From assembly GCA_947462335.1 (NCBI GenBank), contig OX381719.1, forward strand, positions 67,259,534-67,323,533: a DNA stretch of 64,000 nt, given 5' to 3'. Position 1 is the stretch's first letter; the number at the start of each line of letters is the position of its first letter. The translations under genes were made by a program, and so were the position numbers. The notes beneath the pieces were generated by a model. It was not told the origin of the DNA, ran no database searches, and was given only the letters and a program-made list of their open reading frames with translations. Of the stretch, positions 1-64,000 are shown piece after piece. This DNA comes from Harmothoe impar. Its lineage: Eukaryota > Annelida > Polychaeta > Phyllodocida > Polynoidae.

Positions 1-1
1 A

Positions 2-502
2 TTAGTACAAAAGGAATGGGTTCGAGGCACATCCATGGTTGATCTGTTTGTTTCATTGGACCAGTTTGAAAAGAAACGTCGCCTGTTAGCATGGTTCGAA
101 CCGCAGAGTCGGGTACATGCAGTACATGAGGAGGACAGGGATGATTCCTCCGGTGATTCGGAAGACGAACATATTGCTGGGGTCAAAGTGGACGGGAAAA
201 ACAAAAATCGATGGAAGAAAAGGTCTACTCCAACAGATACTCACGTCAGATCCGTTGAGAAACCCGTAGAAAACAAAGTTGAATCCACCAGCAGTAATGC
301 TCCGGAAGAAACGAGTATGGGTAAGATAATGGAGGCCATGATGAAACAGATGAAAGATGTGATGGAGGTTAAACGAAAACCGAGAACGGACCGATCAACT
401 ATTAAATGTTTCAGATGTCAAGAAATGGGGCATTTCGCCTCGTCTTGTACTGCAGAGAAACCCGTATGGAGAGAACGTAAGGAGGAGGAATCGGAAAATT
501 AG
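2..502 (+). CDS. Gag C-terminal part with CCHC zinc knuckle (Gypsy)
   Basis: The frame is open from the first bases of the window, so the true start lies upstream; the ATG at 35 is internal. The protein is charged and Lys/Glu-rich, and ends with a retroviral-type zinc knuckle (CFRCQEMGHFASSC, pattern CX2CX4HX4C) about 27 residues before the stop. This motif binds genomic RNA in Gag nucleocapsid. The protease-RT region follows downstream in other frames. The position and the knuckle make the Gag assignment safe; the missing N-terminus would hold the capsid domain. Confidence 0.85.
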   Translation, partial: LVQKEWVRGTSMVDLFVSLDQFEKKRRLLAWFEPQSRVHAVHEEDRDDSSGDSEDEHIAGVKVDGKNKNRWKKRSTPTDTHVRSVEKPVENKVESTSSNAPEETSMGKIMEAMMKQMKDVMEVKRKPRTDRSTIKCFRCQEMGHFASSCTAEKPVWRERKEEESEN

Positions 503-666
503 AGGGGGTTATTAGTAACGGCAAACAGATAACCACTGTAGAAAGTTGCCAAAATGCCTTCGACGCGAATGTATTTGAATCAGGTACCGACCAATCGCCC
601 AGCAGCACGGGTCAAGAAGAAGGGCCAGAATCGTGTGGGGCTGGGGGGACTAGTGAAGAAATTGCC

Positions 667-1350
667 ATGGGGAGCAGAACCGGGAAACCGGACACTAGTA
701 CAGAGGACGGGTGGATAGAGGAGTTGACCAGAGTAAGTGGCATCCGCCTTCCCCGAGGTCATCCGTGTCTGAATTATTTTAAGAACCATGGATTCGATCT
801 TGGGTTGGAAACTGATATCAAGAGATTCGCTAGTAATCCGTCTGTGTTGGACGGGAAGAGATGGTATGTGTCGGTATCAGTGAATGGCAGGTTGGAGATT
901 TTTTGATAGATAGTGGGGCTAGCCACTCCTTTATCTCCAAGAAGTTCTTTGATTTGGTGTCCGACATGGATGAGGACCTCACAACGAGGGTAAATGCATG
1001 TGGGGCCGACGGAAGCAAAATACCAACATTTGGTAGGACCGATGATTGTAGTATTGGGAGGAAGGGAATACGTATTTTCACCGACGGTGGCGGAGATAGA
1101 GGATGTTGGAATCTTAGGAATGGACTTCGCGTCATTATATGGCGCTATATTGGACCCGGTTACGGGCAAATTAAAGTTGAACCATCCGTATAGAGACCGA
1201 ATCCAATGTATAGCCAAGAATGTTAGTGGAATGGCGTGTGTAGCACAAACCGTAAAAATACTGCCCGGAACGGCCTGTGATGTCTTGATGTCATCCATCC
1301 GATGTTTAGGGGTCAAGCGGGAGTATTCGAACCGGACATGGAAATGTTGA
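667..1350 (+). pseudogene. Gypsy protease region, broken over three frames
   Basis: Three overlapping short frames (667-906, 861-1193, 994-1350) each hold part of one coding stretch. The second contains the retropepsin active-site motif DSGASHSFIS. The third continues with a hydrophobic segment and an ILGMDF block, the usual C-terminal half of a Gypsy protease. The frame changes near 880, 1,000 and 1,305 look like small indels rather than programmed shifts, because they come several times in a short distance. The stretch 503-666 between gag and this region shows no convincing coding. Confidence 0.75.
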
Positions 1351-3554
1351 AGGAGAAGGGATTGGAGTCAGCAGACACTTTGGTGGGAAATGCCTCATGG
1401 GCAGTAACTCCTGTGACCAATCCGGGTTTGAAGACTGTATATCTAAATAAAGGCACTATAACAGGCAAGGTTGTACTCGCAGAGGCGGTCACCGATAGTC
1501 GAATGGACATATGCAGTATAAGTGAAAAACCTGAACTGGAAGAGGGAGTGAATCAATTGTTGAAAGATTCCGCGTTGGAGAGTGGCGAGCAGAAAGGTTT
1601 ATTAAGGAACGTACTGGAGGAATGTGCGACGGCATTCGCGAAACAAGGAAAACCGTTGGGGAGGACTGATAAAGTATTGCATTGTATAAAGACTGGGGAT
1701 GCGGAACCTTTCAAAATACCATACCGCCGACTGCCTCTAGCCAAGAAAGTGGTGGCTGAGGAAGAAATCGGAAAGATGTTGAAAGAAGGGGTGATTGTCC
1801 CGAGTACGAGCCCTCGGAGTAGCCCGGTATGTATGGTAACCAAGAAAGATGGAAGCATCAGATTCTGTATCGATTATCGTAAGTTGAATGGATTGACCAA
1901 GAAGAACTCATATCCTCTCCCTCGGATAGACGAGACTATTGATTCCCTGGGAGGAAATAAATGGTTTTGTACGATTGATCTACAATCCGGATACTGGCAG
2001 GTGGGAATGAAAGAAGAAGATATGGAGAAGACCGCGTTCTTGAGCCATATTGGTTTATACCAATATAATGTGATGCCTTTTGGGTTATGTAATGCCCCGG
2101 CCACATTCGAGGCGATGATGGAGACGTTATTGAGTGACATATTATGGAAGAAATGTTTGGTATATTTGGATGATGTCATAATATTCGGGAAATCGTTCGA
2201 AGATTGTCTGGAAAACTTGAGGGTTGTATTGAAACGGATTATATCGAATGGGTTGAAATTGAAACCGAAGAAATGTAGTTTGTTTCATAAGAGTATCAAC
2301 TATTTGGGACAAATTATCTCGACGGATGGAGTAAAGGCAGATCCGGAGAAGATTCAAACGGTGATGGAATGGTCGGCACCTAGAAGTCCGAAGGAGGTGC
2401 GCTCGTTCTTGGGTTTTTGTTCATACTATAGGGATTTCTTGCCCGGTTATTCGAAACTGAGTTATCCGATTCAAAGTCTGTCACATTGGACGCCGGGAAG
2501 AAGGAAGGAAGCGTTTCCGTGGGGTTTAGAGCAGGAGGAGTCTTTTCGAGAGATAAAGAACCTTTTTAAGGAGACCCCGGTACTCAGATATCCGACTCGG
2601 GAGGGCCATTTCATTTTAGACACGGATGCCAGTAACGAATGTATAGGGGCAGCCCTTTGTCAGGTACAGGATGGGGAAGAGGTACCCATAGCATTTGCAA
2701 GTAACACAATGAATAAGGGGCAACAGATCTATTGCACGACCAAGAGAGAATTACTGGCGGTGGTTGTATACACTAAGAAGTTCAAACATTTTTTGTGGGG
2801 ATCGGACTTTACTTTGAGAACAGATCATTCGTCATTGAGGTGGCTGTTGAACTTCAAGGATGCAGAAGGAATGATCGGACGATGGCTCGCCCATTTATCG
2901 GAATTTGGATTGGATCATAGCCAGATACAACATAGGAAGGGTGCGAAACATGTCAATGCTGATGCTTTGTCCCGAATACCTATTAGGAAGTGTCAGAACA
3001 CCGATTGTACCGATTGTGGGGCACACAATGCTATTTTGGCTGGGGTGAGACATCCGTATAGGAATATGGAACCCAGTGTATTAGAATGGGGAGACGAATC
3101 GATTAGAGCATTTCAGGAGAAGGATCCGAATTGTAAGCAAATGAAGGAGTTGTTAGAGGCAGGGGGAAGACCGGCAAGACCCGCAATTTCAATAGAAAAC
3201 AGGGAAATCCGTAGACTAATTGCGCAATGGGAGGAACTTGAAATCGTACAGAACACCCTATACCGTTGGAAAATAAATGCGTTAGGAAACCGGATCCGGC
3301 AGATTGTGATACCAACTGCCATGCGGAGGGATATAATGTTCTTCTGCCACGGGCACCAGACCAGTGGACATTTCGGGAAGAAGAGATCTCTAGAACGATT
3401 AGGAAGGAAATATTACTGGCCGGGGATGAGTACGGATCTATTGAGATGGATAGAAACCTGCCCTAGGTGTTGCACTAGTAAGACGGGATGCGGAATGGGT
3501 AAGATGCCTCTAACCCAGGAACTATTCGGGGTAAGATTCGCGAGAGTGGCTTAG
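1302..3554 (+). CDS. Gypsy Pol: reverse transcriptase, RNase H, integrase N-terminus
   Basis: This 750-codon frame begins in the linker after the protease. It carries a complete Ty3/Gypsy RT core (IDYRKLN, DLQSGYWQV, MPFGLCNAP and the catalytic YLDDVII at about residues 290-296). RNase H follows (DTDAS, KREL, TDHSSLRWLL), then NADALSR and the integrase HHCC zinc finger (H-x-H...CPRC, about residues 690-730). The reading ends at 3,554 because of a frame change near 3,529, after which the integrase core continues in another frame. The enzyme copies element RNA into DNA and degrades the template in cytoplasmic particles. RT intact, whole Pol broken. Confidence 0.93.
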   Translation: MFRGQAGVFEPDMEMLKEKGLESADTLVGNASWAVTPVTNPGLKTVYLNKGTITGKVVLAEAVTDSRMDICSISEKPELEEGVNQLLKDSALESGEQKGLLRNVLEECATAFAKQGKPLGRTDKVLHCIKTGDAEPFKIPYRRLPLAKKVVAEEEIGKMLKEGVIVPSTSPRSSPVCMVTKKDGSIRFCIDYRKLNGLTKKNSYPLPRIDETIDSLGGNKWFCTIDLQSGYWQVGMKEEDMEKTAFLSHIGLYQYNVMPFGLCNAPATFEAMMETLLSDILWKKCLVYLDDVIIFGKSFEDCLENLRVVLKRIISNGLKLKPKKCSLFHKSINYLGQIISTDGVKADPEKIQTVMEWSAPRSPKEVRSFLGFCSYYRDFLPGYSKLSYPIQSLSHWTPGRRKEAFPWGLEQEESFREIKNLFKETPVLRYPTREGHFILDTDASNECIGAALCQVQDGEEVPIAFASNTMNKGQQIYCTTKRELLAVVVYTKKFKHFLWGSDFTLRTDHSSLRWLLNFKDAEGMIGRWLAHLSEFGLDHSQIQHRKGAKHVNADALSRIPIRKCQNTDCTDCGAHNAILAGVRHPYRNMEPSVLEWGDESIRAFQEKDPNCKQMKELLEAGGRPARPAISIENREIRRLIAQWEELEIVQNTLYRWKINALGNRIRQIVIPTAMRRDIMFFCHGHQTSGHFGKKRSLERLGRKYYWPGMSTDLLRWIETCPRCCTSKTGCGMGKMPLTQELFGVRFARVA

Positions 3555-4681
3555 ACATTATAACCGGATTCGTAACGACCCCAGAAGGTAATACTTGTAT
3601 GATGGTGGTAACGGATTATTACACGAAGTATACACGAGTGTTTCCGATGAAAGACCATAAGGCTGCAACATGTGCTCGAGCGCTGGTGAAAGGTTGGATC
3701 CTGTACTTGGGAGTACCACTAATGTTACACAGCGATCAGGGACGGGAATTCGAATCGAATCTGTGGCGGGAGATGTGCCATCAGTTAGCGATTTGTAAGA
3801 CTCGAACTAATCCATACCGGCCGCAGAGTAACGGACAGGTAGAAAGGTTCAATCGAACCCTTATACAAGTATTAAAGGGACTAGTAAATCAGAGAATTGA
3901 TGACTGGGATGAACAATGTGACTTTGTGTGTCATGCCTATAACAGCACCGTACATGCTAGCACTAACTGTTCCCCTAACTTACTAGTGTTCGGGGAGGAT
4001 CTGATCATGCCCGCGGACCTGGTATTTGGGGTAGTAGGAATGAACCCGGATGTACCATGTCAAATAATGTTCGTGAAGGCTTTGAAAGAACAGTTTAAAA
4101 ATGCATACGAATTGGTTAGACAAGAGTTACAGAAGAATGCTAAATGGCAGAAGGTCGGGTATGACACGAATCTTAAGAGGAGAAGATACGAGGTGGGAGA
4201 GTTGGTAGGAAGATACCACAAACCGTTAGTAGGGATTAAATTAAGTGATAATTGGGATGGACCTTGGCGGATCACACAGCGGATTAGTGACAATACTGTG
4301 CTAATGAGGGATACGCATGGTAGGAATCAGAAATCCAACGTTGATCGGCTGAAACCGTGGAAAGGAAGGGAGTACTCCGCGGAAATGTTCAAAATGGGGA
4401 CGGATGAATTAAATCAGATGAAGAAAGAAATAAAGAATATGGCTGTAAAACGTGGGGTGGGACGCCCGAAGAAACGGAAGGTGCAGGACGAAAACTCACC
4501 AACACGATCGGTGAGTAAGAAATCCAAAGTCTCGGCAGGCGAAGGGAAGCGCAAGGGGAAGACGTTGAGTGTGGCCCGCTCACCGTCCGGAAAGGCCCCT
4601 GTCGTCACCAGGTACCTAAAACCTCACCCAGGAGGGGTGAGACGCAGTCCTAGATTGAACCCAGGGACTGCAATTACCTAG
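3551..4681 (+). CDS. Gypsy integrase catalytic core and C-terminal tail
   Basis: The frame is open from before 3,551, where LDIITGF gives the usual start of the integrase core. The first ATG is at 3,599. The DDE triad is visible as VVTDYYTKY, HSDQGREFES and PQSNGQVERFNR. A GPY/F-like module follows (DNWDGPWRI ... NVDRLKPW). The last 100 residues are basic and include GRPKKRK, an AT-hook/nuclear-localisation-like motif. A run of four G residues near 3,529 marks the likely one-base shift that separates this from the preceding frame. The protein would insert the cDNA into the host genome. Confidence 0.9.
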   Translation, partial: LDIITGFVTTPEGNTCMMVVTDYYTKYTRVFPMKDHKAATCARALVKGWILYLGVPLMLHSDQGREFESNLWREMCHQLAICKTRTNPYRPQSNGQVERFNRTLIQVLKGLVNQRIDDWDEQCDFVCHAYNSTVHASTNCSPNLLVFGEDLIMPADLVFGVVGMNPDVPCQIMFVKALKEQFKNAYELVRQELQKNAKWQKVGYDTNLKRRRYEVGELVGRYHKPLVGIKLSDNWDGPWRITQRISDNTVLMRDTHGRNQKSNVDRLKPWKGREYSAEMFKMGTDELNQMKKEIKNMAVKRGVGRPKKRKVQDENSPTRSVSKKSKVSAGEGKRKGKTLSVARSPSGKAPVVTRYLKPHPGGVRRSPRLNPGTAIT

Positions 4682-5239
4682 CCTGAATCACAACGAATGT
4701 AATCCAGTTTTATGTTATGTCATATGATTATCCGGTGGAACAGACCGGGTACATCTGTCCTATGTGTTGGAACGATACCCAGGCACTGGAGGAGGGGATT
4801 AATTAACCGGATTAGAGTGTTCCTGAGGGTGGTGGACGGATAATCCGGCGGGTTGAGCATATGCTACCTGTAAATACATCTACTTAGACTCTTGATGAGC
4901 TCACTCCGAACCAATGAAAGACTCCGATAGACAGCAATTAGAATGGCGCGAAAACCCTTTTGTTTACATCTGGAACAAGGTCAGGAGGTCACGCCCCCAG
5001 CGGGATCTCATGGGGTAACGCGCATGCGCGGAAGGTCGTTCCGGGTGAAAGAACCGCCATATTGATTTTTGGTGGACCAAAGGTCAACAGCGAGCGCACG
5101 AGGAGAAGTTGTTTTCAAAGCGAAATAGAGTTGTAAATCAAGGTTAGTGGGAAACCCGGGTTGCTTGTGAACTCAGGCACCCGGTGAAGACCAGGAATCT
5201 GAAATTTATTGAATCGTACCCCGAGAAAGAGACCGAAAC
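4682..5239 (+). promoter_or_regulatory. Internal promoter-like region with NRF1 and YY1 motifs
   Basis: This 558-bp gap between pol and the 3' coding region has no long frame. It contains a perfect GCGCATGCGC palindrome (5,020-5,029; NRF1-type) and CCGCCATATTG (5,054-5,064; YY1-type initiator), about 180 bp before the ATG at 5,240. No TATA box is seen near them. The same pair in the same order occurs in the terminal repeat of the YR element at 28.6 kb. It probably drives a separate mRNA for the 3' region; this is inference from motifs. Confidence 0.5.
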
Positions 5240-6502
5240 ATGGCAAGTTCTTGCCACACCGTAGACGATAGTATCGATATGACTGATGTTATGGATGAAC
5301 CGCTCTCACCCGTCACTGGAGTCAAAGACGCTGCATTAGGCAACGTGAGTATGGAAGAAGAAACAGAGGAATATGACGAGAAAGGCCGGTCTGTATTTAA
5401 GCTTGTTACCACCGAACATACCGAACCCGACCAAAAGGGGTTCGTGAGCCGTTATGATGGCCGGGAGCTATTTCTGGCGGATGAATTGATCGTAGTCCCG
5501 GAAGGAGGAGTACCTAGAACTCTTCCGATTGAATTAAGAGACTGTCTGATCGCAATATTGGGGGCGGGTGTATATGAATCGTTGCCCTTGAACTGGCTGC
5601 TATTCTTTCCGGAAATGCAGAAGGGACTGAACGTGCACGAAGGTTTTCGCAAGGCTGTATTTGACTGCGAAGTGATGTACCGAGCCAAGCGATTACTGGG
5701 AATTCCAGTCAGCGTTCCGGGAACGACTCGAGTTGGTATCACAGGACTCGACATCCAGGCGGATATATATTTTAGAGAACCGGAAAAGAACATCTTGCCT
5801 CGAACTGTGGAAGCATGGGAGAAGCTAGCGAATCGGAAAAGACAGACTAAATTATTCAGTATCGACATCGATGAGTTTTATAATCGAATGGACCAGAGTG
5901 ACGATGATCCGTCTCGCAGAGACAAGATCATAAGTGCGTTGATCCGGGAAGGGAAGAAAAACAAGGGATATGATCCAAAACTGAATCGAGACCCGTCCGA
6001 AGAGGAAGAGAAGGAAAGGATAGCAGAGAAGTTAAGAAAAGACCCGGTAGAGAAAGGGAAGGTGGTGCTCCGAAAATCGAAAGTAAAGAAGGACAAGAGT
6101 GAGGAGAGTCAGGAAAGTCAGACGGACACGGATTCGTCCGACTTTGAGAAAGTTCTAAGTCCGAAGGAGAAACGAGCTGCTAAGAAAGGGGGGAAGTGTA
6201 AGAACCCGAGAATAGTCGACCTGACAGTCAACCTGAAGACAGTCGAGAAGGTGACTGAAGGATTGAAGCCGAAAGAACCGACGCCCGGGCAAATGAAAGC
6301 AATGCAGGCTGCTGCAAGTGCAGGGGTAGGGGCTATAATAGAGAAAACGAATTTGAAAGATAACGTCGGATCGGGTGCGGATGAAAATATGAGTGAGGGG
6401 GAAGCTGAACAGGAGGAGGTGGGGGATGAACCGGAGGAGGAAGTCCCGAAACCGAAGAAGGGGTCTTCCATGACTGAGGAGGAATTTGAGCAACTCCAAT
6501 AG
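5240..6502 (+). CDS. Extra 3' ORF of the Gypsy element, first part (unknown function)
   Basis: A 420-codon frame starting at an ATG in good context (acATGg). I do not recognise a family. The first 230 residues look globular, with an acidic N-terminus. The second half is low complexity, rich in Lys/Glu/Ser, with basic clusters and a coiled-coil-like acidic tail. No signal peptide or membrane segment is visible, so it is not an evident envelope protein. The TAG at 6,500-6,502 is followed by 379 further codons in the same frame, so the product may extend by stop readthrough, or the stop may be a mutation in this copy. Confidence 0.7.
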   Translation: MASSCHTVDDSIDMTDVMDEPLSPVTGVKDAALGNVSMEEETEEYDEKGRSVFKLVTTEHTEPDQKGFVSRYDGRELFLADELIVVPEGGVPRTLPIELRDCLIAILGAGVYESLPLNWLLFFPEMQKGLNVHEGFRKAVFDCEVMYRAKRLLGIPVSVPGTTRVGITGLDIQADIYFREPEKNILPRTVEAWEKLANRKRQTKLFSIDIDEFYNRMDQSDDDPSRRDKIISALIREGKKNKGYDPKLNRDPSEEEEKERIAEKLRKDPVEKGKVVLRKSKVKKDKSEESQESQTDTDSSDFEKVLSPKEKRAAKKGGKCKNPRIVDLTVNLKTVEKVTEGLKPKEPTPGQMKAMQAAASAGVGAIIEKTNLKDNVGSGADENMSEGEAEQEEVGDEPEEEVPKPKKGSSMTEEEFEQLQ

Positions 6503-7642
6503 GTGTACAAAAATGCGAACACCGAGTTCCGTCTGTTCATACCCGCCTCGTTCGAGGAGTGCGCCAAAGGACCGTCCAAATATGGTTGCCCGACCGCTTA
6601 TAACATGGAAAGTGAATCGGATGATGAAGATTGGCTCCGACCGACTGTCAAAGATCCGCTACCGTCTGACCACTACGAATGGTGGTTCGACCAGATCCGG
6701 CATCACTCGGATGCGTACTACAGTAGGGATCATCGCTGGAAAATCCGATGGGCCTACAAGGAGTGGTATCTGGTGAACCGAGAGACCATCTGTCCGTTCG
6801 CCTTGTGCTTAAAGAACCCGAGACCGAAACACTTCACAACGGCCCGTAGGTTCCTCCGGCACCTAACTGAACGGCATATGCACCACTCGGTGGTGTATGA
6901 ATGTCAGAAGACGGAGGCGACCCGAGAGAATCAGAGATGTGATGGCTGCGTAACGACTCGGAGGGCGAATATGGTTCGCCATTATAAGAACTGTCATACT
7001 CCGGGTATGAGTGCTGCCGTGGCCCGAGTTAACAATTTGCACCGATTGTGGCGAGAGAAATACGACCGAATGGGCAGGGAAGATTTTCAGGGGATATCGA
7101 CAATGACTGAATCCTACTGTGAGGTATCCGATGCCCGTAATGGCAAATTGAGTGCCCGAGCCGCATTATTACTGGATCGGGGGAAGTTTGATATGCCCCA
7201 GGAGATGTGGAACCGAGTAGCCAAACGCCAGGCAAGCCGAAGTCCAGCACGAGGCGATGCAAAGCGGGGCCGGGACGAATCACCGTCCACCTTCCGAGTG
7301 CCCCAGAACCGATCCGCGACGACTGTGTATCAGTCACCTTTGAACCGTGGCCCGATCAAACCTACCCCACCCGCTCCGTCTAAGCCCACTCCGAGTCCGG
7401 CTGATCCGAAAGTATGGAGACAACCGTCGGTTCCGTCTGATGAGACAACAGACTACCCGGAACTACAGCCATCGCAGAGTTCGCTGAAACCACCAGCAAC
7501 TCCGATGACCACGGTCCCCGATAACCGGCTCCGGATGTCTACAAAACCGGTGGTACACTACTTCGAGGCGGCTGAAAAGGTAGAATGTGAAGGGGCGCAG
7601 AAATTAGTAGTTAGCGATCCGTTTCAATGCCGGGGTCGTTAA
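6503..7642 (+). CDS. Extra 3' ORF of the Gypsy element, second part with zinc-finger-like motifs
   Basis: Same frame as the preceding ORF, separated by one TAG. There is no ATG at its beginning (the first codon after the stop is GTG), so it is more likely the continuation of that protein than an independent gene. It contains two Cys/His clusters: CPFALC followed by H-x3-H, and CDGC with H-x4-C-H about 12 residues later, similar to C2H2 fingers. The last third is Pro/Ser-rich. No known family was recognised. A frame change near 7,620-7,640 leads to the coiled-coil frame downstream. Confidence 0.65.
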   Translation: MYKNANTEFRLFIPASFEECAKGPSKYGCPTAYNMESESDDEDWLRPTVKDPLPSDHYEWWFDQIRHHSDAYYSRDHRWKIRWAYKEWYLVNRETICPFALCLKNPRPKHFTTARRFLRHLTERHMHHSVVYECQKTEATRENQRCDGCVTTRRANMVRHYKNCHTPGMSAAVARVNNLHRLWREKYDRMGREDFQGISTMTESYCEVSDARNGKLSARAALLLDRGKFDMPQEMWNRVAKRQASRSPARGDAKRGRDESPSTFRVPQNRSATTVYQSPLNRGPIKPTPPAPSKPTPSPADPKVWRQPSVPSDETTDYPELQPSQSSLKPPATPMTTVPDNRLRMSTKPVVHYFEAAEKVECEGAQKLVVSDPFQCRGR

Positions 7643-7658
7643 CCTTTTTGCTGATTCG

Positions 7659-7982
7659 GTGGTAGCCATTCAGAAAACACATAAGGACCGTTATAGAGAA
7701 GAGAATGACAAAGCATTGGAGGAGGCTCGGGCTGAATTAGAGAAGGTTTATATTGACAAGGAAAAGATGTTGAACGAGGAAAAGGCTAGGTTGGAGCAGG
7801 ACCGTAAAACCGTTACTTCCAGCACTGCCCTTCTGCGGAAGAAACTATCCGAGCTCGATGCCAAAAATGAGGCAATGAACGTTAAGTTCCTCGAATGTTT
7901 CGGAGTGTTTCTGGACGAATGGGATGGGACCCGACCTTCCGCGCTGAAACTCCTGGAGGAGAAGGACGCCTTAGAAGGTTAG
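7659..7982 (+). CDS. Coiled-coil C-terminal segment of the 3' Gypsy coding region
   Basis: This frame has no ATG start and is open upstream of 7,659, overlapping the end of the previous frame. It probably encodes the C-terminus of the same protein after a one-base shift. Residues 10-80 form a strongly charged heptad-like helix (many Glu, Lys, Leu) typical of a coiled coil, followed by a short WDG-containing tail. It may mediate oligomerisation of the zinc-finger-like protein. Function unknown. Confidence 0.5.
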   Translation: MVAIQKTHKDRYREENDKALEEARAELEKVYIDKEKMLNEEKARLEQDRKTVTSSTALLRKKLSELDAKNEAMNVKFLECFGVFLDEWDGTRPSALKLLEEKDALEG

Positions 7983-8054
7983 GTTATTAGAAACCGTAAT
8001 GGGGCTGAATCGGAATGTTAGGGGTAGTAAGAATCGAACAGGACGAACAGGGAA

Positions 8055-8475
8055 AGAAGAGGAGAGCACCTTTACACCCGCTAACAGACACTAGTCTGGA
8101 TGCGTGCCTGATCTAAAAAAAATCACCAGTTAGTTCAGGACAGCTGAGAAAGGGAGAGCACCTGTACACCCGCTGACGGACGCAAGTCTGAACGCGTGCC
8201 TGATCCATCCATTCCATCAAAAGGTCAGGGAACGGGGAGCCACGAATAAGTATGAGAGATGACACAATTGATATGATGCGGACCCGAAAACTCGAGGAAA
8301 GAAGTGGAGAGCACCTTTACACCCACCATAAGATTCCTTCTTATTTGGTGTGCCTGATCAAAACCAACAATGATCAGGGAAGCTGTTGAAGAGGAGTGCG
8401 CCACGGACCCGCTGTCAATTTTTTTTGACAAGCGTGCCTGATCAATACTACTACATTGATCAGGGAGCAGTGTAT
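8055..8475 (+). repeat. Four imperfect repeats forming hairpins in the Gypsy 3' UTR
   Basis: Four units begin near 8,062, 8,155, 8,307 and 8,394. They share a GAGCACCTTTACACCCGC-like start and end in TGCCTGATC. Between these anchors the sequence differs from unit to unit but keeps self-complementarity: CGCTGTCAA pairs with TTGACAAGCG in unit 4, and CACCATAAG with CTTATTTGGTG in unit 3. A second stem, CCTGATCAAT/ATTGATCAGG, follows unit 4, and a shorter version follows unit 3. This suggests a selected RNA structure. The rest of 7,983-8,794 shows only a T-run and AT-rich sequence. Confidence 0.6.
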
Positions 8476-8794
8476 ATGTTGTATAAACTGTTATTCTGGA
8501 TAAAGATGCAAGCTGTAATTTTTTTTTTTTTTTCGGTATGATTCATATGTATTTATATCCCCACTTAGAAGCATGAGTGTTACTGTGTTAATATGAAGCG
8601 TGTTAAGCCGTTCGTATTGGTAAAACTTGTGCTGTGTTGAATGTACATAATGTGTGTATAGTGTTATTCGAGTCGTATGCTTTGCATACCCCTATGTGTA
8701 TTGTAGACATAACTTCATTTTTTTATATATTTGTGTATACCTGGAAGGTATCCGTTTAAAAAAAAAAAGTGTATGTTTTGTCTAGGGGGGGTTA

Positions 8795-9095
8795 TGTAGG
8801 GGACTCGAATCCCGCTCGGATCGCAGTTATATAAGCCACCGTAAGATAATGGTTCGTGACCCATATACAGAGGGCGTGAGTGTTGGTAAGGGGGCGCTGC
8901 GATCGGGTAGGGTGGGATATATAAGGCCGGAAGGCTCAGTGGTAGACAGACCTCATCAGGTCTCGTCCAGAACAAGAACCGAACTTAGATTACTGTAGTA
9001 GGAAACATGAATAAAACTCTCTCTCTTTGCATCCAGAACGTATAAAGAACCTTCCGAGTTGTTTATTCTGCGACCGTAAAATACTAAACTCTACA
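8795..9095 (+). repeat. 3' LTR of the Gypsy element
   Basis: The 301-bp segment starts with TGTAG and ends with CTACA, the expected short inverted termini. A G-rich polypurine tract (8,784-8,791) lies just upstream. Inside are a TATA-like ATATATAAGG (about 8,919) and an AATAAA polyadenylation signal (about 9,010). The 5' LTR lies outside the window, so no LTR comparison or target duplication can be made. Confidence 0.8.
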
Positions 9096-9366
9096 TATGG
9101 CAGATTTAAATTTAGAAAACCCAAATTACCCTATTCCAACTGAGAATACAATTCTACTCAAAAATGCTTTAACCTTTCACATATTCTCAAAGGAGCTCCT
9201 ATTGAATCGATTAATATTGTTAGTGTGTATTCTGTCATCATGCCTTTCCAGGATTTCCATTGGGTTCCCATGGTACAAGTTTCTATTATCATAATAGAAA
9301 CTGATAGAGCAGAACAGCATTACATTGATCCTGTGTTTCATTGTTATATACGCATGTTACAAAGCC

Positions 9367-9545
9367 CAGATCCAAACAGCAGCAGGACCTGGTCATCACA
9401 TTGATCTGTCGTGTCTTTACAACAGCAGTGAACCATTAAACTGCAGCTGATGTGGCCAGCACCCACAGATAATTGGGCATTCAGGTGTCACAGCTCACTA
9501 CAACAGACAAAGGGGACATGCTTCCACCAACCTATGCATATTACA
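9367..9545 (+). repeat. Direct repeat flanking the satellite region, copy 1
   Basis: Shares 'cccacagataat.ggg.a.tcaggtgtcacagctcacta' and adjoining sequence with 20,390-20,540 in the same orientation. The two copies lie on either side of the satellite array. Confidence 0.65.
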
Positions 9546-10118
9546 GTACAAGCACACACAGAGGTCAACCATCATGCATGATGGGACAAGACAATTTGCT
9601 GCTCCTCTGCCGATAAAAGCCGGGGGGGGGGGGGGGCACTTGATCTTTTTCTGAGACTGGTGTGTGGCTGGACCTCTGACAATCCTTAACCTTGTGATTC
9701 CAACAACAACACTTTACCCTGCTTTGGTCTAAGGGTGCTAGCTTTTGGGAAAAGGATGATAAGATGGATCATGTTTTGGAAGAAATCTTGCCAAAAACTG
9801 TGATATTTCAGGAGAGAACTGGAGAAAGCTTTGTGATGGACCCTTTTTAGGGTGATTCTGAGGGAAAAATACCCTTGCCAGCCAAACACATTTGTATACA
9901 CTATATATAAAGTGCCCCCCCCCCCCCTCCTTAGTTAAAGAAAAGTGAATCATGAAGGTCCGAAATAATATTTCTCATTCTGTCTCATCAATAACAATTC
10001 TTCAATTTGGAATATGTTTACATATTTGCAGAACGCTTTATTAGGGCCTAATTTGAAGTCTTCTTTAAGTGGTCTTTGCAATTTCATATGGAATGAATGC
10101 CTTTTGTTTTTTAACATT

Positions 10119-10190
10119 TGTGAGCAGGCAAGCAGAAAGGATAGCCAATGGGCCATCTTCTTGGCTATCCTTTTTGCTTGCCTGCTCACA
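10119..10190 (+). other. Long near-perfect hairpin (28-bp arms, 16-nt loop)
   Basis: The arm at 10,119-10,146 is complementary to 10,163-10,190 with one mismatch. At 72 nt overall it has the size of a microRNA precursor. It could also be a recent inverted duplication or a small MITE. Expression cannot be judged from sequence. Confidence 0.55.
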
Positions 10191-11289
10191 TTAAGTAAAT
10201 CCTTCTATACTCATTGTTTTTGACACTTAAGTTTGCATGTGCCAGTCTTCTTTATGGTGAAAGTCACAAGGTGCTCTCCAAAGAAAAAAGCAAATTTCAT
10301 ATCTGTTTTTGAATGTTCATTTTATTCTTATCAGAAATACTTTGCCCAAAAGAAAGAATTCTAACATGCACTTAATCCCCCTTACCCCCTTTGTGTCAGT
10401 CAGATCAATCCTCCCAGGACTTGACACTGTGCATGGGTAAACAGGTTCACAGGGCAGCGACGGTGCAGAAATAAAATATTCTGTGCCATTTTTTCTCCAT
10501 TTCACATCTACCTTTGGTGTTTCTCCAACCTTTTTAGGACTACTAATATTGTTTCAAGGTTACATAAAGTGTACTTGCACTTTTGATACAGGCTACGTTT
10601 ATGTGATACAAACATTTCCTGTCATAAAAAAACACACTTTGACATAGACCAATAGGATACAAGATTAAATGATTATTTCACCCCTGGGATCTCAACATTT
10701 CTCAGGCAGTTGGAAAAAGTATATATAAAACCCCTCCTACACAAAAGATGTCATTATATCAGCCCCGAATTCTTCCATTTACACTGATTCCAAGGTTACA
10801 TATAGTGTATTTGCACTCTCGATACAGGCCAATAGGATACAGTGAACATGTCAAATGTATACATATAGGGTTCTGCATAGCTATGGACCAGGCACCTTTT
10901 TGCTCTTTCTCTGAAATCCCGTCAATTCTCACAAGTGTATGTGGTTATTTCACCCCTGGGATCTCAAAAGCTGTCAGGCGGTTGTAAAAAGTATTTGGGT
11001 TCTAAAAAGATGCTGATCCATAAATCTTTGCTCTTTCTCTGACTATTTTCTAAATCTAAAGTTAATGTTTTACCAGAATAAACACTCTTTTAACCTCTGG
11101 TGCTCAACCTATTTTAAGGGGACAGAGGTTCAAAGCCTTTCAAACAGGAGTACATTCCATAGATCCTGCCACCCTCTTTCCTTTCAATTATGTTCACTGT
11201 CAATTCCTTCTCACTACAACATCAGTTCATAATCATATGTGCTATCAAAATAAATCAAAGCCTGTATGATGGAACATAGTCTCTTAGAT

Positions 11290-13880
11290 CGAGCTGTAAT
11301 CTTTTTTTTCTTTCCAAGGTGGCATCCATTGCACACAAACAAACTTGTTTACAATCTATGTGGTATCAAGGCTTATTGTCATCCAAAGCCGTTGGAAATA
11401 GGCCCATGAGATACAAAACATCATTCTTTGCATTTCTCTCTCCCATCTTTCTTTCTTTCTTTCTTTCTTTCTAAAACAACAGTTTTCTGTCCTACGAGTT
11501 TGATAGTTTTCTCATCGTAGGGGTGTAAAAAAAATTTCCAGGGAGACCAAGAAATGATCAACAGCCTGAAAAATTAGAGCATTCCCAAGATCCAGATCGC
11601 GTTTTCGGGATTAAAATAGTATACTCTGAATTCCATCTGATATTCATCCATTTGATATCTTCTTTCCAAGGTCACATCCATTACAATTACACTTTCTTTC
11701 TAATGTCACATCAATACATTTACACTTTCTTCTTAACAATCCGTGTTGAATGAATTCCTCAATTCTTCAAAACTTTTTTTTTACTCTCAATTCCGACTTT
11801 CATTTCTGCTATGCTATCTTGTTTTAAAGGTCACATGCATTACAAACACTCTTGCCTCTTCAAAGATTATGCTGTATCAACAATATTTCTACTCATAAGG
11901 TGTTGGAGAGACAGACCCCCTTGAAAAAATTGAAGGTTTACATCAAATTTATTCCTAAATTCCAAAAAAGATTCTCTTTTTAAAACTTTAAATTCCTTCT
12001 TTATTTCATGCTCTGACGAACACTTCCTAATGTTGCATCCATAACAAGGACACTTGCTTCTTCCCATTGTATTTGCTTTTGACATTTATTGTCACCAAAA
12101 GCTGTTACAATGAGGCCCCTGGGAAATCAAACAGCTGTAGACAATGACATTTTCTAAACACCTCAAATTCTATCATTCTTTGTATTTCCCCTCCCATTTT
12201 TCTTTCTTTCTACAACATCGGTTGTCTGTTCTACAAGTTTGATAGTTTTCTCATTCTAGGGGTTTAAACATTTTCCCGGGAGTGACCAAGAATTCATCAA
12301 CAGCCTGAAGAAGTAAAGCATTCCGAAAGTCCAGATCCAATTTTTGGGATAACCCTGGTATACTCTGAATTCCATCTGATATTCATCCATTTGATATATA
12401 CTTTCCAAGGTCACATCTTTTACATTTACACTTTCTTCTTCACAATCCATCTTGCAACATCCATCTTTCATTTTTGCTCTTATATCTTGTTTTAAAGCTC
12501 ACATCCATCACGGTTACACTTGTCTTTTCAAAAAGTATGTTTTAACACCAATATTTCTATCCAAACTGTGCTCTAGAGAGAGCGACCTATGAAAAAATGA
12601 AGGTTTACATCAAATATATCGCCAAATTCTAGAAAATACTCTCTTTTTCAAACTCTAAATTGTTCCTTCATTTAATGCTTTTACAATGAGGCCCCTGGGA
12701 AATCAAACAGCTGTAGACCATGACATTTTCTAAACACCTCAAATTCTATCATTCTTTGTATTTCCCCTCCCATTTTTCTTTCTTTCTACAACATCGGTTG
12801 TCTGTTCTACAAGTTTGATAGTTTTCTCATTCTAGGGGTTTAAACATTTTCCCGGGAGAAACCAAGAATTCATCAACAGCCTGAAGAAGTAAAGCATTCC
12901 GAAAATCCAGATCCAATTTTTGGGATAACCCTGGTATACTCTGAATTCCATCTGATATTCATCCATATGATATATACTTTCCAAGGTCACATCTTTTATA
13001 TTTACACTTTCTTCTTCTTCACAATCCATCTTGCAACATCCTTTCCTCTCACCTAAAGCTGTAAGAAAAAGACCCTAGAAAATTAAACATAATAACATTG
13101 TATAATATCCGAAATTCTCCAAAACTGAATTTTTTCTCTCAATTCCCCCTTTCATTTCTGCTCCGATATCTTGTTTTAAAGCTCACATCCATCACAGTCA
13201 CACTTGTCTCTTCAAAAAGTATGTTTTATGGCCAATATTTCTATCCAAACTGTGTTCTAGAGAGAGAGAGACCTCTGAAAAAATGAAGGTTTACATCAAA
13301 AATATATCCCCAAATTCTAGAAAATACTCTCTTTTTCAAACTCTAAATTGTTCCTTCATTTAATGCTTTGACAAGTACTTTCAAATGTCCCATCCATTAC
13401 AAAGACACTTGCTTCTTCACATTGTGTTTGCTTTTGACACTTATTGTCACCAAAAGCTGTTACAATGAGGCCCCTGGGAAATCAAACAGCTGTAGACCAT
13501 GACATTTTCTAAACACCTCAAATTCTGACATTCTTTGTATTTCCCCTCCTATTTTTTTTTCTTTCTACAACATCAGTTTTCTGTTCAACAAGTTTGATAG
13601 TTTTCTCATTTAAGGGGTTTAAACATTTTCTCGGGAGGGACCAAGAATTCATTAACAGCCTGAAGAGGTAAAGCATTCTGAAGATCCAGATCCAATTTTT
13701 GGGATAACCCTGGTATACTCTGAATTCCATCTGATATTCATCCATTTGATATATTCTTTCCAAGGTCACATCTTTTACATTTACACTTTCTTCTTCACAA
13801 TCCATCTTGCAACATCCTTTCCTCTCACCTTAAGCTGTAAGAAAAAGACCCTAGAAAATTAAACATAATAACATTGTATA
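11290..13880. repeat. Satellite array of about 778-bp units, left block
   Basis: The landmark 'aacacctcaaattct' recurs at about 12,163, 12,740 and 13,519; the first interval is shortened by a deletion and the second is 779 bp. Each unit holds T/C-rich sequence, an 'aaaagctgttacaatgaggcccctgggaaatcaaacagctgtag'-type block and a segment that is open on the minus strand for 65-95 codons. The array is continued after the inserted retroelement, from 17,362. Confidence 0.85.
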
Positions 13881-13948
13881 TTAATCTATCCAAGGGAAGT
13901 GAGGCGACACAGGAACTGTTTGGGATCCGCGCCGCTGGATAGACGGCC
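13881..13948 (-). repeat. Split direct repeat A, outer copy (YR element 1)
   Basis: 68 bp, starting TTAATCTATCC and ending near GGATAGACGGCC. Nearly identical to 14,126-14,193. It forms the left edge of the element. Confidence 0.85.
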
Positions 13949-14004
13949 TATTTATTAACATAGTAACATGATTAGTTGAATAAAGTAGAAAAGAAAAAAG
14001 AAAA

Positions 14005-14125
14005 TTTCTAAGTGTCCATGATTGAAAGTGTAGCAGGCCGGCAGTGACATCACGGCGTCACTGGCGGGAGAGCTGGTAACACCCCCTGTTGATTAATAGT
14101 TGTACTAATTGATTAGTCCATGTCA
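14005..14125 (-). repeat. Split direct repeat B, internal copy (YR element 1)
   Basis: 121 bp, nearly identical to 17,241-17,361 (one clear difference, catcac/cgtcac). It abuts repeat A at 14,126 with no spacer, the junction expected for the circular-intermediate mechanism of YR retroelements. Confidence 0.88.
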
Positions 14126-14193
14126 TTAATCTATCCAAGGGAAGTGAGGCGACACAGGAACTGTTTGGGATCTGCGCCGCTGGATAGATGGCC
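14126..14193 (-). repeat. Split direct repeat A, internal copy (YR element 1)
   Basis: Second copy of the 68-bp A repeat, directly joined to repeat B. It lies just downstream (minus strand) of the recombinase gene. Confidence 0.85.
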
Positions 14194-14272
14194 AAAGTCC
14201 AAATAATATAGTATGATTATATAGTATGAGCATAGAACAATAAACTTAAGTCACTCATGATAATATAACTAG

Positions 14273-15349
14273 TCAATAGAGCGCACCCTTTTGGTGCGTC
14301 GCATACGACGACAAGGCCTTGGAGACTAAGGAGTCTGTCGCCACTTGATTGGTGAAAGGCTTGGTGAGATACACCAATGCCGCCATGCTGGACCAATCCC
14401 CACATTGTCTTATATCCTCCAAGGAGAGGCCCAGATTGTACATGTACAAGGCGCCTGCGCGTCGTAAGGAGTGGCAACCCACCCTCTTAGACTCCAGACC
14501 CGAGCGGTCTAGCAGGGTCTTGAGAAAGGATAGCAGCTTGCTGTAAGTCAAAGGCTTAGGGGTGCCAGATCCCACCAGCATGAAGGCTGGGCTGTTTGGA
14601 TCTGAGCTTGGGAAATCCATGAAATGTTTCCGGACCCAAGTCACCGTGCACACTGGGGAACCAACAGCTACAGTGACAGGGACTCGGTGGACCTTTTGGC
14701 AGTACTGAATGGTTTTGGAGCTGGACACTTTTATTTCCAGCCCCCAGTCATTGAAGACCACGGCTCCTCTACGCAGGTAGTGACCCTGCAAGGCACTGGA
14801 GTCCGGGACAAGATTACTCTTCCTTAGGAGGCCTCTGAAGGCCAAGGCGATGCATGCCCACATAGTGATCTCGTTTGGATTTGAAAGGTCCAAGCTGTTA
14901 AACATCAAATGCAAGTCCTCCAGGAATAAAGTGGGGCGGTGAGGTTCTGGGTCGCCCAAGGCCCGGCGGATACCCGACATTGTCATAGCAAAAGTAAACT
15001 CAGACCTGAGGTATAGCACATCATGGCTAAAATAATTGTTAAGGCTGATCACAGCGCTGATGTAGTTCTGGATTGTAGAATATCTCAAGGATTTAGACAG
15101 GTACACCGCGTAACGGCACATGACGTCAAGCTTGGTGGGTACCGGGGTGGCGTCGGCTAGGGCACAGAACCCGAGGAACTTTTTCCACTGGGAAGTTTTC
15201 GTTTTCCAGGTGGAGGCCGACCACGCCATGGACCTCAACTCTGCGGCCCTGATGTCCAGCTCCCTGACAAACTCGTTTGTTTCTACAACATAAATGGAAA
15301 GGAATGTCATTAAAGCACTCGGCTCTGGACACTGCATCGGCAACAACAT
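14273..15349 (-). CDS. Tyrosine recombinase of YR retroelement 1
   Basis: 358 codons from an ATG. A SAM-like DNA-binding N-terminal half (WKTKTSQWKKFLGFC ... YSTIQNYISAV) precedes the catalytic domain, with visible R (AFRGLLRKSNL), H-x-x-R (GCHSLRRAG) and the region of the nucleophile Y (GDWSSMAALVYL). It would join the circular cDNA to the target. Its first 75 codons overlap the end of the RT frame in another register. An acceptor-like TTATGTTGTAG in the overlap suggests that splicing may join the two, as in the second YR element, but no clear donor could be chosen. Confidence 0.9.
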   Translation of the reverse strand: MLLPMQCPEPSALMTFLSIYVVETNEFVRELDIRAAELRSMAWSASTWKTKTSQWKKFLGFCALADATPVPTKLDVMCRYAVYLSKSLRYSTIQNYISAVISLNNYFSHDVLYLRSEFTFAMTMSGIRRALGDPEPHRPTLFLEDLHLMFNSLDLSNPNEITMWACIALAFRGLLRKSNLVPDSSALQGHYLRRGAVVFNDWGLEIKVSSSKTIQYCQKVHRVPVTVAVGSPVCTVTWVRKHFMDFPSSDPNSPAFMLVGSGTPKPLTYSKLLSFLKTLLDRSGLESKRVGCHSLRRAGALYMYNLGLSLEDIRQCGDWSSMAALVYLTKPFTNQVATDSLVSKALSSYATHQKGALY

Positions 15350-17027
15350 TCTTGTAACCCGGCAAGAAAACCCCCACTAGATGGCAATTAAAAATCACAG
15401 TGTCCCAGAAAATGAGGCGGAGGATGTCCATGGACCTGCTATTGTCACTCTTGCCCGTATTCAAAGCGGCCACCACCTGGGTGTTGTCCGTCACGCATTC
15501 TACGCATGTGTCGCGCCACTCGTCCCCCCATCTCCTCAGGGCCATGAGGATAGGATATAGCTCCTGTACGTTAATGTTAGAGGGAATGTGCATATCCGGT
15601 TTAGGAGTACAATGATTGTGAAGATCTCTCGGGTCCCTCCAACTCTTAGACCACGAGCCGGCGGCCCAGTCGTCGCCGTACACAGCCCCCCACCCGACCG
15701 TGGTCGCCGCATCGGTGTGAATGATTGCCGTGTTCATTGGGCCCGGTTTGATGATCTTAGCCTCCCCGTTAAACCACGCTGCGAAGTCTGACCACCACAG
15801 GAGGTCCTGGCGGAATGACTTTGATAGCGAAACATATCGCTTGCCGGGGGTAAAATGCGAAAGCATTTCGATGACTCGATGACTGAAAGTCCTGCCGCCC
15901 CTAACTAGCGTGCTGCAGTGGGCTAGAACCCCACATAGGCGTTGCAGCTGCTTCCTCGTCGCCCGCAGGCGACCTGAGAAGAAGTCTATTTCCTCGTGTA
16001 GGCTGGCTATTTTCTCGTCGGGCAGACGGAGTTTCATTTCGATGGAGTCTAACTCCACTCCCAGATAGGTCTGGATTTGGGCCGGCGACTTGACCTTTTT
16101 ATATGAAATATAGAAACCCAACCTCCTCAATACACTATGGAGGTAAAGTTGGGCTGTCTGGCATTCGTTGAAATTGCGACCCATCACTAGAAAGTCATCA
16201 AGGTAATTGGCACAAAAGAAACCTTGTCCCTCCATATGAAGCGAGACCGCGTCGGTGATGCGAGTGAACACGCTAGGAGACATCCTGGTCCCGAAGGCCA
16301 AGAAATTGTCCTCTATGAAGCACGGGGTACCGTCTATGTCCCACTGCAAACCTTGAAACTTCCTGTCACTCTCTCTTATCAAAATTGACCTATACGCACT
16401 GGTAATGTCTGTGACTGCCATAAAGCAGTACGGCTGTATAGCTGCGGAAACCATATCTACGGTTTTATACTTGAAAGTTTGGAAGGTAGATTCCATAAAG
16501 GAATTGCTGGACGCCCCTAGCGGGCGGCTAGCATCCGTGATAGGCCTATATGAGCCCCCTTTCTTCTCGACGGCACCGAGGGCATGGATGCAGTGGGGGG
16601 TACTCGGCACCAACGACAACTTGCCACTACTCAACTCCTCGAGAATAATCTCGCTAATCTCATCCTTGGCTGAGACGGTCGCAGATTTATAGTTTGTACA
16701 CAAATAGGGGTGAATCACAGAGCCTGGGTCAACCAATTTAAAGCCGTGGGTTAAACCGTCCAACAAAAAATGTGCGTCTGGGTCGGGGGCGGCTACACCA
16801 TGTCCCGACAGCATATCCCTCCATGCACATAAATTCATCTGTGATCGCACACACCCCACAAAGTGGGTCTCCTTGACATCCCATAATGGGAGGTAGTCCG
16901 CGTACATGCTACACAAATCATCTACACTCGCACATACACAAATAGCATCACAATCTACACTGATGTCCCATGTCTGCGCGTGCCCTCGGCTCGGCTCCGC
17001 ACTGACGGCTAATGTCTGCGCGTGCAC
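15126..17027 (-). CDS. Reverse transcriptase-RNase H of YR retroelement 1
   Basis: This frame shows DIRS-type RT motifs (CIHALGAVEKK, ITDASRPLG, AYRSILI, LAFGTRMSP and the catalytic YLDDFLV), then an RNase H domain (HTDAATTVGWGAV, NVQELYPILMALRRWG, VTDNTQVVAAL, ADAVSRAE). The true protein probably ends soon after ADAVSR, where the recombinase frame begins; the last 60 codons are likely out of register. There is no ATG at the start: the frame is open back to a TGA at 17,064-17,066 that ends the gag remnant in the same frame. A 42-bp tandem duplication (14-residue SAEPSR...HAQT repeat) lies near the N-terminus. Confidence 0.9.
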   Translation of the reverse strand: MHAQTLAVSAEPSRGHAQTWDISVDCDAICVCASVDDLCSMYADYLPLWDVKETHFVGCVRSQMNLCAWRDMLSGHGVAAPDPDAHFLLDGLTHGFKLVDPGSVIHPYLCTNYKSATVSAKDEISEIILEELSSGKLSLVPSTPHCIHALGAVEKKGGSYRPITDASRPLGASSNSFMESTFQTFKYKTVDMVSAAIQPYCFMAVTDITSAYRSILIRESDRKFQGLQWDIDGTPCFIEDNFLAFGTRMSPSVFTRITDAVSLHMEGQGFFCANYLDDFLVMGRNFNECQTAQLYLHSVLRRLGFYISYKKVKSPAQIQTYLGVELDSIEMKLRLPDEKIASLHEEIDFFSGRLRATRKQLQRLCGVLAHCSTLVRGGRTFSHRVIEMLSHFTPGKRYVSLSKSFRQDLLWWSDFAAWFNGEAKIIKPGPMNTAIIHTDAATTVGWGAVYGDDWAAGSWSKSWRDPRDLHNHCTPKPDMHIPSNINVQELYPILMALRRWGDEWRDTCVECVTDNTQVVAALNTGKSDNSRSMDILRLIFWDTVIFNCHLVGVFLPGYKNVVADAVSRAECFNDIPFHLCCRNKRVCQGAGHQGRRVEVHGVVGLHLENENFPVEKVPRVLCPSRRHPGTHQA

Positions 17028-17063
17028 TCGGCTCGGCTCCGCGCTGACGACTAGATCATGTGG

Positions 17064-17240
17064 TCACATATGATGACCCGGGTTGCCCTGTTGGGCATGA
17101 GGGGGACCTTGAGGTGGGAAACCACTCCCATATCCTGGAGGGGGGTTACCCATCATCTGAGCCTGGTTGCCATAGAAACCGCTAGGTTGGCTCCTGCAGT
17201 ATCTACCTTTATGGGCCCCCCGGCAGTTGCTGCAAATATG
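17064..17240 (-). pseudogene. Gag C-terminal remnant of YR retroelement 1
   Basis: A frame running from the inner edge of repeat B to the TGA at 17,064 encodes a zinc-knuckle-like CSNCRGAHKGRYC and a Gly/Pro/Gln-rich tail. The rest of gag is absent because repeat B follows immediately upstream. Only the stop codon separates this frame from RT. Confidence 0.7.
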
Positions 17241-17361
17241 TTTCTAAGTGTCCATGATTGAAAGTGTAGCAGGCCGGCAGTGACGTCACGGCGTCACTGG
17301 CGGGAGAGCTGGTAACACCCCCTGTTGATTAATAGTTGTACTAATTGATTAGTCCATGTCA
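17241..17361 (-). repeat. Split direct repeat B, 5' terminal copy (YR element 1)
   Basis: 121-bp terminal copy matching 14,005-14,125. The satellite resumes at 17,362. Confidence 0.88.
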
Positions 17362-20200
17362 ATTTCCGAAATTCTCCAAAACTGAATTTTTTCTCTCAAT
17401 TCCCCCTTTCATTTCTGCTCCGATATCTTGTTTTAAAGCTCACATCCATCACAGTCACACTTGTCTCTTCAAAAAGTATGTTTTATGGCCAATATTTCTA
17501 TCCAAACTGTGTTCTAGAGAGAGAGAGACCTCTGAAAAAATGAAGGTTTACATCAAAAATATATCCCCAAATTCTAGAAAATACTCTCTTTTTCAAACTC
17601 TAAATTGTTCCTTCATTTAATGCTTTGACAAGTACTTTCAAATGTCCCATCCATTACAAAGACACTTGCTTCTTCACATTGTGTTTGCTTTTGACACTAA
17701 TTGTCACCAAAAGCTGTTACAATGAGGCCCCTGGGAAATCAAACAGCTGTAGACCATGACATTTTCTAAACACCTCAAATTCTGACATTCTTTGTATTTC
17801 CCCTCCCATTTTTCTTTCTTTCCACAACAGCAGTTTTCTGTTCTACAAGTTTGATAGTTTTCTCATTTTAGGGGTTTAAACATTTTCCCGGGAGAAACCG
17901 AGAATTCATCAACAGCCTGAAGAAGTAAAGCATTCCGAAAATCCAGATCCTTTTTTTGGGATAACCCTGGTGTACTCTGAATTCCATCTGATATTATTCC
18001 ATTTGATATATTCTTTCCAAGGTCAGATCTTTTACATTAACACATTCTTCTTCTTCACAATCCATCTTGCAGCATCCTTTCCTCTCACCTGAAGCTGTAA
18101 GAAAAAGACCCTAAAAAAAAAACATAATAACATTGGATAATATCAGAAATTCTTCAAAACTGATTTTTTTCTCTCAATTCCCTCTTTCATTTCTGCTCCG
18201 ATATTTTGTTTTAAAGCTCACATCCATCACAGTCACACTTGTGTCTTCAAAAAGTATGTTTTACGGCCAATATTTCTATCCAAACTGTGTTCTAGAGATA
18301 GAGAGACCCCTAAAAAAATTGAAGGTTTACATCAAATATATCCCCTAATTCTAGAAAATATTCTCTTACTTAAGTTATAAATTCTTCCTTTATTTAATGC
18401 TCTGACGAGTACTTTCAAATGTCAGATCCATTACAAAGACACTTGCTTCTTCACATCGTATTTGCTTTTGACATTTATTGTCACCAAAAGCTGTTACAAT
18501 GAGGCCCCTGGGAAATCAAACAGCTGTAGACCATGACATTTTCTAAACACCTCATATTCTGACATTCTTTGTATTTCCCCTCCCATTTTTCTTTTTGTCT
18601 ACAACATCAGTTTTCTGTTCTACAAGTTTGATAGTTTTCTCATTAAAGGGGTTTAAACATTTTCCCGAGAGAGACCAAGAATTCATCAACAGCCTGAAGA
18701 AGTAAAGCATTCCAAAGATCCATATCCAATTTTTGGGATAACCCTGGTATACTCTGAATTCAATCTGATATTCATCCATTTGATATCTTCTTTCCAAGGT
18801 CACATCCATTACATTCACACTTTCTTCTTCACAATCCATCTTGCAACATCCTTTCCTCTCACCTTAAGCTGTAAGAAAAAGACCCTAGAAAATGAAGCAG
18901 AATTACATTGTATAAATTCGGAAATTCTTCAAAACTGAATTTGTTCTCTCAATTCCCTCTTTCATTTCTGCTCTGATATCTTGTTTAAAAGCTCACATCC
19001 GTCACAGTCACACTTGTCTCTTCAAAAATTATGTTTTACCACCAATATTTCTATCCAAACTGTGTTCTAGAGAGAGAGAGACCTCTGAAGAAAATTCAAA
19101 GGTTTACTTCAAATATATCCCCAAATTCTAGAAAATACTCTCTTTTTTAAACTTTAAATTCGTCCTTCATTTAATGCTTTGATGAGTTGTTTCAAATGTC
19201 CCATCCATTACAAAGACACTTGCTTCTTCACATTTTATTTGCTTTTCACATTTATTGTCACCAAAAGCTGTTTCAATGAGGTCCCTTGCAAATCAAACAG
19301 CTGTAGACCATGAAATCTTCTAAACACCTCAAATTCTGTCCTTCTTTGTATTTCCCCTCCCATTTTTCAAGGGTTATATCAATTATATCCCCAAATTCTA
19401 GAAAATACTCTCTCTTTTTAAACTCTAATTTGGTTCTTCATTGAATGCTTTGACAAGTTCTTTCAAATGTCCCATCCATTACAAAGACACTTGCTTCTTC
19501 ACATTGTATTTGCTTTTGACATTTATTGTCACCAAAAGCTGTTACAATGAGGCCCTTGGGAAATCAAACAGCTGTAGACTATGACATTTTCTAAACACCT
19601 CAAATTCTGTTATTCTTTGTATTTCCCCTCCCATTTTTCTTTCTTTCTACAACAGCAGTTTTCTGTTCTACAAGTTAGATACTTGTCTCATTTTAAGGGT
19701 TAAAACGTTTTCTGGGAGATACTAAGAATTCATCAAAGGCCTGAAGAAATAAAGCATTCCAAAGATCCAGATCCAATTTTTGGGATAACCCTGGTATACT
19801 CTGAATTCCATCTGATATTCATCCATTGGATATCTTCTTTCCAAGGTCACATTCATTACATTCACACTTTCTTCTTCACAATCCATCTTGGAACATCCTT
19901 TCCTCTCACCTTAAGCTGTAAGAAAAAGACCCTAGAAAATGAAGCAGAATTACATTGTATAAATTCCGAAATTCTTCAAAACTCAATTTTTTTCTCTCAA
20001 TTCCCTCTTTCATTTCTGCTCTGATATCTTCTTTTAAAGCTCACATTCATTGCAGTCACACTTGTCTCTTCAAAAATTATGTTTTACAACCAATATTTCT
20101 ATCCAAACTATACTCTCTTTTTTAAACTCCAAATTGGTCCTCCAATTAATCTTCACATTGTTTTTGCTTTTGACATTTATTGTCACCAATAAAGCATTCC
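17362..20200. repeat. Satellite array of about 778-bp units, right block
   Basis: Continuation of the left block. Landmarks at about 17,777, 18,554, 19,331 and 19,599 are spaced 777, 777 and 268 bp, the last reflecting a deleted unit. The array degenerates near 20,100-20,200. Confidence 0.85.
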
Positions 20201-20389
20201 CAAGATCCAGATTAAATGAAGTGCAAATATAAAATATCTTAATGAATGAATTTGCTCTGTTAAAGTGGGTTGCCATGGCAGCAGTTTCTCTCCATCAGAA
20301 CAGAATACCCTGGGACAGACCTAGGGGAATATGTCATGCACAATACACAGGCTTTGTTAAATAAGAATAAGACATCTGGCAGAGTGGCA

Positions 20390-20540
20390 CAGCAGCAGGT
20401 CCTGGTCATCATATTGATCATAGTGAAGCATTAAACTGCAGCCAGTGTGGCCAACACCCACAGATAATGGGGCAGTCAGGTGTCACAGCTCACTACGACA
20501 GACAAAGGGGACATGCTTCCACGACCTATACACAATCGTA
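20390..20540 (+). repeat. Direct repeat flanking the satellite region, copy 2
   Basis: Diverged copy of 9,367-9,545 in the same orientation, on the other side of the array. Confidence 0.65.
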
Positions 20541-23328
20541 CAGTCATCATGACAGGGTCACCAGATGCACCAAGCCTCTTTTTATTTTCACTGCACTGTA
20601 TGAACCCTCATGTTGGTCTACGGTCAAACTATCATTGAAAGGTTGCAATACAGTTGAATTTATTTGAGATGCAGCACGGAGTTCGCCTCCTTGATTTAAT
20701 GAATCTAGTTTTCTTCTCTACTGCAAGTCATAACATGTCCACATACAATACATGCACTCATGCCAGTCAAGCAATAACTGGTTCATTCCCCAAGCTGTAT
20801 TTTGGCTGACTTAGGGTAAAAACTGCCTATTCTGAATGGTCTTATCATGGAATCAAAATACTTCATAGGCTTCTATTTGGTTTATTGCCCAGGTTACCAT
20901 GCAAGCCTGCTATTGCTTAGTAACCGTTTATCATAATATTCGACTACCTCCACATTGAATAGAAGCATGTTGTCATCTTCTAAACAGGAATATGAACAAA
21001 GACATGATGGTCCTATCATATCAGGTGCCTTGACAGTGGGAAAATAATCAAACCCAAAAAAAACATAGCAAGTTTGTGCTGGTGGTAGGGCTTCCCATTG
21101 ATTATCAGTTCTCTGATGAGTTTGAATTTTTTGCCCCCATTTTTGGGGGGAGGAAAACGATCTGAGGTCCTTACCTTCCTTTTTTATTGAGCCGATCCAT
21201 GGTGCTGATACCAGACAACCCATCATGTCTGTGTAGGTTCCTCACATTCTTGTGGATTTCACCTTTGATGGACCTAGCAGTGAGTCTCACCAGGACCGGC
21301 ACCTTGAAGCCCGAGAAGAAATCATGTTCATTCCAACATATTTTGATTGTGTGTGATTGAATCAAAATAATGAAATCTATGGAAGATAAATGTTTGTTGC
21401 CTCTCTATTTACACATATTTATAAAAGATTTAATATACTTATACGAACCCCCAGGAAATACGGGTCTGTGGACTTCTGTGATATTCTTAGTATAAACAAT
21501 AAAATAATACTTACTTGCTTACCTGATACTACCTAGTCTTGGATTCAGAAGACTGTTGGTTTCAAGGAATGCTTTATCTCCGGTTTTGGAAGGAGAGTAA
21601 CAATGACAGGGAATGTTAGTCCCACTAGGGTATATTCAATAGGCACACACTCCAAGGTGGCCACATGTGGCAAGTAATTTCATCATTAAATATCTTGATT
21701 ATGAATATATTTCTGCACTTAACTGATATTTGCAATGTTCCACTATCATCATAGAGTATAGTAACTGCCATTACTGATCATAAGGATATAGAAAAATGTG
21801 TAAAAATGATAAAAAGTTGTCCATATATGATCATTAATTCCTCCTGTAAGACAAAAGGTAAGGGGTTATTTTAACTCTCAACATAGTTTGTTTAAAAACA
21901 GATGTAAATTACTTTCTTTGCAGTAGAGAAAAGTCCTTTCCCCTCTTTATACCCTTTTGCTATACACTACAATTTAAAAGTAACAGAATAATAGTTTTCT
22001 TTTTGTATTCATTAAGTCATGTTTTCCCTACTTACTGCAAAAACCTCCATTTTTATTTATGTACAGTATAGAATCATCTACAGATTGGTGCAGTACATGT
22101 ATAGGGTTGTGTAGGGTTGTGGCTTCTCTTCTTATGGAAAGAAATGCACAAGAGCAGCAAACCTTAAGTGAATCTACCTTAGGATAGATTAAAAGATATG
22201 AACATTTATCAGTAAAAGCTAACTTGGCCTCTCTAATTGCATGTGGAATTGGAGAGGGTTTCTCAATGTTGATAGCTTTGGCCACGGTACTGACTGTAAT
22301 AGCTGGGTCAATGTCATCTAGCATTACTAGATTGGCACCAGCAAATGACTATACAGTGTTTCCTTCATTACAAATTTGGGGCCTTTGCCAAGACAGTAAT
22401 TGATGAACTTCAATTTTGAGTTTTTAAAAGTTTTATTGGTAATCTCACCTCCAGGACTGACCAAATCATCAACATGCTTTTTTTGTAATAAATAAGTTGA
22501 GAACTTCTCTACATGTTCTCGCAACACAGTTTAATAAAAGTTTACACTATAACCTGCTGTATTAGCATGTGATATATGTAGGGAAACCAGCATCTCCATC
22601 CATTAAACATAAAGGTGCTACAATTTTCATTAGGCATTCATTCTTCCAGCTTTTGCTTTAATATTTTGAGATATGCCTCAGCATAATTCTGACTGTCTAA
22701 CCCTATCACCCAGCTGCTTTACTCTTCTGCTGAACCTGTGATCCTTATCACTATAAAGGACAGTTATTGTGGCATGGTGCCATGCATTGTCTTATTCAAA
22801 AGAAATTATTTCCAGGTACTGAGTTGAACAAGGTTTGTCGAAAGTTTTAATTTGGTGGTGTTTTAAGGGACCCATAATGTTTACATTGTTTTGTATTGTA
22901 TTGTATTGTAAATTCTTTTATTTATACTGAAAACATATAGGCATAAATGATTGCCTGTAATTATTTTGTATCCAGTCGATGGCATATATAATTCACTTGT
23001 AGATGAATAGCAAGTAACTAGTATGGTTTAGTACCATAGAAAAAGGATATTAGTATGAGATTTCGTGGATTTCAATAGCAATGAAAATATTGTCCCAAGC
23101 CCTGACAAGCATCTACTGTGAAAGTACTTATATTCACGGGTGTACATTTTTGCTGAGGCGGCAAAAAAGACCAATTCATGGGTATCTATTCCACTGTGTA
23201 TCATACAAGAATTTTGCAGATTTTTCATTTCCCTGAATATAGCGAAAAATTTATACCCAGTGAAACAAAGTATGACCAGAGTATTAGCGTGGCAGGATTG
23301 TAATTTCTGTGAGAGCATTCTATGAATT
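20541..23328. other. Noncoding intergenic stretch
   Basis: AT-rich, with a short ATTGT pentanucleotide run near 22,890-22,910. Two minus-strand frames at 22,028-22,324 and 22,327-22,527 read as one stretch if a frame change is allowed, but I could not tie them to a family. No gene is called. Confidence 0.5.
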
Positions 23329-24310
23329 TCAAAACCTCACTACTAGTGTGTCAAATGGTGGTTTGCTGAAGTCAGTGTGTTTGGTGATGACAAAGTCAAG
23401 TTTCTTGAAGGGATCTGAATCCTCGAAATTTACATAACTAGAGAAGGGAAAGTGCATGTTGACTTTGTGTGGGTACTCGAACCGAGCATCCTGAATGTTC
23501 AGCATGGTCCCTGCCTCAATGTATACAGCTTCCTTCAGGTACATGGTCAGGGTCTCCGGCTGCACCTCTAGGCACTCAATGAGGGAGCCATAGGACACCA
23601 GGAACGAGCCAGGTTCTGTAAATGTTAGTCCTATAAGTGTGAACCCCTGTGTTGTGCATTTTATGGAGAAGGTGTAAACTCCAGCCTGACTAGTGTCCCA
23701 TACATCCGGTAACTTCACAGATACTGTGAGATCCTTTGTCTCCCACTGCTTCATACACGGGAATGGTGGGTTGGATTTGTCAGCAGCACAAAGGTACCGT
23801 AACACCTGTAACTCCTCCTGTCCATTCAGAAAGTTCTTCCCCGAGACCTCACTCACAAACTCCTCTTGTTTCATGCTGCAGAAGGGGATTTTCCTCAGGA
23901 GAGGACCCAACATCTTACGTTTGTTTGCCATATTGACAGGAATATCCTTTTCCTCACATTCCTGCTCTGACCATGTCTGGCAGAACTTGAAGATATCTAC
24001 CTCCCTCATGGAAAGTTGGTCATAATCCAGGATCACCTCAACTGTTTGTCTGGTGATGTGATACTCTTCTAGTCCCCGAGTTTCTAAACTTTTACTGCAG
24101 GTTAAATAATGCAAGCAGGCCTTGGTGAGAGATGCCTCATTGAAGAAGACTGCATGGTCTAGGATCTCTGCCCATGTCAGCTCATTCACAGAGCCCAGCA
24201 GAAACTCCATACACTTTGCCTTCAACACCTTGACATCATACTTCTCAGCACAATATGCCATGTGAAGCGCCTTGGTGGTTGTCAGAACTGTGTCGTCAAG
24301 GTAGAGATAT
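23329..24310 (-). CDS. BTB-BACK-PHR protein gene, exon 2
   Basis: This exon continues the BTB fold (YLYLDDTVLTTTKALHMAYCAEKY), followed by a BACK domain (about residues 115-240 of the protein) and a C-terminal PHR-like beta domain (about 255-410, with FSIKCTTQGFTLIGLTFTEPG). The acceptor is TTTTAG at its 5' edge, and it ends in a normal stop. BTBD1/2/3/6-type proteins with this layout are substrate adaptors for Cullin-3 ubiquitin ligases. The total length of 410 aa is somewhat below the vertebrate members. It shows no frame damage, so it is probably a functional cellular gene. Confidence 0.9.
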
Positions 24311-24545
24311 CTAAAACAAGGTAGATATTTCTTAGGTATTTGACAAAGCATTGAGTGCATTGAGCATATGTAAACATATAATAATGTGTGTGTATTACAC
24401 AAGGAACTTGGTGTGGAGTTCCTTGTAAATAGACACCACCAACAATTAACGTTATTAATTTTCAAGAAATCATGAACTATTTGTCATGGGATTGAGAAGG
24501 GTGTTAGAGTGAACAAGAAGTAAAAATAAATCGCCATGGTCATAC
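24311..24545 (-). other. Intron of the BTB gene (235 bp)
   Basis: GT (gtatga) at the 5' side and AG (ttgttttag) at the 3' side in minus-strand reading. It divides a codon for Arg within the BTB domain. Confidence 0.85.
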
Positions 24546-24796
24546 CTGAGGAAGTCCATAAAGATATCAGGCTCTATGTCTGAAATCTCCATTTCATCCC
24601 CTGGCTGTCCCAGCTCACTGTGGAACATGGTGAAGAACACACAACTTCTTGCCTTCAGGATGAGGCGGTGTGCCTTGATGGTCTCTGTAGTGTTGGGGAA
24701 CCTGAACGTGATGTCTGTGTCAATCTCATTCTCAAACATAAAGTAGATACTGGCAGACAGTGTTTTACCAGACTGCCAGTCGGTGGCCATTGCCAT
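24546..24796 (-). CDS. BTB-BACK-PHR protein gene, exon 1
   Basis: It starts at an ATG (a second Met follows two codons later) and encodes the N-terminal BTB/POZ half: DWQSGKTLSASIYFMFEN, then ITFRFP...IKAHRLILKARSCVFFTMF and ISDIEPDIFMDFLR. The exon ends at a GTATGA donor. Joining to 24,310 keeps the frame (251 + 982 nt = 411 codons including the stop). The BTB domain mediates dimerisation and Cullin-3 binding. Confidence 0.9.
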
Positions 24797-24949
24797 TATA
24801 AATCAGTCTACAGGTTGGCTGTTGTCCTGTGTTCTTCCTTGTTCTTTAAGTCTGTGCTAAATGGAAATAATAATCATATTTGTCCCTTTGAAGGATGCTA
24901 TCATTATTGTCAACATGAAGCACCAAAACCATGCACCAATGCCTATCAG

Positions 24950-25110
24950 TATGACAACAATCACACTGGTAAGTAACTAGACACTGCTGTATTGGTGCAT
25001 TGTGCTGACCATTGGTTGTTAAATCATAACAGCAGGGACGTCCTGGTGCATTAGTGTGAGTTTCTGGCACATGCTGCATTCATGAACAATGAATACACAC
25101 AAATCAAAAC
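24950..25110. repeat. Palindromic 'tgcatcatgctg'-type repeat
   Basis: Member of a dispersed family with 'catgatgcatgaatgcag' arms around a central 'gagtaactcg'-like loop. Other copies are at about 28,230-28,300, 39,366-39,425, 41,088-41,152, 41,228-41,290, 41,320-41,370 and 42,984-43,045. Confidence 0.4.
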
Positions 25111-25264
25111 GTTTAGCTAACATACAAGACGTCTCTTTCTCTGTCAGGAGAGAGTTTATAGCATTTGAGAACAGTAAAATGAAATATGTATTATTATTAT
25201 CATTATTGGAGGACCGTAGGGGTGCTCGGTTCTTAACAGGTTGATAATCAAGTAATTCAATCCA

Positions 25265-26215
25265 TGAGTGAGGAAGTTAGGGCATGGATAAATGAGTAAA
25301 TCAGGTAGTGAGTGAGTGAATAAATATACATGAGTTAGTGTGTGAGTAAATGAGTGAACAATGGAGTGCATGTGCATGTGTGTGCGTGAACAAGTGAATG
25401 AGTTTATAAGTAAGTACATAAATGATGGAGTGAGCAAGTGAGCTATAAGGTGAATGAATGAGTGTGTATTCTAGAGAGTGGGTACAGAAGAAAGTGATTA
25501 AGTGCATGTGTGAGTGAGTGTGTGAGTGAGATGATTTAGGGAGTGAGATAGTGAGTAAGTAGGTTATTGTGTGCATGCATGCATGAGTGAGTGAGTAAGT
25601 CAGAGCTACTTATTGACTCCCACACTCAAATACTCTAGTTAAGTAAATGTGTGGGTAACTAGGGCCAGTTGGTGGGTGAATGAGTGTGTTAGAAAGTGAG
25701 TGAGCAAGTATGGTATTGACGAGTCAGTGAGTGAGGGTCAGTGTCACTGAGTTAATGAATGAGTGAGTGAGTTAGTGAGTGAGTCAGATAGTGTGTGACA
25801 GAGGGAGTGAGTGAATGAGTGAGTAAGCGAGTGTATGAGTGAGTAAGTGAGTGAGTGAGTGAATGAGTGAGTGAGTGAATGAGTGAGTGAGTGAGTCAGT
25901 AAGTGAGTGAGTGAGTGAGTGAGTGAGTGAGTGAATGAGTGAGTGAGTGAATGAGTGAGTGAGTGAGTCAGTAAGTGAGTGAGTGAGTGAGTGAGTGAGT
26001 GAGTGAGTGTATGAGTGAGTAAGTGAGTGAGTGAGTGAATGAGTGAGTGAGTGAATGAGTGAGTGAGTGAGTCAGTAAGTGAGTGAGTGAGTGAGTGAAT
26101 GAGTGAGTGAGTGAGTGAGTGGGTTAGTCAGACAGGCTGTGACAACGTAAGTGAGTGAATGAGTGAGTAAATAAGTCAGACAGTGTGTGACAGAGTGAGT
26201 AAATGGGAAAAGGGG
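25265..26215 (+). repeat. GTGA/GAGT tetranucleotide microsatellite
   Basis: Nearly 1 kb of (GTGA)n with interspersed GTAA, GTCA and GAAT variants, densest from 25,790 to 26,120. Confidence 0.95.
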
Positions 26216-26659
26216 TTGTAGGGATCCCTCCCAGACTTAAGCTAGAATGCCCTGCCCCCTCCACCATGGGAGAGGGCAGGGCATTTGTCCTGGATGAGGA
26301 TGAGGAAAGTTCACCAACAATTGATATCAGTGACAATGATAATAATGATGCAGTCTAATATAGGTTTACCACCCTTTACTTGGCCCTGATCAGGGCTTCA
26401 CAATGTCATCTAAACGGGATGAATATTGCAATTTCAATTCCTCTGGCAATAAAATAACTACAATAGATTGTAATATCCTAAATGCCTCTGATGATTCAAT
26501 TGATAAAACAAATTTGTACAGTTACAATATGACATACTTCAAATGATATCAATGGTAAACAAAGGTGTTTAACACTAGAGGTGAAAAGATAAATCCAAGT
26601 CTGAAACCCAGATCTGTTCCTATATGTCCTTCACCTGGACCAATCAGAGCCGTCATCCA

Positions 26660-26795
26660 ATGACATACCTTAGAAACTTGTAAACACCTACCTGGATACC
26701 TGATAGACTTGTAAACACCTACCTGGATACCTGATAGACTTGTAAACACCTACCTGGATACCTTATAGACTTATAAAAACCTACCTGGATAACTT
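26660..26795 (+). repeat. Tandem repeat of about 33 bp, four copies
   Basis: 'ttgtaaacacctacctggat' followed by 'acctgatagac' recurs four times, the last with changes. The sequences on either side (26,216-26,660 and 26,795-27,380) show no gene. Confidence 0.85.
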
Positions 26796-27381
26796 AGGGC
26801 TGGTTACATGAATACCTTGGGTAGTATTTCAAACCATGGTACTATATGTATCTAGTCAGGGTAGCACCCACCTGCTCAGCTGCTGGTCCTGCTGCTCTAG
26901 TAACACACTGACCTTACTCAAGGTGCAAGGCAGGGGGGGGGGGAGAACACTGCAATAAGGACATATAGTGGTAGAATCATGAACTAAGCCTCATGCACCC
27001 TGAATATCTATAGGACAAGCTCCCAGCATGACTCACTAGTGTATTGTGGGGACTAATACTGTGGGAACTAATGATACAACAACTGTAGCAGCAGGAGTTG
27101 TGAAAATGTCTCATTAGTAATTGTTGAACAATAACAGCTTCAATAGACTTCAACAGAATAAAATGTATCAACTGCTCAAGGTGAGCTTATTTCTGTATTT
27201 CGGAAAATTACAATGTCAACTTAAGAGGGGTGAATTTTCTCTTTTCATGCATAGATATACCTGCTGATAGCAAGACGTGTTGCCTTCAGCTCATAGTTCT
27301 ACCACTTTGTGTCCTTGCAGCGGTGTCCATCCCCCCAGTCTGCCCCCCAGGTGGTGACGGTCGTGCTCTAGTTATTCATGC

Positions 27382-28150
27382 TACAGTCGACTCCCTCTAT
27401 TATGGACACCCTTGGGAGTTTTTAAAAGTGGCCGCATAAAAGAGGTGGCTGAAGTGGGGGGGGAGTCTATAGAGATATGTGGAATTGACCTTTGTACTAA
27501 TAATTCAGTAGCCTACCGGTAGATCTGTTCATTTTAGCTGCTATAGTGGACTTATTGAATTAAAGGTGATGTGTAAATAATACAAAAGTAGGGTGTTATG
27601 AATCCTCAGTCACTTTCATTTTTAAAGCCAATGCACATACAGACAATATATTACTTTAGAAAAGGGTGCCCCCCCCCCCCCCTCACCCCTCACCAGTTTA
27701 TGTCTGAGCTGCAGATGGGTCTAAGTAGGGCATTGTCTGTTCACCAAGAAGTCGGCAAGGTGTTAACGCTATGAGCCCCTTCACCTGTACCCCCCCCCCC
27801 GCTACCACTAAGCTGGGCCCTGACACCTTCCACTCAGTGCTTAGTACATTGTTCATGCACTCTGCCAGGCATATATGCTGGGTCACCTGAAAACACATTC
27901 AAATAAAGAATTGAGCCACATTTATTCTTTCTGAAATTAAGATGGCCGTAATGGAGGGAGTAATTAGTCATTTGGAACTGGGATATAAGTGTCCGCAGGG
28001 AAAGGCCGCATTAGAGGGGTGACAGTGCTGAAGGGGGAGGGAGATTCTTGGATTAAAATAACAGGAAAGACTGTTGGCACTTTCCAAAAATGGCCTTCAT
28101 GGCGGGGTTGCCGCATTGGAGGGGTGGCCATTAGGAGGGAGTTGACTGTA
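27382..28150. mobile_element. Nonautonomous TIR DNA transposon (about 770 bp)
   Basis: The ends TACAGTCGACTCCCTC and GAGGGAGTTGACTGTA are inverted copies with one mismatch and include the TA dinucleotide expected for Tc1/mariner-like targets. No transposase frame is present inside. Cytosine runs occur at about 27,670 and 27,791. Confidence 0.7.
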
Positions 28151-28592
28151 TTGCTCAAATATCAGACATGCTATGTGGTTAACCCTTTAAGGATGGCATG
28201 TAACTGCACTGTATGATATGATATGATGCACTAACACAGCCCTGACAAGTAATTTATCGATGCTGCATTGATGCATCATGCTGAGCAGTGTATCAGCCCA
28301 TAGGGTTGGTATGATCCTTAAATGCAGTGACAAACAGAGGTACAGCACAGCATGCTAGCTGTCCTGTAAGGGCATGGCTGGTGTCTAGGTATGGTCTGTT
28401 TGTTATCAATGGTCGCAGAACATGAATAATTAAGCAGCGAAGAAGCTACCCGGTGGTCACAACACTACTTACTAGGTGATTAATATGTGCTGCACTGCAG
28501 TGGATAATGGGGAGCTCAAACAATGTTAAATTGTAGGATGCAAGCTTGTGAAACACTAGTATGCAGACCATGGATGCTTTCTACACTATAAC

Positions 28593-28767
28593 GTGCCAGG
28601 AACGAACCTGCGTTCATGGGTATAATTAGTATCGATTAAGAGTGGCGGGAATCACCGGGTAACATAGCCAGCGCGCATGCGCATTGTTCAACTTCCGTCC
28701 TGCTCGGGGTGGATCCGCCATATTGCTTTGGGAACTCGAGGAGTGCAGTCGCCAGCGTGTAATTTTT
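28593..28767 (+). promoter_or_regulatory. Repeat A1 with promoter motifs (YR element 2)
   Basis: The 175-bp left terminal repeat contains GCGCATGCGC (28,673-28,682; NRF1-type) and CCGCCATATTG (28,715-28,725; YY1-type). No TATA box is near. Copy A2 is at 33,631-33,805. It is probably the element promoter. Confidence 0.65.
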
Positions 28768-28983
28768 GATATTTAACCTGAAATAAGGTGTATTATCATT
28801 TAATAAGAGGCGGAGAGCTGCATGAAGGTATTATCTACGGGTCCTGAGAAGCTGGAGGATAATTGTAAGAGAAGAGGGATTCTAGACCGGATTTTGCTGT
28901 GCGGTGAGCGAAGCCGGTGGTTTCTCGGAGTCGCCATCTTGTGTAAACGTTGGAACTAAGAAACAACAACAAACGCACGTGTT

Positions 28984-30414
28984 ATGCCAGTGTGTGAGAT
29001 CTGTCAAGGACATTACGATGGCAGGACTAACCCTAAGAGTAAGTTATGTAGGACTTGCTCAGGGCTGTCCCATGAGGACGACGATCAGGATTGTGGAAAG
29101 GGATTTATTGACGAGAAAGATGTTGGTACGAGTGTCGTGAAGGGTTCAAACGGCGCCCGGAGACTGGATACGAAGGAAGACCATGGTGTGGGTAGATCTC
29201 ATGCCGCTAAGGGAGGTGGACTTAGATTACCAGATTACATTGATCCAACGGGAAGTGTGCGCCATGTCCATAGCCCAGAGGAGGGCTCGTCAGGAGGTGT
29301 GGTTCGAAACCCATCAATGGTAGAACATTTTGGCGAAGGAGGTTACAGTGCTACAAAGGCGATGATGGTGAATGCTCTGAGAAAAGAGCTAGAGGAAGAA
29401 CGGTCGGTATTATTGGATTATGAAGAAGGCCAAGAGATTGCTAGACTTAGGGCTGAGCTGGCTGAGGTACGACGTAAGAAGGTAGTGGCGGAGATGAAAA
29501 AAGTGAAAATGCAGGATTTTGCTGATGAGTGTGACGCAGAGGTATTAGTCCAATCTCGGAGAAGAGACAATATGATCGATAAGGCCATAAAAAATGATGC
29601 TCGTCGGCAGCAGAGGATTCAGGAAGCCCATGATGGAGCTGTTGGTGATCAGACTTCTGAAGATAGTGCTGAGGAAGAGGAAGTCGTGGAAGAAGAGATA
29701 CCTGTAGTTGAGGAAGAGGACAAGAAGTCGAAGGGGAAGGGGAAGAAAAAGAAGCCCAAGCCTAAGAAGGCCAAGCCAAAACGTCCGAAGTCCAAGAAGT
29801 CCAAGGGAAAAGACAGTGGTGGTGATACTTCAGGAGATTCTTCAGAGTCAGATGATAGTGAGCGTGAGTTTGACTTCAGTCTAAAGCGTTTGGTTCCCTC
29901 AGATCAGAAAAAGAAGGCCCTCAATTACAAGGAGGTTCTTTATTATTCTCTGAAGGATGTGGAGAAGCTGCTGGAGAAAGGAGAAAACGTGGGTCCTTAC
30001 GTCAGTCATCTGCGCTTCATGGCAGGGAAAGACGTAAATGCTTATAAATACGAGAATATAATGAGATATGACTCGTGTGTACGCAGGAAAGCCGCTGATG
30101 ATGGGTTGAGAGCTTTTGGTGAAAGGGATACAGACGATGTACACGAGAACTTGGGGAGTGATGCTGTGATGGTGAGGGGAGATAGAGGTAGGGGTAGGGG
30201 GGGATGGAGGGGAGGGAGGGGAAGGGGAAATGGGGTACCAGATCTTAGTAATCAAATCTGCTATAAGTGGAATGATGGTGTTTGTATGTGGGGTGAAAGA
30301 TGTTTTCGTAGGCATGGTTGTATAGAGTGTGGGGCTAGAGAACATGTGGGGTCAAGATGCCCGTCAAGTAGGGGGAGGGGGGGGGAGCGGGGGGGGGGGA
30401 TGGGTCCTAGGTAG
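28984..30414 (+). CDS. Gag-like protein of YR retroelement 2
   Basis: 476 aa from an ATG. The N-terminus holds two CxxC pairs (CEICQGHYDG ... CRTC) that suggest a zinc finger. The middle is a charged helix followed by a very Lys/Glu-rich stretch (about residues 225-295). A globular block then precedes a Gly/Arg-rich RNA-binding region, a CCCH-type finger (CYKWNDGVCMWGERCFRRH) and a CCHC knuckle (CIECGAREHVGSRC). These features fit RNA binding and particle formation. The stop is a TAG; the same frame stays open after it into RT. Confidence 0.85.
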   Translation: MPVCEICQGHYDGRTNPKSKLCRTCSGLSHEDDDQDCGKGFIDEKDVGTSVVKGSNGARRLDTKEDHGVGRSHAAKGGGLRLPDYIDPTGSVRHVHSPEEGSSGGVVRNPSMVEHFGEGGYSATKAMMVNALRKELEEERSVLLDYEEGQEIARLRAELAEVRRKKVVAEMKKVKMQDFADECDAEVLVQSRRRDNMIDKAIKNDARRQQRIQEAHDGAVGDQTSEDSAEEEEVVEEEIPVVEEEDKKSKGKGKKKKPKPKKAKPKRPKSKKSKGKDSGGDTSGDSSESDDSEREFDFSLKRLVPSDQKKKALNYKEVLYYSLKDVEKLLEKGENVGPYVSHLRFMAGKDVNAYKYENIMRYDSCVRRKAADDGLRAFGERDTDDVHENLGSDAVMVRGDRGRGRGGWRGGRGRGNGVPDLSNQICYKWNDGVCMWGERCFRRHGCIECGAREHVGSRCPSSRGRGGERGGGMGPR

Positions 30415-30465
30415 GGGGGGCAGCTGGTGTGTTTGGAACTGTGTGTATGCTTGAGTGTATGTGTT

Positions 30466-32452
30466 ATGTGGATTTTGGCTTTCAAAATATGTTTGAATGT
30501 GTTGTCAAGTATAGTGGTAGCACAGGAATATTGTCAGTATTTGTTGTGTAAGACTGATAGTAACCTAAATATAGACGTGTTGAATGTAGAAGCTTTATGT
30601 TGTGCGAAGGCTAGATGGCCTATAATGTGGGAGGAACTGCGTATTTATGAAAGTAATTTTGATATGTATGTACGTATACTGTTAGATACGGTAGTAGAGT
30701 TGTATAAGAGTTATCCTACCGGGTCTGTTGGGAATTTGATTGTAAGTAATAATGTCGATATGTCAGAACCTGTGATTGAATTCTTAGAGAGATGGGGTTC
30801 TTTTGCTTTATGTCAACGCGTTTGTATACATATGATTAATGATGTGAGAATTCTTCTTAAGCCTTGTGAGATGCTGAAGGAATGTGTACTGTCAGGGCGT
30901 TGGGATGAGAACATGTCATACATTTGGAAGAGCAGTCTGTTGGGTTGTGAAATAGTTAATCAAAATATTAATACTATTTATGACATGAGAAATTATTTGT
31001 CTATTAGTAAAGAGAAGGCTGTAGAATGTATGGATATTATTGTACGGGAGGAATTGGAGGAAGGTATAATTAGTGTTGTTACTGAGAAACCAAAATGTAT
31101 TCATGCGTTGGGTGCTGTTTCTAAAGATGATGGTACCAATATTAGATGTATCACTGATGCAAGTCGTCCGAAAGGCATAAGTATTAATAATTTTATGGAC
31201 GAGGTGGTTGAGAAGTTCAATTATGTGGCAGTGAAAAATGTGGCCAAAGATTTAACTGAGAATTGTTATATGTTTGTTTTGGATATTAAAGGGGCGTATC
31301 GTTCTATACCGGTATTAGGTGAACATCGTAATTTACAAGGTTTCAGGTGGATGATAAATGGAATTAATGAATTACTTGTTAATAATAGTTTGGCTTTCGG
31401 GTTAAAGTCAGCTCCATATATATTTACACAGTACACTGAATTTATTGTGAGATGTATGCGTGCTAAAGGGTTTGTCCGTACATACGGGTATCTAGACGAC
31501 TTCATAGTGATGGAGGATAATGAAGAGATGTGTTGGTATGCTTTAAATACACTTATGTTGATGTTACGGAGATTTGGGTTTTATATTAATTTTAAGAAAT
31601 TAATTACACCAAGACAGCGGATACGGTATTTAGGTATAGAATTGGATTCTACTGATTTAAAGTTGTACCTACCAGTTGATAAGTTGTTAAAGCTGAAGAA
31701 TATGATTGGTGATTATCAAAAAATGATGAAATGTTCGAAAAAGGAATTACAATGTTTGGTGGGATTGTTATCTCATTGTAGTACTGTGATTAGAGGGGGA
31801 CGCACTTTTTCTAGGAGAGCTATTGACTTGATTAACTCAGCTCAGGGTCAGAATGATATGATTGTGTTATCAGAAATGTTTCATGATGATTTAAAATGGT
31901 GGCGTGCCTTCGCTGTAATGTTCAATGGTTGTGCGTCTATAATTGATTTGAATTTTGCAAATTGTGTTACTATGTATTCTGATGCCTCAATGATAGGATT
32001 TGGAGCGAGTTGTAATAATGATTGGTTTCAAGGTTATTGGACTGATGGAAATAAGGAGGATTTTGATTATCCAGGACATGTAGAAGTAGGTCCTGATGAG
32101 GTGTTAAATAGTTCAGCTGAGAGAGAGCTATGGCCAATTTTAATGGCAACAATAAGATGGGGGAAATTTTGGAAGAATAAGGCGATACACGCCTTTACTG
32201 ACAATGTGGCAGTGGAAGTGATGTTGAGAACAGGGAGGTCAAGGAATAAGCTGTGTATGCAGTGGTTAAGAGAGATATTTTGGTGTTCTTTTGTGTTTAA
32301 TTTTGAGATATTTCCGCACCGTATCAGTAGTAAAGAGAATATATTTTGTGATGGTCTGTCACGTGTATTGGGTAGTAATGCCAGAAAAATTGTGAGGGAT
32401 TATGCAAAGAACCGTACCTTCTGCTGTTTGAGCCCTGGTGTGGGACATATTG
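30466..32452 (+). CDS. Reverse transcriptase-RNase H of YR retroelement 2
   Basis: Start taken at the first ATG (30,466), although the frame is open without stops from just after the gag TAG, so a gag-RT readthrough product is possible. RT motifs are CIHALGAVSKD, ITDASRPKG, GAYRSIPV, LAFGLKSAP and the catalytic YLDDFIV. RNase H shows YSDASMIGFGAS, ERELWPILMATIRWG, TDNVAVEVML and DGLSRVLG. The unspliced frame runs to a TAA at 32,455-32,457. A GT donor at 32,453 would instead link it to the recombinase in frame, so the coding end is put at 32,452. Confidence 0.92.
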
Positions 32453-32495
32453 GTTAAAATTTAATTAATTCTTTTTATTTTTTTCTTGTCTGTAG
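32453..32495 (+). other. Candidate 43-nt intron joining RT-RNase H to recombinase
   Basis: It begins GTTAAA and ends with a long T/C tract and TCTGTAG. Removing it joins frame 1 (RT) to frame 2 (recombinase) without loss of register. The recombinase frame has no ATG near its start, which supports splicing. Confidence 0.6.
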
Positions 32496-33445
32496 GGGAT
32501 GACTTGTGGACCGAAGTTGTGCGTCTGGAAGGTTTATATTATGCGGAAAGCACTAAGCGTACTAAAAGTGTTCAGTTGAGGAGTTATGATCGTTTTTGTA
32601 TGGATAATAGGATGATTAATTATCCTTTGGATTCTGTGATTATGAGGAAGTATGTGGCGCATTTAAGCCAGAGATTGTGTTATTCTTCTGTTCAGCAGTA
32701 TGTGTCTGCGGTATTGGTAAATGCCAGGATTTTAGGCATGCCTGATGAGACTAGAGAGTCGTTGGGTTTATTGTGGATTTTGGGCGGAGTAAAGAGATGG
32801 AAAGGCAATTTTGTGGAATCATCGGGTTGTTTATTTCCGCAACATTTGTTATTATTTAAAACTTTGTTAAATTTGACGTTGATTGAAGATATTGTATTTT
32901 GGGTAGCGTGTTTGATCATGTTTAGAACTCTGTTGAGAGGTTCAAATGTGCTATGGTCTGAGATGTGTTTATATTATGAAAATGTCAAATTCTATTCATG
33001 GGGTGTGGTATTTACCGTGTTTAAAACCAAGACTATTCAGTATAAGCAACGGAGTTTGGAAATACCGGTAGCAGAAGTCAAAGGTAATAAGTTGTGTTTG
33101 ATAGCCTTTTTGAAATTGATGTTATTATACAATGGCTCTAAACCCGGTAGACCTTTGCTGGGTTGGTTAGTAAAAGGCAAATTTGTGCCTGCAACTTATG
33201 ATTGGTTTGTAAAAAAATTGAAAAAATTGTGTGTAAAAGTGGGGTTGGAAGGGAAATTTGGAACACATAGTTTCAGGCATGGGGGAGCCACTGCATTGTC
33301 AATGGTAGGGGTGAGGCTCCCAGAGATATCCAAGAGGGGAGATTGGAAGAGTTTGTGTGTATTAAGATATTTAAATCGGCCTTTGGATAATTTAATTACA
33401 GAGGAGAAGTATTGGGGTGAACGGTTACTGACGTTTGAGATCTGA
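32496..33445 (+). CDS. Tyrosine recombinase of YR retroelement 2
   Basis: About 316 codons, beginning at the proposed splice acceptor because no ATG precedes the conserved N-terminal region (LWTEVVRLEGLYYAESTKRTKSVQLRSYDRFC). The catalytic residues are visible as R in MFRTLLRGSNV, H-x-x-R in GTHSFRHGGA, and a C-terminal GDWKSLCVLRYLNRPL holding the likely nucleophile Tyr. It would insert the circular cDNA. The layout matches the recombinase of YR element 1, with low overall similarity. Confidence 0.9.
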
Positions 33446-33525
33446 TGTGTATGTTATAGGGTGTTTATAAATTTATATTTGTTACTTATGGTTGTTAATT
33501 ACTGACTGTTTTTGTTGGTGTGTTG

Positions 33526-33630
33526 GCAGGTCAATTAGGCCTTGCTAAGCCCAAATTGTCGTATCATCTTGTTTTATGGTTAATCATGTATGGAGTCTCA
33601 GGAAGCTTGCTATTCAGAGTTAACAATTAT
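33526..33630 (+). repeat. Split direct repeat B1 (YR element 2)
   Basis: 105 bp, starting GCAGGTCAATTAGG and ending in AACAATTAT. Same as 33,853-33,957. Confidence 0.9.
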
Positions 33631-33805
33631 GTGCCAGGAACGAACCTGCGTTCATGGGTATAATTAGTATCGATTAAGAGTGGCGGGAATCACCGGGTAA
33701 CATAGCCAGCGCGCATGCGCATTGTTCAACTTCCGTCCTGCTCGGGGTGGATCCGCCATATTGCTTTGGGAACTCGAGGAGTGCAGTCGCCAGCGTGTAA
33801 TTTTT
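33631..33805 (+). repeat. Split direct repeat A2 (YR element 2)
   Basis: Second copy of the 175-bp A repeat including the NRF1/YY1-type motifs, directly adjacent to B1. Confidence 0.9.
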
Positions 33806-33852
33806 TTTTTTATATATATCTTATATTTTCATGTTATTTTTGTAATAAATAA

Positions 33853-33957
33853 GCAGGTCAATTAGGCCTTGCTAAGCCCAAATTGTCGTATCATCTTGTT
33901 TTATGGTTAATCATGTATGGAGTCTCAGGAAGCTTGCTATTCAGAGTTAACAATTAT
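33853..33957 (+). repeat. Split direct repeat B2, 3' end of YR element 2
   Basis: Terminal copy of repeat B. Separated from A2 by a 47-bp AT-rich spacer. Confidence 0.9.
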
Positions 33958-34207
33958 ACTTTGAAACAGATGAATCTTACTTATAGCCCACTATATTTAA
34001 AATAAACGTTTACCGACAGTTCAAGATTATCGCACTGCTAAATTAGCATAGAGTAAGCCAAGTCCAAGACAATTCTAGACGAATAAACAAGCCTCATTGA
34101 AAACTTCATTAGGCCAAAAAAAGTGAAAGGTGTGTCTCAGGTTACATAGTCTGAAATCTAGATGGGTAGGAAAAGCCTGAAAAGTACAAAAAATGACAAG
34201 CAAATGT

Positions 34208-35445
34208 CAGCGCCAACCCAGGTAGCAAGAGTATATTGGGCCAATGTTGGCAATGATCGACTGCATCACAATTATTATACCAACCAAGGCCCAATGTAGG
34301 TAATGCATACATTTGTTCAACATACAAAATAAAATGATGGCCCACCCTTGGCAATTCTGAAAATGGGCCATCGCTGGGTTGACTGCTGGCCCAGAGCTGG
34401 TCCATACTTGATATTGCTGGTGATGACCTAGTATTAGCCCATCAATTCCAACTACACTTGTCCAATATGATCTACACCAGGGGGATTTAATGTTGCCTGA
34501 AGAATTTCTTACAGGATGGCTCCTACTTTGCCATCCTATTATGTTATAAACATGATCCCCAGTGTGCTCTACATGTTTAAAGGTCAGAGGAAGTTCATCG
34601 ATGAAATTTGATTTGTAAAAGTGCCATTTACTGCATGACACCTGTGGGAATTTTGTCAAAAGTCACTTGAAGACACCTCATGTGTGGGTAATGGAGTTAG
34701 ATAAGTCCTAAATGATAGTAATACAGTCTGTAATATTTCTAACCATTTTGGGATGGAGATCAAGATGGATGAAAAAGACAGAAATGGCTTTTTCTAAACT
34801 GATGATACTTGACTTAAGTATGCTTGCACATTCAATCATACACATAAAAATAGTATTGTTTAATATTAGTGATTGTTGCAGTGCTCCTATATTGAAAGTT
34901 ATATGTTGGGGCGACATATATGTATTACAAGCTTGCCCAGCTAACAAAAAACCTTATTTTATATCAAAATAACGCTCTAAAACTGTATAGCGTTATGCCA
35001 TAGTGAGGAGCCTTAGAGAAACATTATATAACATTAAATAACCTTACAAAATGTTGTAAAACGTTTTTTGTTTGCTGGGTGATTTTTAATTTCTAAGCTT
35101 GCAATAATGTAAAAACATTGTGATGTTGGCCCAACTGGGTTATGTCCAGGGCTACCAGTGGGAGCCCAGATGGGCTAGCCAAGTAAAACTTTTTTTCCCA
35201 TAAATACAGTGTAAATATTTCAAAACATGCTGACAACTGATTTTCCTCCAGAAATCACCATTTATTGTACTATTTTATAGTTTATATTTAATCTGGGCTC
35301 GAGCTGTGCACTTTGAATCTGGGCTGACCCATCTGGATTCCCAGTGGTAGCCCTGGAGAAAAATGACCATAACCCAGATATGGGCAAATCAGCTTGCCCA
35401 CGTAAAAACACATATGGGTCCCACTAAGCAATGTTGGCTGGGTAG
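34208..35445. repeat. Possible MITE-like region with 'tgggccaa' repeats
   Basis: Left edge CAACCCAGGTAGC and right edge GCTGGGTA resemble the ends of the element in the penton gene. Internal 'ttgggcca' and 'tgggccat' motifs recur. A smaller inverted-repeat unit (34,937-35,092; CCCAGCTAACAAAAAAC with GTTTTTTGTTTGCTGGG) lies inside. The long frames here on the minus strand reflect these repeats and are not called as genes. Confidence 0.4.
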
Positions 35446-35696
35446 TAATGAACATAAAAATGCTTTCAGTAATGATATTTGATGGGTCTTTTTCGATAGC
35501 TTGCTGCTGGTCTAAAAGAAAAATGAGTCATTTCATGTCCACACAATGTTTTTGAATATTTAATAGATGTGGATATAAGCTCTCAGACATTGTGAATCCT
35601 AGCGTGCCCCACTGTCCCCTTACACGGGAGGTGTCCTGCAGCAGAAGGCCATTGTCACAGGATGAGACGTTGTGCGTCGTGGACACTGTGTGAAAA

Positions 35697-36115
35697 GGTT
35701 CACAGGTCAGTGACAGTGCAGAACTAATGTACCATCTATATTCTGCATCCCCGCTATATGGGGTGTTAATCCAACCGTAGCAGGACTGCAGGCTGTGTGA
35801 CCATACAGACAGGATAAGACACTGTCCTTGTTGTCACTGTGTGAATAGGTGCACAGGGCAGTGACAGTGCAGACATCATGTATTCTGTACCTTTCAGTCT
35901 GCACATCGCATCTAGCAGTTGTGTTAATCCAACCGTATCAGGGCTGCAGGCTGTTTGACAATCCTGACAGGATGCGACACTGTGCATGGGTGAAACTAAG
36001 AGAATATGTTTACAGGTCAGTGACAGTGCAGAGATTATATATTCTGTACCATTTATCCCCAACATTGCATCTACCAGTTGTGTTAAACCAACCTTGGCAG
36101 GACTGCAGGCTACTT
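35697..36115 (+). repeat. Three tandem units of about 145 bp
   Basis: 'cacaggtcagtgacagtgcag' and 'tgttaatccaaccgta.cagg.ctgcaggctg' recur three times. A related fragment is near 10,415-10,490. Confidence 0.75.
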
Positions 36116-36117
36116 AG

Positions 36118-36405
36118 GATGCTCAAAAATAAAAAGTTGTTTCTCATCACCTGGCCCATCATGAAAATCGTCATTTGAGGAAAAAACTGTCAGTAATGTA
36201 GACAGCTAGAATTAACTTGCACTATAACAACATTTAAGGATCAATAAACTTTAAATACTAAACAAAACTCTTAATTTACCTATATATTTGGACCTCAAGT
36301 AAAAAAAAGCAATGAAAAAAACATGCCCTGATCACATTTGTCAACTGCCGGGTGATGAGAACCAACTTCTCTTTTTTGAGTGGTCTTCTGACCATTCAAT
36401 TATAG
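36118..36405. mobile_element. MITE with TTGTTTCTCATCACC ends, copy 1
   Basis: Ends 'aaaaagttgtttctcatcacc' and 'ggtgatgagaaccaacttct' are inverted. Copy 2 is at 36,752-37,128. Confidence 0.55.
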
Positions 36406-36751
36406 AGACTAGGACTAAGTGGCCATTGAACATGTGCTGGTTTTTCCTAGACTTGTCCATAGTAGCATGTAGATTCTCAAGATGTCTCTGTATTATATTT
36501 GTTTATAACAAAACACCTTAGTGCTGAAGCCAGTAGCACAGATGTTATTTCAGAATATACATGATACATATTTCCTGATGATGTCTACTCTTTTGTCCAT
36601 ATTTTGTAAATCAAAACATTATATCAGAGGGGCGGGGACTGGTTATTCAGTCAACATTAAGTTAGAAACTCCTCATACTTGTCATCATGAAGAAGAATAA
36701 TGACTTTTATTTCAGATTTCAAAACCTCTGGCCCGCACCTGGATTTAAGGC

Positions 36752-37128
36752 CACTTAAAAATAAAAAAAGTTGTTTCTCATCACCGCGTGCATCATAAAA
36801 ATTGTGATTTGGGGAAAACCTTTTTTTTTTTTTTTGAATTTTGATGAAAAATATACTAAAATTGGAGGAAATATCGGCAAATTTGGTATCAAATTAAAGC
36901 TTATGATGTCTGTAATGCAGTCACCTAGGAATAACTTGCATCAAAACACATTTTGCAGATCAATAAACATCGAATTACTAAAATGTAAAAATTGTTTTGC
37001 GAAAAGTCTACATTTTCCGATATATTTAGGCCTCGAGTAAAAAAAATAAAATAAAATAAAAAACGCCCTCGTCACATTTCCCATTCTTTGGTGATCAGAA
37101 ACATTTTTTTTTTTTGAGTGGCCTAATG
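36752..37128. mobile_element. MITE with TTGTTTCTCATCACC ends, copy 2
   Basis: Diverged copy of 36,118-36,405, with 'ggccactt...' at left and '...gagtggcc' at right. Confidence 0.55.
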
Positions 37129-39365
37129 TTGCCATCATATTGCCATCATATTGTGTTATAAACATGATCCCCAGTGTGCTGAAACTTGATATCTAAAAGT
37201 GCCGTTTACCGCATGACACCCATGGGAAATTGTACCACTGATACTTTGAAAGTTCAAAAAATCAAAGATGGCCTCAATTGGCAGAAAACTTGAATAACCT
37301 CAAATGGATCACCCCCATCTAATGTTTCAGCAGTTTTTCTACCTAACATTGAATAAGTATTCAGTATACTACTTGTATAGATTTATATAACTTTGAACTA
37401 TATACTTTGATTAATAGATGTAAAATGGAAATCTATCTAGATAACAGATGGTATTACTATGAAAAATGAAGCGTAAAAGATGAAATAATTGTCGAGTTTT
37501 GGCTAAAAGCTATATAGAATTAGCATTACCAAAGTGTTTTTTTAAATTACTATTTTGTTATAATTTTTATTTGTATTGATGCGCTATACCATTGGCATTA
37601 CAAAACTACTTCGGTTTTGTGTCTAGCATGTCTAGAACCAACAGAATTCGAGTTTAATCATAGGAAAATATGGTAATCTATCAGAGGAAGTGTACTATAG
37701 ATAAGTACCCCCCTACATGGACCCCCGCTTGGACTCTAACAGCCACTGGGGGCGTGACGGTGTAGTAGTAGTACCTCTAACAGCCACTGGGGGCGTGACG
37801 GGGCTAGTTGTAGTAGTGAAGACGGCTCAGGGACTGGAGTTGAGTTCAACTGGAGCACGCCTTCAGGTCACACTGTGGGATTGTCCAGACCTGGAAGTAC
37901 AAGAAGTGAATTGTGTCTTAAAGGCTTGGAAGGTTTTCCCCTGACGCTAAAACAGTATTTTATTTATTTAAAGAAAACAGTTAAGATACATTTCTAAAAT
38001 GTTTAATGCTGTAGTTCCCTATATGTTACAACATTGGTTAAGAAAAATATCCATCAGAGATCATGGTTGTAGTCTAAACATATTCCTAAACGGGGAGGGG
38101 GGGGGGCTACACCCCCTAAATCTGCCCCTGATCAGGGAGAATCAATGTCCGGAATGGGGACAAACATACCACCACTCTGCGTGTCCGTACATCTTTAAAA
38201 GCGTTAAAACATATGAAAAACATGAATTTGATATTTAAGAAAGTATAAAGAAATGGCATTTTGCAAGGTGCCTACATAGCGTGGAATTTCAAAGCCTCGA
38301 TACTGCTAAAACCTCAGAATGGTGCATACATGCCTACCCTGCTATGCTAGGGCTACATAATCATTATGTTATATTATCATAAGTAATGACCTTAAGTCAC
38401 CATTGCTTAACCTGATGCCAGTCGTGTACAAGTGAAATATATATGCCATCAACTGGATATGAAACAAAAACGCGCAACTACCCCTGCCTGTACTAAATCA
38501 GTATACAGTAAAGAAATGCATAATGACGACAAAGGGTATATATATGCATTATGCAGCCCTCAAATGACGACCATACGACTTGACCTACCTGACCAACACC
38601 TTACATACAAGGTCAGCTCTCAGGTTAGCGATATCCCTCAGAATATGTCCTACAATATGCACCTAGGGACTGTACTGTCGCTGAAGCTGGAATGACCATG
38701 TTAGATTCCAACCCCTTCCTAAATATGGGTACAGAGGCTTGCTATCACGGCTCCCATCCTGAAGGTCACCCCGAGGTCACACCAAGGTCAGCACCAGAGG
38801 TGTGGCTTTCTGCAGTCTGCCCAGTGTGACATGGAGCCGGCAGGCGGCTGTAGTAGGTGTGGGGGCGGCAGGGGGGGGGGTGTGTGTGTTTGTGGGGGGG
38901 GGGGGGGGGGGGGGGTAGGTGTGTGTGTGTGCTTCTGCAGGTGTGATAGGTGTGTGTGGGGGGGGGTGTCCGGGTGTGAACAGCCTTCACGCGTTAGGGT
39001 TTGGCTGGTGTGAACTCAGGTGTTTCACACTTCCAGTTGCCGGCCGTGGTAGGTGTTAAACTACTACTGACCATCTACACCACTGTTGTGGGTGTTGTTT
39101 ATTACAGATCACAGTGCCACCGTAATGGCAAACATAAATAATTATTTCTGTTTTTGTTCTTTAAAGCCTAAGCTCTAAATATACAACACAACTAATTTTT
39201 TCAACATTAACATAGTTTCGACCGATGTTGGTCTCCATCAGGGTTCAATAATTATTTGATGCTTACATGACGGCAGGCATGTTGGTAAAACGTGACATTT
39301 GTCGGTATGATGCAACCCCGTGCATCATGCCGACCTTGTGGTAGTGTATCAATCCCATAGGTTCA
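37129..39365. other. Noncoding stretch with G-rich simple repeats
   Basis: Contains a two-copy duplication 'ctaacagccactgggggcgtgacgg' (37,737-37,801) and long G runs with GTGT spacers at 38,866-38,970 that could form G-quadruplexes. No gene was seen. Confidence 0.5.
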
Positions 39366-39693
39366 GCATGATGCATGAATGCAGTCCTGGCGAGTTACTC
39401 GCCACGGTTGTATTCATGTATCATGCTGACTCAGTGCAGTGACCCTGTAAGGACAGCACGATGCCGTAACGTATCATGCCCTCAGTCATCATGTGCTATA
39501 ATGCATTATGCCGTCCTTAAAGGCCTAGTAACACATATAACCGATTCAAAAAAGTTACTGACACAACATGGTTGTAGACATAGCCCGACATTACCAATAA
39601 CGTTAATCACCATAATAACCCATAAGTATCACATAATGTGATCGTCATATTGTCTACCTGTGAAGCTTTTAAATATGAACTATACAATTGCCC

Positions 39694-39985
39694 ATAAGGC
39701 GAAAAAAAGAAGGGTCGTTTCAGGTCAGCCGACCGACCCTATAAAAACAGGACCAACCCTACTTTTTTTTATGCAATTTGGGAGAAATTTATATATTTTT
39801 ACACTTTTTTTGGAGTCAATTTTAGGTTTTCAAAATTTCTGGATTTTCCCCGATTTTTACACTTTTCTGGTATCATAGAGGGTTTGTAAAAGAAAAAAAA
39901 AAAGGAGAAGAAATCCGACCTACCCACCCTAGATTTTCATCCCATGTTACCTGAAACAAGCCTTTTTTTTAATTGGCCTAATGAG
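39694..39985. mobile_element. MITE with GTTTCAGGT ends
   Basis: 'ggcg...aagggtcgtttcaggt' at left is an imperfect inverted copy of 'acctgaaacaagcctttt...ggcc' at right. Confidence 0.45.
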
Positions 39986-40065
39986 AAAGTGAGGTGGATA
40001 TGTTTAAGTTATAACAGGTTCTGCATGAATATCAATTAGAAATAGATAGACAGGCCATATACTAC

Positions 40066-40810
40066 TTAGGGAGGGTTCATTATTTATGGAAGGGGGGGGG
40101 TGAGCATTTGAGGGGGGGGGGGCAAATTTTTTTAGGGGTATTCAAAGGGGGGGGGGCTTTTTTTTTTACCCTATTCTTAGGGGGGGGGGCTTTTTTTTAA
40201 GGGTATTCCTAAAAATGTCGCGAATATAGTACGTTGAAATGTCCTGAATTTTGGTAACAGCCTGTGTTATATTTACCAAATTATGTCAATATTTTCAAAA
40301 TTTTCAAAAATTTTCCTCAAACTTCTAGCAAATTTCTCACTGCATCACTTTTGACACTCAAAATAGCCCACCGTTTTGTCAGTCTTCAAAAAAGTGCCCG
40401 CCTCATGTAAGCACTGAGGGTAAGGGAGCTTCCAATTTATAAGCACTGGGGCCCTTAAACTCAACAGTATGTAAGTCAAGTGTCTGAGGTTTGACTATTA
40501 TCACTCACCAGCGAGTATCATGAGACGTTTACACTGAAACAAATGGATGTATTTGTTGCAAGGTAGTAAATTGTAGGTAAAAAAAGTGCCCAGGATTAAA
40601 TGCATACAATTAGTAGACACCAACATCGTTTTTGTAATAATGTTGAAAACGATCCAGGGTGGGGGGGGGGGTGCTTTTTTTTCAACCTATTCCGAGGGGG
40701 GGGGCCTTTTTTTTTCAACCTATTCCGAGGGGGGGGCCAATTAATTTTGACGTATTCGATTTGCCAAACGCTCACCCCCCCCCCTGCCATAAATAATGAA
40801 CCCTCCCTTA
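40066..40810. mobile_element. MITE with 3-bp TTA duplication (PIF/Harbinger-like)
   Basis: Terminal inverted repeats of about 38 bp (GGGAGGGTTCATTATTTATGG...GTGAGC) are flanked by TTA on both sides. Inside are repeated 'cctattc.gaggggggggg.cttttttt' units. No transposase is present. Confidence 0.75.
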
Positions 40811-41403
40811 ATACTTCTCAAACCCTCCAGAAATTCCTGTTCAAAAAACACAGTTTATTCTTATCCCTGTAGTGACTGCCGCCGACCCTATCTACCCCAG
40901 TACATGTAGTAGAATCCCACCCTACTGCAGGACTAAAGTCTTTACCCTTTAAGGGCCGCACAGTGCTTCAATGTGCTATGTCTTTTATCATCATGATAAA
41001 CAGATGCATCCCCTGAAAGTGTAAATTGCCGGCGCTCCATTCAAGCATCATGACGACATTCTGGGGTCGATACACTCAAAAAGAACCATCATGATGCATG
41101 AATGCAGACCTGGCGAGTCACTCAGCAGGCATTCATTCATGCATCATGACACCAGGTTAGTTAAAGCACTATACAACTCACGATACGGCCTTTAACCCTT
41201 TAAGGACGGCATCACACCCTTGGTCGTGATGATACATGAATGCAGCCCTGGTGAGTAACTCGCCCGGCTGCATTCACACATTATGCCAGCCCTATGGGGT
41301 TCAGAGACTCCCAAAGTGTCGGCATGATGCACCAATGCAGTTACTTGCCAGGGCTGCATTGATGACGATATGTCATCATTTAGGGACATGCCACCATTCA
41401 GTG

Positions 41404-42152
41404 TTACAGGGTTTAAGCACTATGCGGCCCTTACAGCGTTAAAGCAGGATGCAGCCCTTACAGGGTTAAAGCAGCGTGCGGCCCTTACAGGGTTAAAGCA
41501 GCATGCGGCCCTTACAAGGTTAAAGCAGCATGCTGCCCTTACAGGGTTAAAGCAGCGTGCGGCCCTTACAGGGTTAAAGCAGCATGCTGCCCTTACAGGG
41601 TTAAAGCACCATGCGGCCCTTACAGGGTTAAAGCACCATGCGGCCCTTACAGGGTTAAAGCACCATGCGGCCCCTACAGGGTTAAAGCACCGTGCGGCCC
41701 TTACAGAGTTAAAGCAGCATGCTGCCCTTACAGGGTTAAAGCAGCGTGCGGCCCTTACAGGGTTAAAGCGCCCTGCTGCCCTTATAGGGTTAAAGCACCG
41801 TGCGGCCCTTACAGGGTTAAAGCGCCATGCGGCCCTTACAGGGTTAAAGCACCGTGCGGCCCTTACAGGGTTAAAGCACCGTGCGGCCCTTACAGGGTTA
41901 AAGCAGCATGCTGCCCTTTCAGGGTTAAAGCACCATGCTGCCCTTACAGGGTTAAAGCAGCGTGCGGCCCTTACAGGGTTAAAGCACCATGCGGCCCTTA
42001 CAGGGTTAAAGCACCGTGCTGCCCTTACAGGGTTAAAGCACCGTGCTGCCCTTACAGGGTTAAAGCATTGTGCGGCCCTTACAGGGTTAAAGCACCGTGC
42101 GGCCCTTACAGGGTTAAAGCACCGTGCTGCCCTTACAGGGTTAAAGCCCCCC
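41404..42152 (+). repeat. 27-bp minisatellite, about 27 copies
   Basis: Unit 'gggttaaagcaccatgcgg' + 'cccttaca' with few substitutions. Because 27 is a multiple of three and no stop falls in some registers, long frames are open on both strands; these are not genes. Confidence 0.95.
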
Positions 42153-44295
42153 GGGCATGGCAATCATCGCACAGCCCGGATTATGCACTGATGGGGGACG
42201 CGCAGAAACCCCGACCAGGATTAGGGCCGAGATAAGAGATCGCGCACTAACCCCGACGTAAGATGGCGCTGACAGGAAGCAATGACGGGAGGATCCATGG
42301 GATGAGGAATAGGGTCTACCATAAATCCCTGCCCACTTGGCATTGATTTTTGCACGCACATTTGGGGGTTCCCTTGGAGTCGCTCAACTTTCTGCTTTTA
42401 CGCCCACTTAAGATATATCTTCACTCAATTTGAGATATTTGAGGAGATAAAAAACTTATATAGGCCTATATGTATTTTCAACAAATATGAAACATTTGAG
42501 GAGCTAAAAACCTAATAATCTGGTAATTTTATTGCTCCTTTTTACTAGATGAAAAACATCCGATTTCTTATCAAATTTAATGAATTTCAGTGTGTTGCAC
42601 GTCGACTTTAAGTGAAGCCCTCCCTGCTGCTTGGTAATCACAATGTCTATGTTGATTTTAAGAAGTGTCAATTCCCCATGTCACTGTATTTTTATTCCTC
42701 CTGTCAATTTTCACCAAGACCGAAAATGTCCATGGCGCTGTGTTGAATCTAAGGTGTCTTTGGAATAAGGGGAATAATAAACCATCTTATAAAATATGTC
42801 AATTATTATTCCTCCAGATAGATGCTGTGAATGTCCCTATTTCCCGCTCTCTATCTGTAAGCCTGCACAGGTCCCACCTCCCCCTGTGACGTGGGCTGTG
42901 GGGGTGCATACAGCAGATAACGGGTGGTGAGGGATCCTCCCTTTAAGGACCGTATAATAGTTCGGTACCCATTTCTCATCATCGATGCATGAATGCAGCC
43001 ATGCAGAGTCTATACTTACCAAGGCTGCATTCATGCATCATGACGAACCTTCAGGAGTGTATCAAAGCTTCAAACACATTTTAGCGACATTTTGAGTAAA
43101 GATAGCGACATTGCTGAAGATATGGTGTTTAATAAGGTTGCTATCATCAAACTGACATCTGCTATAGTTTTTTTCAATTTTAAAAGAGCTGAAATTCATG
43201 CATCTTAGGAAAAACGCTTAGTTCTTTTACTTAACGATGTCATAATTCTACTATCGTTATTTTTGACTGCTATTGTTAGTTCTATAAAACTTATGAAAAG
43301 ACTTTCAGGAATTAGACTTCATTAAGATGATTCTTATATATGTGAAGTTTTATGTTTTAATATGGTAATATTTTGTACCTGATTTACCATTTCCCGTAAG
43401 CCAAATGTGTTTAAAACTCAGCTTTTTAGGTCTAAATATATTTTATTGCATAATGAAGTCAATACAACTCATCCTTATCAGAGTTTATATCCAAGTGACA
43501 ATTTCAAGATTGTGACCACTCTTAGATTATGGGGAATGAGGGGATATGTTTACTTCAAGTTTAATCTCAAATTTGTGACATTCAGTCACATGAACGCTCA
43601 ATCGTGACAATCACCTCCACTGCTGCGGCCCTAGGGGGCCACTCCTTATAGATGTACTTGCTATACCGTAAAACCTTTGGTATAAGCCTATACGTTTTAT
43701 GGTAGTAACTATGTGTGAACATCACCTCAAATATGGTACCCTTATCACAGGAGAGAAATCGACAAAATAGCACTCTTTTCACGGGCAATTGAGCAGAAAA
43801 CATACCCTGAACAAGGGAGACCAAGAGAGATATGCCATCATCAAGGATGGCCATCAGAAAATACACTAAATTATGGGTGATCGCTAAACATGATAATAAA
43901 AAATATACAAAACCTTCAACGATCTTAAAATGTATCCCTTTCCATCATTAACTGCCTTACAAGCATCCATTATCAAGGGCCCATGTTTATCCGTGCCTGG
44001 GGCCCAAATATTGACCTTTTCCCTTGAATTTGTGTTCACACATGATGTCCAAATATCGAGAAGTGCCCCCCCCCCCCGGGCTGCAGCCGTGAATAGAACC
44101 GGACACAATTTGCACCGAAAGGGTGTCATGTGATCTTGTGCCACAATATCTGGTTGCAAGATTTCAAAATGAGTTTGTGTAAGTGATAGCTGCGGGTGAT
44201 TATGATATGGGATCCCATCCCGTCCGTCCGGCCGGCAGGATCCATATACAATCAGGGGAGGTGATGGGGTGTCAGTGTCACGTGGTTACAGCAGG
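42153..44295. other. Noncoding stretch left of the Polinton
   Basis: Holds a palindromic repeat (42,984-43,045) and a possible MITE at about 43,617-44,093, whose ends (CTGCTGCGGCCCTAGGGGG and GGGCTGCAGCCG) are only loosely inverted. No gene was recognised. Confidence 0.45.
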
Positions 44296-44690
44296 AGTAG
44301 TATATAGGAGCATATTCAGCGCGTAAGAAACGGTAGCAAGTAGGTCAGTTGACACTTGCAGAACGGAAGTGACCTTTAAGAGCCAATCAGAAGCCTCTAT
44401 ATGACAGGAAGTGACGTCACTGACCTAGATTAGAGGTCATGACATACTTTACAAGCTTCTGATTGGTTAATATATGTCAATATGACCTACTAACTTTGTA
44501 AATACAAGGTACACGTGCTATACACCACGTGGCTTTCAAATGTCAACAATGACATTTCAGTAATACCGTCACATGCAGATGGAATACTAACTTTAGTATT
44601 CAATAAATACCGTTGGTATATACACAGATACACGACACAATTTGTTTTTTTCATTCTTTTTTATTTCACACAAAGCAAAAAGCAAAGCAG
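44296..44690. repeat. Presumed left terminal repeat region of the outer Polinton
   Basis: Begins AGTAGTATATAGG. It contains GGAAGTGAC, CCAATCAGAAGCCTC and a TGACGTCA element, which match the motif set of the inner element's terminal repeats. No frame is seen. Confidence 0.6.
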
Positions 44691-45038
44691 TTACAAAGTG
44701 AATGAGTTATTGGCACAGTTCAACCCACACCCTCCTCCAGTTTTAGTTTTCTCCACTTCTGCCTTGTCTTGAACTTCTTCTAGTTGCCTCACTCTGTACA
44801 TGAGCTGACTGATCATATCAATTATTTTATCCATGACATCAGCGTTACTCTTCAACCCGTCGATCACGTCTAATTCTCTCTGAGTGCTGTCTGCAAGTAA
44901 GTTGTGTTTAGTACTTGCAGCTTCTTGCTCTAGAGACTTTAGTATAGACTCATGTATGGCTCTACCAGGCGATCGGTCAGGTTGGTTGGCAGTTGGAGAA
45001 GGTTGTGTAGAGTGTGTTGAGGGTCTTGGGTTCGACAT
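44691..45038 (-). CDS. Small coiled-coil protein downstream of the protease (unknown)
   Basis: 115 aa from the ATG at 45,038; the frame upstream of it belongs to the protease overlap. The N-terminus is Ser/Pro/Thr-rich. Residues about 45-95 form a helix with heptad character (IIDMISQLMYRVRQLEEV). The C-terminus has GGGCGLNC. It overlaps the 3' end of the protease gene by about 100 nt in another frame, is last in the gene series and lies next to the terminal region. It may be a structural or accessory virion protein; no family was recognised. Confidence 0.6.
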   Translation of the reverse strand: MSNPRPSTHSTQPSPTANQPDRSPGRAIHESILKSLEQEAASTKHNLLADSTQRELDVIDGLKSNADVMDKIIDMISQLMYRVRQLEEVQDKAEVEKTKTGGGCGLNCANNSFTL

Positions 45039-45388
45039 GTTTCTATCAAGAAGTTGATGCAATGAGCTCCACAAGTCTTAGTGTATAAACTTTGTAGTTG
45101 TTGCTTGTTGAACGTCCCACGCTTGTCTGACGATTTCTTCAAGAACGCTCTGTGATATACACTCATAGGGGGTAAACCATAAGGATCGAAATAGTACACT
45201 ACTCCATCACTCTGAACATAGAAAGCTATCCAATGTTGTCCAGGTTGTGTGTGGGGGTGTGTGTTACTGACAAAGCAAGTCAGAGGTGTTGCTTCAGCAG
45301 GGCACTCATCACTAGGGAAAGTACCTAGGAAGTATCGTCGAGTGTGAGGGTGTTGGCTAAGAACAGTGTTCAGTTGTGAAGTCTTCAT
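44939..45388 (-). CDS. Adenain-like cysteine protease (Polinton)
   Basis: 149 aa starting at the ATG at 45,388; codons upstream have no ATG and lie over the capsid gene. Adenovirus-protease features are present: His52 in QHWIAFYV, Asp68 in YYFDPYG, Gln99 and Cys106 in Q-S-L-Y-T-K-T-CG-x-x-C. The Gln-to-Cys spacing of seven matches adenain. This enzyme matures capsid proteins in adenoviruses, and the same role is proposed for Polintons. It starts 4 nt after the end of the major capsid gene. Confidence 0.9.
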   Translation of the reverse strand: MKTSQLNTVLSQHPHTRRYFLGTFPSDECPAEATPLTCFVSNTHPHTQPGQHWIAFYVQSDGVVYYFDPYGLPPMSVYHRAFLKKSSDKRGTFNKQQLQSLYTKTCGAHCINFLIETCRTQDPQHTLHNLLQLPTNLTDRLVEPYMSLY

Positions 45389-45392
45389 CTTC

Positions 45393-46706
45393 TCAGGCCA
45401 TGTGGTAGTCTGTGACTGGTAGTCTGTCAGCTGTGAGTTGGATGTTGTTGTCGTAGAAAGCACAGATGACAGCTGAGATGGCGTGATTTGTAGGGGCGTT
45501 GAACCTCAGAGACACAGTCAACTTCCCTTGCTTCACTAAGTTGATGCGTGGGCATTCAGGAGTCCTGTCTGGAGTCAGGTCGAAAGCGAAGACTGTGTAC
45601 CCTGATTGGAACTGTTCTAAAGTGAGACCACAATCTTGACCTACAGCTAGTAGACCTGTCTCTCTGAACAAGTTCCTGTAAGCTTTCACACAGTTCCCTG
45701 CAACAAAGTCAGTCTTCACTTCATATTTATGGTCATCATACTTCAGACCTACTTCTCTCACTGAGTAGTTCTGGAAGTTGAACGGGTTCTCGCTTTTAGT
45801 GCCTGACGCTGCAGTCTCTTTGACTAAAGCTAGTAGGACACGGGTCGGGATCTGTCTTGTGTCGGGTTGAGTCCAACTGTACTCTTGTGACCCTCCGTCT
45901 AGAGTGTGTTGAGTGACTCGACACCTCGTCAGAGTGTAGTTGAATGGCCCGAACTGAGGGTTCATCACTGTTTTATTGTGGACTTCAGCTACTTCGTCTC
46001 TCACAGTCACTTGGCGCACGCTCATCTCAGCTTTAGTGATCTTCACTTTGAAGTCCAAGTCTGCAGCTTGCATCATGTAGAAAGCTGGAGAGCTACGTTC
46101 ATATATGAACTTGAACTCACAATGTGAAGGGAAGAGCTTGCACTGCTTGAGGAGGTCGATGTGGGGTCTGATGATGACTCCGTGAGTCCGTCTTGCACTG
46201 AACTCTTTCCGGCAAGCAACGAAACCTGTGTTAGCAGCAACTCGTCCTTCCATGTGGCCAGCTGTGTCCATCATCCACTTCTGTAGACCCTTCAACCGAG
46301 TAGTCTTGTCGTTCACTTCAGTTCCTACTAAGTCTAACAATGTCGATTTCAGTGCATAGTCTTCATTGTTCCCTGTCACTTTCTCTCCGTTGATCAACAG
46401 TTGAACAGAAGAGAAGAGGGAGTGGCCTATGTTGTTCACAGGTGCAGCTTCGTCACCTACTGCTAGACGTGTCCCAGCAGCATCTACAACTTCTATTTCC
46501 AAGTACAACTCTGCTTCACTCAAATCTGTGTACAGAGTAGTTGGCTCAAAAGTAAAGTCGAAAGAGTCAGTGTGGTCAGTCAAAGCATTGTTAGTTGTCT
46601 TAGTGACTGTCTGACTTTTCAGAATGTCTTTTTGAGTCACTCCTACTGCATGGAGATCTAACTCTCCTACAGCACATGTCTGGCCATGAGGATGTAACAG
46701 ACTCAT
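45393..46706 (-). CDS. Major capsid protein, hexon-like double jelly roll (Polinton)
   Basis: 437 aa from an ATG. The block APVNNIGHSLFSSVQLLINGE in the first third is the most characteristic Polinton capsid segment, where a short loop precedes the beta strands of jelly roll 1. Further beta-rich segments follow to the C-terminus. The length fits the family. It would form the trimeric capsomers of an icosahedral particle. Only 2 nt separate it from the upstream pVI-like gene, and 4 nt from the protease. The frame is intact. Confidence 0.88.
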   Translation of the reverse strand: MSLLHPHGQTCAVGELDLHAVGVTQKDILKSQTVTKTTNNALTDHTDSFDFTFEPTTLYTDLSEAELYLEIEVVDAAGTRLAVGDEAAPVNNIGHSLFSSVQLLINGEKVTGNNEDYALKSTLLDLVGTEVNDKTTRLKGLQKWMMDTAGHMEGRVAANTGFVACRKEFSARRTHGVIIRPHIDLLKQCKLFPSHCEFKFIYERSSPAFYMMQAADLDFKVKITKAEMSVRQVTVRDEVAEVHNKTVMNPQFGPFNYTLTRCRVTQHTLDGGSQEYSWTQPDTRQIPTRVLLALVKETAASGTKSENPFNFQNYSVREVGLKYDDHKYEVKTDFVAGNCVKAYRNLFRETGLLAVGQDCGLTLEQFQSGYTVFAFDLTPDRTPECPRINLVKQGKLTVSLRFNAPTNHAISAVICAFYDNNIQLTADRLPVTDYHMA

Positions 46707-46708
46707 GA

Positions 46709-47200
46709 TTAGAACAGTAGTGCTTTATTGCTAGCACGACTCTGCTTCTTCTTCTTGCGCCCTTTGCCTGTCTGCTGCTTAGTACGTCCTGCACGTCGGA
46801 CTGTCGCACGGCGTTTGGCTGGAGTCGGTTGAGACACTCTGTTTATGTAGTTCTGAGCTGAAGAATGAGCTCTCTTCAATAGAGCTTGGCTTTGACCTCT
46901 GACATGTTTGTTTACACTCTTCTTGAGTGGTTTTCCAGCCATGACATCTGAAAGTACTCCTGCACCTGTAGAGAGTAGTGCTGTGCCAGCTGTCTTAGCA
47001 ACTTTACGACCAATAGTGCTCAAAAGGGGGACAGCTCCTCGCAGTAATCCTGATATGATAGATCCAATACCATGACCACGTTGCCTAGCTACTCCACCGA
47101 AAGCTGGTAGAACACCGTGACCAAACTGAGATTTAGCATAGTAAGCACCATACTCCCCTCTAGGGGCTAAGTATGGAGGTGGGCCAAAGCGCTGAAGCAT
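46709..47200 (-). CDS. pVI-like minor capsid/membrane-active protein (Polinton)
   Basis: 163 aa starting at the ATG at 47,200. The longer frame to 47,284 reads into the inner element's terminal repeat and is excluded. The N-terminal part has an amphipathic/Gly-rich segment (GHGIGSIISGLLRGAVPLLSTIGRK), preceded by LPAFGGVA, which resembles an adenain cleavage site. The C-terminus is strongly basic (KGRKKKK). This combination resembles adenovirus pVI/pX-type proteins. The inner element lies 14 bp upstream of the start, so its natural upstream neighbour, penton, is now 9.5 kb away. Confidence 0.72.
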   Translation of the reverse strand: MLQRFGPPPYLAPRGEYGAYYAKSQFGHGVLPAFGGVARQRGHGIGSIISGLLRGAVPLLSTIGRKVAKTAGTALLSTGAGVLSDVMAGKPLKKSVNKHVRGQSQALLKRAHSSAQNYINRVSQPTPAKRRATVRRAGRTKQQTGKGRKKKKQSRASNKALLF

Positions 47201-47214
47201 ACTGTTACTATATG

Positions 47215-47673
47215 AGTAGTATAGTATGTATCGGAACGGGACTATAGTTAAGTACTGTTTATTACTCAATCGACATGCAGCCAATCAGAGGCCTCCATTT
47301 GGTCACGTGACCGGAAGTGACCTACTTAGGGGATTAGTGGTGACGTCACGTGACCTAGTTAGCCAATCAGAGGCCTCCATTTGGTCACGTGACCGGAAGT
47401 GACCTACTTAGGGGATTAGCGGTGCATTCTGGGTAACCCTGCAGCCAATCAGAGGCCTCCATTGGGTGACCGGAAGTGACCTACTTAGGGGATGGTGCAT
47501 TCTGGGTAACCTACTGACCTACTTAGGGGACCGGAAGTGACGTCATATGACCTAATTTAGGATCACGTGATCGGAAGTGACCTGATGAGTCACGTGACCG
47601 GAAGTGACGTCACACGACTTAATGGCCAACCGGAAGCGACCTGATTGATCACGTGACCGGAAGAAGAAGAAGT
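47215..47673. repeat. Left terminal inverted repeat of the nested element
   Basis: About 459 bp, inverted relative to 56,266-56,717 with high identity and a few small indels. It is built from repeated modules: CCAATCAGAGGCCTCCAT (CCAAT box), CACGTGACCGGAAGTGAC (E-box plus ETS-type), CTACTTAGGGGAT and TGACGTCA (CRE). CGGAAGTGAC occurs six times. It ends inward in a GAA run. Confidence 0.92.
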
Positions 47674-47887
47674 TTTTTTTTTGTTTAGGATCCCGTGACT
47701 GGAAGCGACGTCGTCACATGAGTGACGCTTTAAGAGACTGCGCGACTTACTAGTAAAAGAAGCCGTATGATAATAAAAACACAACAATATTTTCTTTTAA
47801 TTTTTTTTTATTTATTTTTTTTTCAATCTTGATAAACACTCTATTTTTGAAAAGATGCACACGCTTATTTTTTTTTTTTTTTTTTTT

Positions 47888-50800
47888 TCATATCTCTAAA
47901 GGACTCGTTGTCACACCGTCAGAATGCACGCGACGCTTATAATACAAGTAGCGCACGCCGTCTTTCTCTATGGTGTAGGTGACTATTTTGTTTCGCACCA
48001 CTTTGAAATTTCTATTTACAGCAATGAGAGTTTTTCGTTGGCGAAGAACATCCAAGAAGGCGTCTGGTTCTTGGGGGTTTTGTTTCTTCTGTACGCCTTT
48101 TGCACTCCATTTTTTGGATTTTCTTTCACCAGTGTCGCTGACTCGATCGTAGCAAATGTAAGTCTTAGGGTTGAGACTTAGGATCCCGTCACCTTCCCAC
48201 TCCGCTTTCATGAGCCCCGAAGTTCTCAGATCGTGAAGGTACCGTCTCTCACAACATCCGCCGGGCGGCGCACACCATTCTCGCACTCTTTCCGTTTTTG
48301 TCTTCACGAAAAGCTCTAAGTGCTCGTCGCACACCGCTGTCGGAAGCCACTTTCGTTTCTCTCTGAAGTACGTCTCTCTCAGGCGAGGTTTCACTAGGTC
48401 ATCCAACGTGGCACCGCTGAGAGCCATGTAAAGACTGTCGGTGTCCATTTGACAAAGGGCATAATCGCGCCGATCGACGAATCTATCCAAGAAGTCGTAT
48501 GTGAACTCTAACATTTTCAACTTCGCGTACTGGTATACCATGAACCCTATCTGAATAGGGAGGTTGTTCTTGACCGTTTTCGGTTGTAGTTCGACTTCAA
48601 ACAGATCGGAAGTCAACTCGGACGCCTTTTTGAAGCGCCACGAATTGGCCAATAGTTCGAACTTCCGACTGTCAGTGTATCTCACCGCCGTGTGTTTTTC
48701 TTTGTTGCAGATTGTTTTACCGTACGTAGCGTTTCCCATTAACTTGTAACAGTCTGACAGAATTTTCTCGTTCTCGTTCACGTCGCCACGTCTTCGCGCC
48801 GCCGTCACTTCGTCCGCGAAACCGGCAAAGGAGCGTTTAGGTAGGTATTCTACCACCAGCTGCACTTTGGTGACTATCAAACCGTGCTCTAAATACCACT
48901 TGAGAAGCGGCGTTCCCAAGAGAATATTTTTTCCGTGGTAACTCCCTATCAGACATCTCTGAGGCGTGTTCAACAGCTTTTCTTCCTGCGCAAAGTCTGA
49001 CATGTGAGGGCCTATGTCCGATTTTGAAACGGTCGCGTTCTTGAAAACGGGGGTCATTTCTTCGAAGTACTCTCGTAGGTGAGGCGGCGTAGTGATGTCC
49101 ACTTGAACTAAACCGAACATTTTCTCCTCTTTCACAGCGGAAAGGATGTCGCTCTCGCTCATCGCGTTTCGAGACACTTTCAAAGCGTCAACCTTCCAGC
49201 GTTGTTGGGAGGCCTTGACCCGCTCATCTCGACGCTTCATCTCTCGCCATTCGCACTCCCACACGACGACCAGCTTGTAACCTAACGCTTTCAAGTAAGC
49301 GCTTACTCTGGTCGTTCTGTCGCGTCTCTCCTCTCTCAGTGAAGCGCACTGATATCGGTGCGACGGTATGCACTCGTGAGCGTGGAACCAACACCCGTGA
49401 AACTGGAAAACCGTATTAGAGGCCGCGTGAAATCCGTCCACGCGAATTCTCCGACAGCCTACCGCCATCTCGCCGCCGTTCAGAGCGTGGCGCAGTTTCA
49501 CGTCGCGGTCGTGCTCTACGAAGCGTAACCACTCCAAAGCGCTGTGAGAGTTTCTTTGCCTGATTTCGGGCTTGAACTCGGTCTCGGGCCGTCTCACCGC
49601 GTAATAGCCCGTGCAGTGCGCTTCGCTCATGCAGCGCAAGTACAGAGAGTTAGCGTCTAGTCCTAGGATGTGTTGGCACGGTCTCGCTTCTTCGCCGTAC
49701 TTGTGCTCCCTTATCCGCGTGGTGCCCTTCTCGTGAAATCTATGGAAGATGATGGAAGGACCGCCGACTAGATTCTCTTTGATCAGAGCGTGGAGGACGG
49801 CGTCGAACTGGGGAAACGTTGTGAACGCGTCTTCTAGGTTTTGGAAGAGGAAGCGTAAAGTCAAACCGGCGAGAGAAACTCCGTCTTTCAACATGTCGAT
49901 GCCGCGATCTTGGAAAAATTTAGCGTGATTTTTCAGAGCTTCTATGAAAGGTTTCACGTCTTTGTTGTTGTAGTGGATCAAGTAGTCTTCCATAGTTTGC
50001 ATCTTCTCGTTGGACCAAACTTTCTGACATGCGGCATAGTCGGATTCGGACATTTTGACGCCCGTCAGCTCGCTGTCGAAAGCCGATCTCGGCGGCAGCG
50101 TTCTGTTTGCCAGTTTCCTGGTAGACGTCATCCATTCGTAAGGAAAGTGACCTTTCTCTTCGTTCCTGGTGAAAGCTCGCAAATAGGTCGCGTAGTTGTA
50201 ACCGGGTGCCAAATAGTTGACTACGTCCAAGAAAACCGTGTGCTGTGTGTAAACCGCCAAGTATTGATTGCTTCTCTTTATGACGCTGAATTCTCGGTTT
50301 CTTCGGTCTCCGGAGGCGAAGAACGAGTGAAGGCGTATTTTGATCAGGTTCAAGTCGTAACGCCCCGAGTTGAAGCCCACCACTGGAGCTTGACGGATGT
50401 ATCTCAGAAGACGCTTCTTCAGTTGAACTAACGGGTGTCTGGTCTGAGCCGCAGCGAAGCCGCCTGGAGAAGGGGTGGTGAACGTCGCCTCCTCCAGCAG
50501 GAGAGCTTCACCTATCGCCGCATCTAACTTCGCTAACGTCGGTCGGTAAAGTTCTAGCACAGCTTCCCCGATCGCTTTGGCGTTCTCGTTTATGTGATTT
50601 AAAACTCGGTCCAACAAGGGGTCGGATTCTGCGTCGGACGCTCTGACGAAGCAGACGGGCCCCTCCCACCCCGGAAAGTCGGATGCGACGCTAGCCGACA
50701 AAGGGACGTGATCCCACAGCAGGGACACGTGCTCCGTCGACGGTTCTATGCACGGTCTGAAGAAAGCCTCGAAATCGAAGGCGATCTTGTAAGGGTAGAT

Positions 50801-52015
50801 TCCGGAATGTCCGTCGGGGGGAAAAATGGAGAAGTCTGCTAGCGCTTCGAAAATCGTTCTCGAATTTTGGTAGATGCCACCTACGTAGCGCAACTTGACT
50901 TGTCGGCAAGAGGAAAGCTGGTTCCTGTGTCGCTTCAGCAAGAACTCGGTGGTGAACGCCGCCTTACACTTGCAACATTCGTATATGCCCGCGTACGCGT
51001 TGAAGTCCGTGACGAGAGAGACGTGCAAACCGCCTTTCGCCGTCAGGTGTAGGTTGACTTTACCTCGGGCGGCCACAGTTCTGGAAGGCGGTCTGATCAG
51101 AGTAACGCGTCTTCTCAACTTCCGCCCCGGCACTTGACGCGACGCGGTGTAAACCGCTATTTGTACGTCAAACAAGTTCTCTAACGCGGGTAAGTCGCGG
51201 ATGTTCAGACCCGGAAAGGATTCAGGTGTGGCAGCGGGACAGAACTGACGTAACAAATCTGAAGCGCGCTTGCTGGTGTTGTATAAGTGAAAGGAAATGC
51301 AGCGGAAGATGCAGAGGTTGTCCTTGTTGGGAAAATCTAACACGCCGCTTCTCTTTCCAACTCGACCGGCCTGAGTGATCCTACCGCCTATGGGGAATTC
51401 CCCCGGTCCCATGTAAACGCAGATGTTCAAATTGGTAGGAAAAAGAACGTGCCACTTGGTGTCAGCGTCGCAAAGTTTCCGTACCTCCTCGCAAGCGACG
51501 GTGTTTTGCATCTTTGAGAGGAGCTCTTCCAAAGTTTCTGAATGAGTTACAGTAGGGAGCGGTTGTATGAGAGTTGCGTTGTTCTGGGAGGCGTGGAAGT
51601 AGCGCAGTTTGCTCTTGTCTTCTCTGTGTTGTAACAGTAAGCCTACCGAGAAACCCACTTTGTATCTGAATCTTTGTGTCAAGTGAATGCGACGCATAGT
51701 ATCTACAGCGTCACTCAACTCGCCGGTTGGTAGCCTGAAGTTTGTTACACTCACGCGAGTCCCGTGCATCCTGACGCCCGTTTGTATCGCAGGCCAATTC
51801 GCCGTGAACGTTTCCTCCCCGTTCGGTACAGCACATATGCGCGGAGGGACGGTCACCCCGTCCAGAGATTCGCGTCGACAAGCGCTCTTTCGGCAATCCC
51901 CTTCGCCGCATAGAGGGCAAAACTTAGCTACTACTCTACAATTTTCTACGTGTCTCTCGTGGTTGTACGCTCTTTTAAACATTTTGAAACACTTTTCGCA
52001 TACGTACTGTGTCAT
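47888..52015 (-). CDS. Protein-primed family B DNA polymerase (nested element)
   Basis: 1,375 aa from the ATG at 52,015; the four upstream codons lack an ATG. Order: Cys/His zinc-binding N-terminus; a segment around residues 235-345 with D-N-x-C...H resembling OTU cysteine proteases; a CCxC...H finger; exonuclease motifs FDFEA (about 418), GFNSGRYDLN (about 551) and Y-x3-D (about 686); polymerase motif A DANSLYL (about 791); the FHGCWFH insert (about 877); motif B KLMGNATYG (about 1,095); motif C MDTDSLY (about 1,193). All catalytic residues are present. It would replicate a linear genome from a protein primer. Confidence 0.95.
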   Translation of the reverse strand: MTQYVCEKCFKMFKRAYNHERHVENCRVVAKFCPLCGEGDCRKSACRRESLDGVTVPPRICAVPNGEETFTANWPAIQTGVRMHGTRVSVTNFRLPTGELSDAVDTMRRIHLTQRFRYKVGFSVGLLLQHREDKSKLRYFHASQNNATLIQPLPTVTHSETLEELLSKMQNTVACEEVRKLCDADTKWHVLFPTNLNICVYMGPGEFPIGGRITQAGRVGKRSGVLDFPNKDNLCIFRCISFHLYNTSKRASDLLRQFCPAATPESFPGLNIRDLPALENLFDVQIAVYTASRQVPGRKLRRRVTLIRPPSRTVAARGKVNLHLTAKGGLHVSLVTDFNAYAGIYECCKCKAAFTTEFLLKRHRNQLSSCRQVKLRYVGGIYQNSRTIFEALADFSIFPPDGHSGIYPYKIAFDFEAFFRPCIEPSTEHVSLLWDHVPLSASVASDFPGWEGPVCFVRASDAESDPLLDRVLNHINENAKAIGEAVLELYRPTLAKLDAAIGEALLLEEATFTTPSPGGFAAAQTRHPLVQLKKRLLRYIRQAPVVGFNSGRYDLNLIKIRLHSFFASGDRRNREFSVIKRSNQYLAVYTQHTVFLDVVNYLAPGYNYATYLRAFTRNEEKGHFPYEWMTSTRKLANRTLPPRSAFDSELTGVKMSESDYAACQKVWSNEKMQTMEDYLIHYNNKDVKPFIEALKNHAKFFQDRGIDMLKDGVSLAGLTLRFLFQNLEDAFTTFPQFDAVLHALIKENLVGGPSIIFHRFHEKGTTRIREHKYGEEARPCQHILGLDANSLYLRCMSEAHCTGYYAVRRPETEFKPEIRQRNSHSALEWLRFVEHDRDVKLRHALNGGEMAVGCRRIRVDGFHAASNTVFQFHGCWFHAHECIPSHRYQCASLREERRDRTTRVSAYLKALGYKLVVVWECEWREMKRRDERVKASQQRWKVDALKVSRNAMSESDILSAVKEEKMFGLVQVDITTPPHLREYFEEMTPVFKNATVSKSDIGPHMSDFAQEEKLLNTPQRCLIGSYHGKNILLGTPLLKWYLEHGLIVTKVQLVVEYLPKRSFAGFADEVTAARRRGDVNENEKILSDCYKLMGNATYGKTICNKEKHTAVRYTDSRKFELLANSWRFKKASELTSDLFEVELQPKTVKNNLPIQIGFMVYQYAKLKMLEFTYDFLDRFVDRRDYALCQMDTDSLYMALSGATLDDLVKPRLRETYFREKRKWLPTAVCDEHLELFVKTKTERVREWCAPPGGCCERRYLHDLRTSGLMKAEWEGDGILSLNPKTYICYDRVSDTGERKSKKWSAKGVQKKQNPQEPDAFLDVLRQRKTLIAVNRNFKVVRNKIVTYTIEKDGVRYLYYKRRVHSDGVTTSPLEI

Positions 52016-52049
52016 GTTTTTTTTCACTCGGTTACCAACTACTTAGCCG

Positions 52050-52165
52050 TCTAACTATCTATCTATCTATCTAGCCATCTATCAATCTGTCGTCTATGTA
52101 ACTATCTTTCTGTCTGCTGTCTGTGTATCCGTCTGTCTGTCTGTCTGTCTGTCTCATACAGCGTA
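52050..52165. repeat. CTAT and CTGT tetranucleotide runs upstream of PolB
   Basis: 'ctatctatctat' and 'ctgtctgtctgt' tracts occupy much of the 195-bp space between the PolB and PC4-like genes. Confidence 0.85.
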
Positions 52166-52210
52166 CGTCAAACGCTGTGTGTGTGTGCGCGCGTGAGCGT
52201 TGAGCGTCTC

Positions 52211-53791
52211 TCATTCCGAATCTATGCCGAGATATTTCAGAATGATCTCTGTTTTGTCATCCAACTCTTTGAGCGCTCTGGCGGACAGCGTCACCCCCTG
52301 CTGTGTGGGTTTTTTGTCAGGACCTTCGTACTTGCGCACGTGGACGAGGTTCTTACCGCTGTAGTAGCTCACAGCTGCGTACACTTCGCCCGCCTCATCC
52401 AGCACTGCGAACCAGGGGGTGTGATTAGGTTTTCCTTGCGCGGCTGCTGTGTCGCGTATGCGCACCACTGCGCGGATATCGGCGATGCGTGCTATGAGCT
52501 CGCGCAGCGCGTCGGCCGTGAAGTGCACTCGCTTGCTTCTGGTCAGAGACGCCTCTTTCACCTGGCCGTCTTTTGTGTAGCGCGGCCTCCTAGACAGTCT
52601 AGCCACGTCCTCCCAGATCTCCAGCGTCAAAGCTCCGTCTAAGCAGAACTCTAACCCGAGTGTTTTCTCTGCTTCTTCTCGTCCATCTCCTTCTTTTTCT
52701 TGTATTTTTCTCTTCTTAGTGGGCCTTGTTGTTCTGGAACTCACCTTAGAACGTTTCACACCCGCAGGATGAGTAACACCATCAGCGTGAGCTGAATCAG
52801 CAGCAGAACCGATAGCAGGAGCAGCGTCAGCGCTGGTGGTATCGGAGGTCTCGTTGTTGGAACAGCGCAGCCACACGCCGTCCGTGCTGTGTGTAGCGGT
52901 AGAAGATGAAGCGCCGCCGCCGCCCTCGTAAGGTGGCGGTGAGGGCAGTCGCCACGGACCGGACGGGGGGGCGCTAGCAGTGGAGGAAGTGAGGTCGAAA
53001 GGTCGAAGAGGGAAGCCGAAAAACGTACCGCTCACCCCTTGCCCTTCGGGTTCTTCGTACGCCTCGTCGTCAGCGTCGTTCTCTGTCTCACCCTGTTGCT
53101 GCTCCTCCTCCTCCTCTTCTTCTCGGTTCAGGGGCTGAGTGTCCGAATAGCTGTAACTCTCAGCGCGAGCGGCGTCGAGGGCGTCCGTCGATGTAGTGGT
53201 GGAGGAGAGGGGCTGTGCAACGTGCGGCAGGTCATCAAAGTCATCAACAGTAGTGGGGAGGTAAAAACCCGGTTGCCAGTACTGCGCTGTGCCAGGAGCG
53301 TTGTCGTCAGTAGTAGTAGCAGTAGCAGCAGGTGCAGCAGAAGCAGCCGCAGCAGCAGCCGCAGCAGACGCAACAGTAGCAGGCGCAGCAGCAGCCTCAG
53401 CAGGCGCAGCCGTAGCAGGCGCAGCAGTAGCAGGCGCAGCAGCAGCAGCAGCAGCAGCAGCAGCGGCAGGCGGGACGGCGGTAGCAGCGGCAGCGCGCTT
53501 AGCAGCAACGTGTACCGTCGCGAGTGTAACAACGTCGCTAGCACGACGACTGCTACCAGTAGTACTACTAGTACTACTACCACTACTACTACTACTGCTA
53601 CTACTAGTGCTACTGCTACTACTACTACTACTACTGCCGCGAGCGCTCGCTACAGCAGGAGGGTGATAAGACCAACCGGCTGCGGCGGTAGTCTCATGTT
53701 CAGTAGCAAGAGCAGGCACTGACGCTAAACGAACGCTGTTCCGCGTAGTCTTCTTGTTCTTGAACGCCGCTAGCTGTTGTCTTTTGCTCAT
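52211..53791 (-). CDS. PC4-like candidate ssDNA-binding protein with long low-complexity N-terminus
   Basis: 526 aa; the start is set at the ATG at 53,791 in a strong context (ACCACCATGA). A TATA box lies about 65 bp upstream. Residues about 40-370 are low complexity (Ser, Ala and acidic tracts), followed by a nuclear-localisation-like PTKKRK. The C-terminal 150 residues contain a block, SYYSGKNLVHVRKY...GVTLSARALKEL, that resembles the ssDNA-binding PC4/p15 fold. An earlier block (LEIWEDV...RVHFTADALRELI) may be a second copy. A role with PolB in replication or in transcription is inferred. The long trinucleotide runs also give false frames on the other strand. Confidence 0.65.
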   Translation of the reverse strand: MSKRQQLAAFKNKKTTRNSVRLASVPALATEHETTAAAGWSYHPPAVASARGSSSSSSSSSTSSSSSSSSGSSTSSTTGSSRRASDVVTLATVHVAAKRAAAATAVPPAAAAAAAAAAAPATAAPATAAPAEAAAAPATVASAAAAAAAASAAPAATATTTDDNAPGTAQYWQPGFYLPTTVDDFDDLPHVAQPLSSTTTSTDALDAARAESYSYSDTQPLNREEEEEEEQQQGETENDADDEAYEEPEGQGVSGTFFGFPLRPFDLTSSTASAPPSGPWRLPSPPPYEGGGGASSSTATHSTDGVWLRCSNNETSDTTSADAAPAIGSAADSAHADGVTHPAGVKRSKVSSRTTRPTKKRKIQEKEGDGREEAEKTLGLEFCLDGALTLEIWEDVARLSRRPRYTKDGQVKEASLTRSKRVHFTADALRELIARIADIRAVVRIRDTAAAQGKPNHTPWFAVLDEAGEVYAAVSYYSGKNLVHVRKYEGPDKKPTQQGVTLSARALKELDDKTEIILKYLGIDSE

Positions 53792-53850
53792 GGTGGTGAC
53801 TGTAGAGAGCAGCAAAAAAGAATGAGTGAGTGAATGGAGGTTTCCAAGCC

Positions 53851-53860
53851 CCTTATATAC
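53851..53860 (-). promoter_or_regulatory. TATA box of the PC4-like gene
   Basis: GTATATAAGG in minus-strand reading, about 60-70 bp before the ATG at 53,791. Confidence 0.65.
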
Positions 53861-53876
53861 GCCTTCTCGCTTCTAG

Positions 53877-54245
53877 AGCTAAGCTACTTACCGACCCTGT
53901 TCAGCTGCCGCCGGCTGGCCGGCGGCCATTCACAAAGAGAAACAAAAAGACATAAGGCATGACGTTTTCAGCTGGATCCCTTTCCCCCCCCTCTTTTGAG
54001 AGATCGACTGTGATGATGAGCTAAGCCGCTTACCACCCTGTTCAGCAATTCAACGCGCATTAGCTGTATAAAGGGTTAAGCGGTTGCTGCCTGCCGTCGA
54101 CTGACCGGCGGCGGCCATTCACAAAGACATAAGGTATGACGTTTTCAGCTGGATCCCTTTTTGAGGGATCCACTGTGGTGAGCTAAGCCGCTTACCACCC
54201 TGTTCAGCCATTCAGCGCGCGTTAGCTGTATAAAGGATTAACGGT
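53877..54245. repeat. Direct repeats between the divergent PC4-like and death-domain genes
   Basis: Three copies of 'gctaagc.gcttacc.accctgttcagc' at 53,877, 54,019 and 54,180. Two copies of 'ggcggccattcacaaag' with 'gacgttttcagctggatccct', and two of 'gcgttagctgtataaagg'-like sequence, lie between them. They sit in the intergenic region between oppositely transcribed genes, so they may be shared promoter/enhancer units or a replication element. Confidence 0.7.
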
Positions 54246-54748
54246 AACGGTGATGAGCTTACAGTGTGTATACAAAAAAAAACTACAGGAGGCGTGTGGC
54301 GTGAAGCAGGACCCCCCTAAGACGAACGTGTCTGTCTGTGAGTAGAGGCGTGTGCATGTGGTGAGCGACTTAAGTGTAAGACAAAAATCGCCACCTCCTG
54401 CCGTGGTGAGTAGACCGGGCCGGCCAGGCGGGCGGGCGGCCGGCTAGTTCAATAGGGAGGGGTGACAGCTGCCTAAGGCTGTGCATGAAAAAAAATCCGA
54501 TTTTCACCTGACCTCTGACGTTTGTTACAATGAATGTCAGAGGGAGGGAGACGTCCTCGGGTAGGGGGTAGGAGGTATTAAGGCTATGAGTGAGGAAAAA
54601 ACACCGTTTTCAGCTGGTCTCCACGGATAGCGATGCCACACCCCCTCGTCATCTAAGCTCTTAAGGAGCGGAGCGGCTGAAAAAGCGTCATGCGGACAGG
54701 GCGCTAGACAGCTGGAGCGCTGTTGGAAATGGGATTAAACTCCCTCTG

Positions 54749-54757
54749 TATAAAAAG
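54749..54757 (+). promoter_or_regulatory. TATA box of the death-domain gene
   Basis: TATAAAAAG 149 bp before the ATG at 54,898. A CCG/CCA-repeat leader (54,819-54,890) follows. Confidence 0.6.
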
Positions 54758-54840
54758 CTCTCATTTCTGTTGGAAAAAAAACATATCGCCTCTGACCCCA
54801 GTAACGGCTACTACCACCACCACCGCCACCACCACCACCG

Positions 54841-54871
<31 letters not shown>

Positions 54872-54897
54872 TGCCGCCGCCGCCAAGACGAGACAAG

Positions 54898-55647
54898 ATG
54901 GCTCAAGCTATTCCACTTTCAAGCTCGCCTTCACCGCCCGGTGCGCCTGAAAAAAAGTTAATGCAGCTTGACGACGTGAGACGCGGCGCGAGGCAGCAGA
55001 CCGATGATGGGGAGACCCGACAGGTAGGACAGTGGCGGTTAGCCTATAGCGACGCCTTGCTTCGTCAACTAGGTAAAGAGTTGAGCGGCTGTTGGAGAGA
55101 GTTGGGCAGTAGCTTAAAAGTCAGCGCCGCCCGTATGGATGCTCTAGTAGAGCGCAGTGTCAAGACACCGGAGGAGCTGTGTACGGCGATGTTCCGAGTG
55201 TGGTGGGGTGAAACCCCGCATCGTCATAGATGGGGCGAGCTCGGTCGCGTCTTCACCCGCATTAGACGCATGGAACTGTTGGCTCAGTGGATGGCCCTTC
55301 TCCACAGACAGGGGTTGGATTTCGAAAACCCCGACTCGCGCGCGATGCATAAGCACTTGGGCACCCTCGGCAGACGTCTGGGTAGCAGGTGGAAAGAGGT
55401 GGGGGACCATTTAAAATTGTCGCCTGAGAGGTTAGATAAGATCGCTGAAGAATGCGAATACGGAGGAAGTCCCGCTGAGTGGGCCTTCCGAGTGTTGAAA
55501 ATGTGGCAAGATGAAGCTGACGGCGCCGGCGGTACGCCTTTTGAACTCCTTCGAGTGTTGACTGAGGACATGGGAAAGTTTGGCCTCGGCATCGCGATAT
55601 TACTTGACTTTATCAAGCAAGAAACAACGAGAACGACGGACATGTGA
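54898..55647 (+). CDS. Tandem death-domain protein of the nested element
   Basis: 249 aa from an ATG in good context (acaagATGg). After a 45-residue disordered N-terminus come two helical domains with death-domain signatures. DD1 is at about 50-135: CWRELGSSLKVS, PEELCTAMFRVWW, MELLAQWMALL. DD2 is at about 150-240: RWKEVGDHLKLSPERLDKIAEE, PAEWAFRVLKMWQDE, FELLRVLTEDMGKFGLGIAILL. The conserved Trp residues W66, W102, W165 and W203 hold the usual positions. No caspase or kinase domain is attached. It probably acts on host death-fold signalling, apoptotic or innate immune. It is the only plus-strand gene of the element. Confidence 0.75.
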   Translation: MAQAIPLSSSPSPPGAPEKKLMQLDDVRRGARQQTDDGETRQVGQWRLAYSDALLRQLGKELSGCWRELGSSLKVSAARMDALVERSVKTPEELCTAMFRVWWGETPHRHRWGELGRVFTRIRRMELLAQWMALLHRQGLDFENPDSRAMHKHLGTLGRRLGSRWKEVGDHLKLSPERLDKIAEECEYGGSPAEWAFRVLKMWQDEADGAGGTPFELLRVLTEDMGKFGLGIAILLDFIKQETTRTTDM

Positions 55648-55811
55648 ATTGTTGTGTTTTATTTTCATACGTCTTCTTTATTAGTAAGTAAAAAAAAAAA
55701 AAAAATATATATATCATAACAATTAAGACGCGCGATCTCTTAAAGTGTCACTTCCTCCAGTCGCAGCTGATCGCCTCATCGCAGCACGTGATAAACAAAA
55801 AAAAAACACGA

Positions 55812-55853
55812 AGAGACACGCTTCTTCCTCTCGAGAGGAAGAAGCGTGTCTCT
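55812..55853. other. Perfect 42-bp palindrome
   Basis: Arms of 21 bp with no spacer, centred on the TCGA within CTCTCGAGAG. It lies about 165 bp past the death-domain stop. It could be a 3'-end or processing hairpin, or a cruciform used in replication. Confidence 0.9.
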
Positions 55854-55899
55854 CGATTGAAAATCTTTTTCTTTCTTAAAAGAGACAAACGCGCCCCTT

Positions 55900-56045
55900 A
55901 GAGTGCCCCCCCCTAGAGTGCCCCCCTCCCCCCCCTCCCCCCCTCCCCCACTCGCCCCATGCATCCTAAAAGCGCCCCCCTCCCCATGCATGTTAAAAGG
56001 GCCCCCCTCCCCCCCCTCCCCTCCCCTCCTTCCCCTCCTTCCCCC
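55900..56045. repeat. C-rich simple sequence
   Basis: CCCCTCC runs and 'gagtgcccccc' repeats. The stretch 55,648-56,265 otherwise holds only the palindrome and AT-rich sequence, with an AATAAA near 56,108. Confidence 0.8.
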
Positions 56046-56265
56046 TTATACACTCTAAAGAACGCTTCTAACTAGTTCAATAAGTCACTTCCAGTCGCTC
56101 GTAAAACAATAAAAAATGAAAAAAAAACTTATATCGTGGTGTTTTTTATTAGTTTACCAAAAAAAAATAAGAGACTCGCCTCCTCCTCCAAAAAAAAAAG
56201 ATATCACATTTTAAAGCCCGTGACCCCTTAAAGACGCTCATCTCTTCATTAAGTCGCGTGACGTC

Positions 56266-56296
<31 letters not shown>

Positions 56297-56717
56297 CTTC
56301 TTCTTCTTCCGGTCACGTGATCAATCAGGTCACTTCCGGTCACGTGATCCTCAATGAGGTCACTTCCGGTTGGCCATTAGGTCATGTGACGTCACTTCCG
56401 GTCCCCTAAGTAGGTCAGTAGGTTACCCAGAATGCACCATCCCCTAAGTAGGTCACTTCCGGTCACCCAATGGAGGCCTCTGATTGGCTGCAGGGTTACC
56501 CAGAATGCACCGCTAATCCCCTAAGTAGGTCACTTCCGGTCACGTGACCCAATGGCGGCCTCTGATTGGCTAACTAGGTCACGTGACGTCACCACTAATC
56601 CCCTAAGTAGGTCACTTCCGGTCACGTGACCAAATGGAGGCCTCTGATTGGCTGCATGTCGATTGAGTAATAAACAGTACTTAACTATAGTCCCGTTCCG
56701 ATACATACTATACTACT
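56266..56717. repeat. Right terminal inverted repeat of the nested element
   Basis: Inverted partner of 47,215-47,673. Starts in a TTC run and ends CTATACTACT, followed by the TATATG duplication. Confidence 0.92.
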
Positions 56718-57396
56718 TATATGTGGTTGCTTATAGGCTTAAAAGCTAGTACTACAGTCACTGCTCCACGTTCAAAGGGTATAGGACGACCTGTGCTGTC
56801 TCTTAAGTAGATCGCGATCTGTCTGAAGCTGCTCTTACTCACAGGTTGGTACATCAAAGGTTGGAAAGTGACAGTCTGTGTGTCACCTAGCAGTGGATTA
56901 ATGTTTACAACTCTCAACAGAGGTGCTCTCTTGTCTCCAACGATGTTATGTTTCACTATATCAGAGTATACATAGACAGTCTGAGCTCTGAACTTCAAGT
57001 CTACTACAGCTTGACCTTCAGTCTTATTCATCAAGAAGACACCACCTCCGAACCCTAACTGCACACCCAAGTTTACTGGTAGTTGTATCACAACATCAGG
57101 AGGTAGAGCTACAATACACTTCATTGTATACCTGTTGTATGTGAACACGTTAGATTTATTGTTCTTGTGGTGTGTCCTCAGTTTCTTGATTATACTAGGG
57201 TGTTTCCTGTTTATACATTTGTTCAGATAATTTATGAAGTCAGAGTTGTCTTGTAGATATACACCTTGCAGAGAGAAAGCTGTATACGTCCGGACTGCTG
57301 GGAATTGAAAAGTGTTGACTAGTTTATCTAAATACTTCAACTTTAATTCTATTTTCACTACTCTGAGTTCTTCCTCAGTCAAAACTTCTGACTCTC
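56717..57396 (-). pseudogene. Penton (single jelly-roll minor capsid) gene, C-terminal part
   Basis: Contains the family hallmark region VYVYSDIVKHNIVGD...APLLRVV, then FRQIAIYLRDSTGRPIPFERG, as in the widespread F54H12.2-like Polinton pentons. There is no ATG at its start: the frame runs into the terminal repeat of the inserted 1.58-kb element. The stop codon straddles the TATATG duplication and the first base of the nested element. The gene is split and this copy cannot make a normal penton. Confidence 0.88.
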
Positions 57397-57398
57397 TA

Positions 57399-58979
57399 CC
57401 CAGCAAATTGTGGTCATGTTGTGTGAGGGCTGGGACACCCCCTGTCCCAATGCGCTAGTTGAAATAAAATCTGGTCATGGTGGGTCATGACCCAGCCTGA
57501 CCAGAGTGGACACATCGCGTCATAACCCAGCCTGACCAGGGTTGACACATTGGGTCATGACCCAAACTGACCATGGTGGACACACTGGGTCATGACAGTA
57601 CCTGACCAGGGTTGACCCAACTATTATGACTATGGCATTATTATTAACCCATTTTTTTCTATTTTCCCAGGGGGGAGGGGGAGGGGGGTCATTAGCAATG
57701 TGGTGGATTGGATGGGGGTGTGGAGCAATATGATTGTTTCATCATTTCCTTTTATTTAAAACATCATTTGAATCTTCTCCCCGGCCTCTGGACGTCCTCC
57801 TCCCGTTGTAGTATCATCCAGCACCCCCTCAGTCTTCTCCCCGGCCTCTGAACGTCCTCCTCCCGTTGTAGCATTGTCCACCACCTTCTAAGTCTCCTCT
57901 CTGGCCTCTGGACGTCCTCCTCCCGTTGTAGCATTGTCCACCACCTTCTAAGTCTCCTCCCCGGCCTCTGGACGTCCTCCTCCCGTTGTAGTATTGTCCA
58001 CCACCTTCTAAGTCTCCTCCCCGGCCTCTGGACGTCCTCCTCCCGTTGTAGTATTGTCCACCACCTTCTAAGTCTCCTCCCCGGCCTCTGGACGTCCTCC
58101 TCCCGTTGTAGTATTGTCCACCACCTTCCAAGTCTCCTCTCTGGCCTCTGGACGTCCTCCTCCCGTTGTAGTATGATCTAGCACCCCCTCAGTCTTTTTC
58201 CCGGCCTCTGGACGTCCTCCTCCCGTTGTAGTATTGTCCACCACCATTGACCACCACCTCTCTATTCCTTTGTTGGGATGCAAAGATGGCGTCACCCACG
58301 CTTGGATGGCGTCATCACGTGACCTGGATGGCGGGAAGCACAATCCAGGGTGTGTGGGGTGGGAGGGTGTGTGTGCGGGGAGGGGGGGGGGGGCAGGGGG
58401 GGTAACGATTATTGACATATGAAAAATCAATACTGATATATCAATGTATTGCAATATGATATTTAAACTATTAGGTACATCTGAAACACTATAATTATAG
58501 ATATTGCCTCAATAAGCAGAGAGAAATAACAAGAACAAATGTTTATGGTAGCTGAACACCAGTTCTATTATTGTCACTGAAAATGTTCACATAGTAATAA
58601 ACACAAAACTACTGCAAGGTAAAAAGTCTGACCTTAGGCAGAGGGAACGGAATATAAGTACTATAAGACTATATTATAATTGAACTAGATATAACAACTA
58701 TTACGATCATATATATGCAACCACTAAATTGTGACTAACCCAGACTGACCCAGTGCATCATGACCACTGTAATGAGATGGGTCAGAATGCGCCATACTGG
58801 GCTAGGGCTGACTTGGGGTGACTCATACTGACCCGATGCATCATGACCCCTATTGTCAGATGGGTCAGAATGTGTTATGCTGGGTCAGGGTGACAGGGGA
58901 TGACCCAGGCCAACCCACTGCGTTATGACCCAACGCATGGATGACCCAAGCAGACAATACATGACCCCAGTTTGCTGGG
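57399..58979. mobile_element. TIR element (1.58 kb) that splits the penton gene
   Basis: The ends CCCAGCAAATTGTGGTCATGT and ACATGACCCCAGTTTGCTGGG (with a short mismatch region) are inverted, and TA lies on both sides (57,397-57,398; 58,980-58,981). It contains repeated 'gggtcatgacccagcctgacc' subterminal motifs, eight 60-bp tandem units (57,773-58,250) and no transposase. The two penton fragments add up to a multiple of three once the insertion and one TA are removed, which confirms the boundaries. Confidence 0.88.
57773..58250. repeat. 60-bp tandem repeat, about 8 copies
   Basis: Unit contains 'ccggcctctggacgtcctcc' and 'tcccgttgtagtattgtcca'. It gives a spurious minus-strand frame of a repeated 20-residue GGG..YNGRRTSRGRG unit. 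Confidence 0.95.
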
Positions 58980-58981
58980 TA

Positions 58982-59649
58982 GTAGTAAGCCCGTTTATGA
59001 ATGCTGCTTTTTCTGTGTAATTTAAGTTGAGTGAATCTCTCACAGCTGAGACTGCTGCACTCGCACGGTTCTCGGGGTTCAAACCGCGTACTATTCTGTA
59101 AGTGATACTGTCTGCACCAGATGGCGGCACTTCTGCTAAAGGGTCTGGTTCAGTTTCGGTTTCGCTGTCCGATTCGACACTAGGTGGCGGCGCAGGTTGC
59201 GCTACTTCTCCAGAGCTTGGGTCTGATTCTACACTAAGTCTCGCTGTAGGTTGTCGTACTGGTACTTGTTTAGAGCGTTTGATCTCTACACCTCGCTGTA
59301 GACACTTCTTAGCTACGCTGTCGTGTATACTTGAACTTTTCCTATTCAACACAGGATCGTTCGCTGTGTAAGGAAAAAAGTCTGAGCTTCGCTTATGTAG
59401 TGCTTCTTGTAGTCTTTTAGCACTCATGACGCTCTTGGGTATAGTTGAGTCTGTTTCACCTTCTATGAACAACAATGTCTCACATTCTACGTTGTACCAA
59501 CTAGTAGGACACGTTATTTCTTGCAGAGCACACTCCATTGGAGTACTAGAAGATACATACTCAGGTAACAATGTGTTGTAAGTTGTCAGAGTGTTGTCTG
59601 GGAAAACTTTCATAGACGAGTTGCTAGGTAGTGTCATTGTGAACGCCAT
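58982..59649 (-). pseudogene. Penton gene, N-terminal part
   Basis: Starts at an ATG that overlaps the integrase end by 16 nt. The first 60 residues (FTMTLPSNSSMKVFPDNT ... CPTSWYNV) are the conserved beginning of Polinton pentons. A Ser/Pro/Glu-rich linker follows. The coding is cut at 58,981 by the TIR element; the few codons beyond that point belong to the insertion. Together with the C-terminal part, the intact gene would have been about 450 codons, normal for the family. Confidence 0.88.
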
Positions 59650-60716
59650 TTTTTCACGTTCTTAGCAGGTTCCCACGTGTTGAACTTATCCCCGTAACCT
59701 TTCCACTTGACGTATGCTTCACGCTTACGACCTGAGCCTCTGTACTTCACTACTTCCTCTATGTCGTACCTCTTCCCTTGACGGACATGGACCTTTTGAA
59801 CTTCAGGCTGGTAGAAAGTTCCTTTTATCTCTTCTCCTAGTTCATCTTTCAGTTGGTATCCTTTAGGTTTGACAGAATCTATAGTGTATACTTCTTCAGT
59901 CCAGTTAGGTTCGTAACCTCTGTTGAAAGCGCGCTTCTTTGCAAGCATGCGCACTTTAGAACCTTTCTTCAAAAGTAACTTGGGCACAGTCCTCTTGTCT
60001 GGTGGTTGTTCATATAGCCTGTAGAAAAGAGCATCAGAGTTCTTGTCTGTGATGTCGACTGGAGCTGCACCTAGTGTCTTATGCACCGTACTATTGTAAG
60101 AGTGGACTAGATCTTGAAGTATGCCTGTCCACTTGTAGTTGTTGAAGTAAGCAAAGCAACGCCACAGCTTACCTTGCAGTGTGGCGTTAAATCGTTCAGC
60201 TATAGCACATTTCACGTCATCGTTCTCTCCAGTGAACAATTCCACACCAGTTTCTTCTAGATGACTTCTGAAAGTTTGGTTCAAAAATTCTTTTCCTTTG
60301 TCAGTCTGGATTTTAACAGGTTGTCTACTCTCAGTCATTTTCTTGTAAGCTTCTAATACATCTACAGCTTTCTTACTCTTGACAGGTTGAGCAAAGCCAT
60401 ATCTTGAGAAGACATCTATACCAGCTAAAATATACTGGTACCCCTTGTTCTCACGTGAAGACTCTCTCATGTCAATAAGATCTAACTGCCATTGTCTATC
60501 TATACCCCAAGTCTGAGTCTTGTGTCTTGTGAACCGTCTCTTGTAAGGTTTGTGTCTAGTGTAAGCATCCACATCTTCTAAAGCTTCAGCAATGTTTTTT
60601 AAGTCAGTCTTCTTAAAGTGATGGTGTCGCAATTTACTCACGCTAGTGAAACTTCCAGGTTCTCTGACTGAAGTATAGCGATCTACTACAGCTTTCTTCA
60701 AAGCTTTGTCCGCCAT
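59634..60716 (-). CDS. Retroviral-type integrase with chromodomain (Polinton)
   Basis: 360 aa from an ATG. The catalytic triad is visible as D79 (RQWQLDLIDM), D139 (IQTDKGKEF) and E174 (CAIAERFN), giving DD35E spacing. The C-terminal 50 residues form a chromodomain (YDIEEVVKYRG...AYVKWKGYGDKFNTWEPAKNV), which in other elements guides integration to modified chromatin. The enzyme joins element ends to target DNA and makes 5-6-bp duplications. It overlaps the 341-aa gene by 19 nt upstream and penton by 16 nt downstream. The frame is intact, so this copy might supply integrase in trans. Confidence 0.94.
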   Translation of the reverse strand: MADKALKKAVVDRYTSVREPGSFTSVSKLRHHHFKKTDLKNIAEALEDVDAYTRHKPYKRRFTRHKTQTWGIDRQWQLDLIDMRESSRENKGYQYILAGIDVFSRYGFAQPVKSKKAVDVLEAYKKMTESRQPVKIQTDKGKEFLNQTFRSHLEETGVELFTGENDDVKCAIAERFNATLQGKLWRCFAYFNNYKWTGILQDLVHSYNSTVHKTLGAAPVDITDKNSDALFYRLYEQPPDKRTVPKLLLKKGSKVRMLAKKRAFNRGYEPNWTEEVYTIDSVKPKGYQLKDELGEEIKGTFYQPEVQKVHVRQGKRYDIEEVVKYRGSGRKREAYVKWKGYGDKFNTWEPAKNVKKWRSQ

Positions 60717-61723
60717 AACTTTGCTAGTTGACGAGGTGTTATACCAGTACCACTCTGTGCAGTATTAGCTTTACGTTTACGCTTTGGTGTTACACTATAT
60801 GAACGTCTTCTGAAGGGAGAGCCAGTCATAGAACTAACACTCTTGAAAGATTCTTTGTTTCTGACGAACTTCAAGTCTGGGTTCAGCCTTTTAACAGCTG
60901 CGATGAAGGGCTTTTGTCCTATGAGAGGTTGCTTCTTAGTTAGACTATTTTTCCGAGCTGCATCACCTAGTAGATCAATGATGTTACTTCCTTCTATACG
61001 CCGCCCGTGCACTACTAGTTCACCACTAGGAGTCCAGTTGATAGTACCTCGACCTTTGTCAGAGTCTGCCAAGTGTCTATACAGATTCATAGCAGTCTTC
61101 TGATAAGTATTAGGTACACGCCTTTGAATTAAAGCATCCATCACCATGACACCTTGTCTACCTATAGGTCCTGTGTCTTCTTCTTCTTCTTCTTCTTCTT
61201 GAGACTCATATTCATCGTCTCCACTACCACCAGGTAAACTTGGAGTTGGAGTTTGATGACTAGTAGTAGAAAACATATCGTCATCCTCGCCTGAACTAGC
61301 TTCATCGTCTGCTTCTTCTCCTCTTCTACCTTTTCTGCGACGGTGTGGAGTAATATTTCTAGGGTTCATAGAAGAAGCAGCTCGACTCACAATTTTAGCT
61401 TTTTTGTATAGTATAGAAGATTTAGTCATGAGCTGGTTGTATCTACTGAGTCTCTCACTACTGTTCAACTGAGAGTCATTCAATACTCTAGTTGCTTCTT
61501 TCTGTAAGTGACTCAATATCTCCACTAGACTACTGTGTGGGGATAGTTTTTCTCTGACTAGTTGACTCTCATAAAACTGAGTTTGAGGGTCTGGTAGCAC
61601 AGCTGGAGCAGAAGACGCGAGTGTTGCAGTAGGTAGTGGGTCAGTGTTAGTAGTAGAAGAAATGGGGGTGTCGCTTCTACCCACTAAATCAGGTCTCACT
61701 AAAGCCATACGTGTGTAAGACAT
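60698..61723 (-). CDS. Conserved Polinton-type protein, 341 aa (unknown function)
   Basis: ATG start. The N-terminal half has helices and a basic stretch (HRRRKGRRG), then an acidic run of Glu/Asp (about residues 165-185). The C-terminal half holds a globular block (MNLYRHLADSDKGRGTINW...GELVVHGRRIEGSNIIDLL...PFIAAVKRLNPDLKFVRNK) typical of a protein often found beside Polinton integrases. The tail is basic. It may be DNA-binding or virion core. It starts 2 nt after the small gene upstream. Confidence 0.7.
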   Translation of the reverse strand: MSYTRMALVRPDLVGRSDTPISSTTNTDPLPTATLASSAPAVLPDPQTQFYESQLVREKLSPHSSLVEILSHLQKEATRVLNDSQLNSSERLSRYNQLMTKSSILYKKAKIVSRAASSMNPRNITPHRRRKGRRGEEADDEASSGEDDDMFSTTSHQTPTPSLPGGSGDDEYESQEEEEEEEDTGPIGRQGVMVMDALIQRRVPNTYQKTAMNLYRHLADSDKGRGTINWTPSGELVVHGRRIEGSNIIDLLGDAARKNSLTKKQPLIGQKPFIAAVKRLNPDLKFVRNKESFKSVSSMTGSPFRRRSYSVTPKRKRKANTAQSGTGITPRQLAKLWRTKL

Positions 61724-61725
61724 GA

Positions 61726-62136
61726 CTACCGTTTGACAGCTGATCCTATGAGACTAGTAATAAGAGGTAGTGCTACACCTAGTAGTGCACCTATGAAGCT
61801 ACCTTTCTGCTGTAGTATTCGTCTCTTAGCTATGACAGTAATCTTAGGTTTTGTTATAGCCTTCAGTTGTTTCTTGTACGGCGATAACTTCTTGACTGCG
61901 TGAACTGAGTTCGGTGTCAAGGTTTTGTTCATTACATTGACACATATGACACTCATTAGTCTGATCACTTCTTCACTGAGACCTCTCACTAAATGTTGAC
62001 AGTCTGTAGTACTACATTTAGCTATATGTTTCAACAGAGAGTAATGACGACGTAAAGAAACTAACTTTTGGTAGTAAGCACTTCTCTGACGGCGCTTAAG
62101 ACTCTCAGCACGCTTACTCTTAGTACTACTCTTCAT
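61726..62136 (-). CDS. Small basic protein with hydrophobic C-terminus (Polinton)
   Basis: 136 aa from the ATG at 62,136, whose ATGA overlaps the ATPase stop; the longer upstream frame begins without an ATG. The N-terminal region is Lys/Arg/Tyr-rich, the middle contains two Cys, and the C-terminus has GSFIGALLGVALPLITSLIGSAVKR-like hydrophobic character (positions about 112-136), a likely membrane-active or membrane-inserting helix. Similar small proteins occur in many Polintons next to the ATPase. Exact role unknown; a virion membrane-penetration or core peptide is possible. Confidence 0.68.
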   Translation of the reverse strand: MKSSTKSKRAESLKRRQRSAYYQKLVSLRRHYSLLKHIAKCSTTDCQHLVRGLSEEVIRLMSVICVNVMNKTLTPNSVHAVKKLSPYKKQLKAITKPKITVIAKRRILQQKGSFIGALLGVALPLITSLIGSAVKR

Positions 62137-62822
62137 TTCTTCTGCTTTTTCCCAGTAGGAATGAATACTACGCTGTTCCAAGGTGTTGTTATACTGTTCC
62201 TCACTCGCAAGTTGTCAGGTGTGCTCTGCTTACAGTCCAACACTATGTATGAGTGCTTAGCTGTAGTCTCTTTGTTATATACCTGAGTCAAGAAAGATGG
62301 TTGTGCTGGGAAAGCTTGTCTAGATATATAACTTATCTGACTCATATCTCGAGGGTTCTTGAAAATAACTAGATAATGGCTGTTTAAACTGAGAGTCCTG
62401 AAGTCTTTGTTAGCAAAGAATAAGTTCTGAGTAATGAATATTACATTCATGTTCAGATGATGAGAACCTTTGATGAAGAGGTCTTTAGCTATAGGTGCAT
62501 ATTCCGGGTCTAACAAGTCGTCTATGATGAGCATCGAGTGTTTAGTAGTATCTCGACTAGCGTTGAAAAGTTCATCTCTTGTAAGAAGACCTTCGTTGAA
62601 TTTCACACCTGCACTTTTCAACTTTTCAAACTCTGGTTGCCACTGGCTGTAGCAGTAAGTTATATTGTGTACTTCAGGTGTGACGAGAGTCTTCACGTTA
62701 TTTATCACTTCAAATACTAGACGACTCTTACCACACGATGTAGGTCCAGCTATTAGCATAGTGAAAGGTGACTGTAGTCTAGGATCAAATTCAACAGATT
62801 CCACAGTGCTAGAGACGTCCAT
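62133..62822 (-). CDS. FtsK/HerA-type genome-packaging ATPase (Polinton)
   Basis: 229 aa from an ATG. Walker A GPTSCGKS is at 26-33, and Walker B LIIDD at about 98-102. A Q-containing sensor segment (NVIFITQNLF) follows about 45 residues later. The size and motifs match the packaging ATPases of Polintons and other double-jelly-roll viruses, which pump DNA into preformed capsids. It starts 13 nt after the death-domain gene and overlaps the next gene by 4 nt, so it appears part of one transcription unit. Confidence 0.92.
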   Translation of the reverse strand: MDVSSTVESVEFDPRLQSPFTMLIAGPTSCGKSRLVFEVINNVKTLVTPEVHNITYCYSQWQPEFEKLKSAGVKFNEGLLTRDELFNASRDTTKHSMLIIDDLLDPEYAPIAKDLFIKGSHHLNMNVIFITQNLFFANKDFRTLSLNSHYLVIFKNPRDMSQISYISRQAFPAQPSFLTQVYNKETTAKHSYIVLDCKQSTPDNLRVRNSITTPWNSVVFIPTGKKQKK

Positions 62823-62835
62823 CTTAGTGCAGTGA

Positions 62836-63522
62836 TCAGACGAGAGTGGTCAACACTGGAGTGACACAGCTCACTTTTATGTCTTTGGGTACAGCTGCAT
62901 ACAACCCTTGAACATACATTGCGACGTCGCTGCGACCCATGTCGTCTTGCAACACTTTCATCAGAGCCATAGGCTCAGACGTCTCGTTGTACTTCCAAGC
63001 TCTCAGCACTTCATAGACAGGGTTCTTGACAGTTCTGTCAGAAGGCACAGGTTGAGAGATGAAAGCTAGTTCATGAGAAGTCAACCCTAAGTAGATCCCT
63101 ATGGTCTTCCAGTCTCTAGGGCAGAGCTCAGCTAAAAGAGAGAAATATTTCTGCACTTTCCACTCCATGTCTCCACTCTCTAAGCCATCCCACATGTCAT
63201 GCTTGTCCATGTACTCACGTGAGAATTGGATGAGGTCCATACGGTAAGATTCTTCCAAGGCGTCTGCTAGTTCCTTCCACCTAGTAGTACAACTTTTCTG
63301 GTACCAAGTAGTGAACATTTCTCTAGCTTGAGTTATGACACTTCTCTCACAACTGAGATATCCCATGTCCTTCAAGTTCACTTTGAGGTATGAACCTAAC
63401 CGTATGTAATCTGATGTCGGCAACTTACTACTTATTTTCAGTAGCATAGCGTCTGGTAAGTATCCTAACGGCTCTCCTTTGAAGAATGATGATACAGGTA
63501 CTACTAAATTGAAATCTGCCAT
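62836..63522 (-). CDS. Tandem death-domain protein of the outer Polinton
   Basis: 228 aa from an ATG. Two death-fold domains are apparent. DD1 is at about 25-105: DYIRLGSYLKVNLKDMGYL, AREMFTTWYQ, RWKELADALEESYRMDLIQF. DD2 is at about 123-208: DWKTIGIYLGLTSHELAFI, PVYEVLRAWKYNE, PMALMKVLQDDMGRSDVAMYV. Size and layout parallel the protein at 54,898-55,647 in the nested element, with low identity. It is first in the outer gene series, with a TATA box upstream. It may modulate host death or innate immune signalling. The domain call rests on pattern recognition. Confidence 0.68.
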   Translation of the reverse strand: MADFNLVVPVSSFFKGEPLGYLPDAMLLKISSKLPTSDYIRLGSYLKVNLKDMGYLSCERSVITQAREMFTTWYQKSCTTRWKELADALEESYRMDLIQFSREYMDKHDMWDGLESGDMEWKVQKYFSLLAELCPRDWKTIGIYLGLTSHELAFISQPVPSDRTVKNPVYEVLRAWKYNETSEPMALMKVLQDDMGRSDVAMYVQGLYAAVPKDIKVSCVTPVLTTLV

Positions 63523-63600
63523 GATGAGTGAGTGTGTGAAGGAGTAGACAGGCAGGTAGGTAGGTAGAGCGTTGTATGGGGTGTTGTAGGTTAGGGGGAG

Positions 63601-63610
63601 CTTTTATATA
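63601..63610 (-). promoter_or_regulatory. TATA box before the outer gene series
   Basis: TATATAAAAG in minus-strand reading, about 80 bp before the ATG at 63,522. It is flanked by GGAGCT and AGCTCC, which pair with each other. Confidence 0.65.
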
Positions 63611-63806
63611 GCTCCTTAGACTAGAATACGTAGGGAAATCGTGTAAAGAGTATGCAAAACGTTCTGAGTTCGAACTCCCTCTCCCCTATCCATTTCACAC
63701 TAGAGGGGTGCCCCCACCCCATACACCCTATGCTAATACTATACACACCCCCCACCCCACCCAACTCTATACGATGCACTAACGTTTCACTTTTTTATCA
63801 GAGTGT

Positions 63807-64000
63807 TTACAAAAACATTCTGAGCGCTAAACCACTACGATGAGGGGACGTTGTAATATCACGCTCCCACTGACTTAAATAAGTTTTAACTCTGTGTCTG
63901 TCTGCTTCAGTGTAACGTTTTAGATACGTATCTGGGATTTTGAAAATGTCTTCTACTTTCAAATCTGAACGACCTGCTAAGTTCCTTTGAAGTGACCCCT
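63807..64000 (-). CDS. C-terminal end of another Polinton gene (partial, unknown)
   Basis: A minus-strand frame is open from the window edge to a TAA at 63,807-63,809 (63 codons visible). It includes VEDIFKIPDTYLKRYTEADR and SQWERDITTSPHRSG. It does not resemble the C-terminus of the nested PolB, and I do not recognise it. It shows that the outer element continues past 64 kb. Confidence 0.5.
   Translation of the reverse strand, partial: GSLQRNLAGRSDLKVEDIFKIPDTYLKRYTEADRHRVKTYLSQWERDITTSPHRSGLALRMFL

Follow-up and report, generated by a model that had tools for sequence, protein, structure and literature searches.

The window, the whole 64,000-nucleotide stretch of Harmothoe impar DNA analysed here, contains an element nested inside a larger, one-piece Polinton. 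We call this element segment A; segment B is a second element class described below. A complete 9.5-kb unit with inverted repeats of about 455 bp and an exact TATATG duplication had been predicted at this site, and both the repeats and the duplication were located, bounding 9,503 bp. The features of the locus are as follows.

44296..47208, outer Polinton, left part, with its end at 44296
44939-45388, outer adenain-like protease
45393-46706, outer probable MCP, so called solely for its size, its position and its homology to B
46709-47200, outer 163-aa protein
47209..47214, left copy of the 6-bp target-site duplication, TATATG
47215..56717, segment A, complete copy, 9,503 bp
47215..47670, plus strand, left terminal inverted repeat
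47888..52015, minus strand, Polinton-type family B DNA polymerase (PolB), 1,375 aa
52211..53791, minus strand, 526-aa protein, N-terminus Ala/Ser-rich, C-terminus PC4-like
54898..55647, plus strand, 249-aa protein with two death-domain stretches
56250..56717, minus strand, right terminal inverted repeat
56718..56723, right copy of the duplication, TATATG
56724..64000, outer Polinton, remainder inside the window
56717-57124 and 58885-59649, ORFs matching the C- and N-terminal parts, respectively, of the 372-aa penton-like protein of B
59634-60716, outer integrase
62133-62822, outer ATPase-like protein, sub-threshold Pfam match
62836-63522, outer death-domain protein

Results

Structure and genes of segment A

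Segment A has both the long terminal inverted repeats (TIRs) and the 6-bp duplication of Polinton type. Its repeats are 99% complementary over 347 nt, identical over the first 161 bp and gapped onward to about 455 bp, and the left repeat carries the motifs CCGGAAGT, TGACGTCA, CACGTGAC and CCAATCAG in large number. At the empty site the stop codon of the right-hand gene is retained, as judged by eye.

The three predicted genes were confirmed as ORFs. PolB retains exonuclease-type and polymerase-type motifs, and its top viral structure matches are adintovirus and MELD virus proteins. The N-terminus gives weak OTU-like and Y-family-like folds (best E 2e-3); being terminal-protein-like and OTU-like, it suggests that the enzyme is probably a protein-primed polymerase. 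In PHROGs, PolB has one weak endonuclease match and one weak polymerase match, and three other proteins have no match. The PC4 match of the 526-aa protein lies under the Pfam cut-off (21.9 versus 25 bits) and its predicted model is too poor for use (mean pLDDT 37); a single-strand DNA binding protein is a possible assignment. The 249-aa protein is homologous to the death-domain protein of the outer Polinton (26%, 2e-12), and PolB aligns to pieces of the outer PolB at 49% (760 residues), 45% (405) and 31% (139) identity. These PolB values fall within the range of identities between B and outer proteins. The sequence of the outer PolB and the right outer end lie beyond the window.

Relatives elsewhere came from three separate records, at 77% for PolB (P0002), 77% for the PC4-like protein (P0124) and 75% for the death-domain protein (P0122). 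In scans of viral contigs, PolB (as a sequence and as an alignment), the outer integrase and its MCP all failed to find a relative, and a search of genome contigs returned one 28% piece on a contig that is filed as a tubeworm-symbiont MAG and is probably host DNA. Contigs of 9.3-10.1 kb carrying PolB relatives raised the idea of free linear molecules; it was abandoned, since an integrated element in many copies would yield contigs of equal length.

The surrounding Polinton

The first nine bases of segment A, AGTAGTATA, are those at 44296, as had been noted, and 44296 is a real end of the outer Polinton. With a query starting 46 bases outside it, 40 of 430 candidates were scored; apart from one match, which was the window, all begin at query bases 39-47 (39 matches), 27 of them exactly at base 47, which corresponds to 44296. 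The sequence AGCAGG is found at both outer ends. This one-piece family is abundant, the 113 places scored for its integrase, of 8,188 candidates, all matching at 99-100%, and it has sub-terminal motifs in common with segment A (5 shared 12-mers, versus a mean of 0.02 and a maximum of 2 in 1,000 shuffles). A search of solved structures supported the outer protease as adenain-like and gave no support to the name MCP.

Copies of segment A lack integrase and capsid genes

Among 40 genome places, the first 19 yielded 19 further copies of segment A, all 9.04-9.55 kb long and each within an exact 6-bp duplication, so that, with the copy in the window, 20 of 20 are precisely bounded. Two copies have the duplication CACGAG in common and one copy sits in a TA repeat; that the duplications differ among the 20 copies tells against a fixed target sequence. 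All 19 hold the three genes, with only 131 of the 249 residues of the death-domain protein present in one. None of the 19 matched any of nine outer Polinton proteins, integrase and capsid included (tblastn, 1e-3): the rve integrase, and likewise the MCP, penton, protease and ATPase, were absent from all 19 copies and were found on B instead. Segment A is thus a real mobile family that lacks integrase and capsid genes, and something must integrate it in trans. The idea that the window holds a one-off deletion product or an assembly artefact has nothing in its favour and is refuted by the 20 exact duplications, the 2,969 exact A-type ends described below and the absence of integrase from all 19 further copies.

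In the 20 copies, a set selected for identical repeats, PolB is intact in 19, the PC4-like gene in 19 and the death-domain gene in 17, the rest being broken. The best 150 of 3,924 candidate places for the death-domain gene are all 99-100% identical, full length and stop-free, which puts the number of such genes at 150 or more, a lower bound and not a fraction. Variable sites in PolB lean to the third codon position (20/18/32 by position; one-sided p 0.02). They are also less frequent in PolB (70/4,125) than in non-coding sequence of the element, simple repeats included (108/3,044). We take this pattern as a weak sign of selection on PolB.

A second element class with the same ends

Pairing of ends revealed segment B, 10.4-10.5 kb long. 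The gene content of B is that of a single copy, read almost to completion as the pieces L042 and L043; other copies are known by their length, by their ends, by a single 300-bp probe or by matching the integrase. The copy read carries protease, capsid, integrase and ATPase-like genes, has no polymerase, and shows no match at 1e-3 to the PolB, PC4-like or death-domain proteins of A. Its proteins resemble those of the outer Polinton (integrase 46%, ATPase 47%, protease 45%, MCP 34-37%); the names MCP and penton (the latter a protein of 372 aa) are based on size, position and the usual Polinton gene order, and the name ATPase on sub-threshold Pfam matches. Nine B copies were checked at both ends, and every one lies in an exact duplication, each different; the best 109 of 7,821 candidate places for the B integrase are all about 100% identical and stop-free, giving at least 109 places. 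A and B each occur in many near-identical copies, inserted at separate loci inside 6-bp duplications, and their gene sets, as far as the one B copy shows, are complementary and non-overlapping. The gene order of the outer Polinton is that of B (left part) plus that of A (right part, inverted), with the cut between the ATPase and death-domain genes.

The first 98 bp of A and B are identical, versus 9 bp for A and the outer Polinton. The surrounding Polinton, although A is nested within it and has nine terminal bases in common with it, is thus no obvious helper, and its identification as the partner of A is not supported. That A is its satellite is highly improbable on this ground, and the differing duplications of the 20 A copies, which betray no fixed target sequence, also count against it.

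An exact 38-bp terminus common to all classes occurs 7,822 times in the host genome, and exact 55-bp ends occur 2,969 times for A and 1,686 times for B, with no hits for reversed-pattern controls. Taking half of the exact ends, we estimate copy numbers of the order of 1,500 for A and 850 for B. A run of 39 successive end pairs along C1 comprised 14 of A, 12 of B, 9 of a third class (C) and 4 unclassified. The first 60 bp of class C are identical to the left repeat of segment A, 6-bp duplications are present in both of two copies, and no coding is visible in the 3 kb read. Since class C has related ends without visible coding, shared ends alone are no proof of mutual need. Three A-type end pairs span 29.6-46.8 kb.

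Discussion

We consider it probable that the 9.5-kb element, segment A, and segment B are the two halves of one bipartite (two-segment) Polinton. Over 98 bp the ends of A match those of B, which carries integrase and capsid-type genes but lacks a polymerase in the copy read, so the dependence looks mutual: A and B each seem to need the other. The original reading of A as a satellite stands insofar as A is a mobile family in need of integration in trans; its one-sidedness is not supported, B being complementary, and the arrangement looks like a divided genome.

The strongest alternative, which we nevertheless regard as unlikely, is that A and B are internal-deletion derivatives of an intact one-piece Polinton that has these ends, survives, perhaps in few copies, and supplies all functions in trans. 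Non-autonomous derivatives are common among DNA transposons, class C amplifies on the same first 60 bp, and one 15.9-kb end pair is neither A nor B by two probes. Against such a parent, none of 64 adjacent end pairs measures 16-25 kb, and none of 111 places among the best 150 for the A death-domain gene lies within 27 kb of the best 109 B integrase places, these negatives pertaining to samples and best-listed places. The many intact genes (at least 150 death-domain and 109 integrase frames, and 17-19 of 20 A copies) and the variable-site pattern of PolB, a weak sign of selection, likewise count against this alternative.

It is less likely still that dependence runs one way only, A being a satellite that draws its integrase (and particles) from a helper of B type, itself copied by another polymerase such as that of the one-piece family. 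The absence of polymerase from the B copy read fits this view, as do the abundance of the one-piece family and its sharing of AGTAGTATA and sub-terminal motifs with A. However, among the polymerases seen only that of A sits between exactly the ends of B, and the two gene sets do not overlap; nor would B, the end-matching element, be a self-sufficient helper, having no polymerase in that copy.

On the bipartite reading, PolB of A would start protein-primed copying at the AGTAGT ends common to both segments. Terminal sequence matters for protein-primed starts, and adenovirus begins replication by jumping back, which a repeated AGT would permit here as well. The PC4-like protein of A could coat the displaced single strands, the chromo-domain integrase of B would recognise the common ends and insert each segment separately, and the capsid proteins and ATPase of B may package A and B jointly or in separate particles, the two together (about 20 kb) amounting to one Polinton's worth. 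The death-domain protein would probably blunt host cell-death or innate signalling. Such a system may have arisen when a one-piece Polinton split between its ATPase and death-domain genes and each half gained a second copy of an end.

A and B resemble Polintons, Mavericks and adintoviruses (Eupolintoviridae) in PolB, rve-chromo integrase, adenain-like protease, ATPase- and capsid-type genes, long TIRs and 6-bp duplications, the core gene set being complete only when the two are summed. Described members of this group consist of a single linear piece, 15-40 kb in length (PMC12567637; gene list, PMC11071308). The genes of A and B, in contrast, are divided between two separately integrating elements.

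To our knowledge, neither Bidnaviridae nor the Drosophila Vesanto virus has an integrase. The portions of the reports consulted describe Polinton-derived PolB, terminal repeats and several segments with similar terminal repeats in parvovirus-related ssDNA viruses (PMC4061559, PMC8363768). The polymerase and the similar segment ends of these viruses, as so described, are like those of A and B; their ssDNA, parvovirus-related nature is not. We know of no transpoviron partner with identical ends. Transpovirons are described as 7-kb linear passengers inside the particles of other viruses; their TIRs measure 380-520 nt, they encode no DNA polymerase and they depend on giant viruses (PMC7031253). 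Segment A is like them, so described, in its TIRs, and would be like them as a linear passenger. The transpoviron hallmark, an S1 helicase fused to an inactivated polymerase, is absent from A, whose polymerase motifs are kept and whose proteins have no helicase among their Pfam matches. Autonomous and non-autonomous transposon pairs, and complementation of the BARE-1/BARE-2 kind, involve trans mobilisation via shared ends with one-sided dependence, whereas the gene sets of A and B are complementary and the dependence is apparently not one-sided.

Many RNA and ssDNA viruses have divided genomes; a literature search of open-licence papers found no description of one in Polintons or adintoviruses. 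We lean towards the broader view that this is a multipartite integrating dsDNA animal virus, in which replication and integration/capsid modules reside on separately integrating, jointly amplified segments, and recombinant and apparently non-coding third-class elements use the same ends. As both halves are present in one genome in many near-identical copies, segment ratio, end recombination, age and partner loss can be read directly. If the bipartite reading is true, the transition from a one-piece to a two-piece genome could be put to the test in a host that also has a one-piece sister family, and the system would offer a natural means of telling transposition from virus-like co-transmission.

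A complete nested element with three genes

Segment A, the 9.5-kb element nested in the window, occupies positions 47215-56717 (9,503 bp) and is flanked by TATATG at 47209-47214 and 56718-56723. The inverted repeats at its ends show 99% complementarity over 347 nt; their first 161 bp are identical, and a gapped alignment extends them to about 455 bp. The original prediction of a complete element with such repeats and three large ORFs is borne out.

Large ORFs of segment A
PolB, 1,375 aa
PC4-like protein, 526 aa; C-terminus matches PC4 below the Pfam cut-off
Death-domain (Death) protein, 249 aa; two death-domain stretches

When the flanks are joined without A, the right-hand gene regains its stop codon at the same residue (by eye), indicating that A inserted between two genes. 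The repeats contain many motifs that we take to be ETS-, CRE-, E-box- and CCAAT-like; because these are absent from the interior of A, the sequence suggests that the repeats may also act as promoters. A perfect palindrome of ~42 bp (by eye) lies 3' of the death-domain gene, at 55812-55853. Elsewhere in the window, two retroelements (14273-16907 and 28984-33445) have ORFs that resemble reverse transcriptase and tyrosine recombinase and look DIRS-like by eye; a Ty3-like retroelement lies near 1-4681.

In the 1.51-Gb host assembly, a search with the 456-bp left repeat of A gave 41 matches, of which 40 cover it in full at 100% (40 scored of 908 candidates). The first 19 of these 40 were fetched; all are complete, measure 9,036-9,552 bp and lie between exact 6-bp duplications. 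The three genes of A are present in every one at 98.4-100%; one copy has just 131 of the 249 Death residues. No copy matches any of nine outer-Polinton proteins, in agreement with the predicted lack of integrase and capsid genes. With the window copy included, frames are intact in 19 of 20 copies for PolB, 19 of 20 for PC4 and 17 of 20 for Death. Mean pairwise divergence is 0.35% (190 pairs) in a sample that leans to young copies, having been picked for identical repeats. For the Death gene, the best 150 of 3,924 candidates are all 99-100%, full length and stop-free.

The surrounding Polinton

The left end of the outer Polinton was placed at window 44296 by genome matches to a query across its end: all 39 scored matches besides the window itself (430 candidates) start at query bases 39-47, and 27 exactly at the window-44296 base. 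Its right end is at L040:4185, in a fetched stretch beyond the window, and AGCAGG stands at both flanks. The gene order (protease, MCP, 163-aa protein, penton, integrase, 341-aa protein, 136-aa protein, ATPase, death-domain protein, then PolB) marks it as a one-piece Polinton, MCP and penton being names that we assume from Polinton gene order. Tandem repeats (57481-58301) lie between the two parts in which its penton-like gene (window 56717-59649) is read: ORF 58885-59649 corresponds to the N-terminal and 56717-57124 to the C-terminal part of a 372-aa protein of segment B. The PolB sequence, beyond the window, is nearly identical by eye to P0007, a related protein from other data, and lies in pieces in different frames, so this copy may be damaged.

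A second segment with the same ends

Segment B is a second multi-copy class, of 10.4-10.5 kb, whose gene content was read in two pieces from one copy, C1:68939-79384, on the host contig C1. Its genes are those for protease, MCP, a 141-aa protein, the penton-like 372-aa protein, a 378-aa integrase, a 396-aa protein and ATPase. BLAST matches every one of them to its outer counterpart (integrase 46%, ATPase 47%, protease 45% and MCP 34-37% identity); a 110-aa protein, by its position, may correspond to the outer 136-aa protein. The PolB, PC4-like and Death proteins of A have no match in this copy at 1e-3. The first 98 terminal bp of A and B are identical, and their inner non-coding parts have a common stretch, 72% over 195 columns. 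Exact 6-bp duplications, each different, flank all nine B copies checked at both ends, C1:68939-79384 included, and the B integrases scored (109 of 7,821 candidates) are all about 100% and stop-free. The pair C1:5244882-5255341 (10.46 kb) has an exact 6-bp duplication as well; it was left out of the B count because it shares only 60 terminal bp and its probe, which contains an open 99-codon stretch, matches neither A nor B. At C1:5583582-5604218, two left ends and then two right ends, all of B type, stand in a row, apparently a B copy nested in another.

Abundance and further classes

The exact 38-bp terminus occurs 3,896 + 3,926 times in the genome, and its reversed control not at all. Exact 55-bp ends number 2,969 of A type and 1,686 of B type (1.8 to 1); halved, these give about 1,480 A and 840 B elements, rough figures since many ends are without a matching partner. 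Of the 39 pairs formed by 100 listed ends, all on C1, 24 measure 9.09-9.88 kb, 13 measure 10.38-10.54 kb, and the other two are 6.96 and 15.93 kb long; 22 ends were left without a partner. One 300-bp probe from inside each pair assigned 14 to A and 12 to B; 12 gave no match and one a 35-bp match only. These 13 comprise nine of a third class, C, and four unclassified (785032, 2884121, 4267525 and 5244882).

Class C shares its first 60 bp with A and B, and both copies checked have exact duplications. In the copy C1:987894-997305, 3 kb from the middle (L103, C1:991700-994700) contain no ATG-started ORF >64 aa; they hold repeated units in which there are TATA-like boxes and a 3' stem-loop of histone type (GGCCCCTCTTTAGGGGCC), whose match to the Rfam histone 3' stem-loop is weak (20.2 bits; gathering score 34). 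C1:2884121-2894001 (L108, L109), with an A/B-type left end, a C-type right end and an exact GATATA duplication, is a recombinant between element classes. Probes from the 15.9-kb pair C1:4267525-4283450 match neither A nor B, and one of the two aligns with C probes at 87% over 112 bases; this pair and C1:5244882-5255341, both lacking an A or B probe match, indicate that further classes may exist.

Origin of the two segments

On the outer gene order, B corresponds to the left end through ATPase and A, inverted, to Death through the right end. A single cut between ATPase and Death in a one-piece order would explain this most simply. The PolB of A is 49%, 45% and 31% identical to three outer PolB pieces, similar to B against the outer integrase, ATPase and MCP. 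A quick tree puts it in a group with P0001-P0003, which P0004-P0006 and P0031 (contigs of 9.6-17.6 kb) join next; P0007, which resembles the outer PolB, falls in the sister group. Relatives in other data of all three A proteins (P0002, P0124, P0122 at 77/77/75%) and of two (P0003, P0123 at 67/57%) suggest that A is an old, stable unit, their linkage on one molecule being putative. A distant PolB relative (28%) lies on L001, a contig that is probably host DNA and is recorded under a tubeworm endosymbiont MAG.

Among sampled A/B-type adjacent end pairs, none of 64 spans the 16-25 kb of a one-piece parent: B pairs measure 9.49-10.55 kb in 39 of 39 cases and A pairs 8.8-10.1 kb in 22 of 25, with three at 29.6-46.8 kb. 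The closest A-Death to B-integrase distance is 27 kb (111 of the best 150 A-Death places against 109 scored B-integrase places).

Proposed mechanism

The PolB of A keeps conserved motifs that we take to be of exonuclease and polymerase type. Its N-terminus shows a weak fold likeness to OTU proteases and Y-family polymerases (best E 2e-3, none <1e-3). Such N-terminal folds in Polinton PolBs have been reported as OTU and terminal-protein domains (PMC11071308). From these folds and motifs, this PolB would plausibly start copying at the ends of A and, since they are the same, also at those of B. Among the integrases seen, that of B alone lies between A/B-type ends, and the segments would presumably be packaged.

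In the portions of the open-licence literature consulted, we found no description of satellite, non-autonomous, segmented, bipartite or multipartite Polintons. A had been proposed as a Polinton satellite with helper-supplied integrase, a 'virophage in reverse'; the element itself is real, but the satellite reading gives way to another, in which, as judged from one B copy and sampled end lists, A is most likely half of a Polinton that has been split in two.
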